The notes under the pieces are model-generated. The model had not been told where the DNA came from and ran no database searches. It was given only the letters and a program-made list of their open reading frames with translations. Source: Gammaproteobacteria bacterium (lineage in GTDB: Bacteria; Pseudomonadota; Gammaproteobacteria; Pseudomonadales; Azotimanducaceae). From it: a stretch of 44,220 nucleotides of DNA. Numbering within the stretch: position 1 is the first letter of the stretch; the number at the start of each line of letters is the position of its first letter. The translations under genes were made by a program, and so were the position numbers. Shown here in pieces: positions 1-44,220 of this stretch. The DNA lies in the NCBI GenBank assembly GCA_028821125.1, contig JAPPHD010000127.1, positions 1-44,220 of the forward strand, in the 5' to 3' direction.

Positions 1-1430
1 TCCAGGCACTGGCGGATGATGCGCAGGCTCTGGCGGATTTCCTCCACGCGCACCACGCAGCGGTCGTAGCAGTCGCCGTTGGCCGCGGTGGGCACCTCGA
101 AATCGAACTGGTCGTAACCGCCGTAGGGGCGTTTCTTGCGCAGGTCCCAGTCGGAGCCGGTGGCCCGCAGGCCTGGCCCGGTAATGCCCCACTCCACGGC
201 CTCCGCCGTGTTGTACCGGCCCACATCCACCGTGCGCCGCTTCAGGATGTTGTTTTTGGTGGCCATCCGGTCGTAGTGGTCGAGCCGGGCGGGCATGTAG
301 TCGAGGAAATCCCGGAGCATGGTGTCCCAGCCGTCGGGAAGGTCCTGGGTCACGCCGCCGATGCGGAACCAGGCCGGGTGCATGCGCCCGCCGGTGATCG
401 CCTCGACGATGCTGAACAGCCGCTCCCGGTCGGCGAACATGTAGAACACCGGGGACATCTGGCCCACGTCCTGGGCGAAGGTGCCGAAGAACACCAGGTG
501 GCTGGAGATACGGAACAGTTCCGAAACCAGAATGCGGATGACCTTGGCCCGGTCCGGCACCTCGATGCCGGCCATCTTCTCCACGGCCATGACATAGGGC
601 AGGTTGTTCATCACGCCGCCCAGGTAGTCGACCCGGTCGGTATACGGAATGTAGGTGTGCCAGGACTGGCGCTCCCCCATCTTCTCGGCGCCGCGATGGT
701 GGTAGCCGATGTCCGGCACCGCATCGACGATGACCTCGCCGTCGAGCTGCAGCGCAATGCGGAACACCCCGTGCACGCTCGGGTGATTCGGGCCCAGGTT
801 CAGGAACATGAAGTCGGTGTGCTTGGCCGTCTTCGTCATGCCCCACTCTTCCGGTACGAAGCGCAGGCTTTCCTGCTGTTCGTCGAGGATTTCATCGGAC
901 ATCCGGAACGGGTCCATCTCCGTGGCCCGGGCGGGATGGTCCTTCCGCAGCGGGTGCCCTTCCCAGAGCGGCGGGGTGAGTATCCGATAGAGGTTGGGAT
1001 GGCCCTCGAAGTCCACCCCGAACATGTCGAAACCCTCGCGTTCGTACCAGTTTGCGGCAGGCCAGAGCCCGGTGAGGGTGGGCGCCCTGGCGTCATCTTC
1101 CGGCAGGGCGACCTTGACGCGGAGGTCCTCGTTCTTTTCCAGCGAAATCAGGTGATAGAAAACGGTGAATGCTGACTCCGGCTGCCCCTCCCGGTGCATC
1201 CTCACCCGCTCGTCGATCACCGACAGGTCGAAAAGCATCGGGTAATCGCCTTTCAGCGCTTGCATGACATCGACGAGGCGCTCTCGCGGCACCCAGAGGT
1301 TGGGAATGCCGTCCGCCGTCTCCTGGTAGTCCAGGCCGGGGCCAAACCTGCCGAGCAGGTCCCCCACCGGCCCGCTGGCCGGCGCGTGCCGGCGGGTATC
1401 CGCCGGTGCCTGTGCAACTTCCGCTGTCAT
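1..1430 (-). CDS. nuoCD: NADH-quinone oxidoreductase subunit C/D fusion (partial, runs off left edge)
   Basis: This encodes the fused 30/49-kDa peripheral-arm subunits of respiratory complex I, on the cytoplasmic face of the inner membrane, where they help form the quinone site. I translated the minus strand from ATG 1430: the NuoC part (with [13 protein letters not shown] and the HPLRKDHPA segment) continues without a stop into NuoD ([25 protein letters not shown]). The fusion is therefore real and not two genes. The frame is open to base 1, so the C-terminal part of NuoD lies outside the window; 476 codons are visible. Its ATG overlaps the nuoB stop as ATGA, implying translational coupling. 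A fused NuoCD is characteristic of many gammaproteobacteria. Confidence 0.96.
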
Positions 1431-2113
1431 TGCTTTCGAGCTTTGCCGAGCAGGTCCTTGGAGAGGGGGGCATCGCCCACCGTGGTGGGTTCCGCGAGGT
1501 TCGTGGTGCGCATCCGTTCCGGGGTCAGGGCGTCCCGCTGACTGGGCTCGTACTTGCTGACCGCACCGTCCTCGCCCACCAGCCAGCTATAGGGCCGCGG
1601 CCGGCCCTTCACCGCTTCCTGCAGGAGCGTCAAGCCCTGCATGAAGGCTTCCGGGCGCGGCGGGCAGCCCGGCACGTAGACATCGACAGGCAGGAACTTG
1701 TCGACACCCTGCACGACGCTGTAGATGTCGAACATCCCGCCCGAATTGGCGCACGAACCCATGGAGATCACCCACCTGGGTTCGAGAAGCTGATCGTAGA
1801 GGTGCTGCAGCACCGGGGCCATCTTGCGGAACACGGTGCCGGAGATGACGATGAGATCCGCCTGGCGGGGCGTCGCCCGAATGACCTCGGCCCCGAAACG
1901 GGAGATGTCGTGCCGGGAGGTGAGCGCGGTGGCCATCTCCACGTAGCAGCAGGACAGCCCGAAGTTGAACGGCCAGAGCGAGTTGGCCCGGCCCCAGGCC
2001 ACCAGGTCGTCCAGCCTGGCGGTGAGGAAGCCCTTGGCGCTCTGCTCCTCGTAGACCCGGTCGGGCCCGGCCATGGGCGCCCCCGGTTCCGTCTTTACCA
2101 ACCGCCACTGCAT
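1427..2113 (-). CDS. nuoB: NADH-quinone oxidoreductase subunit B
   Basis: NuoB is the 228-residue subunit that carries the N2 [4Fe-4S] cluster and passes electrons to quinone in complex I. The cluster ligands are visible: the adjacent cysteines in [10 protein letters not shown], then MGSCANSGG and PGCPPRPE. The reading frame is open well upstream to about 2692, but that extension overlaps nuoA and has no NuoB character, so I start at ATG 2113. This ATG shares one base with the nuoA stop codon (TGATG). The C-terminal tail after the last cysteine motif is somewhat long and divergent, which is common in the family. Confidence 0.96.
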
Positions 2114-2574
2114 CAGGCGCCGCCCTCCGGCTCCGTGGCTGGAACGGTCGCATAGCGCCGGCGCCGGAAGCGTTCCTTGATGCCCCAGTCCAGGGCGCCG
2201 GTACGCAATTCGTAGACGAGCGCCACCAGCAGGATGACGATGAATATTCCCGCGCCGATATAGCCCCGCCAGCCCAGCTCGAAGAACGCCACGGCCCAGG
2301 CGAATATGAAGATCGTTTCGAGATCGAAAATCACGAAAAACATGGCGATGAGATAGAATTCGACGGACAGGCGCGTCTGTTCGGCCTCGCCCACCGGGAC
2401 GATGCCGGACTCGAATGGCATGTCGGTCGCCTTCCGGTGCCGGGTGCGGGAACCGAGCAGCCAGGAACCCACGAAGACGACACCCAGCACCCCGGCGACC
2501 AGCGCCGTGTAAATCAGCAACGGCCAGAGGTCCTGGCCGCCCGTAGCCGCATCCAAGGCTGTCTCCGGTCCCAC
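2113..2574 (-). CDS. nuoA: NADH-quinone oxidoreductase subunit A
   Basis: NuoA is a small membrane subunit of complex I with three transmembrane helices. The protein shows a first helix at [20 protein letters not shown], the conserved loop with [10 protein letters not shown], a second helix with [17 protein letters not shown] and a third near [19 protein letters not shown]. An in-frame ATG exists at 2667, but I prefer GTG 2574, which has a good ribosome-binding site (AGGAG, 6 bases upstream) and gives 153 residues, near the usual family length. It is the first gene of the visible nuo operon. Confidence 0.93.
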
Positions 2575-2663
2575 CGAATCTCCTGACGAAAATCGACGCT
2601 GGAAGTGGATCGATCGGGCGCGCCCGTGTGCCGGCAGGACAGCGCCCCACGAATCGGGGTGCG

Positions 2664-2692
2664 ACAATAATGGCCGACTTGCCCCGGCGCAA
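2664..2692 (-). promoter_or_regulatory. candidate sigma70-type promoter for nuoABCD
   Basis: On the minus strand TTGCGC (2692-2687) and TATTGT (2669-2664) are separated by 17 bases, about 90 bases upstream of the chosen nuoA start. Both boxes match the consensus only partly, and a short CTTGC/GCAAG hairpin overlaps the upstream box. This is a pattern match only. Confidence 0.35.
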
Positions 2693-2713
2693 GGGGCGGG
2701 ACGAAATTCAGCC

Positions 2714-2731
2714 CGATTAGTTCGCTAATCG
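2714..2731. other. 7-bp hairpin with TTCG tetraloop upstream of nuoA
   Basis: CGATTAG (2714-2720), TTCG, CTAATCG (2725-2731) form a perfect stem; read on the minus strand the loop is CGAA. Both loops are stable tetraloop types. There is no T-run after it on either strand, so it is not a typical intrinsic terminator. It lies just upstream of the candidate nuo promoter and could be an operator or an RNA structure. Confidence 0.5.
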
Positions 2732-2809
2732 CCCATCGCCGGTCGCACGCAACGGGACTTCTCGAAGGCCCCGCACAACCCGAAGGGAACTTCGCTGGCA
2801 CCGGGCAGC

Positions 2810-2918
2810 GAGTTCGCATGCGGCGCTTCCCTTTCGGCGCACGGCCACATCATCCTGCGTAACGCAAGGCTTTCGGACGAGCTTAACGCGCCGAAAGGGA
2901 AGCGCCGCATGCGAACTC
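2810..2918. repeat. perfect 31-bp inverted repeat with 47-base spacer
   Basis: Bases 2810-2840 are the exact reverse complement of 2888-2918. The spacer 2841-2887 contains no recognisable gene. The repeat lies in the non-coding gap 2575-2976, between the 3' end of the oxidoreductase gene and nuoA, both on the minus strand. Exact identity over 31 bases suggests a recent or selected structure, such as a miniature transposable element or a large transcript hairpin. No target duplication or transposase was seen. Confidence 0.9.
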
Positions 2919-2976
2919 TTTCCCCAAGACCCCGCGTTGTTCCTTCCACAGCAGCGTTCCGCCCGGACGAGAACAG

Positions 2977-3996
2977 CTAAGCGTCGTGCACCAGTTGCGT
3001 TCCGAAGTTGTCGCCCCGGAAAAGCCGCATCAGCGCCTCCGGCAGGTTCTCCACGCCTTCGAGTATGTCTTCCCGGTACTGCAGCTTGCCCTCGGCGATC
3101 AGCGCGGCGAGCCTGGAGTGGGCTTCCTCGAAGCGGTCCCGGAAATTGAAGACGTAGAAGCCCGTCATCTCCGCCTGCTTGTAGACGAGGTTGAAGTAGT
3201 TCTTGGGGCCGTACCAGTCGAGGTCGTTGTTATATTGAGACGTGCCACCGCACAGCACCACCCGGGCGCCCTGGGCGATGCGGGCCAGGGCCGCGTCGAG
3301 GATTGCGCCGCCGACGTGGTCGAAGTAGATGTCGATCCCGTTCGGGCAGGTCTCGTCGAGACGGGCGGGTACGTCTTCGGACTTGTAGTCAATGGCGGCA
3401 TCGCAACCGAGTTCGCTCACCAGCCAGCCGCACTTCCTGGCGCCGCCGGCAATGCCCACCACCCGGCACCCCTGCATTTTCGCCAATTGGCAGACGAGTG
3501 CGCCCACGTTGCCCGCCGCGGTGGATACGACCAGGGTATCGCCCACGCGCGGCCGGGCGTATTCCGTCATGCCGAAATAGGCCGTGGCGCCGCTGCCGCC
3601 GAGGACATGCAGCAGCGTGCTTGCGGGGAACCCTTCCCTGGGCTGCACCTTGTTCACCACCCGGCGGCGAACACCGTCTGATATGACGTAGCGCTGCCAG
3701 CCGAGATCGCCCATCACCAGGTCGCCCGGTTCGAAATCCGGGTTCCTGGACTCAACCACCTCGGCCAGTCCGCTGCCGCGCATCGTCGCGCCGATGGGGA
3801 TGGGCCGGCGCGCGATGCCGCCGGAGACCAGGGCCATGCGGGCCGGCGGATTCACCGTGAAGTACCGCGCCTTCAGCAGCATGCAGCCCGGCCCCAGGGG
3901 AGCGACGGGTTCCCGTTTCATCTCGAAATTCGACGCCTGCACTTCGGCCTCGGGCCGCGATGCGACCACCCACTTCACGTTTTCCAGTCCGCTCAT
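2977..3996 (-). CDS. MDR-family NADPH-dependent oxidoreductase (CurA / prostaglandin-reductase-like)
   Basis: This 339-residue protein belongs to the zinc-free medium-chain dehydrogenase/reductase group that includes curcumin reductase CurA and leukotriene B4 12-hydroxydehydrogenase. Those enzymes reduce the double bond of alpha,beta-unsaturated carbonyls with NADPH. Visible features are the N-terminal GroES-like part (CMLLKARYFTVNPPARM), the glycine-rich TAAGNVGALVCQLAKMQGC Rossmann segment near residue 160, IDIYFDHVGG, and the family-typical C-terminal EGVENLPEAL. I start at ATG 3996, which follows a GGAAAGAG ribosome-binding site. The frame is open upstream to 4458 but that part has no family resemblance. 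The natural substrate cannot be told from sequence. Confidence 0.9.
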   Translation of the reverse strand: MSGLENVKWVVASRPEAEVQASNFEMKREPVAPLGPGCMLLKARYFTVNPPARMALVSGGIARRPIPIGATMRGSGLAEVVESRNPDFEPGDLVMGDLGWQRYVISDGVRRRVVNKVQPREGFPASTLLHVLGGSGATAYFGMTEYARPRVGDTLVVSTAAGNVGALVCQLAKMQGCRVVGIAGGARKCGWLVSELGCDAAIDYKSEDVPARLDETCPNGIDIYFDHVGGAILDAALARIAQGARVVLCGGTSQYNNDLDWYGPKNYFNLVYKQAEMTGFYVFNFRDRFEEAHSRLAALIAEGKLQYREDILEGVENLPEALMRLFRGDNFGTQLVHDA

Positions 3997-4262
3997 CGAT
4001 TCAACTCTTTCCAACAGTTTCGGGATGTTCCGCGCGGCTCGGTGCACGATGCCGCAGCGCACACCGGCCCGGCGCCGAGTCACCGATACTATGCTAAACG
4101 CAACTTCAATTGTCGTTCTGAATCGGCGGGCTCGGATTCGCTCACTGCGATTTTCCGACCCGGCGTGCCCGATGCCCGTACCGCCTACCCGCTCTCGGAG
4201 CCCCGGATCGAAGGAAATGTCCCGGCCAGGCAGGTCGCCGGGCTGATGACATACCGCTTGAC

Positions 4263-4268
4263 TATAAT
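4263..4268 (+). promoter_or_regulatory. consensus -10 box (TATAAT) upstream of the DUF1801 gene
   Basis: A perfect TATAAT lies 38 bases before the GTG start at 4307, a plausible distance for a short 5' leader. No good -35 box is visible at the expected position near 4240. The rest of the 310-base gap 3997-4306 holds an AT-richer patch near 4085-4115 that may contain the divergent promoter of the oxidoreductase; I see no gene in it. Confidence 0.4.
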
Positions 4269-4306
4269 GAACATGATTCCGGCGACAGGTGAGGTGTATC
4301 CGGTCC

Positions 4307-4723
4307 GTGTCCGAGCTCAAGACAAGGCAGCACGACGGCGATGTCGACGCGTACCTCGATTCGGTCGAGAACCCCAGGCGCCGGGAAGATGCGCGGCGGG
4401 TGCTCAACCTGATGCGGGAGGTCACCGGCGAACGGCCGAAGATGTGGGGGTCGAGCATTGTTGGATTCGGAAGCTATCACTACACCTACGCCAGCGGCCG
4501 CGAGGGGGACTGGCCGGTCGTCGGCTTTGCCCCGCGCAAGCAGAACCTCGTCCTCTACATCATGCCCGGTTTCGCCCGTTACGAATCTCTGCTCGCCAGG
4601 CTCGGCAAGCACCGCACCGGGAAATCCTGCCTGTACGTCAACAAGCTCGATGACATCGACCCGGAGGTGCTCGAAGAGCTGGTTCGGGAGTCCGTTGACG
4701 AGATGAAGCGGCGGTACGGATGA
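4307..4723 (+). CDS. DUF1801 (YdhG-like) domain protein
   Basis: This 138-residue protein matches the DUF1801 family, a small soluble fold without a firmly established biochemical role. Typical segments are VDAYLDSVENPRRREDARRV at the N-terminus, the PKMWGSSIVGFGSYHY motif, FAPRKQNLVLYIM, and the C-terminal GKSCLYVNKLDDID. I chose GTG 4307 because the protein then begins at the usual family position and a GAGGTG ribosome-binding site precedes it; an in-frame GTG at 4289 is the alternative. It is followed after 113 bases by the OsmC-like gene on the same strand. Confidence 0.85.
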   Translation: MSELKTRQHDGDVDAYLDSVENPRRREDARRVLNLMREVTGERPKMWGSSIVGFGSYHYTYASGREGDWPVVGFAPRKQNLVLYIMPGFARYESLLARLGKHRTGKSCLYVNKLDDIDPEVLEELVRESVDEMKRRYG

Positions 4724-4836
4724 AACTCCCCGCCCGGAGCTACTGCGGCGATCGCGAGCAGCCCCTGTAAACGTCCGGCGGCAGCCGCACGGATACACTG
4801 AACGGAACGACATGGTTGCGGAGGACACTGCACCCC

Positions 4837-5250
4837 ATGGAAGCGAATATCACCTGGAAGGAGGCGGTCACCTTCACCGCCCGGTCCGGAAGCGGGCATG
4901 AAATCACCATCGACGGTCCGCCCGAGTCCGGGGGCCGCAACGCGGGGATGCGGCCCATGGAGTTGATGCTGCTGGGCCTCGGCGGCTGTGCCGCGTTCGA
5001 TGTCGTTCACATCCTGCGCAAGGGGCGCGCGGCAGTGTCCAGTTGCGAAGCCAGGGTCACGGCGCGCCGCGCCGAATCGGACCCGAAGGTGTTTACCGAC
5101 ATACACCTGCACTTCACGGTCGCGGGCGAAAACCTCACCGCGAAAAAGGTCGCGCGCGCCGTCGGGTTGTCAGCGGACAAGTACTGTTCCGCCTCCATCA
5201 TGTTGCGCCGCGCGGGCGCGGCGGTCACCCACGGATTCGAACTGGCGTGA
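4837..5250 (+). CDS. OsmC-family protein
   Basis: OsmC/Ohr proteins are thiol peroxidases that reduce organic hydroperoxides through a pair of cysteines. This 137-residue protein has the first cysteine in LGLGGCAAFD and the second in DKYCSASIM, spaced as in the YhfA-like branch, plus the N-terminal GRNAGMRPMELML signature. ATG 4837 is preceded by GGAGG and fits the family N-terminus better than the in-frame ATG at 4816. The YhfA branch has no proven peroxidase substrate, so the precise activity is uncertain. Confidence 0.9.
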   Translation: MEANITWKEAVTFTARSGSGHEITIDGPPESGGRNAGMRPMELMLLGLGGCAAFDVVHILRKGRAAVSSCEARVTARRAESDPKVFTDIHLHFTVAGENLTAKKVARAVGLSADKYCSASIMLRRAGAAVTHGFELA

Positions 5251-5330
5251 CCGGGCACGTGTTGACAGGGCCGAGCGATCGGCGAGTAGTTCCTATCGAG
5301 ACGCGGGAGGTAAGTCATGCCCTCGTTCCG

Positions 5331-5358
5331 AGGCCCGCGCCCAGGTGCGGGCTTTCGT
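5331..5358 (+). terminator. probable intrinsic terminator of the OsmC-like gene
   Basis: GCCCGC (5333-5338) and GCGGGC (5347-5352) form a 6-bp GC stem with an 8-base loop, extended by an A-T and a G-T pair and followed by TTTCGT. It lies about 80 bases after the OsmC stop codon. The T-run is short, so termination may be partial. Confidence 0.45.
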
Positions 5359-5452
5359 GTATCTGGGGCGGGTTGATCAACATCGCCTAGCCGCGCGGGA
5401 GCGCTGGCCGGAGAAACCCCTGCCGGCTTGGTCGAGCAAAGCGCGGCGCAGG

Positions 5453-5578
5453 TCATTTGCCCGGGCTACCAACCGGTCAATGTGGGAAACAAATCCCATC
5501 CGCCTTTTGGCGCATTGCACTCGGGTAGCCGGTCGCAGCCTCGCCAACGTCACGAAGCATTAGTCCGTACTGCTCATA
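5453..5578 (-). pseudogene. degenerate AlpA-type excisionase/regulator fragment
   Basis: The minus-strand frame reads LMLRDVGEAATGY, MRQKADGICFPH, an in-frame TGA, PVGSPGK, and a second TGA. The order of a helix-turn-helix-like start, a basic K-x-DG turn and FP-x-PV-x-x-G resembles AlpA-family proteins, small DNA-binding regulators that accompany P4-type integrases. Interruption by a stop inside the most conserved motif marks it as a remnant. The match is short and by eye, so the call is tentative. The surrounding 5251-5715 contains no other gene I can support. Confidence 0.35.
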
Positions 5579-5715
5579 CGTCGAACGATATTGCTGCCGC
5601 AATGCAAGATCAGAGAGCCAGCATCCGCAACAAGCGGATTTTCTCTGACCGCGTCTCGGAGCGCGCACCGACCAAGGGACTCATGTGACTAACGTGCATC
5701 CACCCAACTTGGGCG

Positions 5716-8700
5716 TCATCGCGTTGTGGACAAATTGGTGAGGTGGCCCGTGGGGCTTTGCAGGAGATTCATCACCCGTATGGGTCGGTCAGTGGCGATG
5801 GTCAAGCGCCATTTCCCCGTACCGTCGCCCAATCCGCCGACCAATCCCTCACCAGACCATTCAAGTTCCTGCGCACTTAACGTGCGTACAGCGTTGCCCG
5901 CAACAGACAGGGTCACGGGATTGCCCGGCGATTCACCGCCGTCGTCGACACCGTTGACTACTACCTCAGCGGCGTTTTCGCCCGGATTGATCAGTCGAAG
6001 ATAACTCACTTGGTTGGTGTTGCCGCCGGGGTTGAATATCGAAACCTCGTGATTTCGGCCTGCTCGGCGTACCAGGTCGTGCATTGAGGTGAGAAATCCG
6101 CTTGCCGTCCGGATGTACGCCAACACCTCCATGTCGAGACTCGAACTCAATGTCAGCCGCCAGTCACCGCTACCTGACCCGACCCCGGCAGGCAGATTCT
6201 TTGACGGGTTTCCAAGTTCCAGATCTGTCGAATTGAACTGTACCGCCGAATTCGCATCGAGCGTCAGGAAAACGGGTTCGTAGTCCCAACCACTGTCATC
6301 CACCGCCTCGATGCGCACGGCGCCTGACTCCGTAGTGTGGTTAACTACACGCACAAATCCCTCCCACCCATTCGGATTAGCCATGGACGGAAACAGCAGC
6401 ACCTCATTGGCCGCTTCCATGGAGTTCCGGGGCGTGGTCGACAAATTCGTGAAATGCCCTTCCGCGCTCTCCAACAAGCTCATGATCCGAACGGGCTGGT
6501 CGGCATCGACGACCAGGCGCCACTTGCCCGTCCCTGTTCCCAGTGCTCCATCCAACTCACCTTCGCCCGATTCCAGCTCTTGTGAGGTAATCGTGCGCAC
6601 CGTTCGAGGGCTGAGCACCAGTTTTACGTCTTCTCCGGGTGATTCGCCGGCGTCGTCAACGCCTTTGATCGATATTTTCGCTGTCTCCGCGCTCGCATTG
6701 ATGATCCGAAGGCTGCTGACCTGGTTCAGGTTGACTCCCGGGTTGAAGGTGGGTACCCAAAACCCGCCTGAAACACGAGGCACGGCATCGTGCATGGCGG
6801 TCACAAACCCGTCCGCCGTTCTCGCATAGGCCAACACTTCCACATCCGCATCGGAATGCAGTTCAAGTCTCCAGTCGCCCCGTGGCGTACCCAGTCGCTC
6901 CCACACCCACTGCGGATCCGGGCTTTGCCCTAACTCCAAGTGTCCGGTATTGAAATGCATGGCGTGCCCCGGCTCGATGTCCACCCACCGCAGGGGGTAT
7001 TGCGTGCCCCCGTCGTCGACGGCGTTGATGTTCACTCTACGCTTGGTAGCTCCCCGATTGATCAAACGCACGAATCCCTCGCGGACAGGATTCGCGCTCG
7101 ATGGCAACAACGGGACCTGTAATGTGCTGCTTGCGAACTCCGTCGCAATGACGGAATACGGTGTTTCGTGGAACCGGTGACTACGATCCTCCACTTCCAG
7201 GAAATACGTTCCTGAATCGAGGCGGCTATTGGTCACGAAGTCGTGATCGCGAGTGAACGAACGATTGCTGTCGACTTCGACTCCGTTCTCGGTCCGCAGC
7301 CGGGCGCCAATGCCGTCGCCGCTCACGACAATTCGCAGGTCAGTGGTCTCCTGGAGGACCAGCCGAAAATAGTCCAGGTCCCTCCTGTCAACCGTACCGG
7401 ATTGGACGACACCCAGCCGCAGCGCGGTAGCGGCATCGAAGGCGTCGCCATGATCGTCCTGAAGATACTGAATCGTCGCATCTGCACTCAAAGCTTCCTG
7501 CAGGGCAGGAATGTGTGTATTGATCGATTCGTCGCTCAGCGGGTTGTCACGGAAGTTGACGGCATACAGATAGTGGCTCCTGGAGGATGCTGGAAGGAGA
7601 GGAGATACGTCCCGAATCTGATTTCCCTGGAGGAGCAAGGTCTGCAGTTTTTTCAATGCGGACAGAGGTGAAATGTTGGAGATTGAATTGGATGCCAAAT
7701 TCAGCGTCTTGAGTTCTGTCAGTTCGCTCAATGGCGAGATGTCCGAGACGGCATTTCCCTCAAGATTCAGATACGTCAACCCGGAAAGCGAGGCTAGCGG
7801 CGAAACATCCGAAACCAGATTGTTCTGAAGAAACAGAAGTTCCAGCCAGAACATCTCCGAAAGCGCGCCAATATCCGATATCGAATTCGACTGCAGGTAC
7901 AGAATGTTCATGGCGTAGTGGCTGGCAAGGGCGGATACATCGGATATCCGATTGTTGTGCAGCAGTAGCACACGCAGGTCCGTCAACCGTGACAACGGTG
8001 ACACGTCCGCGATCGAGTTCGACTGCAGGTGAAGCGACTGCAGGTGCACAAGGCCGGCCAACGGCGTTAAATCCTCGATTCGGTTTCCGTCCAGGCGAAG
8101 CTCCAGGAGGTTTGTGGCGAATTCCAATCCGCTCAGGTTCGAGATGCCAAGGGTTCCAGCCCGCAGATGAGTCAGCTTCATCATCTCTACGGAGGTTATG
8201 GCCGTGCCGGGTTTCTTGTTCAGCGCGGTTTCAAGAATCGCCTGAAGGTTGGGGTCCGGGATGTCGACGATCTCCTCACGGGGGTCGATCAAATTGAGGA
8301 GGTACGGGACCGAAAGCGGTCCCCCGGCGCTATGAATCCCGATATGGTAGACACCCGCTTCGAGGCGCCGCACGAATTCGGAGTGTTCGCGGCCTCGGCT
8401 GCGGTCGCCGGCCACCAAAATTCCCCCGCTGTTGTCATGAAGCTGAATGACCGCGGAGGATTCAAGCTGAACCTGTTTTTCTGCGTTCTCGGCATCGTAG
8501 GAGTCGGTACCCGCGACTCGCACGCTGACCAGTAACGCGCCGCTCGTTGTAAAAAAACGCACGTCAGTCGGCTGGTCGATTTCGAGCCTGAACATGTCAA
8601 TGTCGTAGTAAGGCGACAGAACGCCCCGTACGACGCTGCCAAAAGCGACGCTTGAGGCCACCTCCAGCCGATCGCCATGATCGTCGTAGTAGATGACTGT

Positions 8701-10176
8701 TGCACCCCGTCTCTCGATGGTGGGAACGTGACTGTCGGTGGATGTATCGCTAAGTGGATTGTTCCGCAAATCAACGAAGCTGAATACCGGATATCCCTTG
8801 ATATGTTCATTGTCAGCCAGCGGCTTAATGTTCGAGATTGAGTTGTTGCTGAGAACCAAAAAATCCAGGTGGAAGTTTTCCAGAATCGAAATGTCTGATA
8901 TGAAGTTGAAATCGAGTCCGAGGATTCGTATCCCCGTCAAATCGGCCAACGGTGAAATGTTCTCGATGCGGTTGTCGCCGAGAACCAGATAGCCAAGTTC
9001 GTAGAGGGCCCGCAGCGGCGAGAGATCGGCAATTTTGTTGGTATTCAGAAACAATATACGTAAATCGTTCAACGCCTCTAGCGACGAGATATCGGATATC
9101 GAATTGACGGCGAGATTCAATTCCTGAAGCCCGGTCAGAGCTTTCAGGGGAGACAGATCGGATATCGCGTTTCTTTGCAGGTCCAGTGCGATCACGTTTG
9201 TCAGTTCCGACAACGCCGACAGGTCGTTGATGTTGTTGAATCCCAGGAGCAGCCAGACCAAACGGCCATGCGCAGCGAGTGGCGACAGGTCGGCAATCGC
9301 GTTCGCGCGCAAATGAAGGAGTTCAAGGCCGGATAGATTCTCAAGCGGGGCAAGGTCGGAAATTTGGTTGATATCCAGTTGCAGTTCCACCAGACGCTCA
9401 AGACTGGCTAACGGCGAGAGTTCGGCGATTGAATTGTTGTTCAGTTCCAGAACTTCCAGCCTGGTCAGATTGGACAGTGGCGACAGATCGGATACGAAGT
9501 TCTCATCAAGATTCAACACCCTCAGATTCGACAGTTGAGCCAGAAGCGAAATGTCCGAAACATTGTTGTCCGGAAGCCCCAGTTCTTCGAGGGTCACGAG
9601 GTCGGCAAGGGGCGCGAGGTTTGAAACGAGATTCGATTCTACGATCAGCATCTTCAGTACCTTGAGCCCGGACAGCGGGGAGAGATCGGAGACCAAGCCC
9701 TCGCCCATATTGAGCAACTCGAGATTCGTTGCAAACTCCAGGCCGGTCAGATCGGTGATGCCCGGTGATGCAAGCGTTAGAGCGGTCAGGGATTGCAGGT
9801 CTGCTTTGGTAATTGACTCTTTTTCATGCGTTTTCCGAAGATTTACTCTGAGCTCCTCGCGCAGGACCGGATCAGGAATCTCTATTTCCTGACTGTCGTC
9901 GTCCGTCGGCCGGCTCAGAACGATCCCGCTCTGAACCGGAGGGTGCGACTCCGACAGCGATTCGCGACGCTCGATCCGCAGCCGGATTCGTTCACGATAT
10001 GCTGCTCGGTCGAATTCCAGGGAAAAGTCGCGCACTCCGTCGAGATGCCGGGCAACGAATGTCGGTTTGCCCGTCTCGCCGGCCGGGCTCTCGGCAGCCA
10101 ACAGGCTATCCGTGGTTGCAATCGGCGCCGTTAGGAAAACGATCGTCGTCAGGTAAAATGTGGCCTTAGCTGACAT
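5716..10176 (-). CDS. large exported leucine-rich-repeat protein with PPC-like and C-terminal tandem domains
   Basis: This 1486-residue protein starts with a Sec signal peptide (about residues 1-28, ending LLAAE). Then follow a long block of 22-residue leucine-rich repeats of the SDS22/internalin type (about 128-470, units like LxxLxxLxLxxNxISDLSPL), a PPC-like beta-sandwich (about 498-628, DHGD...DIDMFRLE...LEAGVYHIGI), a second leucine-rich-repeat block (about 663-880) and a second PPC-like domain (about 907-1010). Two copies of a roughly 230-residue module close the protein (about 1021-1248 and 1258-1486), each of two similar halves marked by GVDD/AVDD, GDWRL/GKWRL and HLTNLST. Such proteins are usually surface or secreted binding proteins; no enzyme motif is visible. 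ATG 10176 lacks a clear ribosome-binding site. Composition is AT-richer than the flanking metabolic genes. The ligand is unknown. Confidence 0.93.
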   Translation of the reverse strand: MSAKATFYLTTIVFLTAPIATTDSLLAAESPAGETGKPTFVARHLDGVRDFSLEFDRAAYRERIRLRIERRESLSESHPPVQSGIVLSRPTDDDSQEIEIPDPVLREELRVNLRKTHEKESITKADLQSLTALTLASPGITDLTGLEFATNLELLNMGEGLVSDLSPLSGLKVLKMLIVESNLVSNLAPLADLVTLEELGLPDNNVSDISLLAQLSNLRVLNLDENFVSDLSPLSNLTRLEVLELNNNSIAELSPLASLERLVELQLDINQISDLAPLENLSGLELLHLRANAIADLSPLAAHGRLVWLLLGFNNINDLSALSELTNVIALDLQRNAISDLSPLKALTGLQELNLAVNSISDISSLEALNDLRILFLNTNKIADLSPLRALYELGYLVLGDNRIENISPLADLTGIRILGLDFNFISDISILENFHLDFLVLSNNSISNIKPLADNEHIKGYPVFSFVDLRNNPLSDTSTDSHVPTIERRGATVIYYDDHGDRLEVASSVAFGSVVRGVLSPYYDIDMFRLEIDQPTDVRFFTTSGALLVSVRVAGTDSYDAENAEKQVQLESSAVIQLHDNSGGILVAGDRSRGREHSEFVRRLEAGVYHIGIHSAGGPLSVPYLLNLIDPREEIVDIPDPNLQAILETALNKKPGTAITSVEMMKLTHLRAGTLGISNLSGLEFATNLLELRLDGNRIEDLTPLAGLVHLQSLHLQSNSIADVSPLSRLTDLRVLLLHNNRISDVSALASHYAMNILYLQSNSISDIGALSEMFWLELLFLQNNLVSDVSPLASLSGLTYLNLEGNAVSDISPLSELTELKTLNLASNSISNISPLSALKKLQTLLLQGNQIRDVSPLLPASSRSHYLYAVNFRDNPLSDESINTHIPALQEALSADATIQYLQDDHGDAFDAATALRLGVVQSGTVDRRDLDYFRLVLQETTDLRIVVSGDGIGARLRTENGVEVDSNRSFTRDHDFVTNSRLDSGTYFLEVEDRSHRFHETPYSVIATEFASSTLQVPLLPSSANPVREGFVRLINRGATKRRVNINAVDDGGTQYPLRWVDIEPGHAMHFNTGHLELGQSPDPQWVWERLGTPRGDWRLELHSDADVEVLAYARTADGFVTAMHDAVPRVSGGFWVPTFNPGVNLNQVSSLRIINASAETAKISIKGVDDAGESPGEDVKLVLSPRTVRTITSQELESGEGELDGALGTGTGKWRLVVDADQPVRIMSLLESAEGHFTNLSTTPRNSMEAANEVLLFPSMANPNGWEGFVRVVNHTTESGAVRIEAVDDSGWDYEPVFLTLDANSAVQFNSTDLELGNPSKNLPAGVGSGSGDWRLTLSSSLDMEVLAYIRTASGFLTSMHDLVRRAGRNHEVSIFNPGGNTNQVSYLRLINPGENAAEVVVNGVDDGGESPGNPVTLSVAGNAVRTLSAQELEWSGEGLVGGLGDGTGKWRLTIATDRPIRVMNLLQSPTGHLTNLSTTR

Positions 10177-10405
10177 CGTCGTCGTGACTAGTATGCGCTC
10201 ACCGCGCAGAAAGTCCGGCTTCTGGCCCTGGAAGATGTCTCGGAGGGACCTGAGCCAATAATTCAGAAGTTCCTACCATGACCTGGCAGCAATATTGTGC
10301 AAAGACAGTTAAAGGCGTTAATCCACCCGCGTCGATCGTTCTGATTGCCGACTCCCCAATCGAGCCAGTAAGCGTATCTTCGACCGGACAGGACACTAGG
10401 ACAGA

Positions 10406-10430
10406 GCATAACGGTAGTACAGCGTTATGC
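10406..10430. other. 8-bp perfect inverted repeat upstream of the LRR gene
   Basis: GCATAACG (10406-10413) and CGTTATGC (10423-10430) are separated by 9 bases in the 374-base gap 10177-10550, between a lipoprotein gene and the LRR gene. It has no T-run on either strand, so it may be an operator rather than a terminator. I see no gene in the rest of this gap. Confidence 0.5.
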
Positions 10431-10550
10431 CGGGTCGGATAGCCTCATTATCCTTTTTTGGGGCGCTTGACAAAATTGTGCGTGTCCACAAAATTCGAGA
10501 GTTCGTCATGGCGCCCCGCGACACTCCTCCGGTAGCACGCGGTTGCCTTT

Positions 10551-11108
10551 TCAAGGGTTTTTCTCAACAGAGTCGATGATCTGCAAAACGTGATCACGAT
10601 AGTTCGGAAAGTAATGTTGCCGAGCACCAGTATAAAGAATGAGGTAGAGCTTCGCCTCGTATATGGTACCTGCGGCGATGCCTTCCATCTCCAGCCCCTC
10701 CTCGGTGAGAAAAGTGAGATCGAACCTGAATCCGGGAAACGATCCGAAATCGATGGGTTCGAGATTGGATCCTTCAACATTGACGGCACCAATGTTGCTC
10801 AACGTGTCGACAACCAATTCCTGCACCTCGGTAGCGGTCATGCCGCTGTCGAATAGTGGCACGTCGTCTTCCTTGAGGTCCATCAGGTTCTGGCCATTTT
10901 CGACGCCGTCGACAAAACGTAGCGAATGCAGCCTGTATCCATCGATGCTCCACGTCTCAATTCGGCCAATTCGATAGCGGCTCCAAGTGATCTGGGGGTC
11001 AACGGAGAATGCCTCGGAGACCCGATAGGGGCCCGCATTAATGACCGTATAGGCGGAACAAGCTCCAACCAGGAGCACCGCAAGTGCCAGTGCCGGTATC
11101 TTTTTCAT
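10551..11108 (-). CDS. putative lipoprotein, unknown function
   Basis: I do not recognise this 185-residue family. It begins MKKIPALALAVLLVGACSAY, a clear lipoprotein signal with lipobox cysteine at residue 17, so the mature protein should be anchored to a membrane. The rest is a compact alpha/beta-looking domain without a known motif; the segment GFRFDLTFLTEEGLEMEG suggests beta strands. It begins 13 bases after the M48 protease gene, and its ribosome-binding site (AGGAAG) overlaps that gene's stop, so the two are almost certainly co-transcribed and may act together at the envelope. Confidence 0.8.
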   Translation of the reverse strand: MKKIPALALAVLLVGACSAYTVINAGPYRVSEAFSVDPQITWSRYRIGRIETWSIDGYRLHSLRFVDGVENGQNLMDLKEDDVPLFDSGMTATEVQELVVDTLSNIGAVNVEGSNLEPIDFGSFPGFRFDLTFLTEEGLEMEGIAAGTIYEAKLYLILYTGARQHYFPNYRDHVLQIIDSVEKNP

Positions 11109-11121
11109 GAGGTTTTTCTTC

Positions 11122-12282
11122 CTAGATGTCGTTCAGATACGTTTCAACCATGTCGCGGTCATCGGCTTCGGTCGCCACGGTCAGATAGTTCTGGAAACTG
11201 CGGCGCGCCATCTCAGCCTCCCCCAATTTCCGGTACACGAGCCCCAGAGAACGATGGGTTTCCGCCGGGGCTTTCCCGGTGTCAATGGCAACAAGGTACG
11301 AATCCACGGCCTTGCGCCGGTTTGCTTCCTCTCCGCTCAGTCTGTAGACCTCTCCCAAGAAGTAACTCAACTCCGCGGGAGAATCGCCTCTGGCAAGCAA
11401 TCGCTTGAGCAGAACTTCGGTAGCGTCGAAGCGCCGCAGCCGGACTTCGTCACGCAGCCACTTGAACCTGTTCGATGCGGTGAGCGCAAGAAACTCGCTG
11501 TCATTGCGGAGCGGCGGACGAATCCGGTCGGGCCCCGCGCTGGCGCGCTCGCGCAGCAGAGCCACTCTCTCCTTTGTGCTCGGGTGCGTCGCGAAGAAAA
11601 TCGACGGTTCGTCTTCGTCCTCCGCTTCACGCTCCACTTCCAGTGACTGCCATATCCTTACCGCCTCGTGGGGATCGTAGCCGGCCGCAACCATCATGTT
11701 CAGACCCAGGTCATCAGCTTCTCGCTCCTGGTCTCGAGAGAACGCGAAAACCGAACTCAATGCGAGCAATTGCGCCAGGTTTGCTGAATAACCGCCACCG
11801 CCAAGTGCGGTAACAAGCGTAAAGTAAGCCATCACGCTGCTTTTGTTGCGATAGTCCCGCCAGATGGTTACGGAATGGCGACGAACAAAATGACTGACTT
11901 CATGACCGAGTATGTAGGCAAGCTGAGCTTCGTTGTCCGCGCGCAGTATAAGACCGGTCCACACCTGCATGAATCCGTTCGGCGACATCGTTGCGTTGAA
12001 ATGGGGAGTGTCGACGATATAGGTGCGTATGTCGGAACACATCAAAGGCGCGATTCTGCACACAATGTCGGTGACGTACTCGTTCAGATCCGGATCGTTC
12101 ACAAGGCGGCCGGACGAGATCACGCTCTGCTCGTACTTGTCAGAAAGCATCCAAAGGCCAGCTTCGTCGGTATGGATCGCCGGCCGCTCGCCCGGAGCGA
12201 GGTCCTGCGGTTCATCCGTCGTCGCGCAACCGGCGGCCAGTACCACGGCGATCGCGAGCAACTGAAGTAAAGGCGTGTTCAC
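11122..12282 (-). CDS. M48-family zinc metalloprotease lipoprotein with C-terminal TPR region
   Basis: This 386-residue protein has a lipoprotein signal (VVLAAGCATT, cysteine 19) followed by an M48 peptidase domain. The zinc motif HEVSH spans residues 127-131, and the downstream glutamate ligand lies in the typical QEREADDLGLNMM. The C-terminal part (about 290-386) has TPR-like helices (YFLGEVYRLSG, HRSLGLVYRKLGEAEMARRS). This layout resembles BepA/LoiP-type periplasmic proteases that control outer-membrane protein quality. Translation begins at GTG 12282, overlapping the stop of the upstream lipoprotein gene by four bases (GTGA), so the genes are coupled. Confidence 0.92.
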   Translation of the reverse strand: MNTPLLQLLAIAVVLAAGCATTDEPQDLAPGERPAIHTDEAGLWMLSDKYEQSVISSGRLVNDPDLNEYVTDIVCRIAPLMCSDIRTYIVDTPHFNATMSPNGFMQVWTGLILRADNEAQLAYILGHEVSHFVRRHSVTIWRDYRNKSSVMAYFTLVTALGGGGYSANLAQLLALSSVFAFSRDQEREADDLGLNMMVAAGYDPHEAVRIWQSLEVEREAEDEDEPSIFFATHPSTKERVALLRERASAGPDRIRPPLRNDSEFLALTASNRFKWLRDEVRLRRFDATEVLLKRLLARGDSPAELSYFLGEVYRLSGEEANRRKAVDSYLVAIDTGKAPAETHRSLGLVYRKLGEAEMARRSFQNYLTVATEADDRDMVETYLNDI

Positions 12283-13040
12283 AAAATCGGCAGTTCGGAC
12301 ATCAGTGTCTCTACCGCACGACTAGCCGGCTCGGCTTCGCGCAGCGTGCCGCCCGTGGGAGTTCGAAGCCAATTGAACCAGACAACGTCGCCACTTCGCA
12401 GATCTACCAGTGACGAAAACGCCACTTGGCGGCGGGTCGGGACGCCAACACCGAAAAAGGCTCCAATCAACATGACACCAACCCGACCGCTGGTTGCATA
12501 GCTGTCATGGAGATAAACGAAAAGAGCGTAGTCCGCGCCGGATTGTTCTCGTATTTCACGCACCGATTCCGCTCCAAGCGTCCAGTCGAACCGGTTGGAT
12601 TTCGAGGGTAGGGTCTGCGGAACGAGAAACTTGTACTCGACAATAGATGTGCCGACCAGTTCGTAGAGCTTGTTGACTTGATCCAAGGAATGAGCGATCT
12701 CGGATTCCTGCCTGACGGAGTCGTACCGGATCACTTCGGCGCCTGTTTGTTCAAGGAGCTCAGTCAACGCGCTGTTTACATGCCCGAAGCCTTTTTCTGT
12801 CCACTCGGCGTCCGGCTCATGCAACCCGCCGGCGGTCAGTCTGGACAACTGCACGTCTGGCTTCATCAAAAGTACTTTCGTCGCCGGGATGCGATCCGGA
12901 ATGTCAGGGCGCATCAACACGTTGGTCGCACAACCCCCTGCGATCAGGGCGACGCAAAGCAACACGGCGAATGCGGGCCCCTGTCGCAGGACACTCGACC
13001 TTTGTTCTCGTCTAACAGCGAGTACGCGCACTTCTCGCAT
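12279..13040 (-). CDS. putative lipoprotein, unknown function
   Basis: This 253-residue protein has an unusually long basic N-region, then a hydrophobic stretch and the lipobox IAGGC (cysteine 37), so it is probably a lipoprotein. I do not recognise the mature domain. It has an alternating beta/alpha look (KVLLMKPDVQLSRL, SGADYALFVYLHDSYA, VDLRSGDVVWFNW) reminiscent of small periplasmic proteins that accompany envelope systems, but no named family can be assigned. ATG 13040 has a good ribosome-binding site (GGGAGGG). It is the first gene of the minus-strand operon that includes the M48 protease and the second lipoprotein. Confidence 0.78.
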   Translation of the reverse strand: MREVRVLAVRREQRSSVLRQGPAFAVLLCVALIAGGCATNVLMRPDIPDRIPATKVLLMKPDVQLSRLTAGGLHEPDAEWTEKGFGHVNSALTELLEQTGAEVIRYDSVRQESEIAHSLDQVNKLYELVGTSIVEYKFLVPQTLPSKSNRFDWTLGAESVREIREQSGADYALFVYLHDSYATSGRVGVMLIGAFFGVGVPTRRQVAFSSLVDLRSGDVVWFNWLRTPTGGTLREAEPASRAVETLMSELPIL

Positions 13041-13171
13041 ATTGAATTTTCCCTCCCGCTTGATTCCCGGATCGCGAACCAGGATTTAAACGCGACCGCC
13101 TCGGCGCGCGGCTCGACGATTAGCATCCTTCGAAAAAGGATGGACGCTAGGCAATCGCATTTCAAGTGCAG

Positions 13172-13408
13172 GCCGCTGCGGCGGTACGGGGCTTCGACGC
13201 GGTCGTTGCTGACATGCGCTAGGGCGAGTTCCCAGACCTCGCGCGACGCCTCGGTGCATTCGGTGGCCCAGTCCCGGAAGCTGGAGCGGAACCCGTGCGG
13301 CACGGCGTCGATGCCGACCTTGCGCAGGACTTTCGACATTCCGGACTGGCTGGGCATCCGCCCTGTGGCGCTGGAGGCGAACCGGTGCGCCGGCGCGCCG
13401 GGGGGAAA
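13172..13408 (-). pseudogene. C-terminal remnant of a P4-type tyrosine integrase
   Basis: The minus-strand frame reads HGFRSSFRDWATE, then VWELALAHVSNDRVEAPYRRS. These are the active-site Arg, His and Tyr segments of phage-type site-specific recombinases of the P4/DUF4102 group. The N-terminal DNA-binding part and most of the catalytic core are missing. Homology also stops right after YRRS, where the usual LFEKRR ending is replaced by unrelated sequence. The upstream end meets the stop codon of the HDAC gene in the same frame. It is a dead fragment marking an old integration event. Confidence 0.85.
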
Positions 13409-13411
13409 CTG

Positions 13412-14317
13412 CTAGAGCAAACCCCGCACGTGCAGTGCCGCCGAGCGGGCCAGGGCATCCAGGTTGTAGCCGCCCTCCAGCGTCGACACGATACGCCCCG
13501 CGGCGAAGCGTTCGGCGGCATCGACGATGAAACGGGTGATCCAGAGATAATCGTCGTCCTGCAGTTCGAGCCCGGCCAGCGGATCTTCCGCATGGGCGTC
13601 GAAACCGGCCGAGACCAGGATCAGTTCCGGGCGGTGCGATTCGAGGGCCGGCAGCCAGTCCCGTTCCACCGCCATGCGGTAGGCGGCGCTGCCCGTCCCG
13701 GCCGGCAGCGGCGTGTTCACGATGTTGGGGCGATCCACCTGCTGGCGAATTCCGGGATAGTACGGATACTGAAAGCTGGAACAGACCAGCGCTTCCGGCC
13801 GGTCGGCGAACATCTCCACCGTGCCGTTGCCGTGATGCACATCGAAATCAAGAATCGCGACCCGGTCGAGGTCGTCCAGGGCCCGGTCGGCGCCCACCGC
13901 GACGCTGTTGAAGAAACAGAATCCCATGGCGGTTGCGGATTCCGCGTGATGACCGGGTGGGCGCACGGCGCAGAATGCCCGCTTCGAGGTGCCGTCGAGC
14001 GCGTGCTCCACAGCCTGGACCACTGCCCCCGCGGCGAGTCGCGCGGCCCGCTCGGAGCCCGGGCTCAACACTGTGTCCGCATCCACGCGGACATGTCCTT
14101 CCCTGGGGCTCGTCGCGGCGACCGCTTCGATGTAGAAAGGGTCGTGCACGCGGGCCAGGGCGTCGTTTCCCGCAACCGCCGGCTCCACGACCGACAGTTC
14201 ATCCATGAGGCCCTCGACCTGCAGACGGTCGAGAACGGCCGTCAACCGGTCGGGGCGTTCCGGGTGCCCGGGCGGGGTATCGTGCAGACGGCACTCGGGG
14301 TGCGTGAACAGTTCCAT
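13412..14317 (-). CDS. histone-deacetylase-family (acetylpolyamine amidohydrolase-like) enzyme
   Basis: This roughly 300-residue protein belongs to the zinc-dependent deacetylase superfamily that includes bacterial HDAC-like amidohydrolases and acetylpolyamine amidohydrolases. These remove acetyl groups from lysine or polyamine substrates. The active-site elements are intact: RPPGHHA (catalytic histidines), GFCFFNSVA, DFDVHHGNGT (zinc-binding Asp and His), SAGFDAHAEDPLAG (second zinc Asp) and LEGGYN. I start at ATG 14317; an in-frame TTG at 14323 has a better-spaced AGAGG and may be used instead. The in vivo substrate cannot be inferred from neighbours. Confidence 0.94.
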   Translation of the reverse strand: MELFTHPECRLHDTPPGHPERPDRLTAVLDRLQVEGLMDELSVVEPAVAGNDALARVHDPFYIEAVAATSPREGHVRVDADTVLSPGSERAARLAAGAVVQAVEHALDGTSKRAFCAVRPPGHHAESATAMGFCFFNSVAVGADRALDDLDRVAILDFDVHHGNGTVEMFADRPEALVCSSFQYPYYPGIRQQVDRPNIVNTPLPAGTGSAAYRMAVERDWLPALESHRPELILVSAGFDAHAEDPLAGLELQDDDYLWITRFIVDAAERFAAGRIVSTLEGGYNLDALARSAALHVRGLL

Positions 14318-14544
14318 CTGCAAACGATACCTCTACCCGGCGAATTGCACCAATCCGCTTATTGAGTTCACGACTTTCATCGGCTTTCGACTTGCGTCCT
14401 GTCCCACAAGTTTCTTGCACTTCAGCGCGCCGCACGGGGCCTGCGGCGGCGTTGCGACCCTTGGTAATGGGGCGGGCCAGGCCGGCAACCTCCGGAATGC
14501 GGTCTACGCAACAAGCCCCGCGTTCGCGCGGGAGGCGTTCGCGG

Positions 14545-15990
14545 TCACGTGCTCGCCAGCAACTCGCCGACCCGGTCCATCATCTCGTCCTTGTCGTAGA
14601 GGTCGTAGTAGATGGACGCCATGACGTTCTGCGGCCCGAAAAAGAACCGCTCGTAGAGCACCTGCCGGTTGCCGAACCCGGAAACGGCCACGTCGTGGGC
14701 GAGGCGGAACAGGGCCACCCGGTCCCGGCTGTCGAGGTTGACCTGCTGGAAGTAGCGCTCCACGTCGCCGGCGATGTCGTTGCCGAAATCCGATTCGCAG
14801 GGCGTTGCCACCAGCGAGCTCGACCCGATCATGTGCACGGTTTCGATGAGTTTGGGATACAGGCGGGGAAACAGGTTCCGGGACGTATCGAGCGGCCGCC
14901 GTTGCGGAATGTACAGCCCCCACTTGTCCTGTTCCGGCTGTTGTTCCGCACTGAACAGCAGCGCGCGCACGGTCTCCGCGATCCACATGGCTTGGGCGAT
15001 CTGCCCCTTGACGTTCATGTCGCGGTCCTTGCCCGATGCCCTGGCCATGGCGCACAGCAGGCCGACGACGAACTCCGCCTTGGCCAGCTTGCCGCAGGCC
15101 ACCTGGTGCATCATGTGCACCACGGCGTTGGTTTCGGCGAACGCCCGGTTGCAGAGCAGCGGGTCTCCGTACATGAACACGCGCTCCCAGGGAATTAGAA
15201 CGTTGTCGAAGACCACCACCGCGTCCATCTCCTCGAAGCGGGAGGCCAGCGGTGCATCGAAGGTGGACTTGCCCGAGTCGTAGGTGTCGCGGCAGATCAT
15301 GCGCAGGCCCGGCGTGTCGATGGGCAGCGTGAACGCGAAGGCGAAGGGAACGTTCTCTTCGGAAGCCTTGAGCAGCGTGGAGGGAAACACCTCGATCTCA
15401 TTCGCAAGGGGCCCAAGGGTCGCCAGGAGCCGCGCCCCGTTGACGACGATGCCGGCATCGGTTTCCTTGACCGCCTTCAGAGCCACCTCGGGGCTCGACC
15501 GCCCCTGCCGCGCCAGTTCGGCGTTGAACTGGGGGTTGACCAGCGTGTGGGTCAGCACGTAGTCGCGGCCCCGCGCCTCTTCGTAGTACGCGCGCATGTT
15601 GGCCGCGAAGTCCACCGCTCCGCCGTTCTCGTTGAGGAATTCGGCCGCGCCCGCGAAGGCGGTGACCGATGCGTTCTTGTAATCGGGGGTGCGCCCGAGC
15701 ATGCCGTTGGACCACCTGGCCCACTCGTAACAGGCCGCGCCCCGGCGCCGTACATCCTCGGCGCTCCTCGGCAGCAGGAAAGACATCGGGTAACGCTCGC
15801 CGTTCTCGACGAAGGTCATCCTGTCGAGCAGCCCCGCTTCCTGTTGCCGGTCGATAAAGTCAGCGAGGGTCCCGGCACCGCGGGCGAGGCCGGGCTCCCG
15901 GGTCACGTCTTCTACCCGCTTGCCGTGCATCCACACATCGCGCCCGTCGCGCAACGACTCCAGGTACTGCGAACCGCTCTTGATTGCCAT
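14545..15990 (-). CDS. HpaB-family FADH2-dependent monooxygenase (4-hydroxyphenylacetate 3-hydroxylase type)
   Basis: This 481-residue protein is the oxygenase of a two-component flavin monooxygenase, which hydroxylates phenolic or related rings using FADH2 from a separate reductase. Typical family segments are SYLESL-like QYLESLRDGRDVW at the N-terminus, DYVLTHTLVNPQ, IVVNGARLLATLGPLANE, FDNVLIPWERVFMYGD and the C-terminal GNRQVLYERFFFGP. No flavin reductase gene is adjacent, so the partner must lie elsewhere. A MarR regulator starts 500 bases upstream in the same orientation, as in aromatic degradation clusters. The exact substrate is unknown. Confidence 0.92.
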   Translation of the reverse strand: MAIKSGSQYLESLRDGRDVWMHGKRVEDVTREPGLARGAGTLADFIDRQQEAGLLDRMTFVENGERYPMSFLLPRSAEDVRRRGAACYEWARWSNGMLGRTPDYKNASVTAFAGAAEFLNENGGAVDFAANMRAYYEEARGRDYVLTHTLVNPQFNAELARQGRSSPEVALKAVKETDAGIVVNGARLLATLGPLANEIEVFPSTLLKASEENVPFAFAFTLPIDTPGLRMICRDTYDSGKSTFDAPLASRFEEMDAVVVFDNVLIPWERVFMYGDPLLCNRAFAETNAVVHMMHQVACGKLAKAEFVVGLLCAMARASGKDRDMNVKGQIAQAMWIAETVRALLFSAEQQPEQDKWGLYIPQRRPLDTSRNLFPRLYPKLIETVHMIGSSSLVATPCESDFGNDIAGDVERYFQQVNLDSRDRVALFRLAHDVAVSGFGNRQVLYERFFFGPQNVMASIYYDLYDKDEMMDRVGELLAST

Positions 15991-16036
15991 CTGCCTGCTC
16001 CTTGGGTTGCTCGTCCGATTCCGGCGCGGCCGCGGA

Positions 16037-16489
16037 CTACCAAACGGCCCCGACCTCGCCCTCCGCCGCCCGGGCGTGCCCGGCTATCTTGTGCAGCGTG
16101 GCCTTGAGCGCCGCCCACTCGCTCTCGCTGACCGTGCTTTCGAGGCGGGAGTACGCCGCGTCCACCAGGGGCGTGACCCTGGATTTCAGCGCCTTGCCCC
16201 GGGCGGTGAGGCATATCCTGACCACCCGCCTGTCGGTCCGGGAGCGCCGCCGCTCGACCAGCCCGTCACGTTGCAGCCGGTCGACCACGCCCACCAGGCT
16301 GGGCGCCTGGATGAGGGTCTTTTCCGACAGCGCCAGCAACGGCCTGGCGTCCCGTTCCCACAACACGCGCAGCACGCGCCATTGCTGTTCGGTGAGGCCG
16401 AAGCTCGCGAAGATGCCCCTGAACGGCGGCATGACGGCGTCGAGAGTGTGATAGAGAACCATGGGAAGAGAGGATTCGAACGGCTTCAT
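16037..16489 (-). CDS. MarR-family transcriptional regulator
   Basis: This 150-residue protein has the MarR winged-helix layout: N-terminal dimerisation helix, then LTEQQWRVLRVLWE, the recognition region TLIQAPSLVGVVDRLQRDGLVERRRSRTDRR, and LTARGKAL after the wing. It most resembles HpaR/HpcR-type regulators of aromatic-compound genes. It lies 46 bases upstream of the HpaB-type gene on the same strand and probably controls it. A perfect AT-rich inverted repeat begins 17 bases upstream of its start and is the likely autoregulatory operator. Confidence 0.93.
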   Translation of the reverse strand: MKPFESSLPMVLYHTLDAVMPPFRGIFASFGLTEQQWRVLRVLWERDARPLLALSEKTLIQAPSLVGVVDRLQRDGLVERRRSRTDRRVVRICLTARGKALKSRVTPLVDAAYSRLESTVSESEWAALKATLHKIAGHARAAEGEVGAVW

Positions 16490-16505
16490 CGAGCGGAGAC
16501 GGCTA

Positions 16506-16542
16506 TTTAATTAATATCTTAATAGTTTCTATATTAATTAAA
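16506..16542. promoter_or_regulatory. AT-rich 12-bp inverted repeat, probable MarR operator/promoter
   Basis: TTTAATTAATAT (16506-16517) is the exact reverse complement of ATATTAATTAAA (16531-16542), with a 13-base spacer. It sits between the divergent MarR and histidine-phosphatase genes in a stretch far more AT-rich than its surroundings. MarR dimers bind AT-rich palindromes, so I infer autoregulation and possibly control of both directions. Confidence 0.65.
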
Positions 16543-16584
16543 AAGAGCGGATTGTCAACCGGGTAAACGTGTAACCTTTACCGA

Positions 16585-17316
16585 ATGTTCGAGGCTCCCG
16601 ACCGCCGCCGCATCTTCCTGCTCCGCCACGCCGAAGCGGCCTACGTGCATGCCGACGGCACGGTGACGGAGGATCCGCGCAGCGTTCCCCTGACGGAACT
16701 GGGGCGGCAGCAGGCGCGCAAGCAGGCAGCCGTGCTGGCCAGCATTCGATTCGACCGGGCGGTCTGCTCGGGCCTGCGCCGCACCGTCGAGACGGCGGGG
16801 CTGATTCTCGCGGGGCGCGGGTCGCCCGCACTGGAAACGGAACCCGCTCTCGAGGAGATTCGCGGCGGGGGACGGGCGTACGGCAGGGAGGGCGGCGGTG
16901 CCCGGCTTCAGGAAGTGGCGAATCCCTGGGCGGCCGCGGAACAACCCGGCGCCCGGTTCCTGGGCGGCGAGAAGTTCGACGATTTCGGCGCCCGGGTAAC
17001 GCCCGCCTTCGACGGCATCGTTACCGCCCGCGACTGGACGAACCTGTTGCTGGTGCTGCATGGCGCCGTCAACCGCATGATCCTGAACCACGTTCTGGGC
17101 CTTCGCTGGCAGAAACGGGTGACCATCGAACAGGACAACTGCTGCATCAACATCATCGATGTCGACACCGACGAGAACGGCGAGGTGAACCGATACCTGG
17201 TTCGCGCCGTCAACCTGACGGGTTACAACCTGAACAAGTCGGGCGTGGTGCTTACCACCATGGAACAGTCGGCGTTAAGGGTGAGCCAGGCACTTGGCCA
17301 GGGCGGCGAGGGCTGA
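16585..17316 (+). CDS. histidine phosphatase (phosphoglycerate-mutase-like) family protein
   Basis: This 243-residue protein carries the phosphate-transferring RHG-type motif as IFLLRHAEAAY near residue 13, a conserved arginine in CSGLRRTVETAGLI, and the second catalytic histidine in LLLVLHGAVNRMI. Such enzymes remove phosphate from small molecules or proteins; the substrate cannot be told. The start at ATG 16585 has no ribosome-binding site, so initiation may be weak or leaderless. It is transcribed away from the MarR gene and shares its AT-rich intergenic region. Confidence 0.9.
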   Translation: MFEAPDRRRIFLLRHAEAAYVHADGTVTEDPRSVPLTELGRQQARKQAAVLASIRFDRAVCSGLRRTVETAGLILAGRGSPALETEPALEEIRGGGRAYGREGGGARLQEVANPWAAAEQPGARFLGGEKFDDFGARVTPAFDGIVTARDWTNLLLVLHGAVNRMILNHVLGLRWQKRVTIEQDNCCINIIDVDTDENGEVNRYLVRAVNLTGYNLNKSGVVLTTMEQSALRVSQALGQGGEG

Positions 17317-17327
17317 AGGAATGCGAA

Positions 17328-17390
17328 GCCGGCAGAGCCCCTTCCGAAGGGGCCCCAACCGGCGAAGGAGCGCGTCAGACGCCGCGCTCC
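17328..17390 (+). terminator. two tandem hairpins after the histidine phosphatase gene
   Basis: The first hairpin has an inner stem GCCCCTT/AAGGGGC (17337-17343, 17347-17353) inside outer arms GCCGG/CCGGC (17328-17332, 17359-17363). The second is GGAGCGCG/CGCGCTCC (17367-17374, 17383-17390), followed by TCAATAAATAG. Neither has a proper T-run, so they may act as RNA 3'-end structures rather than simple intrinsic terminators. Confidence 0.45.
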
Positions 17391-17407
17391 TCAATAAATA
17401 GATACAC
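17375..17407 (-). CDS. possible 10-residue peptide with a perfect Shine-Dalgarno sequence
   Basis: On the minus strand, TAAGGAGGTGATC (17421-17409) is exactly complementary to the 3' tail of 16S rRNA. One base later, six bases after GGAGG, a GTG opens the frame MYLFIEERGV and a stop. Its 3' part overlaps the GGAGCGCG/CGCGCTCC hairpin. Such an extended ribosome-binding match is rare by chance and suggests strong initiation or a ribosome-sequestering transcript. No homologue is recognised, and expression is unknown. Confidence 0.3.
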   Translation of the reverse strand: MYLFIEERGV

Positions 17408-17461
17408 CGATCACCTCCTTACTGTTGCCCGACACGCGGCGGATGGTGCGTCAACTCGTCC

Positions 17462-17475
17462 GCGATTGCAATCGC
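17462..17475. promoter_or_regulatory. 14-bp perfect palindrome upstream of a VOC gene
   Basis: GCGATTGCAATCGC is identical to its own reverse complement and lies 74 bases before the VOC gene start, in the gap 17317-17548. It is a candidate operator for a dimeric regulator; no regulator gene of a matching type is adjacent. Confidence 0.4.
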
Positions 17476-17548
17476 CCGCGGCCGGGACAGCGCATCATCC
17501 GAAGGAGTACACTACGGGCGACTCGGACCGGTCCCGAACGGAGAGCGC

Positions 17549-17902
17549 ATGTTCCTTGAAGGTATCCATCACGTGTCCATCAACGTGCAGGACGTGGCGG
17601 CAGCGGAAAAGTTCTACGTGGAGGTGCTGGAGATGGAATCGCTCGACCGTCCGGACTTCGGGTTCCCGGGCGCCTGGCTTCGCGCCGGGGATCAGGAAGT
17701 GCACCTGATGGAAATGGACTCCGGCCCGCCGCTCAAGGAACAGCATTTCGCGTTCAGGGTTTCCGACATCGACGCCCTGCGGGAACGGCTGGCGGACGCG
17801 GGATTCACCTGTTCACAACCCCGGGAGATCGCGGGAATTTGCCGCCAGGCGTTCACCCACGATCCGAGCGGCAACCTGGTGGAGTTCAATCAGCGCCTCT
17901 GA
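17549..17902 (+). CDS. VOC-family protein (glyoxalase/dioxygenase superfamily)
   Basis: This is a small single-copy VOC protein of 117 residues. The metal-site positions of the paired beta-alpha-beta-beta-beta modules are visible: the histidine in IHHVSINVQDV, HLMEMDSG, HFAFRVSDIDALRERL, and the C-terminal glutamate in GNLVEFNQ. Members include glyoxalases, epimerases, resistance proteins and dioxygenases, so no reaction can be assigned. It is monocistronic on the plus strand, with the next gene convergent. Confidence 0.88.
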   Translation: MFLEGIHHVSINVQDVAAAEKFYVEVLEMESLDRPDFGFPGAWLRAGDQEVHLMEMDSGPPLKEQHFAFRVSDIDALRERLADAGFTCSQPREIAGICRQAFTHDPSGNLVEFNQRL

Positions 17903-18086
17903 GCGGCGGCTTGAGATCCCAGCTACGATCCTGGGGAATAACCGAAGGACCGTCGGACCTCACCGCATTCCGGGGCGCAACCGGTTGCGCAACGCCGCAG
18001 AAAGTGCGGCGACCGGCAAGTCGAGTACTTGACTTGGGGCAACGTGCCCCGAACCGGGCGATTCCGCGTTCGGGGCAGGTCTGGTA

Positions 18087-18452
18087 TCAGCCGTCTGCGG
18101 CTTCCTCGCCGCCTTCCTCGGCTGCCGCTTCACCGGCTTCGCCGGCGTCGTCTGCGGCTTCCTCGCCAGACTCCATGCCGGCGTCGTCCGTGGCTTCCAT
18201 GCCGCCTTCCGCACCGGCTTCGGCTGCTTCGCCCTCCGCGGCAGCGTCACCTTCGTCGGCGGCTTCTTCCATGCCGGCATCGGCAGCCTCTTCCATGCCC
18301 GCGTCAGCGGCTTCTTCCATGGCCTCGGGTGCTTCCATCGGCGCTTCCGTGGCAGGAGCCTCCGCCGCTTCGCCGCCGCTGTCGGCGGGCTGGCCGCAGG
18401 CGGCGAGCCACGCCACGGCCAGGGCCGCGGCCAGAAATCGAGCGATACGCAT
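18087..18452 (-). CDS. small acidic Ala/Glu-rich repetitive lipoprotein
   Basis: This encodes 121 residues: a lipoprotein signal (FLAAALAVAWLAACG, cysteine 19) followed by a nearly pure Ala/Glu/Gly/Met/Asp sequence with the repeated unit MEEAADAG. The composition is disordered and strongly acidic, and no fold family can be named. ATG 18452 is supported by GGGAGG at good spacing; the frame remains open upstream to 18608 but without a signal peptide. Because repetitive GC-rich sequence can produce long chance frames, the signal peptide and ribosome-binding site are the main reasons I accept it. A role as an anchored, flexible, charged envelope protein is conceivable. Confidence 0.7.
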   Translation of the reverse strand: MRIARFLAAALAVAWLAACGQPADSGGEAAEAPATEAPMEAPEAMEEAADAGMEEAADAGMEEAADEGDAAAEGEAAEAGAEGGMEATDDAGMESGEEAADDAGEAGEAAAEEGGEEAADG

Positions 18453-18668
18453 AAACGCCTCCCAAACGTGTGACTGACGACATCGGAGCATACCGCAATT
18501 CGGCGAGGCTTGATACGCGGCGCCCGACATCCGTACATGGCTGAGTCGCCGCCGGGCCCGGTGTTGCGAAGGGCTGCCGCGAGCGCCGGGGCGGCGCGGC
18601 GCGGCCACGCAGGACGGCGCCTCGACGCCCTCGCGACGGAAGTTGGTGCCGAATGCGGGCTAACACAA

Positions 18669-19637
18669 TCAAACGCAGATGTCAGGGGGCTCTTCGCCGG
18701 CAAAGAACCGGTCAAGGTTTTCCACGACCCGCATGCCCATAGCGTCCCGCGTCTCGGCCGTGCTGCTGCCCATGTGAGGCAGCAGAACGACGTTGTCGAG
18801 GCCCGGCAGGACATCGCAGACCTCCGGCTCCCGCTCGTAGACATCGAGACCCGCCCCGGCCAGCCGGCCGCTCGCCAGGGCATCGGCCAGCGCCTGTTCG
18901 TCCACAAGCGGCCCGCGGGAGCCGTTGATGAGATAAGCCGTCCGACGCATCAGCGCCAGCCGTCTTGCGTCGATCAGGTGATGGGTTTGGGGAGTGACCG
19001 GACAGTGCAGGGAGAGGAAGTCGACGTGCGCCGCGAGTTCATCGAGTTCAGAAACCTGTTTCGCCTGCAGTTCATCGAGTACCGCCCGGGGCACCGGGCT
19101 CCTGCTGTAGCAGGCGATACGCATGCCGAAACCGTGCCGCGCCCGCCGGGCGGTGGCCTGCCCGATCCGGCCCATGCCGACGATACCGAGGGTTTTCCCG
19201 GTCACCCGCGACCCGACCATGTGGCTCGGCCGCCAACCGGTCCATTCGCCGGCGCGGAGTTCCCGCTCCCCCTCCCCGGCGCGGCGGGCGCACATGAGGA
19301 TCAGTGTCATGGCGAGGTCGGCGGTGCAGTCCGTCAGTACGCCCGGGGTGTTGGTGACGACGATGCCCTGCCGGCGCGCCGCGGCGACGTCGATGTGGTT
19401 ATAACCCACTCCGTAGTTACCGACGATGCGCACGCGCATCCCCGGGCGGAACAGGTTCGCGCCGAGCGAATCCGTCACCGTGGGGCAAAGTGCATCCGCG
19501 CTCCGCAGAGCCTCTGCCATTTCTTCCCCGGTGAACGGGTGATCGTCCGCGTTCAACCGCGTGTCGAAACGGGCCGCCAGCGCCTCTTCCACCGCCGCCG
19601 GCCAACGCCGGGTAACGATTACTCGGGGCCTACCCAT
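18669..19637 (-). CDS. D-2-hydroxyacid dehydrogenase (glyoxylate/hydroxypyruvate reductase-like)
   Basis: This 322-residue enzyme interconverts 2-keto acids and D-2-hydroxy acids using NAD(P)H. The catalytic triad is present: arginine in INGSRGPLVDEQAL, glutamate in DVYEREPEV and histidine in VVLLPHMGSST. The nucleotide-binding motif GIVGMGRIGQATARRA and the substrate-loop segment VGNYGVGYNHIDV are also clear. The length is typical of GhrB-like reductases. The start at ATG 19637 has only a weak ribosome-binding site. It lies 67 bases downstream of the thiolase gene on the same strand, so the two could share a transcript. Confidence 0.93.
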   Translation of the reverse strand: MGRPRVIVTRRWPAAVEEALAARFDTRLNADDHPFTGEEMAEALRSADALCPTVTDSLGANLFRPGMRVRIVGNYGVGYNHIDVAAARRQGIVVTNTPGVLTDCTADLAMTLILMCARRAGEGERELRAGEWTGWRPSHMVGSRVTGKTLGIVGMGRIGQATARRARHGFGMRIACYSRSPVPRAVLDELQAKQVSELDELAAHVDFLSLHCPVTPQTHHLIDARRLALMRRTAYLINGSRGPLVDEQALADALASGRLAGAGLDVYEREPEVCDVLPGLDNVVLLPHMGSSTAETRDAMGMRVVENLDRFFAGEEPPDICV

Positions 19638-19704
19638 TACCGCGTTGCGATCGGCTGTCCGGGTTCAGTTCCGCGAGGCGTCGCCCGGGAATCGACCGGC
19701 GCCT

Positions 19705-20886
19705 TCAGGCCGCCCGCAGCAGCGTTCCGGTTCCCAGCCCACCGCCGCAACACATGCTGACCAGCCCGTAGACACCGCCGCTTCGCCGCAACTCGTGCAC
19801 GGCCTTGGTAATCAGGAAACAACCGGTCGCGCCCAGCGGATGGCCGAGCGCTATGGCGCCGCCATTGGGATTTACCCGTTCGAGATCGGCGCCGACCGTC
19901 TTGGCCCAGGACAGCACCACGGAGGCGAACGCCTCGTTGACCTCGAAGACATCGATGTCCTGCACGGAGAGCCCGGCGCCCGCAAGCAGTTTTTCGGTGG
20001 CGGGAATCGGGCCTTCCAGCATCAGGACGGGGTCGCAGCCGACAAGGGCCGTGTCCACGATATGGGCGAGCGGTTCCAGGCCCAGCGCGGCAGCCTTTGC
20101 CGCGCTCATCAAGAGAACCGCCGCGGCGCCGTCGGCGATCTGCGACGAGGTGCCGGCCGTATGGATGCCGTCCGCCCGCGCCACCGGTTTCAGGCCCGCC
20201 AGCGCCTCCAGGCTCGTATCGCGCGGAACTTCGTCGCGGTCGAATACCCGGCTCGCGTCCGTGCGCTTGCCGTTCTCGTCGAACACCGGAATTTCGAGCG
20301 CTACGATCTGGGTATCGAAGCGGCCTTCCTCCACCGCGCGGGCGGCCCGCTCCTGCGACGCGAGTCCGAAACCGTCGGCGTCCTGCCGGGTCACCTGGTA
20401 TTTCTCGGCCATCCGCTCGGCGCCCTCGAACTGGGTGGCGAACTCGTAGTGCTGGAAGTAGCTGCGCGCCATCGGTTTGCCGTAGCTGTCCGGCAGGCCG
20501 ATGGAATCCGACCCGATGCGCAGCCGCGTCATGTTCTCCACGCCGCAGGCAACGACGACGTCAGCCATGCCGGACCGGATGAGGCTGTGCCCGAGCATGG
20601 CCGCCTCCTGGGAAGAGCCGCACTGGGCATCGACCGTAATGCATGGTGTCGTCTGGGCGCCGCCGTGGGCGAGCCAAGCCGTGCGGATCACGTTCATCCC
20701 CTGGGCGCCGAGCTTGTTGATGCAGCCGCCGACCACCTGGTCTACCTGGCTGGATGCCAGGCCATTGCGTTCCAGCACCGCCATGATGACCGGCCCGAGG
20801 CTGTCCGTGGGATGCACGTACCCGAGCGCCCCTTCCTTTCTGCCCACCGCGGACCGCGCCGCATCGACCACAACCACTTCGTTCAA
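19705..20886 (-). CDS. thiolase-family acetyl-CoA acyltransferase
   Basis: Thiolases either cleave 3-ketoacyl-CoA in beta-oxidation or condense acyl-CoAs. All active-site elements are present: the nucleophilic cysteine in VDAQCGSSQEA, NEAFA in VFEVNEAFASVV, the histidine in NPNGGAIALGHPLGATG and the second cysteine in CCGGGLGTG. I prefer TTG 20886, which has GGGAG 7 bases upstream and gives the normal family N-terminus (NEVVVVDAARSAVGRKEG, 393 residues); ATG 20946 is the in-frame alternative without a ribosome-binding site. Neighbours (hydroxyacid dehydrogenase, PhyH, CoA-transferase) fit fatty-acid or branched-chain catabolism. Confidence 0.95.
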   Translation of the reverse strand: MNEVVVVDAARSAVGRKEGALGYVHPTDSLGPVIMAVLERNGLASSQVDQVVGGCINKLGAQGMNVIRTAWLAHGGAQTTPCITVDAQCGSSQEAAMLGHSLIRSGMADVVVACGVENMTRLRIGSDSIGLPDSYGKPMARSYFQHYEFATQFEGAERMAEKYQVTRQDADGFGLASQERAARAVEEGRFDTQIVALEIPVFDENGKRTDASRVFDRDEVPRDTSLEALAGLKPVARADGIHTAGTSSQIADGAAAVLLMSAAKAAALGLEPLAHIVDTALVGCDPVLMLEGPIPATEKLLAGAGLSVQDIDVFEVNEAFASVVLSWAKTVGADLERVNPNGGAIALGHPLGATGCFLITKAVHELRRSGGVYGLVSMCCGGGLGTGTLLRAA

Positions 20887-21003
20887 CGGATAACTCCCAT
20901 CTGCCGGAAAGGCCGGTATCTTAACCGCGCCTTTTACCCGGTGCATGGCGAACCGGTCTGGAAACGCTCAGTATGAGGCCCCTGATCCTCCAATTCTCTT
21001 GAA

Positions 21004-21777
21004 TCAGCCTATCCGCCGAACCTGCTCCCATGTCCGCCAGTCGTCTCCGGGCGCGGTGCATTGCCCCGAGGCGTAGTGCGCGGATATCGCCCGGCGCGGC
21101 GAATCGCTGGCGTTCCTGCCGGAACCGTGAATCAGCAGCGGATGGAACAACAGGGTGTCACCGCGCCGCATTTCAATGTGCTCTCGGGCGGGTAGCTGTT
21201 CCTCCAGGTTATCTTCCCCGGCAATGCCGAAGAACGCGTGGTTGACGTACTCCCAATCCGGGTCCCCGTGCCGCAACAGTGCTCCCTTGTGGCTGTCGGG
21301 TACTACCGCCAGGCAGCCGTTTTCCCGGGTGACGGCGGTCAACGCCGTCCAGGTGGCGATGATTCTTTCGGCGGGCCTGAGGGTGAAATACAAGAGGTCC
21401 TGGTGCAGCGGATGCCTACCGTCGACACGGGGCGGCTTGTTGAACAGGTTCGTCGTGATGCTGTAGACGTCCTCACCGATCAGGCTGCGCACTGCCGATA
21501 CAATGCCCGGCTCGAGACAGTAGGCGAACATGCCCGGGTCGTCATGGAACCCGAACGCCTTGTTGATTCCGTCTTCCGCTCTCTCGGGCTCCGCCGCGCC
21601 CCTGACGACCATGACATCGCGCATGATCTTCATTCCCGGTGGAAGCTTGAGCGTTCCCCGTGCGAAATCCAGGAACCGCCGCTCGTAGAAGGCGAGTCTC
21701 TTTTCAGGAACGAGCCCCTTGACGAGCAGGTAGCCCCGCTCTCCATAGTTCTCGACCTGTTCCCGGGTCAGCGACAT
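21004..21777 (-). CDS. phytanoyl-CoA dioxygenase (PhyH) family protein
   Basis: This 257-residue protein is a non-haem Fe(II)/2-oxoglutarate oxygenase. The metal triad is visible as the HxD pair in HPLHQDLLYF and the distal histidine in LLIHGSGRN, followed by the arginine region (SPRRAISAHY) that would bind 2-oxoglutarate. PhyH-family members hydroxylate varied small molecules, often acyl-CoAs or natural products, so the substrate is open. It is on the same strand as the thiolase, 117 bases away. Confidence 0.92.
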   Translation of the reverse strand: MSLTREQVENYGERGYLLVKGLVPEKRLAFYERRFLDFARGTLKLPPGMKIMRDVMVVRGAAEPERAEDGINKAFGFHDDPGMFAYCLEPGIVSAVRSLIGEDVYSITTNLFNKPPRVDGRHPLHQDLLYFTLRPAERIIATWTALTAVTRENGCLAVVPDSHKGALLRHGDPDWEYVNHAFFGIAGEDNLEEQLPAREHIEMRRGDTLLFHPLLIHGSGRNASDSPRRAISAHYASGQCTAPGDDWRTWEQVRRIG

Positions 21778-21879
21778 TCGGCAGACGTCCGTTACAGCCG
21801 GCCAGCCGGGGAATCGAGGGGCATTCGCTCGGAATCCGCGCCCTCCCCCGGAATGCCGGAAACTTTGCGGACCGTCCTG

Positions 21880-22254
21880 TCAGCCGTCTCCCATCAGGAA
21901 GAAACACAGTTTGTTTCCATCGAGGTCACGCACATAGCCGCCGTAGAACCCCGGCATTCGTTCGCCGGGCGCTCCCTCATCGGTAGCGCCGAGTTCCAGC
22001 GCCTTGGAATGAAGCCCGTCGACGCCATTACGCGACCCTCCCGCAATGGCGACCATGTTGCCGTTGCCTGGGTTGTGCGGCTCTTCGTTGTGCGGAATAC
22101 ACACGGCCAGCATCGAGGCATCCGGGCCCGTTCCGTACATCTTGATGCGATCCGTTCCCATGAGCTGCCGGGCGCCGAGCTGGCCGAGCAATTCATCGTA
22201 AAAAGCCAGGGCGCGGTCCATGTCACTCACGCCGATGGTGCAGTATCCGATCAT
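21880..22254 (-). CDS. VOC-family protein
   Basis: This 124-residue protein has the paired VOC layout: GYCTIGVSDMDRALAFYDELL at the N-terminus and GGYVRDLDGNKLCFFLM at the C-terminus. The usual first histidine is replaced in YCTIG, as in the non-canonical VOC branch that is often annotated only as glyoxalase-like, so metal-dependent catalysis is doubtful. It is not closely similar to the other VOC protein at 17549. Confidence 0.88.
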   Translation of the reverse strand: MIGYCTIGVSDMDRALAFYDELLGQLGARQLMGTDRIKMYGTGPDASMLAVCIPHNEEPHNPGNGNMVAIAGGSRNGVDGLHSKALELGATDEGAPGERMPGFYGGYVRDLDGNKLCFFLMGDG

Positions 22255-22427
22255 TGGTAAACCTCCTGTGTGAACAACGGGGAAATCGCGGTCGGGCCAT
22301 TCAACGCGGTTTGCGCCCGCAAATCAACGACACCGGTCCATGAATCCGCGGCACCGTGATCGCGCGATGCGTGTCGCAACAGGCGCGTGGTAAATTAGCC
22401 CGCTTCCAGCAGACTCGAGGAACCGGT

Positions 22428-23639
22428 GTGAGCGGACCCCTGGACGATGTAACCGTGGTCGAGGTCGACAGCTTCATGGCGGCGCCGAGCGCCGCCGCCC
22501 TGCTTGCCGACATGGGCGCCCGGGTGGTGAAGGTCGAGCCGCTCCAGGGCGACCCCATGCGGGGTTTGAGCCGGCCGCTCAAGATTGAATCGGCCTTTGA
22601 GGGTTACGACTTCCAGTTCGATGTCGACAACCGCGGCAAGCGCTCCATCGCCGTAAACCTCAACGACAGCGAGGGAATCGAGGTGGTGCACCGCCTCATC
22701 GGCGGAGCCCAGGTGTTCCTTTGCAACCTGTTGCCGAAACGTCAGCGGCGCTTCGGGCTGGATGCCGGCACGCTGTTCGAACTGCGTCCCGGGCTCGTCC
22801 ACGCCACCCTCACCGGCTACGGCACGTCCGGCCCCGATGCCTGGCGGCCCGGCTACGACGTGACGGCCTTCTTCGGGCGCTCCGGCCTCTACGATGCCAT
22901 GCGTGAAGGCGAAGACGGCGTGGTGCCCATGGCGCGCCCGGCCCAGGGCGACCACACCGCGGGGCTCGCCCTTGCCATGGCCATTCTCGCCGCGCTGCGC
23001 CTCGCCGAGCGCAGCGGCGAAGGCCAGGTGGTCGAGACTTCGCTCTACGAGACCGCCGTGTGGACCCAGGCGTCCGATTTCTGCGTGACCGCCATGGACA
23101 GGGCGCCGGTTCGCCGCCGCGCGCGCAGGGAACAGCTCACGCCCATGACGAACCGCTATCCGTGCAAGGACGGCCACTGGGTGGTTCTCAACATGCTCGA
23201 TGCGGGTGCCTGGGAGCGCCTCTGCGGGGCGCTCGGCCGCGACGACTGGCTGGACGACGAACGCTACGACACCCCCAAAAACCGCTACCGCCGCATGCCC
23301 GAACTGGTGGAAGCCATCGACGATGTGCTTTCGGCAAGGACCCGGGACGAATGGGGCAGGATCTTCGACGACCACGGCGTGATCTGGGGGCCGGTGCTCT
23401 CACTGGACGAGGTGCCGGACGATCCCCAGGCGCAGGCGCTCGGGCTGTTTCCGCCCGTCGAACACCCGGAACTCGGCACCTACCGCACGGTGAACGCTCC
23501 CATCCGCTCGGCCACCGCCGAAGTGAAACCTCGCGGCCCGTCGCCGGCGCCGGGCGAACACACCCGGGAGATACTGTCCGGGCTGGGGTACGGAAACGTC
23601 GACATTCAGCGCCTGTACGACCGTTCGATCGTGGCCTGA
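22428..23639 (+). CDS. CaiB/BaiF-family (class III) CoA-transferase
   Basis: This 403-residue enzyme moves CoA between organic acids and acyl-CoA thioesters. Family features include VVEVDSFMAAPSAAALLADM, ARVVKVEPLQGDPMRG, the AVNLND segment, DVTAFFGRSGLYDAM and VVETSLYETAVW. An aspartate in the region around the family's catalytic Asp appears within GYDVTAFF, although I cannot align it with certainty. I start at GTG 22428, which follows GAGGAACCGGT; the open frame upstream to 22356 has no family resemblance. The gene is convergent with the P450 gene and separated from it by a terminator-like hairpin. Confidence 0.93.
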   Translation: MSGPLDDVTVVEVDSFMAAPSAAALLADMGARVVKVEPLQGDPMRGLSRPLKIESAFEGYDFQFDVDNRGKRSIAVNLNDSEGIEVVHRLIGGAQVFLCNLLPKRQRRFGLDAGTLFELRPGLVHATLTGYGTSGPDAWRPGYDVTAFFGRSGLYDAMREGEDGVVPMARPAQGDHTAGLALAMAILAALRLAERSGEGQVVETSLYETAVWTQASDFCVTAMDRAPVRRRARREQLTPMTNRYPCKDGHWVVLNMLDAGAWERLCGALGRDDWLDDERYDTPKNRYRRMPELVEAIDDVLSARTRDEWGRIFDDHGVIWGPVLSLDEVPDDPQAQALGLFPPVEHPELGTYRTVNAPIRSATAEVKPRGPSPAPGEHTREILSGLGYGNVDIQRLYDRSIVA

Positions 23640-23658
23640 ATCCGTGCCGCCCCTGCGG

Positions 23659-23684
23659 CCGCGCTGCCGCAGCGCGGGTTTCTT
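23659..23684 (+). terminator. intrinsic terminator of the CoA-transferase gene
   Basis: CCGCGCTG (23659-23666), loop CCG and CAGCGCGG (23670-23677) form an 8-bp GC stem followed by GTTTCTT. It starts 20 bases after the CoA-transferase stop and ends at the P450 stop codon, so it separates the convergent genes. Confidence 0.7.
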
Positions 23685-24936
23685 ACAGGCGGTGCACCCG
23701 AACCGGAAGTTCCGTATAGCCCTTCACGAACGACGACAGGGTCCGCACCGGCTCGCCGACCACCTCGATGAAGCGGAAGCGCTGCATGATCTCTTCCCAG
23801 AGCACGCGAAGCTGCATTTCAGCCAGGCGGTTGCCCATGCAGCGATGAATGCCGAAGCCGAACGACAGGTGACGCCGTGCGTTCCTGCGGTCGATGAGAA
23901 ACGCATCCGGATTTTCGATCACCTCGTCGTCTCGATTGCCCGACACGTACCACATCAGCACGGCATCGCCGGCATCGATGCGCTTGCCGCGGAGTTCCGT
24001 ATCCGCAAGCGCCGTGCGGCGCATGTAGGCCAGCGGCGTCTGCCAGCGGATGATCTCGGAAACCATGTTGGGAATCAGCCCCGTGTTGCCGCGCAGCTTG
24101 TCGTATTCCTCCGGGAACAGGTTGAGCGCCAGCACCCCGCCCGAGATGGAGTTGCGGGTGGTGTCGTTGCCGCCGACGATCAGGAGTATCAGGTTGCCCA
24201 GAAACTCCATCGGATCCATTTCGCGCGTATTCTCCCCGTGCGCGAGCATGGAGATGAGATCGTACGCCGGCGGTTCGTTGACCCGCTCGTTCCACAGCCG
24301 CGTGAAGTAGGCCAGGCACTCGTAGAGTTCCTGTTGCCGCTGTTCGTACGATTCCACAATGCCGGTTTCCGGCCCGGCCGTCGCCACGTCGGACCAGCGG
24401 GTGAGCTTGCGCCTCTCCCCGAAGGGAAAATCGAACAGCGTGGCGAGCATCTGCGTGGTGAGTTCGATGGAGACGAGGTCGACCCAGTTGAACGTCTCGT
24501 TCTCGGGCAGCGCATCGAGGATGCGTCCTGCCCGTTCACGGATGGTGCCTTCCATGGCCTTGAGATTGCGGGGCTCCACCACCGGCTGCACGGTCGCCCG
24601 CTGCACATCGTGTTTGGGCGGGTCCATGGCGATGAACATGGGCGTGTTCATCACCTTCTCCTCAGGGACGGTGACCGGCGCCCCGAGCGTTATGCCGCCC
24701 TCGGAGGAGTAAACCTGGTGATTCCGTTCCACCTGCATGATGTCGTTGTACTTCGTGACCGACCAGAAGGGCCCGAACTGGCTGTCCCTGCAATAGTGCA
24801 CCGGGTCTTCGGCCCGCAGGCGCTCGAAATAGGCCCAGTGGGCGTCCTGCTGGAAGATGTGCGGGTCGGAGAGGTCGATGTCCTCGAGGGGAATCGTGTG
24901 GGGGTCGGGGACGAATTGGGGGTTTGCTACGTTCAT
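23683..24936 (-). CDS. cytochrome P450, CYP153-like (alkane/fatty-acid terminal hydroxylase type)
   Basis: This 417-residue P450 has the haem-binding loop FGFGIHRCMGNRLAE with the axial cysteine at residue 366, the oxygen-activating helix IVGGNDTTRNSISGG, and ExxR within SEIIRW. The N-terminal DPVHYCRDSQFGPFWSVTKY and the RRHLSFGFGIHRC region are characteristic of CYP153, bacterial class I P450s that hydroxylate n-alkanes, alcohols or fatty acids at the terminal carbon. No ferredoxin or reductase gene is adjacent. ATG 24936 begins the family-typical N-terminus; an upstream in-frame start at 24996 is possible, and no clear ribosome-binding site helps decide. Confidence 0.94.
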   Translation of the reverse strand: MNVANPQFVPDPHTIPLEDIDLSDPHIFQQDAHWAYFERLRAEDPVHYCRDSQFGPFWSVTKYNDIMQVERNHQVYSSEGGITLGAPVTVPEEKVMNTPMFIAMDPPKHDVQRATVQPVVEPRNLKAMEGTIRERAGRILDALPENETFNWVDLVSIELTTQMLATLFDFPFGERRKLTRWSDVATAGPETGIVESYEQRQQELYECLAYFTRLWNERVNEPPAYDLISMLAHGENTREMDPMEFLGNLILLIVGGNDTTRNSISGGVLALNLFPEEYDKLRGNTGLIPNMVSEIIRWQTPLAYMRRTALADTELRGKRIDAGDAVLMWYVSGNRDDEVIENPDAFLIDRRNARRHLSFGFGIHRCMGNRLAEMQLRVLWEEIMQRFRFIEVVGEPVRTLSSFVKGYTELPVRVHRL

Positions 24937-25087
24937 GCGCAGAAGGATAAGCGAATTCCAAGTGCGTAGGAACAACAGGAAACCGCGTTCCGGCATTCAG
25001 TTTCCTGGACGGCGGATGATCGCGTCGGTACCCACACTTGTTGCACAATCCGGGTCGGGAACGCCAGCGTAATCCACCGGACCGCCG

Positions 25088-28000
25088 ATGAAGAAATTGC
25101 TTATCGCCAATCGTGGCGAAATCGCCGTACGCATCGCCCGCACCGCTGCCGAGTTGGGGCTGGGTACCGTCGCGGTTTACAGCGAAGACGACGCAGCCTC
25201 GCCGCACACCGCCGGGGCCGACGAGGTGGCGGCGCTGTCCGGCCGGGGCGTGGGGGCTTACCTTGATATCGCACAGATCGTGGAGATCGCCGAGCGATGC
25301 CAATGCGACGCCGTGCACCCCGGCTACGGATTCCTTAGCGAAAACCCCGAATTCGCCGCCGCTGTCGAGGACGCGGGGCTGACATTCGTCGGCCCGACGC
25401 CTGAAACGCTCTGTCTGCTGGGGGACAAGACACGGGCTCGCGCCCTCGCCCGGGAGTGCGGGATACCGCTGATTGCCGGCAGTGACGGGGCGGTTTCCCT
25501 GGATGACGCCCGCTCGTTTCTTGCGTCCTGTCCCGACGGGGCGGCAATGGTGATCAAGGCCGTGGCGGGGGGTGGCGGGCGCGGCATGCGGGTGGTGTCG
25601 GACGCCTCGGATGTGGAGCAGGCCTACCGGCGCTGCCGTTCGGAGGCCCGGGGTGCGTTCGGCAATCCCGAGGTGTATGTGGAGGAGTACCTGGCGAATG
25701 CCCGCCACATCGAGGTGCAGATCGTCGCCGACGGCAGCGGCGCGGTGAGCCATGTCTGGGAACGGGAATGCAGTGTGCAGCGGCGCCACCAGAAACTTGT
25801 CGAGGTGGCGCCGAGCCCGGGACTCGCGCCGGAAATCCGCGATGCACTCACCGATGCGGCAGTGCGGCTTGGCGAAGCCTCCGGCTACCGGGGCGCCGGT
25901 ACGGTGGAGTTCATGGTCTCGGGCGAACGGTTCGCCTTCATCGAAGCCAATGCGCGCCTGCAGGTGGAGCACACGGTCACGGAGGAAATCACGGGCATCG
26001 ACATCGTTCGGGCGCAGTTGCAGGTGGCCGCGGGCAGGCGCCTTGACGAAATCGGCCTGGGGCAGGCGGACATCCCCTCCCCCCGCGGCTTTGCAATCCA
26101 GGCGCGTATCAACATGGAAACGATGCAGAGGGACGGCAGTGCCAGGCCCGGCGGCGGTATGTTGAGCCTGTTCGAGGTTCCGAGCGGGCCGGGCCTGCGA
26201 ACCGACACTTATGGTTGCCAGGGTTATACCACCAATCCCGCCTTCGATTCCCTCTTGGCCAAGCTGATCGTCCACTCTCCGTTTGACGACTACGATGCAG
26301 CCGTTCGCAAGGCCGGCCGGGCGCTCAGGGAGACACGCATCGAGGGTGTGCCGACCAACCTCGATTTCCTCGCAAACCTGATCGCCCATCCACGCTTTCA
26401 GGCCAACGATGTGCACACCGGGTTTGTCGATGAGGAAATCGGCAAATTGCTGCCGGGTGGCCGGCAACACGGTTTTTCCGAAGCCGATGGCCGGAGCGGC
26501 TCAAGGGCCGCCCGTTCGCTTGCCGGGGCCCGGGTGGACGAGATCGACCCGCTCGCCGTTCTGGATCACGGCAAGTCGGGAGCCGCCGGCGGTTTCAGGG
26601 CGCCTGCCGCCCTCGAGCCCGTTTCCGAAGCGTTGCCCGCCGGCATCGCTGCCATCGAGGCTCCGATGCAGGGCACCGTAGTCAGCTTCGAGGTGGCGCC
26701 GGGCGATGCCATCCATGTGGGGCGGCAGGTGGCGATCATGGAAGCCATGAAGATGGAACACGTGGTGACCGCGGCCGTCAGCGGCATCGTCCAACGGCTG
26801 GGCGTGAAAGAAGGCGACACGGTGTACGAAGGTCACCCGCTCATCTACCTGGAAGCGGGAGAAATCGCAGCACCGGAAGCGGCGGATGACGCAACGCTTG
26901 ACCTGGACCGAATCCGGCCCGATCTCCAGGAGGTGTACGACCGCAAGGCGAAGGGGCTGGACCAGAACCGCCCCCGCGCAGTGGCGAAGCGTCGCGGGAC
27001 GGGGCATCGCACGGCCCGCGAAAACATAACCGACCTGTGTGACGAGGGCTCGTTCGTCGAATACGGCTCGCTCGTCATCGCCGGTCAGCGCCGCCGCCGC
27101 AGCCTGGAAGACCTGATCGAGAACACGCCGGGCGACGGCATGGTGTGCGGCATAGGCACGATCAACGGCGACCTGTTCGGCGCCGAACGGGCGCGCGCCA
27201 TGGTCATGTCCTACGACTACATGGTGCTGGCCGGCACCCAGGGCATCAAGAACCACGCCAAGAAAGACCGCATGTTCGAGATTGCGGAGCAGCAGCGGCT
27301 GCCCACCGTGCTGTTCGCAGAAGGCGGTGGGGGCCGTCCCGGCGATACCGATGGGGCGACCTTCGCCGGGCTCGACTGCTGGGCATTCACGTACTTCGCC
27401 CGCCTCTCGGGACTCGTGCCCATCGTCGGCATCACCACCGGGCGCTGTTTCGCGGGCAACGCCGTGTTGCTGGCCTGTTGTGACGTGATCATCGCCACCG
27501 AGGGCTCCAACATCGGCATCGGCGGGCCGGCCATGATCGAGGGCGGCGGCCTGGGTGTTTTCCGGCCCGAGGAAGTGGGGCCCATGGACGTTCAGGTGCC
27601 CAACGGCGTCGTGGACATCGCCGTCGCCGACGAGGCCGAGGCCGTCGCGGTCGCCAAGCAATACCTCTCTTACTTCCAGGGCCCCGTGGACTCCTGGGAG
27701 GCGCCGGACGAACGCAAGCTCCGCTTCGTGGTACCGGAAAACCGGCTGCGCTACTACGACATGCGCGATGTCATCCACGGTATTGCCGATGTCGGCTCGG
27801 TGCTGGAGATCCGCAAGGACTGGGGGCCCGGCATCTACACGGCCCTGATCCGGGTGGAAGGCATGCCAATGGGCGTGATCGCAAACAACCCCGGCCACCT
27901 CTCGGGCGCCATCGACGCCGACGGCGCCGACAAGGGCGCGCGTTTCATGCAGTTGTGCGACGCGTTCGACCTGCCGATTCTGAGCCTGTGCGACTGCCCG

Positions 28001-28468
28001 GGCATCATGGTGGGCCCGGAAAGCGAGAAAACCGCCCTGGTTCGCCATGCCGGGCGCATGTTCGTGGTGGGCGCCAACATCGACGTGCCGCTCATGACCA
28101 TCGTCATCCGCAAGGCCTACGGGCTCGGCGCCCAGGCCATGGCGGGCGGCAGCTTCAAGGCGCCGCTGTTCACGGTAACCTGGCCGACCGGCGAGTTCGG
28201 GGGCATGGGCCTGGAAGGCGCCGCCAAGCTCGGCTATCGCAAGGAACTGCAGGCTATCGACGACCCGCAGGAACGCAAGGCCGCCTATGAAAAGATCGTT
28301 GAGAGCCTGTATGAAAGGGGCAAGGCGGTGAACACCGCGTCGGTCTTCGAACTCGACGACACGATCGATCCCGCCGACTCCCGCAAGTGGATCACGGCCG
28401 CCTTGCGCTCCGTGGCGCCGCGCTCACCGCGCACGCACAAGAAACGGCCCAACGTCGATACCTGGTAA
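25088..28468 (+). CDS. single-chain biotin-dependent acyl-CoA carboxylase (BC-BCCP-CT fusion)
   Basis: This 1126-residue protein unites all activities of an acyl-CoA carboxylase. Residues about 1-450 are the ATP-dependent biotin carboxylase (NRGEIAVRIARTAAELG, the glycine loop AVAGGGGRGMRVVSD, IEANARLQVEHTVTE). About 520-590 is the biotin carrier domain with the biotinylated lysine at 555 in EAMKMEH. About 600-1126 is a carboxyltransferase with both halves (CGIGTINGDLF, GGGRPGDTDGATFAGLDCW, PGIMVGPESEKTALVRH, TWPTGEFGGMGLEGA). The layout matches long-chain or promiscuous acyl-CoA carboxylases of bacteria, not the usual multi-subunit enzyme. The acyl substrate is not evident. ATG 25088 is the natural domain start although its ribosome-binding site is weak. 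Confidence 0.95.
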   Translation: MKKLLIANRGEIAVRIARTAAELGLGTVAVYSEDDAASPHTAGADEVAALSGRGVGAYLDIAQIVEIAERCQCDAVHPGYGFLSENPEFAAAVEDAGLTFVGPTPETLCLLGDKTRARALARECGIPLIAGSDGAVSLDDARSFLASCPDGAAMVIKAVAGGGGRGMRVVSDASDVEQAYRRCRSEARGAFGNPEVYVEEYLANARHIEVQIVADGSGAVSHVWERECSVQRRHQKLVEVAPSPGLAPEIRDALTDAAVRLGEASGYRGAGTVEFMVSGERFAFIEANARLQVEHTVTEEITGIDIVRAQLQVAAGRRLDEIGLGQADIPSPRGFAIQARINMETMQRDGSARPGGGMLSLFEVPSGPGLRTDTYGCQGYTTNPAFDSLLAKLIVHSPFDDYDAAVRKAGRALRETRIEGVPTNLDFLANLIAHPRFQANDVHTGFVDEEIGKLLPGGRQHGFSEADGRSGSRAARSLAGARVDEIDPLAVLDHGKSGAAGGFRAPAALEPVSEALPAGIAAIEAPMQGTVVSFEVAPGDAIHVGRQVAIMEAMKMEHVVTAAVSGIVQRLGVKEGDTVYEGHPLIYLEAGEIAAPEAADDATLDLDRIRPDLQEVYDRKAKGLDQNRPRAVAKRRGTGHRTARENITDLCDEGSFVEYGSLVIAGQRRRRSLEDLIENTPGDGMVCGIGTINGDLFGAERARAMVMSYDYMVLAGTQGIKNHAKKDRMFEIAEQQRLPTVLFAEGGGGRPGDTDGATFAGLDCWAFTYFARLSGLVPIVGITTGRCFAGNAVLLACCDVIIATEGSNIGIGGPAMIEGGGLGVFRPEEVGPMDVQVPNGVVDIAVADEAEAVAVAKQYLSYFQGPVDSWEAPDERKLRFVVPENRLRYYDMRDVIHGIADVGSVLEIRKDWGPGIYTALIRVEGMPMGVIANNPGHLSGAIDADGADKGARFMQLCDAFDLPILSLCDCPGIMVGPESEKTALVRHAGRMFVVGANIDVPLMTIVIRKAYGLGAQAMAGGSFKAPLFTVTWPTGEFGGMGLEGAAKLGYRKELQAIDDPQERKAAYEKIVESLYERGKAVNTASVFELDDTIDPADSRKWITAALRSVAPRSPRTHKKRPNVDTW

Positions 28469-28485
28469 CGCCGGCAGGACGGCCT

Positions 28486-29634
28486 TCAGGGTGGATAGAG
28501 CGTCTCGAAATTGCGGTGGAAGAACAGTTCCCGCTCCGCGGGTGACAGGCGTTCCGTCGATCGTTCGAATCGGCCGATCGGATCCCGCCCGCCTTCCGCG
28601 TGGGGATAGTCCGACGAGAACAGGTACAGCTCCGGGAACGATTCGCTGACCATCTGCCCGACATCCTCGAACGGATAGGGGGTGAAGCGGAGCTGTTCGC
28701 GGACCTGCTCGCCCGGCGTGCGGGTCATTTCCGCCAGGTGCGGTTCGGAACGGGCCCAGATGGCAGCCGCGTGGTCGAGGCGCCGAATCATGTCCGGCAC
28801 CCAGCCGGCGCCGAGTTCGATGACGCCGCCGCGCAGTTGCAGGTGGCGTTCCAGCACGCCGTCGAGCACCAGCACGGAAATGAAGCGGTGCGCGGAATGG
28901 TGAATGACTGTGAGATCCTTGGAGCCGATCACTTCGGCGCCGCCCCGTGCGCTCTTGCGCTCCGGGCGGCCATCGTTGATCCAGGGATCGGGGATCGACA
29001 GATCGTCGCTGCCGACATGCAGGAGAAAGGGTACCCCCCGCTCCGCGAGCAGGGCCCAGACCGGGTCGTGCAGAGGATGGCCCGGAGACCGCCCGCCCGG
29101 CGGATCCGCGGGTATCCAGACCGCGCCCAGCCCGAGGTCGAGCGCCGCATCGATCTCGGCCAGCGCCAACTCCGGTTCGTCCAGTGTGACCATGGCCACC
29201 CCGATCAGCCGGCGATCGGCTGCACAGAATTCCGCCATGGACCGGTTGTGGGCACGCGCCGCGGCATACCGTAACGGCACACTGTCAGCGCTGAATATGG
29301 GGCGCGCGCAGAATGAGGAGAAGATCACCTGCCGCTCGAACCCGAGGAGGTCCAGTGCTCCTCCGCGCTCCGAACCGTTGAAGGCGCCCAGCGCATCGTG
29401 CCATTTCGGGCCCCTGGTGAGGTTTTCCCCCAGTGCGGCCAGTTCGGTACGCCGCTCCGGTGTGTGGCTCCCCTGCCCCGCGTAGGCATCGAGTTCGAAG
29501 AAACCCATGTCCCGGTCGAGCAGGCCGCCAATCGCCTGCCGGTGCTCGGGGTCTGCATTGCGGGTCAGGAAATCGGGCAGTTCCATCAGGTGACTGTCCG
29601 CATCGTTGATTCGTCGGTTGCCGGCGTAGGTCAT
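28486..29634 (-). CDS. amidohydrolase-2 / ACMSD-like metal-dependent hydrolase
   Basis: This 382-residue protein shows the amidohydrolase-2 TIM-barrel pattern found in ACMSD and resorcylate decarboxylases. Probable metal-site segments are the N-terminal DADSHLMELP, LLHVGSDDLSIPD, VIHHSAHRF and LFSSDYPHAEGGRDP near the C-terminus. The family removes CO2 or water from aromatic or cyclic acids; the substrate is unknown. ATG 29634 begins 5 bases after the aminotransferase stop, so both genes are surely co-transcribed; the frame is open further upstream, but only inside that gene. Confidence 0.9.
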   Translation of the reverse strand: MTYAGNRRINDADSHLMELPDFLTRNADPEHRQAIGGLLDRDMGFFELDAYAGQGSHTPERRTELAALGENLTRGPKWHDALGAFNGSERGGALDLLGFERQVIFSSFCARPIFSADSVPLRYAAARAHNRSMAEFCAADRRLIGVAMVTLDEPELALAEIDAALDLGLGAVWIPADPPGGRSPGHPLHDPVWALLAERGVPFLLHVGSDDLSIPDPWINDGRPERKSARGGAEVIGSKDLTVIHHSAHRFISVLVLDGVLERHLQLRGGVIELGAGWVPDMIRRLDHAAAIWARSEPHLAEMTRTPGEQVREQLRFTPYPFEDVGQMVSESFPELYLFSSDYPHAEGGRDPIGRFERSTERLSPAERELFFHRNFETLYPP

Positions 29635-29639
29635 GGCTT

Positions 29640-30959
29640 TTACGCGACTTCGGCGAGCACCGTTGCGAGTCGCTCGAACATGGCTTCGAGGTCTGAGGCT
29701 TCGGCGACGAACGGCGGGCCGAACTGCAGCGTATCGCCGCCCCAGCGCACGTAGAAACCCGCTTCCCACATTTTCAGCCCGGCCTCGTAGGGCCTGATCA
29801 TGACGTCGCCATCGCGCGGCTGTAACTGCACCGCGCCGGCGAGCCCGTAGTTGCGGATATCGACGACATGGGGCGCGTCCCGGAGTTCGTGCAGGTAGGT
29901 CTCGAACCGCACCGCCAGTTTTCGGACACGCTCGATCAGCCCTTCCGTGACCAGGAGATCGAGCGCGGCAAGCGCCGCCGCGCAGGCGACCGGATGTGCC
30001 GAGTAGGTATAGCCGTGGGGCAATTCGATGGCGTGCGGCGGCTTTGGCGCATCCATGAAGGCCCGGTAGATCGTCTCGCTCGTCACCACGGCGCCCATGG
30101 GAACGGTGCCGTTGGTCAGTTGCTTGGCCAGGTTCAGAATGTCCGGCACCACGCCGAATTCCTCGGCTCCGGTCAATGAACCCGCCCGCCCGAAGCCGGT
30201 AATCACCTCATCGAAGATGAGCAGGATGTCGTGGCGGTCGCAGATCTCCCGGAGGCGCTGCAGGTATCCCGCGGGCGGGACAACAACACCGCCGGAGCCG
30301 GACATCGGCTCGACAATTACCGCCGCGATGTTCGATGCATCGTGCAGCGCCACGATTTCCTCGAGCTGGTCCGCGAGATGGCTGCCGTATTGGGGCATGC
30401 CCCGGCTGAAGGCATTCTCGGGGAGCAGTGTGGCAGAGAGGTGGTCGGTATCGAGCAGCGGCCCGTACATCTGGCGGTTGGGGCCGATGCCGCCCAGGCT
30501 GGTGCCGCCGAAATTGACGCCGTGATACCCCCGGACACGGCCGATCAACTTCGTTTTGCCCGGGCGCCCCGCCTCCCGCCAATAGGCGCGGGCGATCTTG
30601 AGGGAGGTATCGGTGCTCTCCGATCCGGAATTGGTGAAGAAGACGTGGGAGAGGCCCTCCGGCATCAACTCGACGATGCGGTTGGCCAACTCGAAACTCG
30701 ACGCGTGGCCGAACTGGAAGGCCGGGGCGTAGTCCATGCGGCGAAGCTGATTCGAGACCGCCTCGGCGATGCTTCGGTTGCCGTGCCCGGCGCCGCAGCA
30801 CCACATCCCGGACAGGCTGTCGAAGATCCTGCGGCCGTCCGGGGTGTAGTAGTGGCAGCCTTCCGCGCTTTCAACGATCCGCGGGTCCCGCTTGAACGCC
30901 CGGTTGGACGTATACGGCATCCAGTGTGCGTCGTAGAAGGAAGGATTCGAGTCGTTCAA
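29640..30959 (-). CDS. class III PLP-dependent aminotransferase (beta-alanine/omega-amino acid : pyruvate type)
   Basis: This 439-residue enzyme transfers amino groups from omega-amino acids or amines to a keto acid. The PLP lysine lies in ILNLAKQLTNGTVPMG and the cofactor aspartate in LLIFDEVITGFGR. The N-terminal YDAHWMPYTSNRAFKRDPRI and SGMWCCGAGHGN are typical of omega-aminotransferases of the aptA type. I start at TTG 30959, preceded by GGGAGA at suitable spacing, where homology begins; the frame is open to 31073. It heads a two-gene unit with the amidohydrolase and may make the substrate for it or use its product. Confidence 0.93.
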   Translation of the reverse strand: MNDSNPSFYDAHWMPYTSNRAFKRDPRIVESAEGCHYYTPDGRRIFDSLSGMWCCGAGHGNRSIAEAVSNQLRRMDYAPAFQFGHASSFELANRIVELMPEGLSHVFFTNSGSESTDTSLKIARAYWREAGRPGKTKLIGRVRGYHGVNFGGTSLGGIGPNRQMYGPLLDTDHLSATLLPENAFSRGMPQYGSHLADQLEEIVALHDASNIAAVIVEPMSGSGGVVVPPAGYLQRLREICDRHDILLIFDEVITGFGRAGSLTGAEEFGVVPDILNLAKQLTNGTVPMGAVVTSETIYRAFMDAPKPPHAIELPHGYTYSAHPVACAAALAALDLLVTEGLIERVRKLAVRFETYLHELRDAPHVVDIRNYGLAGAVQLQPRDGDVMIRPYEAGLKMWEAGFYVRWGGDTLQFGPPFVAEASDLEAMFERLATVLAEVA

Positions 30960-31126
30960 GCGCTGGTCTCCCGATAGTGGCCAGGATCGATGCTGTCGGC
31001 CAGAGTATGCGCCCTCGCGCGATACTGCAAAGACCGGTTCCGGATCACCGGGGTGCGGAGAACCGATTTGCATGCCGCCGTTTTTGCGGAGAAGATGGCC
31101 GGATTCTCAATCAGGGGAAAACCGGG

Positions 31127-31552
31127 ATGGGCCAATTGACCATGTCGCGTACGGAACGGGAGGCGTTCCTGGCCGGCCTGCACGTGGGCGTGCTCGCCGT
31201 ACCGGGCGAAGGCGCCCCGGTCTGCTCCCCGATCTGGTACGACTATGAACCCGGGGGCGACATCCATGTGATTCTCGATCCGAGGTCGCGCAAGGGCAGG
31301 CTGCTCGAGGACGGTTTGCCCGTCACCTTTGTCGTTCAGGACGAGTCGCCGCCGTACAAGTACGTGACCGTCGAAGGCACGGCCAGCCTTGCAGGCGCGA
31401 AAACCGAGGAGCACCTGCGGCCGCTGGCACGGCGCTACCTCGGCGAGGCCGAGGGAGATGCCTACGCCGACTCCAGTCCGGTGGAAGGGGCTTGTCGCGT
31501 CTCGATACATCCCACCCGCTGGATGACGTCGGATTTCGCCAAGGGGCAGTAG
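31127..31552 (+). CDS. pyridoxamine-5'-phosphate-oxidase-like flavin-binding protein
   Basis: This 141-residue split-barrel protein begins MSRTEREAFLAGLHVGVLAV after a short lead and contains PVCSPIWYDYEPGG, DPRSRKGRLLEDGLPVTFVV and YKYVTVEGTASL, the normal pattern of the PNPOx-like superfamily that binds FMN or F420. It is shorter than true PdxH, and the residues for pyridoxal binding are not evident, so it is more likely a small oxidoreductase of unknown substrate. ATG 31127 has AGGGG at good distance. It is transcribed in the same direction as the export cluster but is 169 bases from the next gene. Confidence 0.87.
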   Translation: MGQLTMSRTEREAFLAGLHVGVLAVPGEGAPVCSPIWYDYEPGGDIHVILDPRSRKGRLLEDGLPVTFVVQDESPPYKYVTVEGTASLAGAKTEEHLRPLARRYLGEAEGDAYADSSPVEGACRVSIHPTRWMTSDFAKGQ

Positions 31553-31721
31553 ACAAGGAAACGCAGCCGGGAATCCTCCACCGAGGCGCCTGTTCGCCGG
31601 GAGCGCCATGCAACACCCCGGGCCGGCCACATGAGCGCCGCGACAGAAACGGTTCCGGCAGTTGCCGCGCGTACGACCGGAGCCGTATCCTTGGGTGACC
31701 GCAACCGGAGAGGAGTACCCC

Positions 31722-32126
31722 ATGCTGGAATTCGCCGGACTCAACTGGTTGGCCATCCTGACCGCCACCGTGGCAGCCTTCGTTCTCGGCTGGCTCTGGT
31801 ACGGGCCACTGTTCGGCCAGGCCTGGCTGAAGGCGATCGGCAAGTCCGCGGACGAGATCGAACCGTCCCCCTGGCCATTCGCAATCACCTTCGTCACGAC
31901 ACTGCTGACCTGCATCGTGCTGGCCGCGCTGATGAACAGCCTGGGCATGATGAGTCTGACCGGCGGCATTGTTCTGGGCGCCGTCACCGGCATCGGCTTC
32001 GCCGCGGCGTCCCTGGCGTCGGACTCCGCGTTCTGCGGATGGGGAACGCCTTTGTTCCTGATCCTGTCCGGGTATCGGGTCGTGAACATCATTGTCATGG
32101 GCGCGATTCTGGGGGTCTGGGTTTGA
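31722..32126 (+). CDS. DUF1761-family membrane protein
   Basis: This 134-residue protein has four hydrophobic helices: WLAILTATVAAFVLGWLWYG, AITFVTTLLTCIVLAALMN, GGIVLGAVTGIGFAAASLA and the C-terminal RVVNIIVMGAILGVWV. The WYGPLFGQAWLKAIGKS motif after helix one is the family signature. No function is known for the family. ATG 31722 is well supported by AGAGGAG; the frame upstream is open but without family resemblance. It ends 57 bases before the RND exporter and could be the first gene of the export operon. Confidence 0.85.
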   Translation: MLEFAGLNWLAILTATVAAFVLGWLWYGPLFGQAWLKAIGKSADEIEPSPWPFAITFVTTLLTCIVLAALMNSLGMMSLTGGIVLGAVTGIGFAAASLASDSAFCGWGTPLFLILSGYRVVNIIVMGAILGVWV

Positions 32127-32183
32127 ATTCACACCGGGTTTCCGCTTGCCGCGAGGAGTCTCGCAGCTAGAGGTATCGAACCT

Positions 32184-34535
32184 GTGGGCAAGCGCGGCAT
32201 GGCAAGAGAGGAGTTCGCGAAGCGATTCGCCGAGCGGGTGCTCTCGGCGCGGTGGCCGGTCATTCTCGGCACGCTGGTCTGGGTTGCGATCGCCTCGGCC
32301 GGCATTGCGCGGCTCGACTTTTCGGCCAACTACCGAATCTTTTTCGACGAGGACAACCCGCAGCTCCTGGCACTGGAAGCGCTGGAGAACACCTACGGGA
32401 AAAACGAGAACGTCGTCTTCCTGATCGTTCCCGACGACGGAAACGCCACTTCGCAAACCGCGCTCTCCGCTGCCGTCTGGCTGACGGAGGAAGCCTGGCA
32501 GACGCCCCATTCCAGGCGCGTCGACTCGCTTGCCAACTTCCAGCACACTACCGCCGACGGCGACGACCTGGTCGTTAAGGACCTGATCGATCCGCAGGTG
32601 CTGGGCGATGCCGAGGCGCGCGCACGAATCCGCGCAATCGCCCTGTCCGACCCGCGGCTGGCCGGCAGCATCATGGGCGTGCACGGCGACGTCAGCGTCG
32701 TCAACGTCACCATTGAACTGCCGGAGGGGGACCAGGTGACGACAGTGGCCGAAGTCGCCGAATTCGCCAGATCCCTTGCCTCACAGGCGGAAGAACGGTT
32801 CGAAGGCATAGACCTGCGCGTGGTCGGCACGGTGATGATCAACCAGACCTTCGTGGAAGCCTCCATCGACAGTCAGATGATCTTCCTGCCGGCAAGCCTT
32901 CTGCTCATGGCTCTGGTCCTTGGCGTCCTTACCCGGGGATTGTCGGGGGTGGCCGCGACCGGTGCAGTCATGGTTTTTTCCATTCTCGCGTCCATTGGCC
33001 TGGGCGGCTGGGCCGGAATGCCGTTTTCCCCGCCTATCGCTCCGGCGCCGACCATCGTGCTGATGATCGTCGTGGCAAATTGCGTTCACATTCTTGTAAG
33101 CCTGCAACAGCGACTGCGCGCCGGGGATTCCAGAAACGATGCCATCGTCGAATGCTTGAGGCTCAACCTGCACCCCGTATTCCTGGCCAGCCTGACCACG
33201 GCGCTCGGATTCCTGAGCATGAATTTCTCGGAAGTGCCGCCCTACCGTCACCTCGGCATCTTCATCGCATTCGGGATCGGAGCCTCCTTCGTTCTCTCCG
33301 TCACCTTTCTGCCGGCCCTGCTTTCGCTCATGCCCATCCGGGCCGGTTCCGACCGGCGGCTCGGCGGGCACCTGTTGAGCGCCATGGCGGATTTTGCCCT
33401 GCGCTACAGAAAGCCGCTGATTTTCGGATGGGCAGCCGTGGTGGTCGCGATGGTGCTCGCCATACCACGCAATGAACTCAACGACGTGCTGGTGCATTTC
33501 TTCGATGAGAGCGTGGAGTTCCGGCGCGATACCGATTTCATGGATGAGCGGCTCAGCGGCAATACCGTGCTCGACTACTCTCTCGAAGCGCCTACCTCGG
33601 GGGGCGTCACCGATCCCCTATTCCTCACCGACGTTTCGAACTTCGCCGAATGGTTCCGTGAGCAGCCCTCGGTACGCAACGTATCGGTCATCACCGACAC
33701 ATTCCGGCAACTCAACCAGAGCATGCACGGCGACGCCGAGGATGCGTACCGGATTCCCGAGACCCGGGGGCTGGCGGCCCAATACCTGCTGCTCTACGAA
33801 CTCTCTCTGCCGCTGGGCCTGGACCTCAACAACCAGATCGACACCACGAGGTCGGCTACGCGCATGACGGTATCCGCAGAGACGCTCTATTCCCGGGACC
33901 TGCTCGATCTGAATGCCCGTGCCGAGGCCTGGCACCAGGAGAACGCAACGCATATCGCCGGGATCAACAGTACCGGCCCGTCGGCGCTGTTCGCCTACAT
34001 CGGGCAGCGAAACATCCAGGCCATGCTGATCGGGACGCTGGTCGTGCTGCTGGCCATTTCGGCGATTCTTCTTTTCGCCCTGCGCTCCCCGCGGCTCGGA
34101 CTGGTGAGCATCGTCCCCAACCTGCTTCCCGCCGTGATGGGCTTCGGCATCTGGGGGCTGACGGTGGGGCAGGTGGGGCTCTCGCTTTCCGTGGTGGCGG
34201 CCATGACGATCGGCATCGTCGTCGACGACACGGTGCATTTTCTGGCCAAGTACCGGCGCGCACGCAACGAATACGGCCACGGCCCCGAGCAGGCGGTGCA
34301 CTATGCTTTCGAGACGGCCGGCCGGGCGTTGTTCACCACGACGCTGGTGCTGGTAATCGGTTTCCTGATATTCGCATTTTCCCCGTTCATTCCCACCGCG
34401 CAGGTCGGGGTGCTGGTCTCCATGATCATCGGATTCGCACTCATTGCCGACCTGTCGCTACTGCCGGCGCTATTGACGACGGTGGACCGAAGTTCCGAGG
34501 AGGCTGCAAAGAGTCATGTTCAACAATCCGTTTAA
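32184..34535 (+). CDS. RND-superfamily (MMPL/HAE3-like) exporter
   Basis: This 783-residue inner-membrane protein has the duplicated RND plan: helix 1 (about 24-42), a periplasmic domain (about 45-228), helices 2-6 (about 231-375), helix 7 (about 410-425), a second periplasmic domain (about 430-605) and helices 8-12 (about 612-770). Conserved helix signatures are the SLTTALGFLSMNFSEVPPYR segment and IGIVVDDTVHFLAKYRRA. It belongs to the MMPL-like group that moves lipids and other hydrophobic molecules, which includes HpnN of hopanoid transport. GTG 32184 follows AGAGG. The last 20 bases overlap the next gene, so the RND pump is coupled to the NHLM export genes. Confidence 0.92.
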   Translation: MGKRGMAREEFAKRFAERVLSARWPVILGTLVWVAIASAGIARLDFSANYRIFFDEDNPQLLALEALENTYGKNENVVFLIVPDDGNATSQTALSAAVWLTEEAWQTPHSRRVDSLANFQHTTADGDDLVVKDLIDPQVLGDAEARARIRAIALSDPRLAGSIMGVHGDVSVVNVTIELPEGDQVTTVAEVAEFARSLASQAEERFEGIDLRVVGTVMINQTFVEASIDSQMIFLPASLLLMALVLGVLTRGLSGVAATGAVMVFSILASIGLGGWAGMPFSPPIAPAPTIVLMIVVANCVHILVSLQQRLRAGDSRNDAIVECLRLNLHPVFLASLTTALGFLSMNFSEVPPYRHLGIFIAFGIGASFVLSVTFLPALLSLMPIRAGSDRRLGGHLLSAMADFALRYRKPLIFGWAAVVVAMVLAIPRNELNDVLVHFFDESVEFRRDTDFMDERLSGNTVLDYSLEAPTSGGVTDPLFLTDVSNFAEWFREQPSVRNVSVITDTFRQLNQSMHGDAEDAYRIPETRGLAAQYLLLYELSLPLGLDLNNQIDTTRSATRMTVSAETLYSRDLLDLNARAEAWHQENATHIAGINSTGPSALFAYIGQRNIQAMLIGTLVVLLAISAILLFALRSPRLGLVSIVPNLLPAVMGFGIWGLTVGQVGLSLSVVAAMTIGIVVDDTVHFLAKYRRARNEYGHGPEQAVHYAFETAGRALFTTTLVLVIGFLIFAFSPFIPTAQVGVLVSMIIGFALIADLSLLPALLTTVDRSSEEAAKSHVQQSV

Positions 34536-35064
34536 CTCGTTTCACGATACGGTTGCCGAAGCAAAGGAAGAGCGCGAACAACTCGACCGGCTGTTGACGA
34601 TTTCCACACCGCGGGAGCGTCTGCTCGTAGCCGCCATCGCGCTGATGCTATCGGTGGTACTTGGCTGGCTCTTTCTCGGTAACGTGAGCCGGAGCCTCGC
34701 ATTCGAAGGCGTTCTGGTCGAGCCGGAAGAAATCCCGGTCGACGGCAACCGGTCTGTCCAGGCGCTGGTGTGGATCAGGAGCGATGTCGGGCAGCAGATC
34801 GTCCCCGGCATGCCGGCGGCACTCGAGTTGGCCATGGCTGACGGCGAACGTGGCAAACTTGACGGAGAGATCGCGACGATAACGGCCCTGCCCCTGTCGG
34901 AGGAAGTCGCGGCGCTAGGGCCCGCGCCGCCGGTATCCGCGCACCGCCTGGCCATCTTGCTTGATCCAGACACGGATCGCGCTTCCCTTGCCGGCAGCAA
35001 GGCCCGGATCGTCATCGGGCTCGGCAGGCAGCCTCCAGCTACGATTTTCGGGATGAGGCGATAG
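34516..35064 (+). CDS. minimal HlyD-like (NHLM-type) secretion protein
   Basis: This 182-residue protein has one N-terminal transmembrane helix (about 38-56, LLVAAIALMLSVVLGWLFLG) and a short periplasmic part. After the helix it resembles the last part of NHLM secretion proteins (TIGR03794 type): VQALVWIRSDVGQQIVPGMP, then a beta-rich segment ending in ARIVIGLG. Full HlyD-family proteins have about 400 residues with a lipoyl domain and coiled-coil hairpin; both are absent here, and no frameshift is evident. It would bridge an ABC exporter to the periplasm. It overlaps the RND gene by 20 bases, and the next gene begins 4 bases after its stop. Confidence 0.72.
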   Translation: MFNNPFNSFHDTVAEAKEEREQLDRLLTISTPRERLLVAAIALMLSVVLGWLFLGNVSRSLAFEGVLVEPEEIPVDGNRSVQALVWIRSDVGQQIVPGMPAALELAMADGERGKLDGEIATITALPLSEEVAALGPAPPVSAHRLAILLDPDTDRASLAGSKARIVIGLGRQPPATIFGMRR

Positions 35065-35068
35065 CAGG

Positions 35069-37279
35069 ATGCCGCCGCGCGCCTCCAAGGGAGGAAGCAA
35101 ACGAAGGGCGTCAGAGCCCTCGAAGCAAAGGGTAACCACACCGATCCTGTTGCAGATGCACGCCACGGAATGCGGCGCCGCCAGTCTGGGCAGCGTATTG
35201 GGCCATTTCGGGCGTTTCGTGCCGCTTACGGAACTGCGCGACAAGTGCGAGGTCAGCCGGGACGGCAGCAGCGCCGCGAGCATCGCGCGCGCCGCCAGGC
35301 ATTACGGTCTTGAGTGCAAGGGGCTCAGCGTGCGCGCCGACCAACTGAAGATGCTGCCGTTGCCCCTGATCCTGTTCTGGCAATTCAGCCATTTCCTCGT
35401 ACTCGAAGGGATCGACGACCGCAACTTCCATCTCAATGACCCCGCAACCGGACGACGCACGATCTCCGCGGAAGAGTTCGTCAAGGGTTTCAGCGGAATC
35501 GCGCTGCGATTCAAACGCGGAGACGACTTCGAACCCGGCGGCGACCGGCCCGGTCTGCTCACCCAACTGGGCACCCTGGTCGCCGGGTCATGGAGCGTAC
35601 TCGCGGGGGTGATTGCCTGCGCAATCATGCTCACGTTGCTGGCACTGATCGTTCCCGCATCGCTCGGTGTTTTCGTGGACGATGTCCTGGCGAATCATGG
35701 ACCCTGGGGCAGCCTGGTTGCGGCCCTGCTTCTCGGCGGTGTTCTTGTATACGTCCTGTCCCTGCTCAAGCACAGATTCCTGAAGCGGTTCGCCGTCCGG
35801 ATTTCCGTGACCGGCTACAACCGTGGCTTGTCCAGGCTGCTGCGGTTGCCCGTGCAGTTCTTTCACCACCGGCTGGTCGGCGACCTGACCGACCGGGTTT
35901 CCTCCATCGACCGAGTCGCGAAAAACCTGACGGACCAGTTTCTCGTGCTCATCGTCGACATGGCGATGAGCGCGGTCCTGCTGGCGGTCATGCTGACCTA
36001 CGACGTCCTGCTAACGTTGATCGTGGTGTTATTGGCGGTCTTGCACGGCGTGCTGGCGCATTTCCTCAACGCGCGGCGTGCCGTTCGCAGCCAGGCGATG
36101 AGGCGCGAACAGGGATTGCTGATCGGTGTCGGCATGCAGATGCTGAGCCATGCGGACAACCTGCGCATGACCGGATCGGATGACAGGTTCTTCTCCCGCT
36201 GGAGCGGTCAGCAGGCCCGCGAACTGCACGCGCGCCAGCTCCATTGTGAACTGGGCTCCGTCAATACCGCTCTTCCGGGCCTGATCGCCATGCTGCGCGC
36301 CGCGGCGATCCTGGGTGTCGGGGGAGGTCTGGTCATGACAGGACAAATGAGCCTGGGCACGCTTGTCGGGTTCTATATCCTCGCGGAGCTGTTTCTGACC
36401 CCGGTCGGGCGATTTCTGGAGTTCGCCGACAAACGCCAGGCGCTGGAGACCGACCTGCAGCGCCTGGAAGACATCTCGAGCACGGCGGAAGACCCCGTAT
36501 TCAGCCGCCGGAGTCCGGAATCGGATTCGATCCCCACGTTCAACGGCCGGCTCCAGCTCGCAGGCCAACTCGAACTGCGGGACATTACCTTCGGTTACAA
36601 CAAGAGCCGGCCACCCTTGATCAAGGATTTCAATCTCGAGATCAAGCCCGGGCAGCGCGTTGCCGTGGTCGGCCCGAGCGGTTCCGGAAAGTCGACCCTG
36701 GCGCGCCTGGTTTCAGGCATCTATCAGCCGTGGTCGGGCGAAATCCTGTTCGACGGCCATCCCCGGGACGAAATTCCCGAGGAAGTGCTGCGCCGGTCCG
36801 TTTCCATGGTCGATCAGGAGGTCGTGCTGTTTTCCGCCTCAGTGCGCGACAACATTACCTTGTGGAACCCGGCGGTACCTGACGAGGTCATCGTCGGCGC
36901 CACTCGGGATGCCTGCATTCATGACGAGATCCTGGTCAGGCCGCAGGGATATGCGACCCTGGTCGAGGAGGGCGGCGCAAATTTCAGCGGGGGCCAGCGG
37001 CAACGGCTGGAAATCGCCCGTGCGCTGGTGGGCAATCCGACCGTGCTCATCCTGGACGAGGCGACCAGCGCTCTCGATGCCGCGACGGAAGAAACCGTTG
37101 ACGATGCCCTGCGGCGGCGTGGCGTCACCTGCCTGATCGTGGCGCACCGGCTGAGCACCGTGCGCGATTGCGACGAGATCATCGTGCTCGAGGCGGGCGT
37201 CGAAGTGCAGCGCGGCACCCATGACGAGTTGATCGCGGACGAAAACGGCGCCTATCACAAGCTGGTGAAGTCAGGCTGA
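35069..37279 (+). CDS. NHLM-type ABC exporter with N-terminal C39 leader peptidase
   Basis: This 736-residue protein cleaves a leader after a double-glycine-type site and exports the cargo. Residues about 22-150 form the C39 cysteine peptidase: oxyanion glutamine 29, cysteine 35 in ATECGAASL, histidine 108 in FSHFLVLEG and aspartate 124 in LNDPATG. Then come six membrane helices (about 170-450) and the ATPase with Walker A GPSGSGKS (535-542), signature FSGGQRQ (639-645), Walker B VLILDEATS and switch histidine 693. All catalytic positions look intact. It matches the peptidase/ATP-binding partner of NHLM systems. Its stop overlaps the next start by one base. Confidence 0.94.
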   Translation: MPPRASKGGSKRRASEPSKQRVTTPILLQMHATECGAASLGSVLGHFGRFVPLTELRDKCEVSRDGSSAASIARAARHYGLECKGLSVRADQLKMLPLPLILFWQFSHFLVLEGIDDRNFHLNDPATGRRTISAEEFVKGFSGIALRFKRGDDFEPGGDRPGLLTQLGTLVAGSWSVLAGVIACAIMLTLLALIVPASLGVFVDDVLANHGPWGSLVAALLLGGVLVYVLSLLKHRFLKRFAVRISVTGYNRGLSRLLRLPVQFFHHRLVGDLTDRVSSIDRVAKNLTDQFLVLIVDMAMSAVLLAVMLTYDVLLTLIVVLLAVLHGVLAHFLNARRAVRSQAMRREQGLLIGVGMQMLSHADNLRMTGSDDRFFSRWSGQQARELHARQLHCELGSVNTALPGLIAMLRAAAILGVGGGLVMTGQMSLGTLVGFYILAELFLTPVGRFLEFADKRQALETDLQRLEDISSTAEDPVFSRRSPESDSIPTFNGRLQLAGQLELRDITFGYNKSRPPLIKDFNLEIKPGQRVAVVGPSGSGKSTLARLVSGIYQPWSGEILFDGHPRDEIPEEVLRRSVSMVDQEVVLFSASVRDNITLWNPAVPDEVIVGATRDACIHDEILVRPQGYATLVEEGGANFSGGQRQRLEIARALVGNPTVLILDEATSALDAATEETVDDALRRRGVTCLIVAHRLSTVRDCDEIIVLEAGVEVQRGTHDELIADENGAYHKLVKSG

Positions 37280-40224
37280 TGGGCGAATCCGGCCCGGAAT
37301 TCCTATCGCTCGCCGAGCTCGCGGCGCGCACCGGCACATCCGTGCCCTGCGCCGGCAACCTGCCGGTGAAACTCGACGACGATGAGAGCGTCTGGTTCAT
37401 CGATCAGGGCGTTGTCGATCTGTTCCTGGTGGAATTCAGGGACGGGGTGGAGCAGGCGGCGCCGCAGCACCTGCTGCGCCGCGAAGCGGGCAGCCTGCTT
37501 CCGGGTGTCGCACCGGACGAACAGGACGGCAACGAGAAGGACACGACGCTCAGCCTGATCGCCAAGGGATTGCCGGGCACCCTTCTGAAACGCCTGCCGG
37601 CAGCCAGGCTGTCCGGGATCTACCCGTCGGAACTTGCAGAACAGACCGATACCTGGCTGAGCGACATCACCGACACGTTGTCACGTTTCGTAAGCCGCCT
37701 TCCGCGTCCGACCGCCCTTGCCGAGCCCGGCCTGACCCAGAACCTGGAACCCTGCACGCTATCTGCACGGCGAGGCGTGGTCTGGGTTTCCGAACCGTCA
37801 CGCGGCGCCAGCCTCTTCATGGACATGGTCGACCAGGCGGAACTCGCCGAGGCAAGTAGCCCGCGCGAAGCGGTGCTGCCGTTGACGCGGACGAGCTGGC
37901 TTACCCTGTTCGGCGAGGCGACGGTTTCGGGCCGGTCCACCCAAACGCTGGCGCAGCAGGGAAAGCTGCTGCCGGCGTTGGCCACGTTTCACGCGGTTGC
38001 ATTCAACCTGGAACGCCTCAACCGCCGGCTGGCCGTGGTCGATGACGCGAACCTCGAACGAGAACGGACCACCAGCCGCCGCACGGCCGAACGAGCTGCC
38101 AGAGCGCGGCTTTTCAATATCTATGACCTGCCGGTCGACCGGGATGCCCAGGTCGAGGATACGGCGCTGGCGGACGCCCTGCAAAGCATCGGCCGCCACC
38201 AGGGAATCGAATTCAGGGTTCCCTCGCGCTCGGGACCGTCCGATTCCCCTGTCGGCCTCGTTGACATTCTCGACACATCAGGCGTGCGCGCCCGGCGTTT
38301 GCGGCTCAACGCCAGGCGCAACTGGTGGCGCGGTGACAGCGGCGCGATGCTGGCCTTCCGCGCCGAAGACGGACAACCCGTGGCGCTCCTGCCCGGATCA
38401 CTGGGCGGATATCGTGAGGTCGACCCGGTCACCAGGCGCAGCGTGCGGGTCACGGCAGCTCGCGCCGGGGCCCTTGCGCCGGAAGCCTGGATGTTCTATC
38501 GGCCTCTGCCGGAAGGGAACGTCGAAGCGGCCGACCTGATGAACATGGCCTTTCGTGGATCGGGCGGAGACCTGGTGCGGCTGGTCCTGGCCGGGCTTCC
38601 GGGCGGCCTGATCAAGCTGTTGCCCGCACTCGCACTTGGGTTCGTTGCGAGTCATGTTGCCGCGGGAGGAAGCGCCGGGGCACTCTATGCCCTTGCGGTG
38701 GCTCTGGCCGGGTTCGGCCTGCTCGGAGCATTGCTGCACCTGCTGCAAAGTACGGCGATGATGCGGCTCGAAGGGCGCTCGGCCTCCAGGGTCGAAGCAG
38801 CATTCTGGGATCGCCTGATGCGCCTTCCGCCAAGCGTTCTGAACCGGCATTCCGCGGGAGACCTGGCCATGTCGGGCATGACGTTTCAGAATCTTCGCGA
38901 TGGTTTGCAGGGCGTCGTCGCCGACAGCCTGCTGTCGGTCGTTTTTCTGCTGCCGGTTTTCGCTGTCATCTTCTTCTACGATGCCACCCTCGGCCTCATC
39001 GCCCTGGCATTCAGCCTGGCTTCTCTCCTGGTTGCGCTAGCCCTTGGATTGCGCCAGATTTCACCGCACGGGCGGATGATCAGCGCGGCGCGGCGCGTGG
39101 CCGGCCGTCTTTTCCAGATCGTGGACGGCATCGCCAAGCTGCGGGTGGAAAACGCGGAAGGATCCGCTTTCGCCATCTGGGCCCGCGACTACCGCGAGCA
39201 GAAACGGGCGGAACTCGAACTCGACGCGCTCGAAGGGCATTCGCGCGCATTCGCTGCCGCTCTACCCTTTCTTGCCGGTGGGGTATTGCTTTTCGCGGTG
39301 GTGGCGGTGGGAGACCGGAACGTGCCGGTCGGCGACTTTCTCGTGGTCTACATCGTCTTCATCGCTTTTCAGTCGGCCATTGCCCGCCTCGGCGAGTCCT
39401 TCGGCACCGTCGCCGCCATGCTGCCGGCGTTCGATCAGATGCGCCCACTGCTTGCTGCAAATCCCGAATCCGAGGTGGAAGGAGAGCCGGTCGACCGCCT
39501 GGGCGGCGAGATTCTGTTCGACCGCATTTCCTTCCGCTACGATCCCGACGGCCCGCTGGTTCTCGACGATGTCACCATTCACGCGCGCCCCGGCGAATTC
39601 GTGGCGATCGCCGGCGAGTCCGGTGCCGGCAAGAGCACCCTGTTCCGGCTCGCACTCGGCATCGACCGGCCTTCCGCCGGCGCGGTGTACTACGACGGAC
39701 GGGATCTCCGGCACCTGAACCTGAAACAGGTGCGCCGCAGGATCGGCGCGGTGCCCCAGTCGGTGCGGCTCCATCCCCAGGATCTCTGGGACAATATCGT
39801 TGCGCACCACGAGGGAACGACCACCGCAGAAGTGTGGGAAACGGCCCGGACCGCCGTAATCGAACGCGAGATCAAGGCCATGCCCATGGGCATGATGACC
39901 ATGGTCGGCGCCAGTGGGGGTGTGCTGTCCGGCGGCGAGAGTCAGCGGGTCACCATCGCCCGGTCACTGATCGGCAATCTGCGAATCATGCTGCTTGACG
40001 AGGCGACCAACTGGCTCGACAACGAGAGTCAGGCCGAGGTCATGCGCAACCTGGCAAAGCTGAGCTCCACCCGGGTCGTCATCGCCCATCGCCTGTCCAC
40101 GCTGGAACAGGCCGACCGCATCTACGTTCTGCAGGCCGGCAGAGTCGTGCAAAGCGGCTCTTTCGAGGAACTCATGGAAGTAGAGGGCATTTTCAGGGAA
40201 TTGGTCAGCAGGCAGATCGCCTGA
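37279..40224 (+). CDS. second NHLM-type ABC transporter (permease/ATP-binding) with long N-terminal extension
   Basis: This 981-residue protein matches the second ABC transporter of NHLM systems (TIGR03797 type). Its first roughly 430 residues have no peptidase motif; the start looks like a degenerate cyclic-nucleotide-binding-like fold (DDDESVWFIDQGVVDLFLVE). Membrane helices span about 435-710 and the ATPase about 740-981: Walker A GESGAGKST (779-787), signature LSGGESQ (883-889), Walker B IMLLDEAT and histidine 937. The Walker B region reads DEATNWLD where most exporters have DEATSALD. It overlaps the C39 transporter gene by one base, and the pair is expected to work together as a complex. 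Confidence 0.92.
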   Translation: MGESGPEFLSLAELAARTGTSVPCAGNLPVKLDDDESVWFIDQGVVDLFLVEFRDGVEQAAPQHLLRREAGSLLPGVAPDEQDGNEKDTTLSLIAKGLPGTLLKRLPAARLSGIYPSELAEQTDTWLSDITDTLSRFVSRLPRPTALAEPGLTQNLEPCTLSARRGVVWVSEPSRGASLFMDMVDQAELAEASSPREAVLPLTRTSWLTLFGEATVSGRSTQTLAQQGKLLPALATFHAVAFNLERLNRRLAVVDDANLERERTTSRRTAERAARARLFNIYDLPVDRDAQVEDTALADALQSIGRHQGIEFRVPSRSGPSDSPVGLVDILDTSGVRARRLRLNARRNWWRGDSGAMLAFRAEDGQPVALLPGSLGGYREVDPVTRRSVRVTAARAGALAPEAWMFYRPLPEGNVEAADLMNMAFRGSGGDLVRLVLAGLPGGLIKLLPALALGFVASHVAAGGSAGALYALAVALAGFGLLGALLHLLQSTAMMRLEGRSASRVEAAFWDRLMRLPPSVLNRHSAGDLAMSGMTFQNLRDGLQGVVADSLLSVVFLLPVFAVIFFYDATLGLIALAFSLASLLVALALGLRQISPHGRMISAARRVAGRLFQIVDGIAKLRVENAEGSAFAIWARDYREQKRAELELDALEGHSRAFAAALPFLAGGVLLFAVVAVGDRNVPVGDFLVVYIVFIAFQSAIARLGESFGTVAAMLPAFDQMRPLLAANPESEVEGEPVDRLGGEILFDRISFRYDPDGPLVLDDVTIHARPGEFVAIAGESGAGKSTLFRLALGIDRPSAGAVYYDGRDLRHLNLKQVRRRIGAVPQSVRLHPQDLWDNIVAHHEGTTTAEVWETARTAVIEREIKAMPMGMMTMVGASGGVLSGGESQRVTIARSLIGNLRIMLLDEATNWLDNESQAEVMRNLAKLSSTRVVIAHRLSTLEQADRIYVLQAGRVVQSGSFEELMEVEGIFRELVSRQIA

Positions 40225-40237
40225 GCAGGATCGGTCG

Positions 40238-41557
40238 ATGAGGGAGCGAATCGACGCAACCGAACGCCTGCTGTCAAGAGCGGTGCAAGACAGCGAGTTT
40301 CGTGCGCGCCTGCTCGCGGACCCGAAAGACGCTATTGAGCGGGAGTTCGGGGTGACGCTGGCCGACGGCCGGGAAATCCAGGTTCACGAAGAATCGGATG
40401 CCGTGACGCACCTGGTGCTTCCGCCGCAAGGCAGGTTCAGCGACGAAGAACGGGAGGAGGCGAGAACCGGCGCAACCTCGCTCGAGTTCCTGAAGAAGAC
40501 CATGTACGATCCCGCGCCTCCCATGCGTCCCGCCGCCCCGAAACCGGCGGCTGAACGGGGCGATTTCCATACGTCCGAGGCGCTGGCGCAGGCGGGCAGG
40601 GAGAGCATCCGCCGCGGTCTCGCCTTCCTGGCCTCAACGATCAACGAAAACGGGGCCTGGCACTGCATCCGGTTCAATGTGGCGGACCGGAAAATCCCGC
40701 GCCATTTCGAAAGACCGCCTTTTATCTCAGCGTTCTGCGTACTTGCCCTGGAAAGCAGCGAAGAAGCCGAGGCCAAGGCCATCTGCGCCGCGACCAGGAA
40801 GTACCTGGTCGACACCATGGAGTATCCGGGGTTGTGGCGCTACTACCGCCATCTGCCCCAGGATCTCGACAGCAGCGCGCTCTGTTCGCTCGTTCTTGCA
40901 GACCCGCCGTCCCACCCCTGGATACTGCTCGGAAGAAACGTATCTCAAATGAAGGCGAATCGCGACGAGGACGGTCTTTTCATGACCTGGGTGCTGGCTG
41001 AGGGCGAGCCCGACGTAGTATCCAGATTTCGAATCGAAGCCGACCCCGTCGTCAATGCGAACGTCATCGCCTACCTGGGCGACTGTCCGGAAACCAGGAG
41101 TGCGCAGGCGTGGCTGGAAGCCTCGATTACCGAAGGCAACCTCGAGGGCTCCTCCAAATGGTACCCGGACATGGTGTCGCTCTACTATGCAGCCTCCCGC
41201 GCCATGATCCGTACGCAACCCGCCCTCGATGGACTGCGCCCCGTGCTTGCCGACCGAATCCTGGATTTGCGGGACGAGCGGGAAGGCTTCGGCAACGTCT
41301 TTCAGACCGCCCAGGCAGTCTCCGCGCTCTTCAATATCGGATGCCTTGGATGCCTTGAAAGCACCGATGCGAAACGTGAACTGGAGACATTCATCGGTTC
41401 GCAACGGGAGGACGGCAGTTGGCCGGAGCTTCTCGCGTTCGGTGACCGGTCGCTGAAGTGGGGCAGCATCGGGCAGATCGGCCATGGTTCCGAATCCGTT
41501 ACCTCCGCGTTCTGCATCGAAGCCATGGAGAGGCTCGTCGAGACCCTGAGTGCCTGA
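40238..41557 (+). CDS. NHLP-type leader fused to a terpene-cyclase-like alpha/alpha-toroid domain
   Basis: The 439-residue protein starts with an NHLP-like leader (about 1-79): EFRARLLADPKDAIEREFGV, then LADGREIQVHEE and HLVLPP, ending FSDEEREEARTGA. That end has the position of the LSDEELE-A-GG cleavage region of known NHLP leaders, with Gly78-Ala79 as the double-glycine equivalent. After a proline-rich linker (about 92-106), residues about 120-435 look like a prenyltransferase/squalene-cyclase toroid, with QW-like motifs GLAFLASTINENGAW and FIGSQREDGSW (385-395). QDLDSSA (208-214) lies where class II cyclases have DxDDTA. The gene follows the two ABC transporters by 13 bases. I infer an exported leader-bearing protein; enzymatic activity is open. 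Confidence 0.82.
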   Translation: MRERIDATERLLSRAVQDSEFRARLLADPKDAIEREFGVTLADGREIQVHEESDAVTHLVLPPQGRFSDEEREEARTGATSLEFLKKTMYDPAPPMRPAAPKPAAERGDFHTSEALAQAGRESIRRGLAFLASTINENGAWHCIRFNVADRKIPRHFERPPFISAFCVLALESSEEAEAKAICAATRKYLVDTMEYPGLWRYYRHLPQDLDSSALCSLVLADPPSHPWILLGRNVSQMKANRDEDGLFMTWVLAEGEPDVVSRFRIEADPVVNANVIAYLGDCPETRSAQAWLEASITEGNLEGSSKWYPDMVSLYYAASRAMIRTQPALDGLRPVLADRILDLRDEREGFGNVFQTAQAVSALFNIGCLGCLESTDAKRELETFIGSQREDGSWPELLAFGDRSLKWGSIGQIGHGSESVTSAFCIEAMERLVETLSA

Positions 41558-41634
41558 ACGGTCGGCGGATTACCTGGTCCGGTGGTACCATAAACCCCGA
41601 TATAAGGGAGCAATCGTCCACCAGAGAAGCTGCC

Positions 41635-44085
41635 ATGCCGCAGGATACAGCCGCAGGAGGTGCCTTGGGCGCAGACGGGGCTGACATCGCGCAGCACATC
41701 GAGCCGTCGATCCGTAACGCCCTGCCGCACTATCTGCCTCTGGGCATTTTTCCGTTGATTTTTCTCGCCGCGCTCCATGGCGGCTGGTGGCTGTTGCCCG
41801 CATTCCTGTTCATGAGTGTCGCGGGGCCGCTGGACCGGGTGCTCGGTCGCGACGGGCGCAACATGGACCCGGCGAATACGCCGCAACGCCGGCTTCTGTG
41901 GCACAACCTGCCCGTATGGGGATGGGCACTCCTGTGGCCACCGACACTCATCTTCGGCCTGTGGCAGATCCTTGTCGCGAATCCGTTCGCAATCTGGGAG
42001 GACGTGGTCCTGGCGATCATCCTGACCATGGAAGCCCAGGCCGTATTCGTGGTCGGCCACGAACTGGTTCATCGGCGCTCCACCTGGGAACGGCGGCTCG
42101 GCGAATTCCTGCTCGCTTCCGCTTCCTATCCGCAATACGCCACGGAACATGTCTATATCCACCATGCCAAGGTCGGCACACCGCATGACGTGGGTTCCGC
42201 GCCGAAAGGGGAGAGCTTCTGGAGGTATTTTCCGAGGGAAATCATCAGCAACCTCACCAATTCCTGGAAAGTCTCTGGCGAGCGCCTGGCGCGGCGGCGC
42301 CTGTCCCGGTGGCACTACAGCAACCCGTTCTGGCGCTACGGCATGGGCCTGGCGTTCTGGTATGGGCTGGTGTTCTGGATGAGCGGGATCTGGGCGGTTC
42401 TGGTCTTTGCCTTCCTGGGCTATTCCTGCGTCTTCTCGATGAAAATCAGCAACTACTTCCAGCACTACGGCCTGCGCCGCGTCCGCCTGCCGAACGGCCG
42501 GTGGGAAAAGGTGATGCCACGCCATTCCTGGAGCGCCGACTGGAAATTCAGCAACTGGATGTTCTTCAACATGCAGCGCCATGCGGACCATCATGCGATG
42601 GCGACCCGCCACTACCCGCTGCTGCAGGTTCACGATCCCGGTGAATCGCCGGAGTTGCCGGGGACCTACGGCGACATGATGAACATCGTGCTGCGGCCGA
42701 AGCGCTGGTTCGAGAAGATGGATCCGCTGGTGGATCAATGGCGCAAGCATTTCTATCCGGAGATCGATGACTGGAGCGCCTACGACAGCCCGATCGCCGC
42801 GGCGCGACCCGAAGCCTTCGAAGCGATCGTCGAGATCTTCGGCGCCGCTCCGCGACTGGCCGGTTGGATCGAGCGCAACCCCGAGCTTCTTGAAAACCTG
42901 CAGGACCGGGAATTCACCGATCTCGATCTGCCGAAGGGTTTCATGCCGGATCAGGACTACGAGGCGATTGCGCGGCGCGGGCTCGCGAGACTCTATTGGA
43001 CGCTGGAGATGGGCGTTCAGGAAATGAAGGAGCTGATAGCCGAACTGCCCATGGCCGATGCCAGGGATTCCGCTGAAATCGTGCGCAACTGGACCAACGA
43101 CAAGGCATTTCAGATCGGCATGCACGTGGTGCGCGGCAACCTCACGCCACAGGAGGCTCGGATTGCACTGTCCAATCTCGCTGAAGCGTCGATATCGTCC
43201 GTACTGGCTGCCGTGGTTGCTGACTTTGAGGACCGGCGTGGTTCACTGGGCGCAGGCGGCGTCGCTGCCATTGCCGTGGGTGATCTCGCCAGCCGGGAAG
43301 CCTATCCCGGCTTGGTGATCGAAGTGTTGTTTGTCCATGACGAATCGGGAACCGACGAAATCGAACGCCTGTGCGAACAGTTCCGGATAACCCTATCCGG
43401 GCTGGGCCAGGACAACCTGTTGTTTTCTGCCGGCCCTGGTGATGCGGGTTCCCAACCTGCGCTGGCGCTGTCCGAGCTGGCCGGGCGGTTCGCAGATCCC
43501 GCTTCCGGTGCCATCCCTGTCCTGACCAGGGCGCGCTGCCTGTTCGAGTGCGGCGATTCCGAAATCGGCAAGCGTTTCAGCGAAGTCCGGCGCGGACTCC
43601 TCGCCGAGTGCGGCGACAACGAGCGCCTGATCGACCGGCTGCGCGAACCGCCGAAGGATCCCGGCGAGACAGCCGCGCTCAGCTACACCCACATGCGCGG
43701 CGGGCTTGACGACATCGAGAAGGCGGCTCGATTCCTGCAATTGACAGAATTGGCAGAATTGACAGAATTGACAAACAGCACAAAAAGCGCGGATGGCACG
43801 GACGGCGAAGGCGATCTCGAGGCTTCTGCCCCTACGGCGACGGAGGTGTTCAACCAGGCCGGGATAGAACCGCTTGCCCGGGCCGCGGCCATGTGGCGCG
43901 ACCTGCAGGGAATCACGCACCTCATCGGCAACGAAGGCTTCGAGTTGAGCGCGGCAGGGCCCAAGGTCAGGTCTCTCGTTGCGAACGCTTGCGGTCACCC
44001 GGATTTCGATTCGCTGAATGCGGTGCTCGCAGCTACCGCATCGAGTGCTGGCACCGAAATCGACGCGCTGCTTTCACGCGCGTGA
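41635..44085 (+). CDS. AlkB-type membrane diiron hydroxylase fused to a degenerate GlnE-like domain
   Basis: Residues about 1-375 of this 816-residue protein are an integral-membrane alkane/fatty-acid hydroxylase: GHELVHRR (141-148), EHVYIHHAKVG (171-181), NYFQHYGL (273-280) and NMQRHADHH (312-320) supply the histidine boxes for two irons. From about 400 the sequence follows one half of glutamine synthetase adenylyltransferase GlnE: LAGWIERNPELLENL, an IAVGDLASREAYPGLVIEVL strand, RARCLFECGDSEIGKRF and HMRGGLDDIEKAARFLQL. The GlnE metal motif SDxDL is replaced around 559-565, so nucleotidyl transfer is unlikely. I start at ATG 41635; the open frame upstream overlaps the previous gene. It lies 77 bases after the leader-cyclase gene and is the last gene seen. 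Confidence 0.85.
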   Translation: MPQDTAAGGALGADGADIAQHIEPSIRNALPHYLPLGIFPLIFLAALHGGWWLLPAFLFMSVAGPLDRVLGRDGRNMDPANTPQRRLLWHNLPVWGWALLWPPTLIFGLWQILVANPFAIWEDVVLAIILTMEAQAVFVVGHELVHRRSTWERRLGEFLLASASYPQYATEHVYIHHAKVGTPHDVGSAPKGESFWRYFPREIISNLTNSWKVSGERLARRRLSRWHYSNPFWRYGMGLAFWYGLVFWMSGIWAVLVFAFLGYSCVFSMKISNYFQHYGLRRVRLPNGRWEKVMPRHSWSADWKFSNWMFFNMQRHADHHAMATRHYPLLQVHDPGESPELPGTYGDMMNIVLRPKRWFEKMDPLVDQWRKHFYPEIDDWSAYDSPIAAARPEAFEAIVEIFGAAPRLAGWIERNPELLENLQDREFTDLDLPKGFMPDQDYEAIARRGLARLYWTLEMGVQEMKELIAELPMADARDSAEIVRNWTNDKAFQIGMHVVRGNLTPQEARIALSNLAEASISSVLAAVVADFEDRRGSLGAGGVAAIAVGDLASREAYPGLVIEVLFVHDESGTDEIERLCEQFRITLSGLGQDNLLFSAGPGDAGSQPALALSELAGRFADPASGAIPVLTRARCLFECGDSEIGKRFSEVRRGLLAECGDNERLIDRLREPPKDPGETAALSYTHMRGGLDDIEKAARFLQLTELAELTELTNSTKSADGTDGEGDLEASAPTATEVFNQAGIEPLARAAAMWRDLQGITHLIGNEGFELSAAGPKVRSLVANACGHPDFDSLNAVLAATASSAGTEIDALLSRA
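43741..43776 (+). repeat. 9-base tandem repeat inside the GlnE-like domain
   Basis: Four units of TTGACAGAA-type sequence (TTGACAGAA, TTGGCAGAA, TTGACAGAA, TTGACAAAC) encode Leu-Thr-Glu, Leu-Ala-Glu, Leu-Thr-Glu, Leu-Thr-Asn. The repeat is AT-richer than its surroundings and precedes a Ser/Thr/Asp/Gly-rich linker, at the point where GlnE-like helices are interrupted. It is probably a slippage-expanded linker that may vary in length between strains. Confidence 0.8.
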
Positions 44086-44220
44086 AAGCGACGGCCGTTC
44101 CGGCGCGGAAACTCCGGATGCAAGTCGGCAACCCGGCGCGCCGGCGCGCTGACGTACAGGGAACACCCGCCGTTCGCAGGGAGAGAGTGGGTGTGCGGTG
44201 CGGACATCCGGCACCTTTAA
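44086..44220. other. non-coding right edge
   Basis: After the AlkB-GlnE stop there is a GC-only palindrome around 44136-44150 (core GGCGCGCC) and no supported gene to the edge. No intrinsic terminator with a T-run is visible, so the operon may continue beyond the window. Confidence 0.5.

Follow-up and report, generated by a model that had tools for sequence, protein, structure and literature searches.

The srp biosynthetic gene clusters of sponge microbiomes were reportedly described by Nguyen et al. in 2021, and NctPC is said to have been reported by Hubrich et al. in 2024. In the passages on srp in two papers (PMC10858898, PMC10286304) the core of the precursor SrpE is LCCCW, the thiazolines are attributed to SrpC and the bromination to SrpI; these passages stop at the thiazolines and the bromine and name no final product. 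NctPC, as presented in section 2.3 of PMC13290415, joins an ABBA prenyltransferase and an MstE-like cyclase in one protein; it geranylgeranylates tryptophan and cyclises the prenyl chain. The parts of the open-licence literature that we searched hold no statement on terpenylation of the srp peptide; the founding srp and NctPC papers, which fall outside that scope, may have one.

The window analysed here is the entire contig C38 (44,220 nt), which terminates at position 44220, past the gene for an AlkB-GlnE fusion. A previous sequence-only reading had noted six consecutive, tightly packed plus-strand genes and proposed that they form one system, and both points were borne out. The ORF list contains six close-packed plus-strand ORFs at 32184-44085, and the order HlyD, C39-ABC, second ABC transporter, leader-toroid, AlkB-GlnE recurs wherever the stretches from relatives cover it. 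Since the order recurs at 52-83% protein identity (35-58% for HlyD), the grouping of the genes is not a matter of chance. The locus is almost certainly the beginning of a proteusin cluster of the srp type, cut short at the contig end. This type of cluster as such is already known; the prediction of terpenylation is new. A toroid of this kind was found in 39 of the 206 genomes of the family, with 35 full-length leader-toroid copies (that of the window included), three leaderless ones and one broken copy (in G503, in three pieces with stops). A wide distribution in the phylum was considered and rejected, as 398 sampled genomes yielded only the genome studied here and one weak partial match (G402).

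By their domain content, the export genes appear to work like an NHLM system, in agreement with the sequence-only reading. The scores on the NHLM models are all below cut-off, those of the two ABC transporters narrowly: the transporter with the C39 peptidase (736 aa, 35069-37279) has 850 bits with TIGR03796 (cut-off 853.3) and 115.3 bits with PF03412, the second ABC transporter (981 aa, 37279-40224) has 686.5 bits with TIGR03797 (cut-off 709.4), and the mini HlyD-like protein (182 aa, 34516-35064) has 28.2 bits with TIGR03794 (cut-off 156.2), the match covering only positions 6-58 of 421 in the N-terminal part of the model. In profile searches the RND/MMPL-family transporter (783 aa, 32184-34535) scored above the cut-off of Pfam MMPL (105.5 bits), and its top NCBIfam match, HpnN, had 122.5 bits, far under the cut-off of 751.85; it is possible that this protein is an exporter of lipids or lipopeptides. 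The idea that the pump belongs to the conserved set stood only in part. We saw its orthologue in 6 of the 14 loci examined (in one of the six, L038, at a different place), a count in which some stretches do not extend to the place of the gene, and it is absent from G015 and L039, whose stretches reach far enough. The pump was therefore rejected as a fixed part of the cluster.

In the relatives, AlkB-GlnE is followed by a YcaO cyclodehydratase, whose gene overlaps it or starts within ~60 bases of it, then by a gene for a ~370-aa protein, and then by a convergent short NHLP precursor. The precursor is present in all 14 loci: in seven relatives it is on the opposite strand, downstream of the leader-toroid gene by 6-8 kb; in L041 an insertion puts it at a greater distance, and in L043 it is found upstream. 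The C-terminal end is LCCCW in 31 of 32 distinct precursors and LSCCW in the remaining one (34 rows, including two repeats of the same protein; the G500 precursor, cut by the contig end, was excluded), and LCCCW is the published SrpE core. A YcaO protein with a leader-binding domain is likewise found in 14 of 14 loci, the stretch of L043 holding its last 219 residues only; that of G014 scored 137.7 bits with TIGR03882 (cut-off 36.9) and 273.3 bits with TIGR03604 (cut-off 219.25). A halogenase of the cluster type is within the fetched stretches of 11 of the 14 loci, in G014 in pieces, and the cluster contig of G047 gave no match to the Trp-halogenase family. The sequence-only reading had found no short precursor and had taken the leader-toroid to carry the only NHLP-like leader. 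The first statement is true of the contig, because C38 ends after AlkB-GlnE, but as a property of the system it was rejected, since the loci of the relatives contain a precursor. The second fails on the same SrpE-type precursor, whose place here would be past the contig end, just where the reading itself had said that a canonical precursor would speak against it. The substrate of the system in the relatives is the short SrpE-type precursor, not the leader-toroid.

A search for an SrpE-type precursor in the assembly of the genome studied here hit nothing but the leader-toroid and, weakly, one other sequence; neither a cluster YcaO (best match 27% identity) nor a gene for the ~370-aa protein was found in it. 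On contig C23 of this genome a brominase of the SrpI type is present as its C-terminal half: ten of the cluster halogenases of the relatives share 59-80% identity with the start of C23, as against 22-27% with other halogenase loci (six compared, five with matches). The similarity of C38 to the relatives stops sharply ~26 bases past the stop codon of AlkB-GlnE, at the start of a dispersed repeat (44118-44220), for which 43 matches, spread over 32 contigs of this assembly, are listed. On C23 the similarity starts at base 53, and the preceding 52 bases are unrelated, contain an in-frame stop and are single-copy in the assembly. Because of these absences and of the sharp ends of similarity on both contigs, the genes for YcaO, the ~370-aa protein and the precursor may have been lost or broken in this strain rather than hidden in an assembly gap. 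The likelihoods that we state refer to the system in the relatives, not to the gene content of this strain.

Two proteins of the cluster look like enzymes that attach a prenyl group and make a terpene ring, and for this reason the product is predicted to carry a ring-shaped terpene. The ~370-aa protein, which is outside the window and was taken from the relatives, models as an ABBA-fold prenyltransferase (pLDDT 84, pTM 0.85): Foldseek gave 699 matches at E <= 10, and the 50 listed are without exception prenyltransferases of the ABBA fold (aromatic, indole or peptide). By sequence it had no match in PDB, Pfam or NCBIfam. The leader-toroid (439 residues, 40238-41557) looks like a class II terpene cyclase in its residues ~120-439 (40595-41554) and is thus a predicted terpene-ring-making enzyme. 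Its best solved match by sequence is drimenol synthase (hmmsearch E 5.6e-10), with the conserved 'P-x-D-l-D-s-t' aligned on the DxDTT of the latter, and all 14 Foldseek matches at E <= 0.001 are class II terpene cyclases, MstE among them; both the toroid fold and the DxD(D/T/S) acid motif of this class are present, the motif as DxDS at residues 209-212 (40862-40873). The two Asp residues are invariant in 10 of 10 aligned sequences; DxD is followed by Ser in the aligned fused forms and by Asp or Ser in the leaderless ones. It must be noted that the cyclase model is weak (pLDDT 62, pTM 0.64), that TM-scores for the cyclase and the ABBA folds are modest (~0.4-0.57 among the relevant matches), and that Pfam SQHop_cyclase_C reached 21.9, under its cut-off of 26.1.

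Cyclase and prenyltransferase occur together in 37 of the 206 family genomes and are separate genes in the 14 loci, not a fused chain of the NctPC type. The cyclase was found without the prenyltransferase in two genomes (G000 and G636, both cut by contig ends), and the prenyltransferase without the cyclase in two (G625, G629); the prenyltransferase-like frame of G505 contains a stop. As further support for the terpenylation, in G046 and G624 (single-contig, of one genus) one or more NHLP precursors, a prenyltransferase-like gene, a leaderless cyclase and a polyprenyl synthase stand in one row, and the precursor core contains His/Tyr. These two genomes have three polyprenyl synthases as against two in six other genomes searched, the extra one being that of the row; no polyprenyl synthase was found on the cluster contigs of G000, G006, G014 and G015. 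In G014 paralogues of the prenyltransferase accompany precursors ending in ECIC, CQC and CACM, which have no core Trp, and no cyclase was found in that stretch.

The last gene (41635-44085) encodes an AlkB-like membrane diiron hydroxylase joined to a GlnE-like domain. Its ORF opens with GTG at 41458, but the ATG at 41635 is the likelier start, because the orthologues align from there. The AlkB-like part matched FA_desaturase (PF00487) with 93.9 bits, and the GlnE-like part PF03710 with 26.2 bits (cut-off 24). Judged by the His-box consensus and the acidic-pair motif of GlnE, the membrane diiron His boxes are present and the catalytic acidic pair of the GlnE-like part is degenerate (seven rows shown of 12 aligned), and an active adenylyltransferase was rejected on the latter ground.

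It could be argued that toroid and prenyltransferase act on a free lipid or terpenoid, which they make or tailor and which is exported beside the peptide without being attached to it. The HpnN-like RND pump and the AlkB-like hydroxylase would fit such a role, and drimenol synthase entries have, according to their titles, farnesyl pyrophosphate or farnesyl thiol bound. We regard this as unlikely, since both proteins accompany NHLP precursors outside srp too (the prenyltransferase alone in the case of the G014 paralogues), the cyclase bears a peptide leader domain, and NctPC is a precedent for terpenylation of a peptide.

The leader-like domain (~residues 7-72, 40256-40453) scored 50.8 bits with TIGR03793, just under the cut-off of 50.9; the earlier proposal of an NHLP-type leader on the 439-residue protein held in the sense of a leader-like domain. 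It retains the residues of the folded nucleus, which are common to SrpE. L(x)4L is a leader motif used by modifying enzymes. Neither this motif nor the AG-L junction is matched in the leader-toroid: the second Leu is replaced by R/K in 35 of 35 leader-toroids, and 33 of 35 have R/K two residues before the invariant Gly of what would be the cleavage site, unlike SrpE (36 rows minus one same-contig duplicate, the window included; four of the 35 come from named records only, and some family copies are outside the set). The Gly, near the leader end, is mostly followed by Ala or Val. A 15-residue linker (~residues 81-95, 40478-40522), at about the position that the core has in SrpE, had the highest mean pairwise identity (0.86) of five regions compared in 15 sequences. 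Because L(x)4L is lost in 35 of 35 proteins, docking is likelier than export of the cyclase, and we infer that the cyclase most likely uses the domain to dock to the NHLP-handling machinery and not as a substrate leader. A search for other leader-fused enzymes in G046 and G624 yielded nothing beyond ordinary precursors that lie within long open frames.

Retention of the folded nucleus with loss of the modification motif would also agree with a toroid that, having DxDS for DxDD, is no longer an enzyme but a leader-carrying scaffold or decoy regulating SrpC, SrpI or the C39 peptidase, and the leader domain and the Ser after DxD are indeed retained together in all 15 full-length orthologues aligned. 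This seems slightly less probable than a free terpenoid. Ser or Thr after DxD need not mean inactivity, because DxDTT and DADST stand at the same place in solved terpene cyclases; moreover, the toroid is conserved above the leader nucleus (0.65 vs 0.54 in the comparison of regions, 15 sequences), and the fused forms retain the DGSW of the late repeat motif. The notion, raised by the sequence-only reading, that the cyclase itself is cargo, with its leader directing the protein, or a peptide released from it by cleavage, through the C39/NHLM exporter, could draw on the leader score, on the place of the gene directly after the exporter genes and on the invariant Gly followed by a strongly conserved 15-residue stretch at the approximate place of a core, but it is very improbable and was rejected in view of the R/K substitutions, the canonical precursor in all 14 loci, and the leaderless cyclases, which manage without a leader beside separate precursors.

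Our preferred explanation, an srp cluster whose SrpE is modified, terpenylated and exported, is as a whole probable, all activities being predicted ones. SrpE would be bound through its NHLP leader and the three Cys of its LCCCW core converted to thiazolines by the YcaO protein SrpC, and the C-terminal Trp would be brominated by SrpI, as published for srp. The ABBA-fold protein would put an isoprenoid on the core, most likely on Trp, whose side chain is the nucleophile that remains in LCCCW, but the acceptor is unsettled because paralogues occur with precursors lacking a core Trp. The leader-toroid would then cyclise the prenyl chain; for these two terpenylation steps we lean towards acceptance, if a little less firmly than for the whole. 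Hydroxylation of the terpene may follow, by the AlkB-like enzyme. Judging from the protein families, the C39-ABC transporter would cleave at AG/L, and export would proceed with the second ABC transporter, HlyD and, where present, the RND pump. That the srp product is a bromotryptophan tris-thiazoline peptide with a cyclised, perhaps hydroxylated terpene, and that the cyclase recruits itself via its own NHLP leader fold, is a tentative proposal, with chances just short of even.

A conserved cluster with both an ABBA-fold prenyltransferase and a terpene cyclase of class II, as predicted here, points to a further modification and its mass range, so that the srp product can be looked for in extracts of sponges and in co-expression. 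Provided that its leader serves for docking, the leader-bearing cyclase would be a natural enzyme that uses the recognition fold of its substrate, which would be useful for peptide engineering. The case also illustrates how a contig end can produce a false finding of 'no precursor'.

With the NHLM export systems (TIGR03793, TIGR03794, TIGR03796, TIGR03797) the locus shares both ABC transporters, the HlyD-like protein and NHLP leaders, whereas here HlyD is cut to its N-terminal part and the ABC and leader scores are just below the equivalog cut-offs. Drimenol synthases (9mhs, 9m7d) and MstE (6sbc-6sbg) have the class II terpene cyclase fold, with the acid motif aligned for drimenol synthase; the former differ by a HAD-type domain, going by entry names, MstE is a single domain, and the entry titles mention no leader. 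The relatives resemble the srp clusters, as far as the source passages present them, in the NHLP precursor ending in LCCCW, the YcaO with a leader-binding domain and the ~430-aa flavin halogenase, whereas the window has the exporter, cyclase and hydroxylase part only; the comparison was made via SrpE, SrpC and SrpI, the other srp genes being unnamed in those passages. In ChrPC, as outlined in section 2.4 of PMC13290415, prenyltransferase and cyclase domains also act on a peptide Trp, but they are fused and the prenyltransferase has a trans-IDS-like fold, not ABBA. NctPC, in the account of the same source, shares with the present system the combination of an ABBA prenyltransferase and an MstE-like monodomain cyclase on a ribosomal peptide, and the system described here differs from it by encoding the two as separate genes, by the NHLP leader-like domain on the cyclase, and by having YcaO, halogenase and AlkB-like hydroxylase genes as neighbours.

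All six plus-strand genes that the sequence-only reading had placed at 32184-44085 are present as described there. The domain content of their family labels held, with the reservation that both ABC transporters and the leader scored slightly under the NCBIfam cut-offs, and that in the mini HlyD protein only the start of its NCBIfam model was matched. The open frame of the last gene, the AlkB-GlnE fusion, begins with a GTG at 41458; the alignment with orthologues begins at the ATG at 41635. A gene for a 1486-aa leucine-rich-repeat protein also lies in the window (5716-10176, minus strand).

The leader-toroid protein (40238..41557, plus strand), which joins an NHLP leader-like domain to a terpene cyclase (toroid) domain, was used as query against 97 genomes, its own among them, and full-length orthologues were found in seven others. 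Each of these seven genomes has, 6-8 kb further downstream and on the other strand, a second, short leader-bearing frame. The row of the relatives extends with genes of about 780 and 370 aa, followed by a convergent NHLP precursor of about 83 aa. The same gene set was found in seven further loci taken from named genome records, the exceptions being an insertion in L041 and a different order in L043. It had been claimed that the cluster has no short precursor; this did not stand, as a short NHLP precursor is present in all 14 relatives' loci and would here lie beyond the point where C38, the contig of the window, stops. Gene-by-gene comparison of the 14 loci, several of which stop short of some exporter genes, also showed the YcaO gene (partial in L043) and the ~370-aa gene in all of them, AlkB-GlnE in 13 and a halogenase in 11. 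Some loci differ in detail: in G002 (L028, 4211-8926, minus strand) AlkB-GlnE and YcaO lie within a single 1571-aa open frame, a possible further fusion; just two of the 14 loci (L025, 11393-12829; L026, 11311-12765) have an antiparallel FAD amine-oxidase-like gene that separates the second ABC transporter from the leader-toroid; and between these same two genes L029 has two extra frames (5315-7092), which we take to resemble a regulator/HipA-type pair.

The cluster is of an already known kind. In the available excerpts of PMC10858898 and PMC10286304 the core of SrpE, the srp precursor, is LCCCW, its three cysteines are turned into thiazolines by the YcaO SrpC and its C-terminal Trp is brominated by SrpI; the excerpt of PMC10858898 describes the srp clusters as sponge-derived. 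The relatives' precursors end in LCCCW in 31 of 32 distinct proteins and in LSCCW in one (G008), their ~780-aa gene is a YcaO carrying a leader-binding domain, and a gene of the Trp halogenase family (~420-450 aa) is close to the precursor in most of them; none was seen on the cluster contig of G047. The named relatives are metagenome bins, presumably from sponges, that carry the labels Gammaproteobacteria, Rhodobacteraceae, Boseongicola and Nitrospira. In the record labelled Nitrospira (L037) the cluster genes are 69-77% identical to proteobacterial loci and the precursor 90%; the label reflects either mis-binning or transfer.

Searches of the window's own assembly (5.28 Mb in 193 contigs) recovered neither the YcaO gene nor the ~370-aa gene nor the precursor. 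C38, covered here completely, ends 135 bases past the AlkB-GlnE stop, and its likeness to the relatives ends about 26 bases beyond that stop. The rest is a dispersed repeat of about 100 bases (44118-44220), which among the matches listed has 43 matches on 32 contigs, at least eight of them no more than 40 bases from a contig start, and which probably caused this and other breaks of the assembly. A halogenase of the cluster type is represented by its C-terminal half on another contig, C23 (6,786 bases). Ten halogenases from the clusters share 59-80% identity with this copy and 22-27% with the other halogenase loci giving matches. Likeness to the relatives starts at base 53 of C23; the first 52 bases are unrelated, contain a stop codon in frame and have a single copy in the assembly. 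In one complete example (L040/L069) about 7 kb separate the AlkB-GlnE stop from the matching halogenase position. A contig break at a repeat is an ordinary event, yet cluster genes may also have been lost or broken in this strain at these ends. The genomes contain more full-length genes of the Trp halogenase family (G000:C50, G000:C56, G014:C2 and others), several as neighbouring pairs, with just 22-27% identity to the cluster halogenase where compared.

At eleven positions, one shared residue stands in at least 90% of the 35 leader-toroids and in at least 90% of the 34 SrpE rows; ten of these positions lie in the folded part. The L(x)4L motif, which according to the available excerpts is required by a proteusin YcaO (PMC12455567) and by SrpI (PMC10858898), is gone from the leader-toroids, Arg or Lys replacing the second Leu in 35 of 35. 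Directly after the leader, near the place of the SrpE core, is a 15-residue stretch (40478-40522) that is the most conserved region of the protein. Its mean pairwise identity among 15 sequences is 0.86; the toroid reaches 0.65, the leader nucleus 0.54, the leader tail 0.53 and the spacer 0.25. The leader-like domain looks more like a docking element than a substrate leader.

A profile of ten toroid domains matched drimenol synthase (E 5.6e-10). The two invariant Asp residues of the toroid align with the DxDTT motif of that enzyme; a myxobacterial squalene-hopene-type cyclase has DADST at the matching place. Confidence in the structure model of the toroid, built from eight sequences, is low to medium (pLDDT 62, pTM 0.64), but class II terpene cyclases, MstE included, account for all 14 of the model's fold matches at E <= 0.001. 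Leaderless toroid relatives in G046, G624 and G505 adjoin separate NHLP precursors with other cores.

The ~370-aa protein had no sequence match in Pfam, NCBIfam or PDB. Its model is good (pLDDT 84, pTM 0.85) and consists of repeated helix and paired-strand units; the 50 fold matches listed (best 50 of 699) are all ABBA-type prenyltransferases, among them the indole/peptide prenyltransferases AmbP3, FamD1, PagF, LimF and KgpF. Cyclase and ~370-aa protein co-occur in 37 of 206 family genomes, where the cyclase occurs without the prenyltransferase only in G000 and G636, each cut by contig ends, and the prenyltransferase without the cyclase only in G625 and G629. G046 and G624, which are separate species of the same genus, share a row of NHLP precursor(s), a prenyltransferase-like gene, a leaderless terpene cyclase and a polyprenyl synthase (L031, 8400-12471; L136, 3356-6757). 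The synthase is a third copy, whereas each of the six other genomes searched has two; of these six, G505 is only 77% complete. YcaO gave no match within these two stretches, and in those cyclase-nearest precursor copies that were read as such the core ends in SRIVPHSH. A second NHLM proteusin cluster in G014 (contig C21; L033, about 3400-15600) has two prenyltransferase paralogues and three precursors ending in ECIC, CQC and CACM; it gave no cyclase match within the stretch read and is possibly a prenylated, cyclase-free counterpart. The ~370-aa protein thus accompanies NHLP peptides, but the acceptor residue may vary. Another proteusin precursor family of the same bacterial family has cores ending in HPIF(H/R)D or HPIFHDN (L126, L129, L131-L134).

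A limited literature search found no statement on terpenylation of srp peptides or on an NHLP leader fused to a terpene cyclase; prior annotation of such genes is possible. Since Trp is the remaining nucleophilic side chain of LCCCW after formation of three thiazolines, we infer that the Trp of SrpE would be prenylated and the prenyl chain then cyclised. It is a reasonable guess that the AlkB-like enzyme hydroxylates the terpene, and the C39/NHLM system is predicted, because of its family membership, to cleave and export the product. According to the available part of a review (PMC13290415), NctPC combines an ABBA prenyltransferase and an MstE-like cyclase in a single protein, which attaches a geranylgeranyl chain to Trp and cyclises it. 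The srp pair is consistent with an unfused form of this arrangement.
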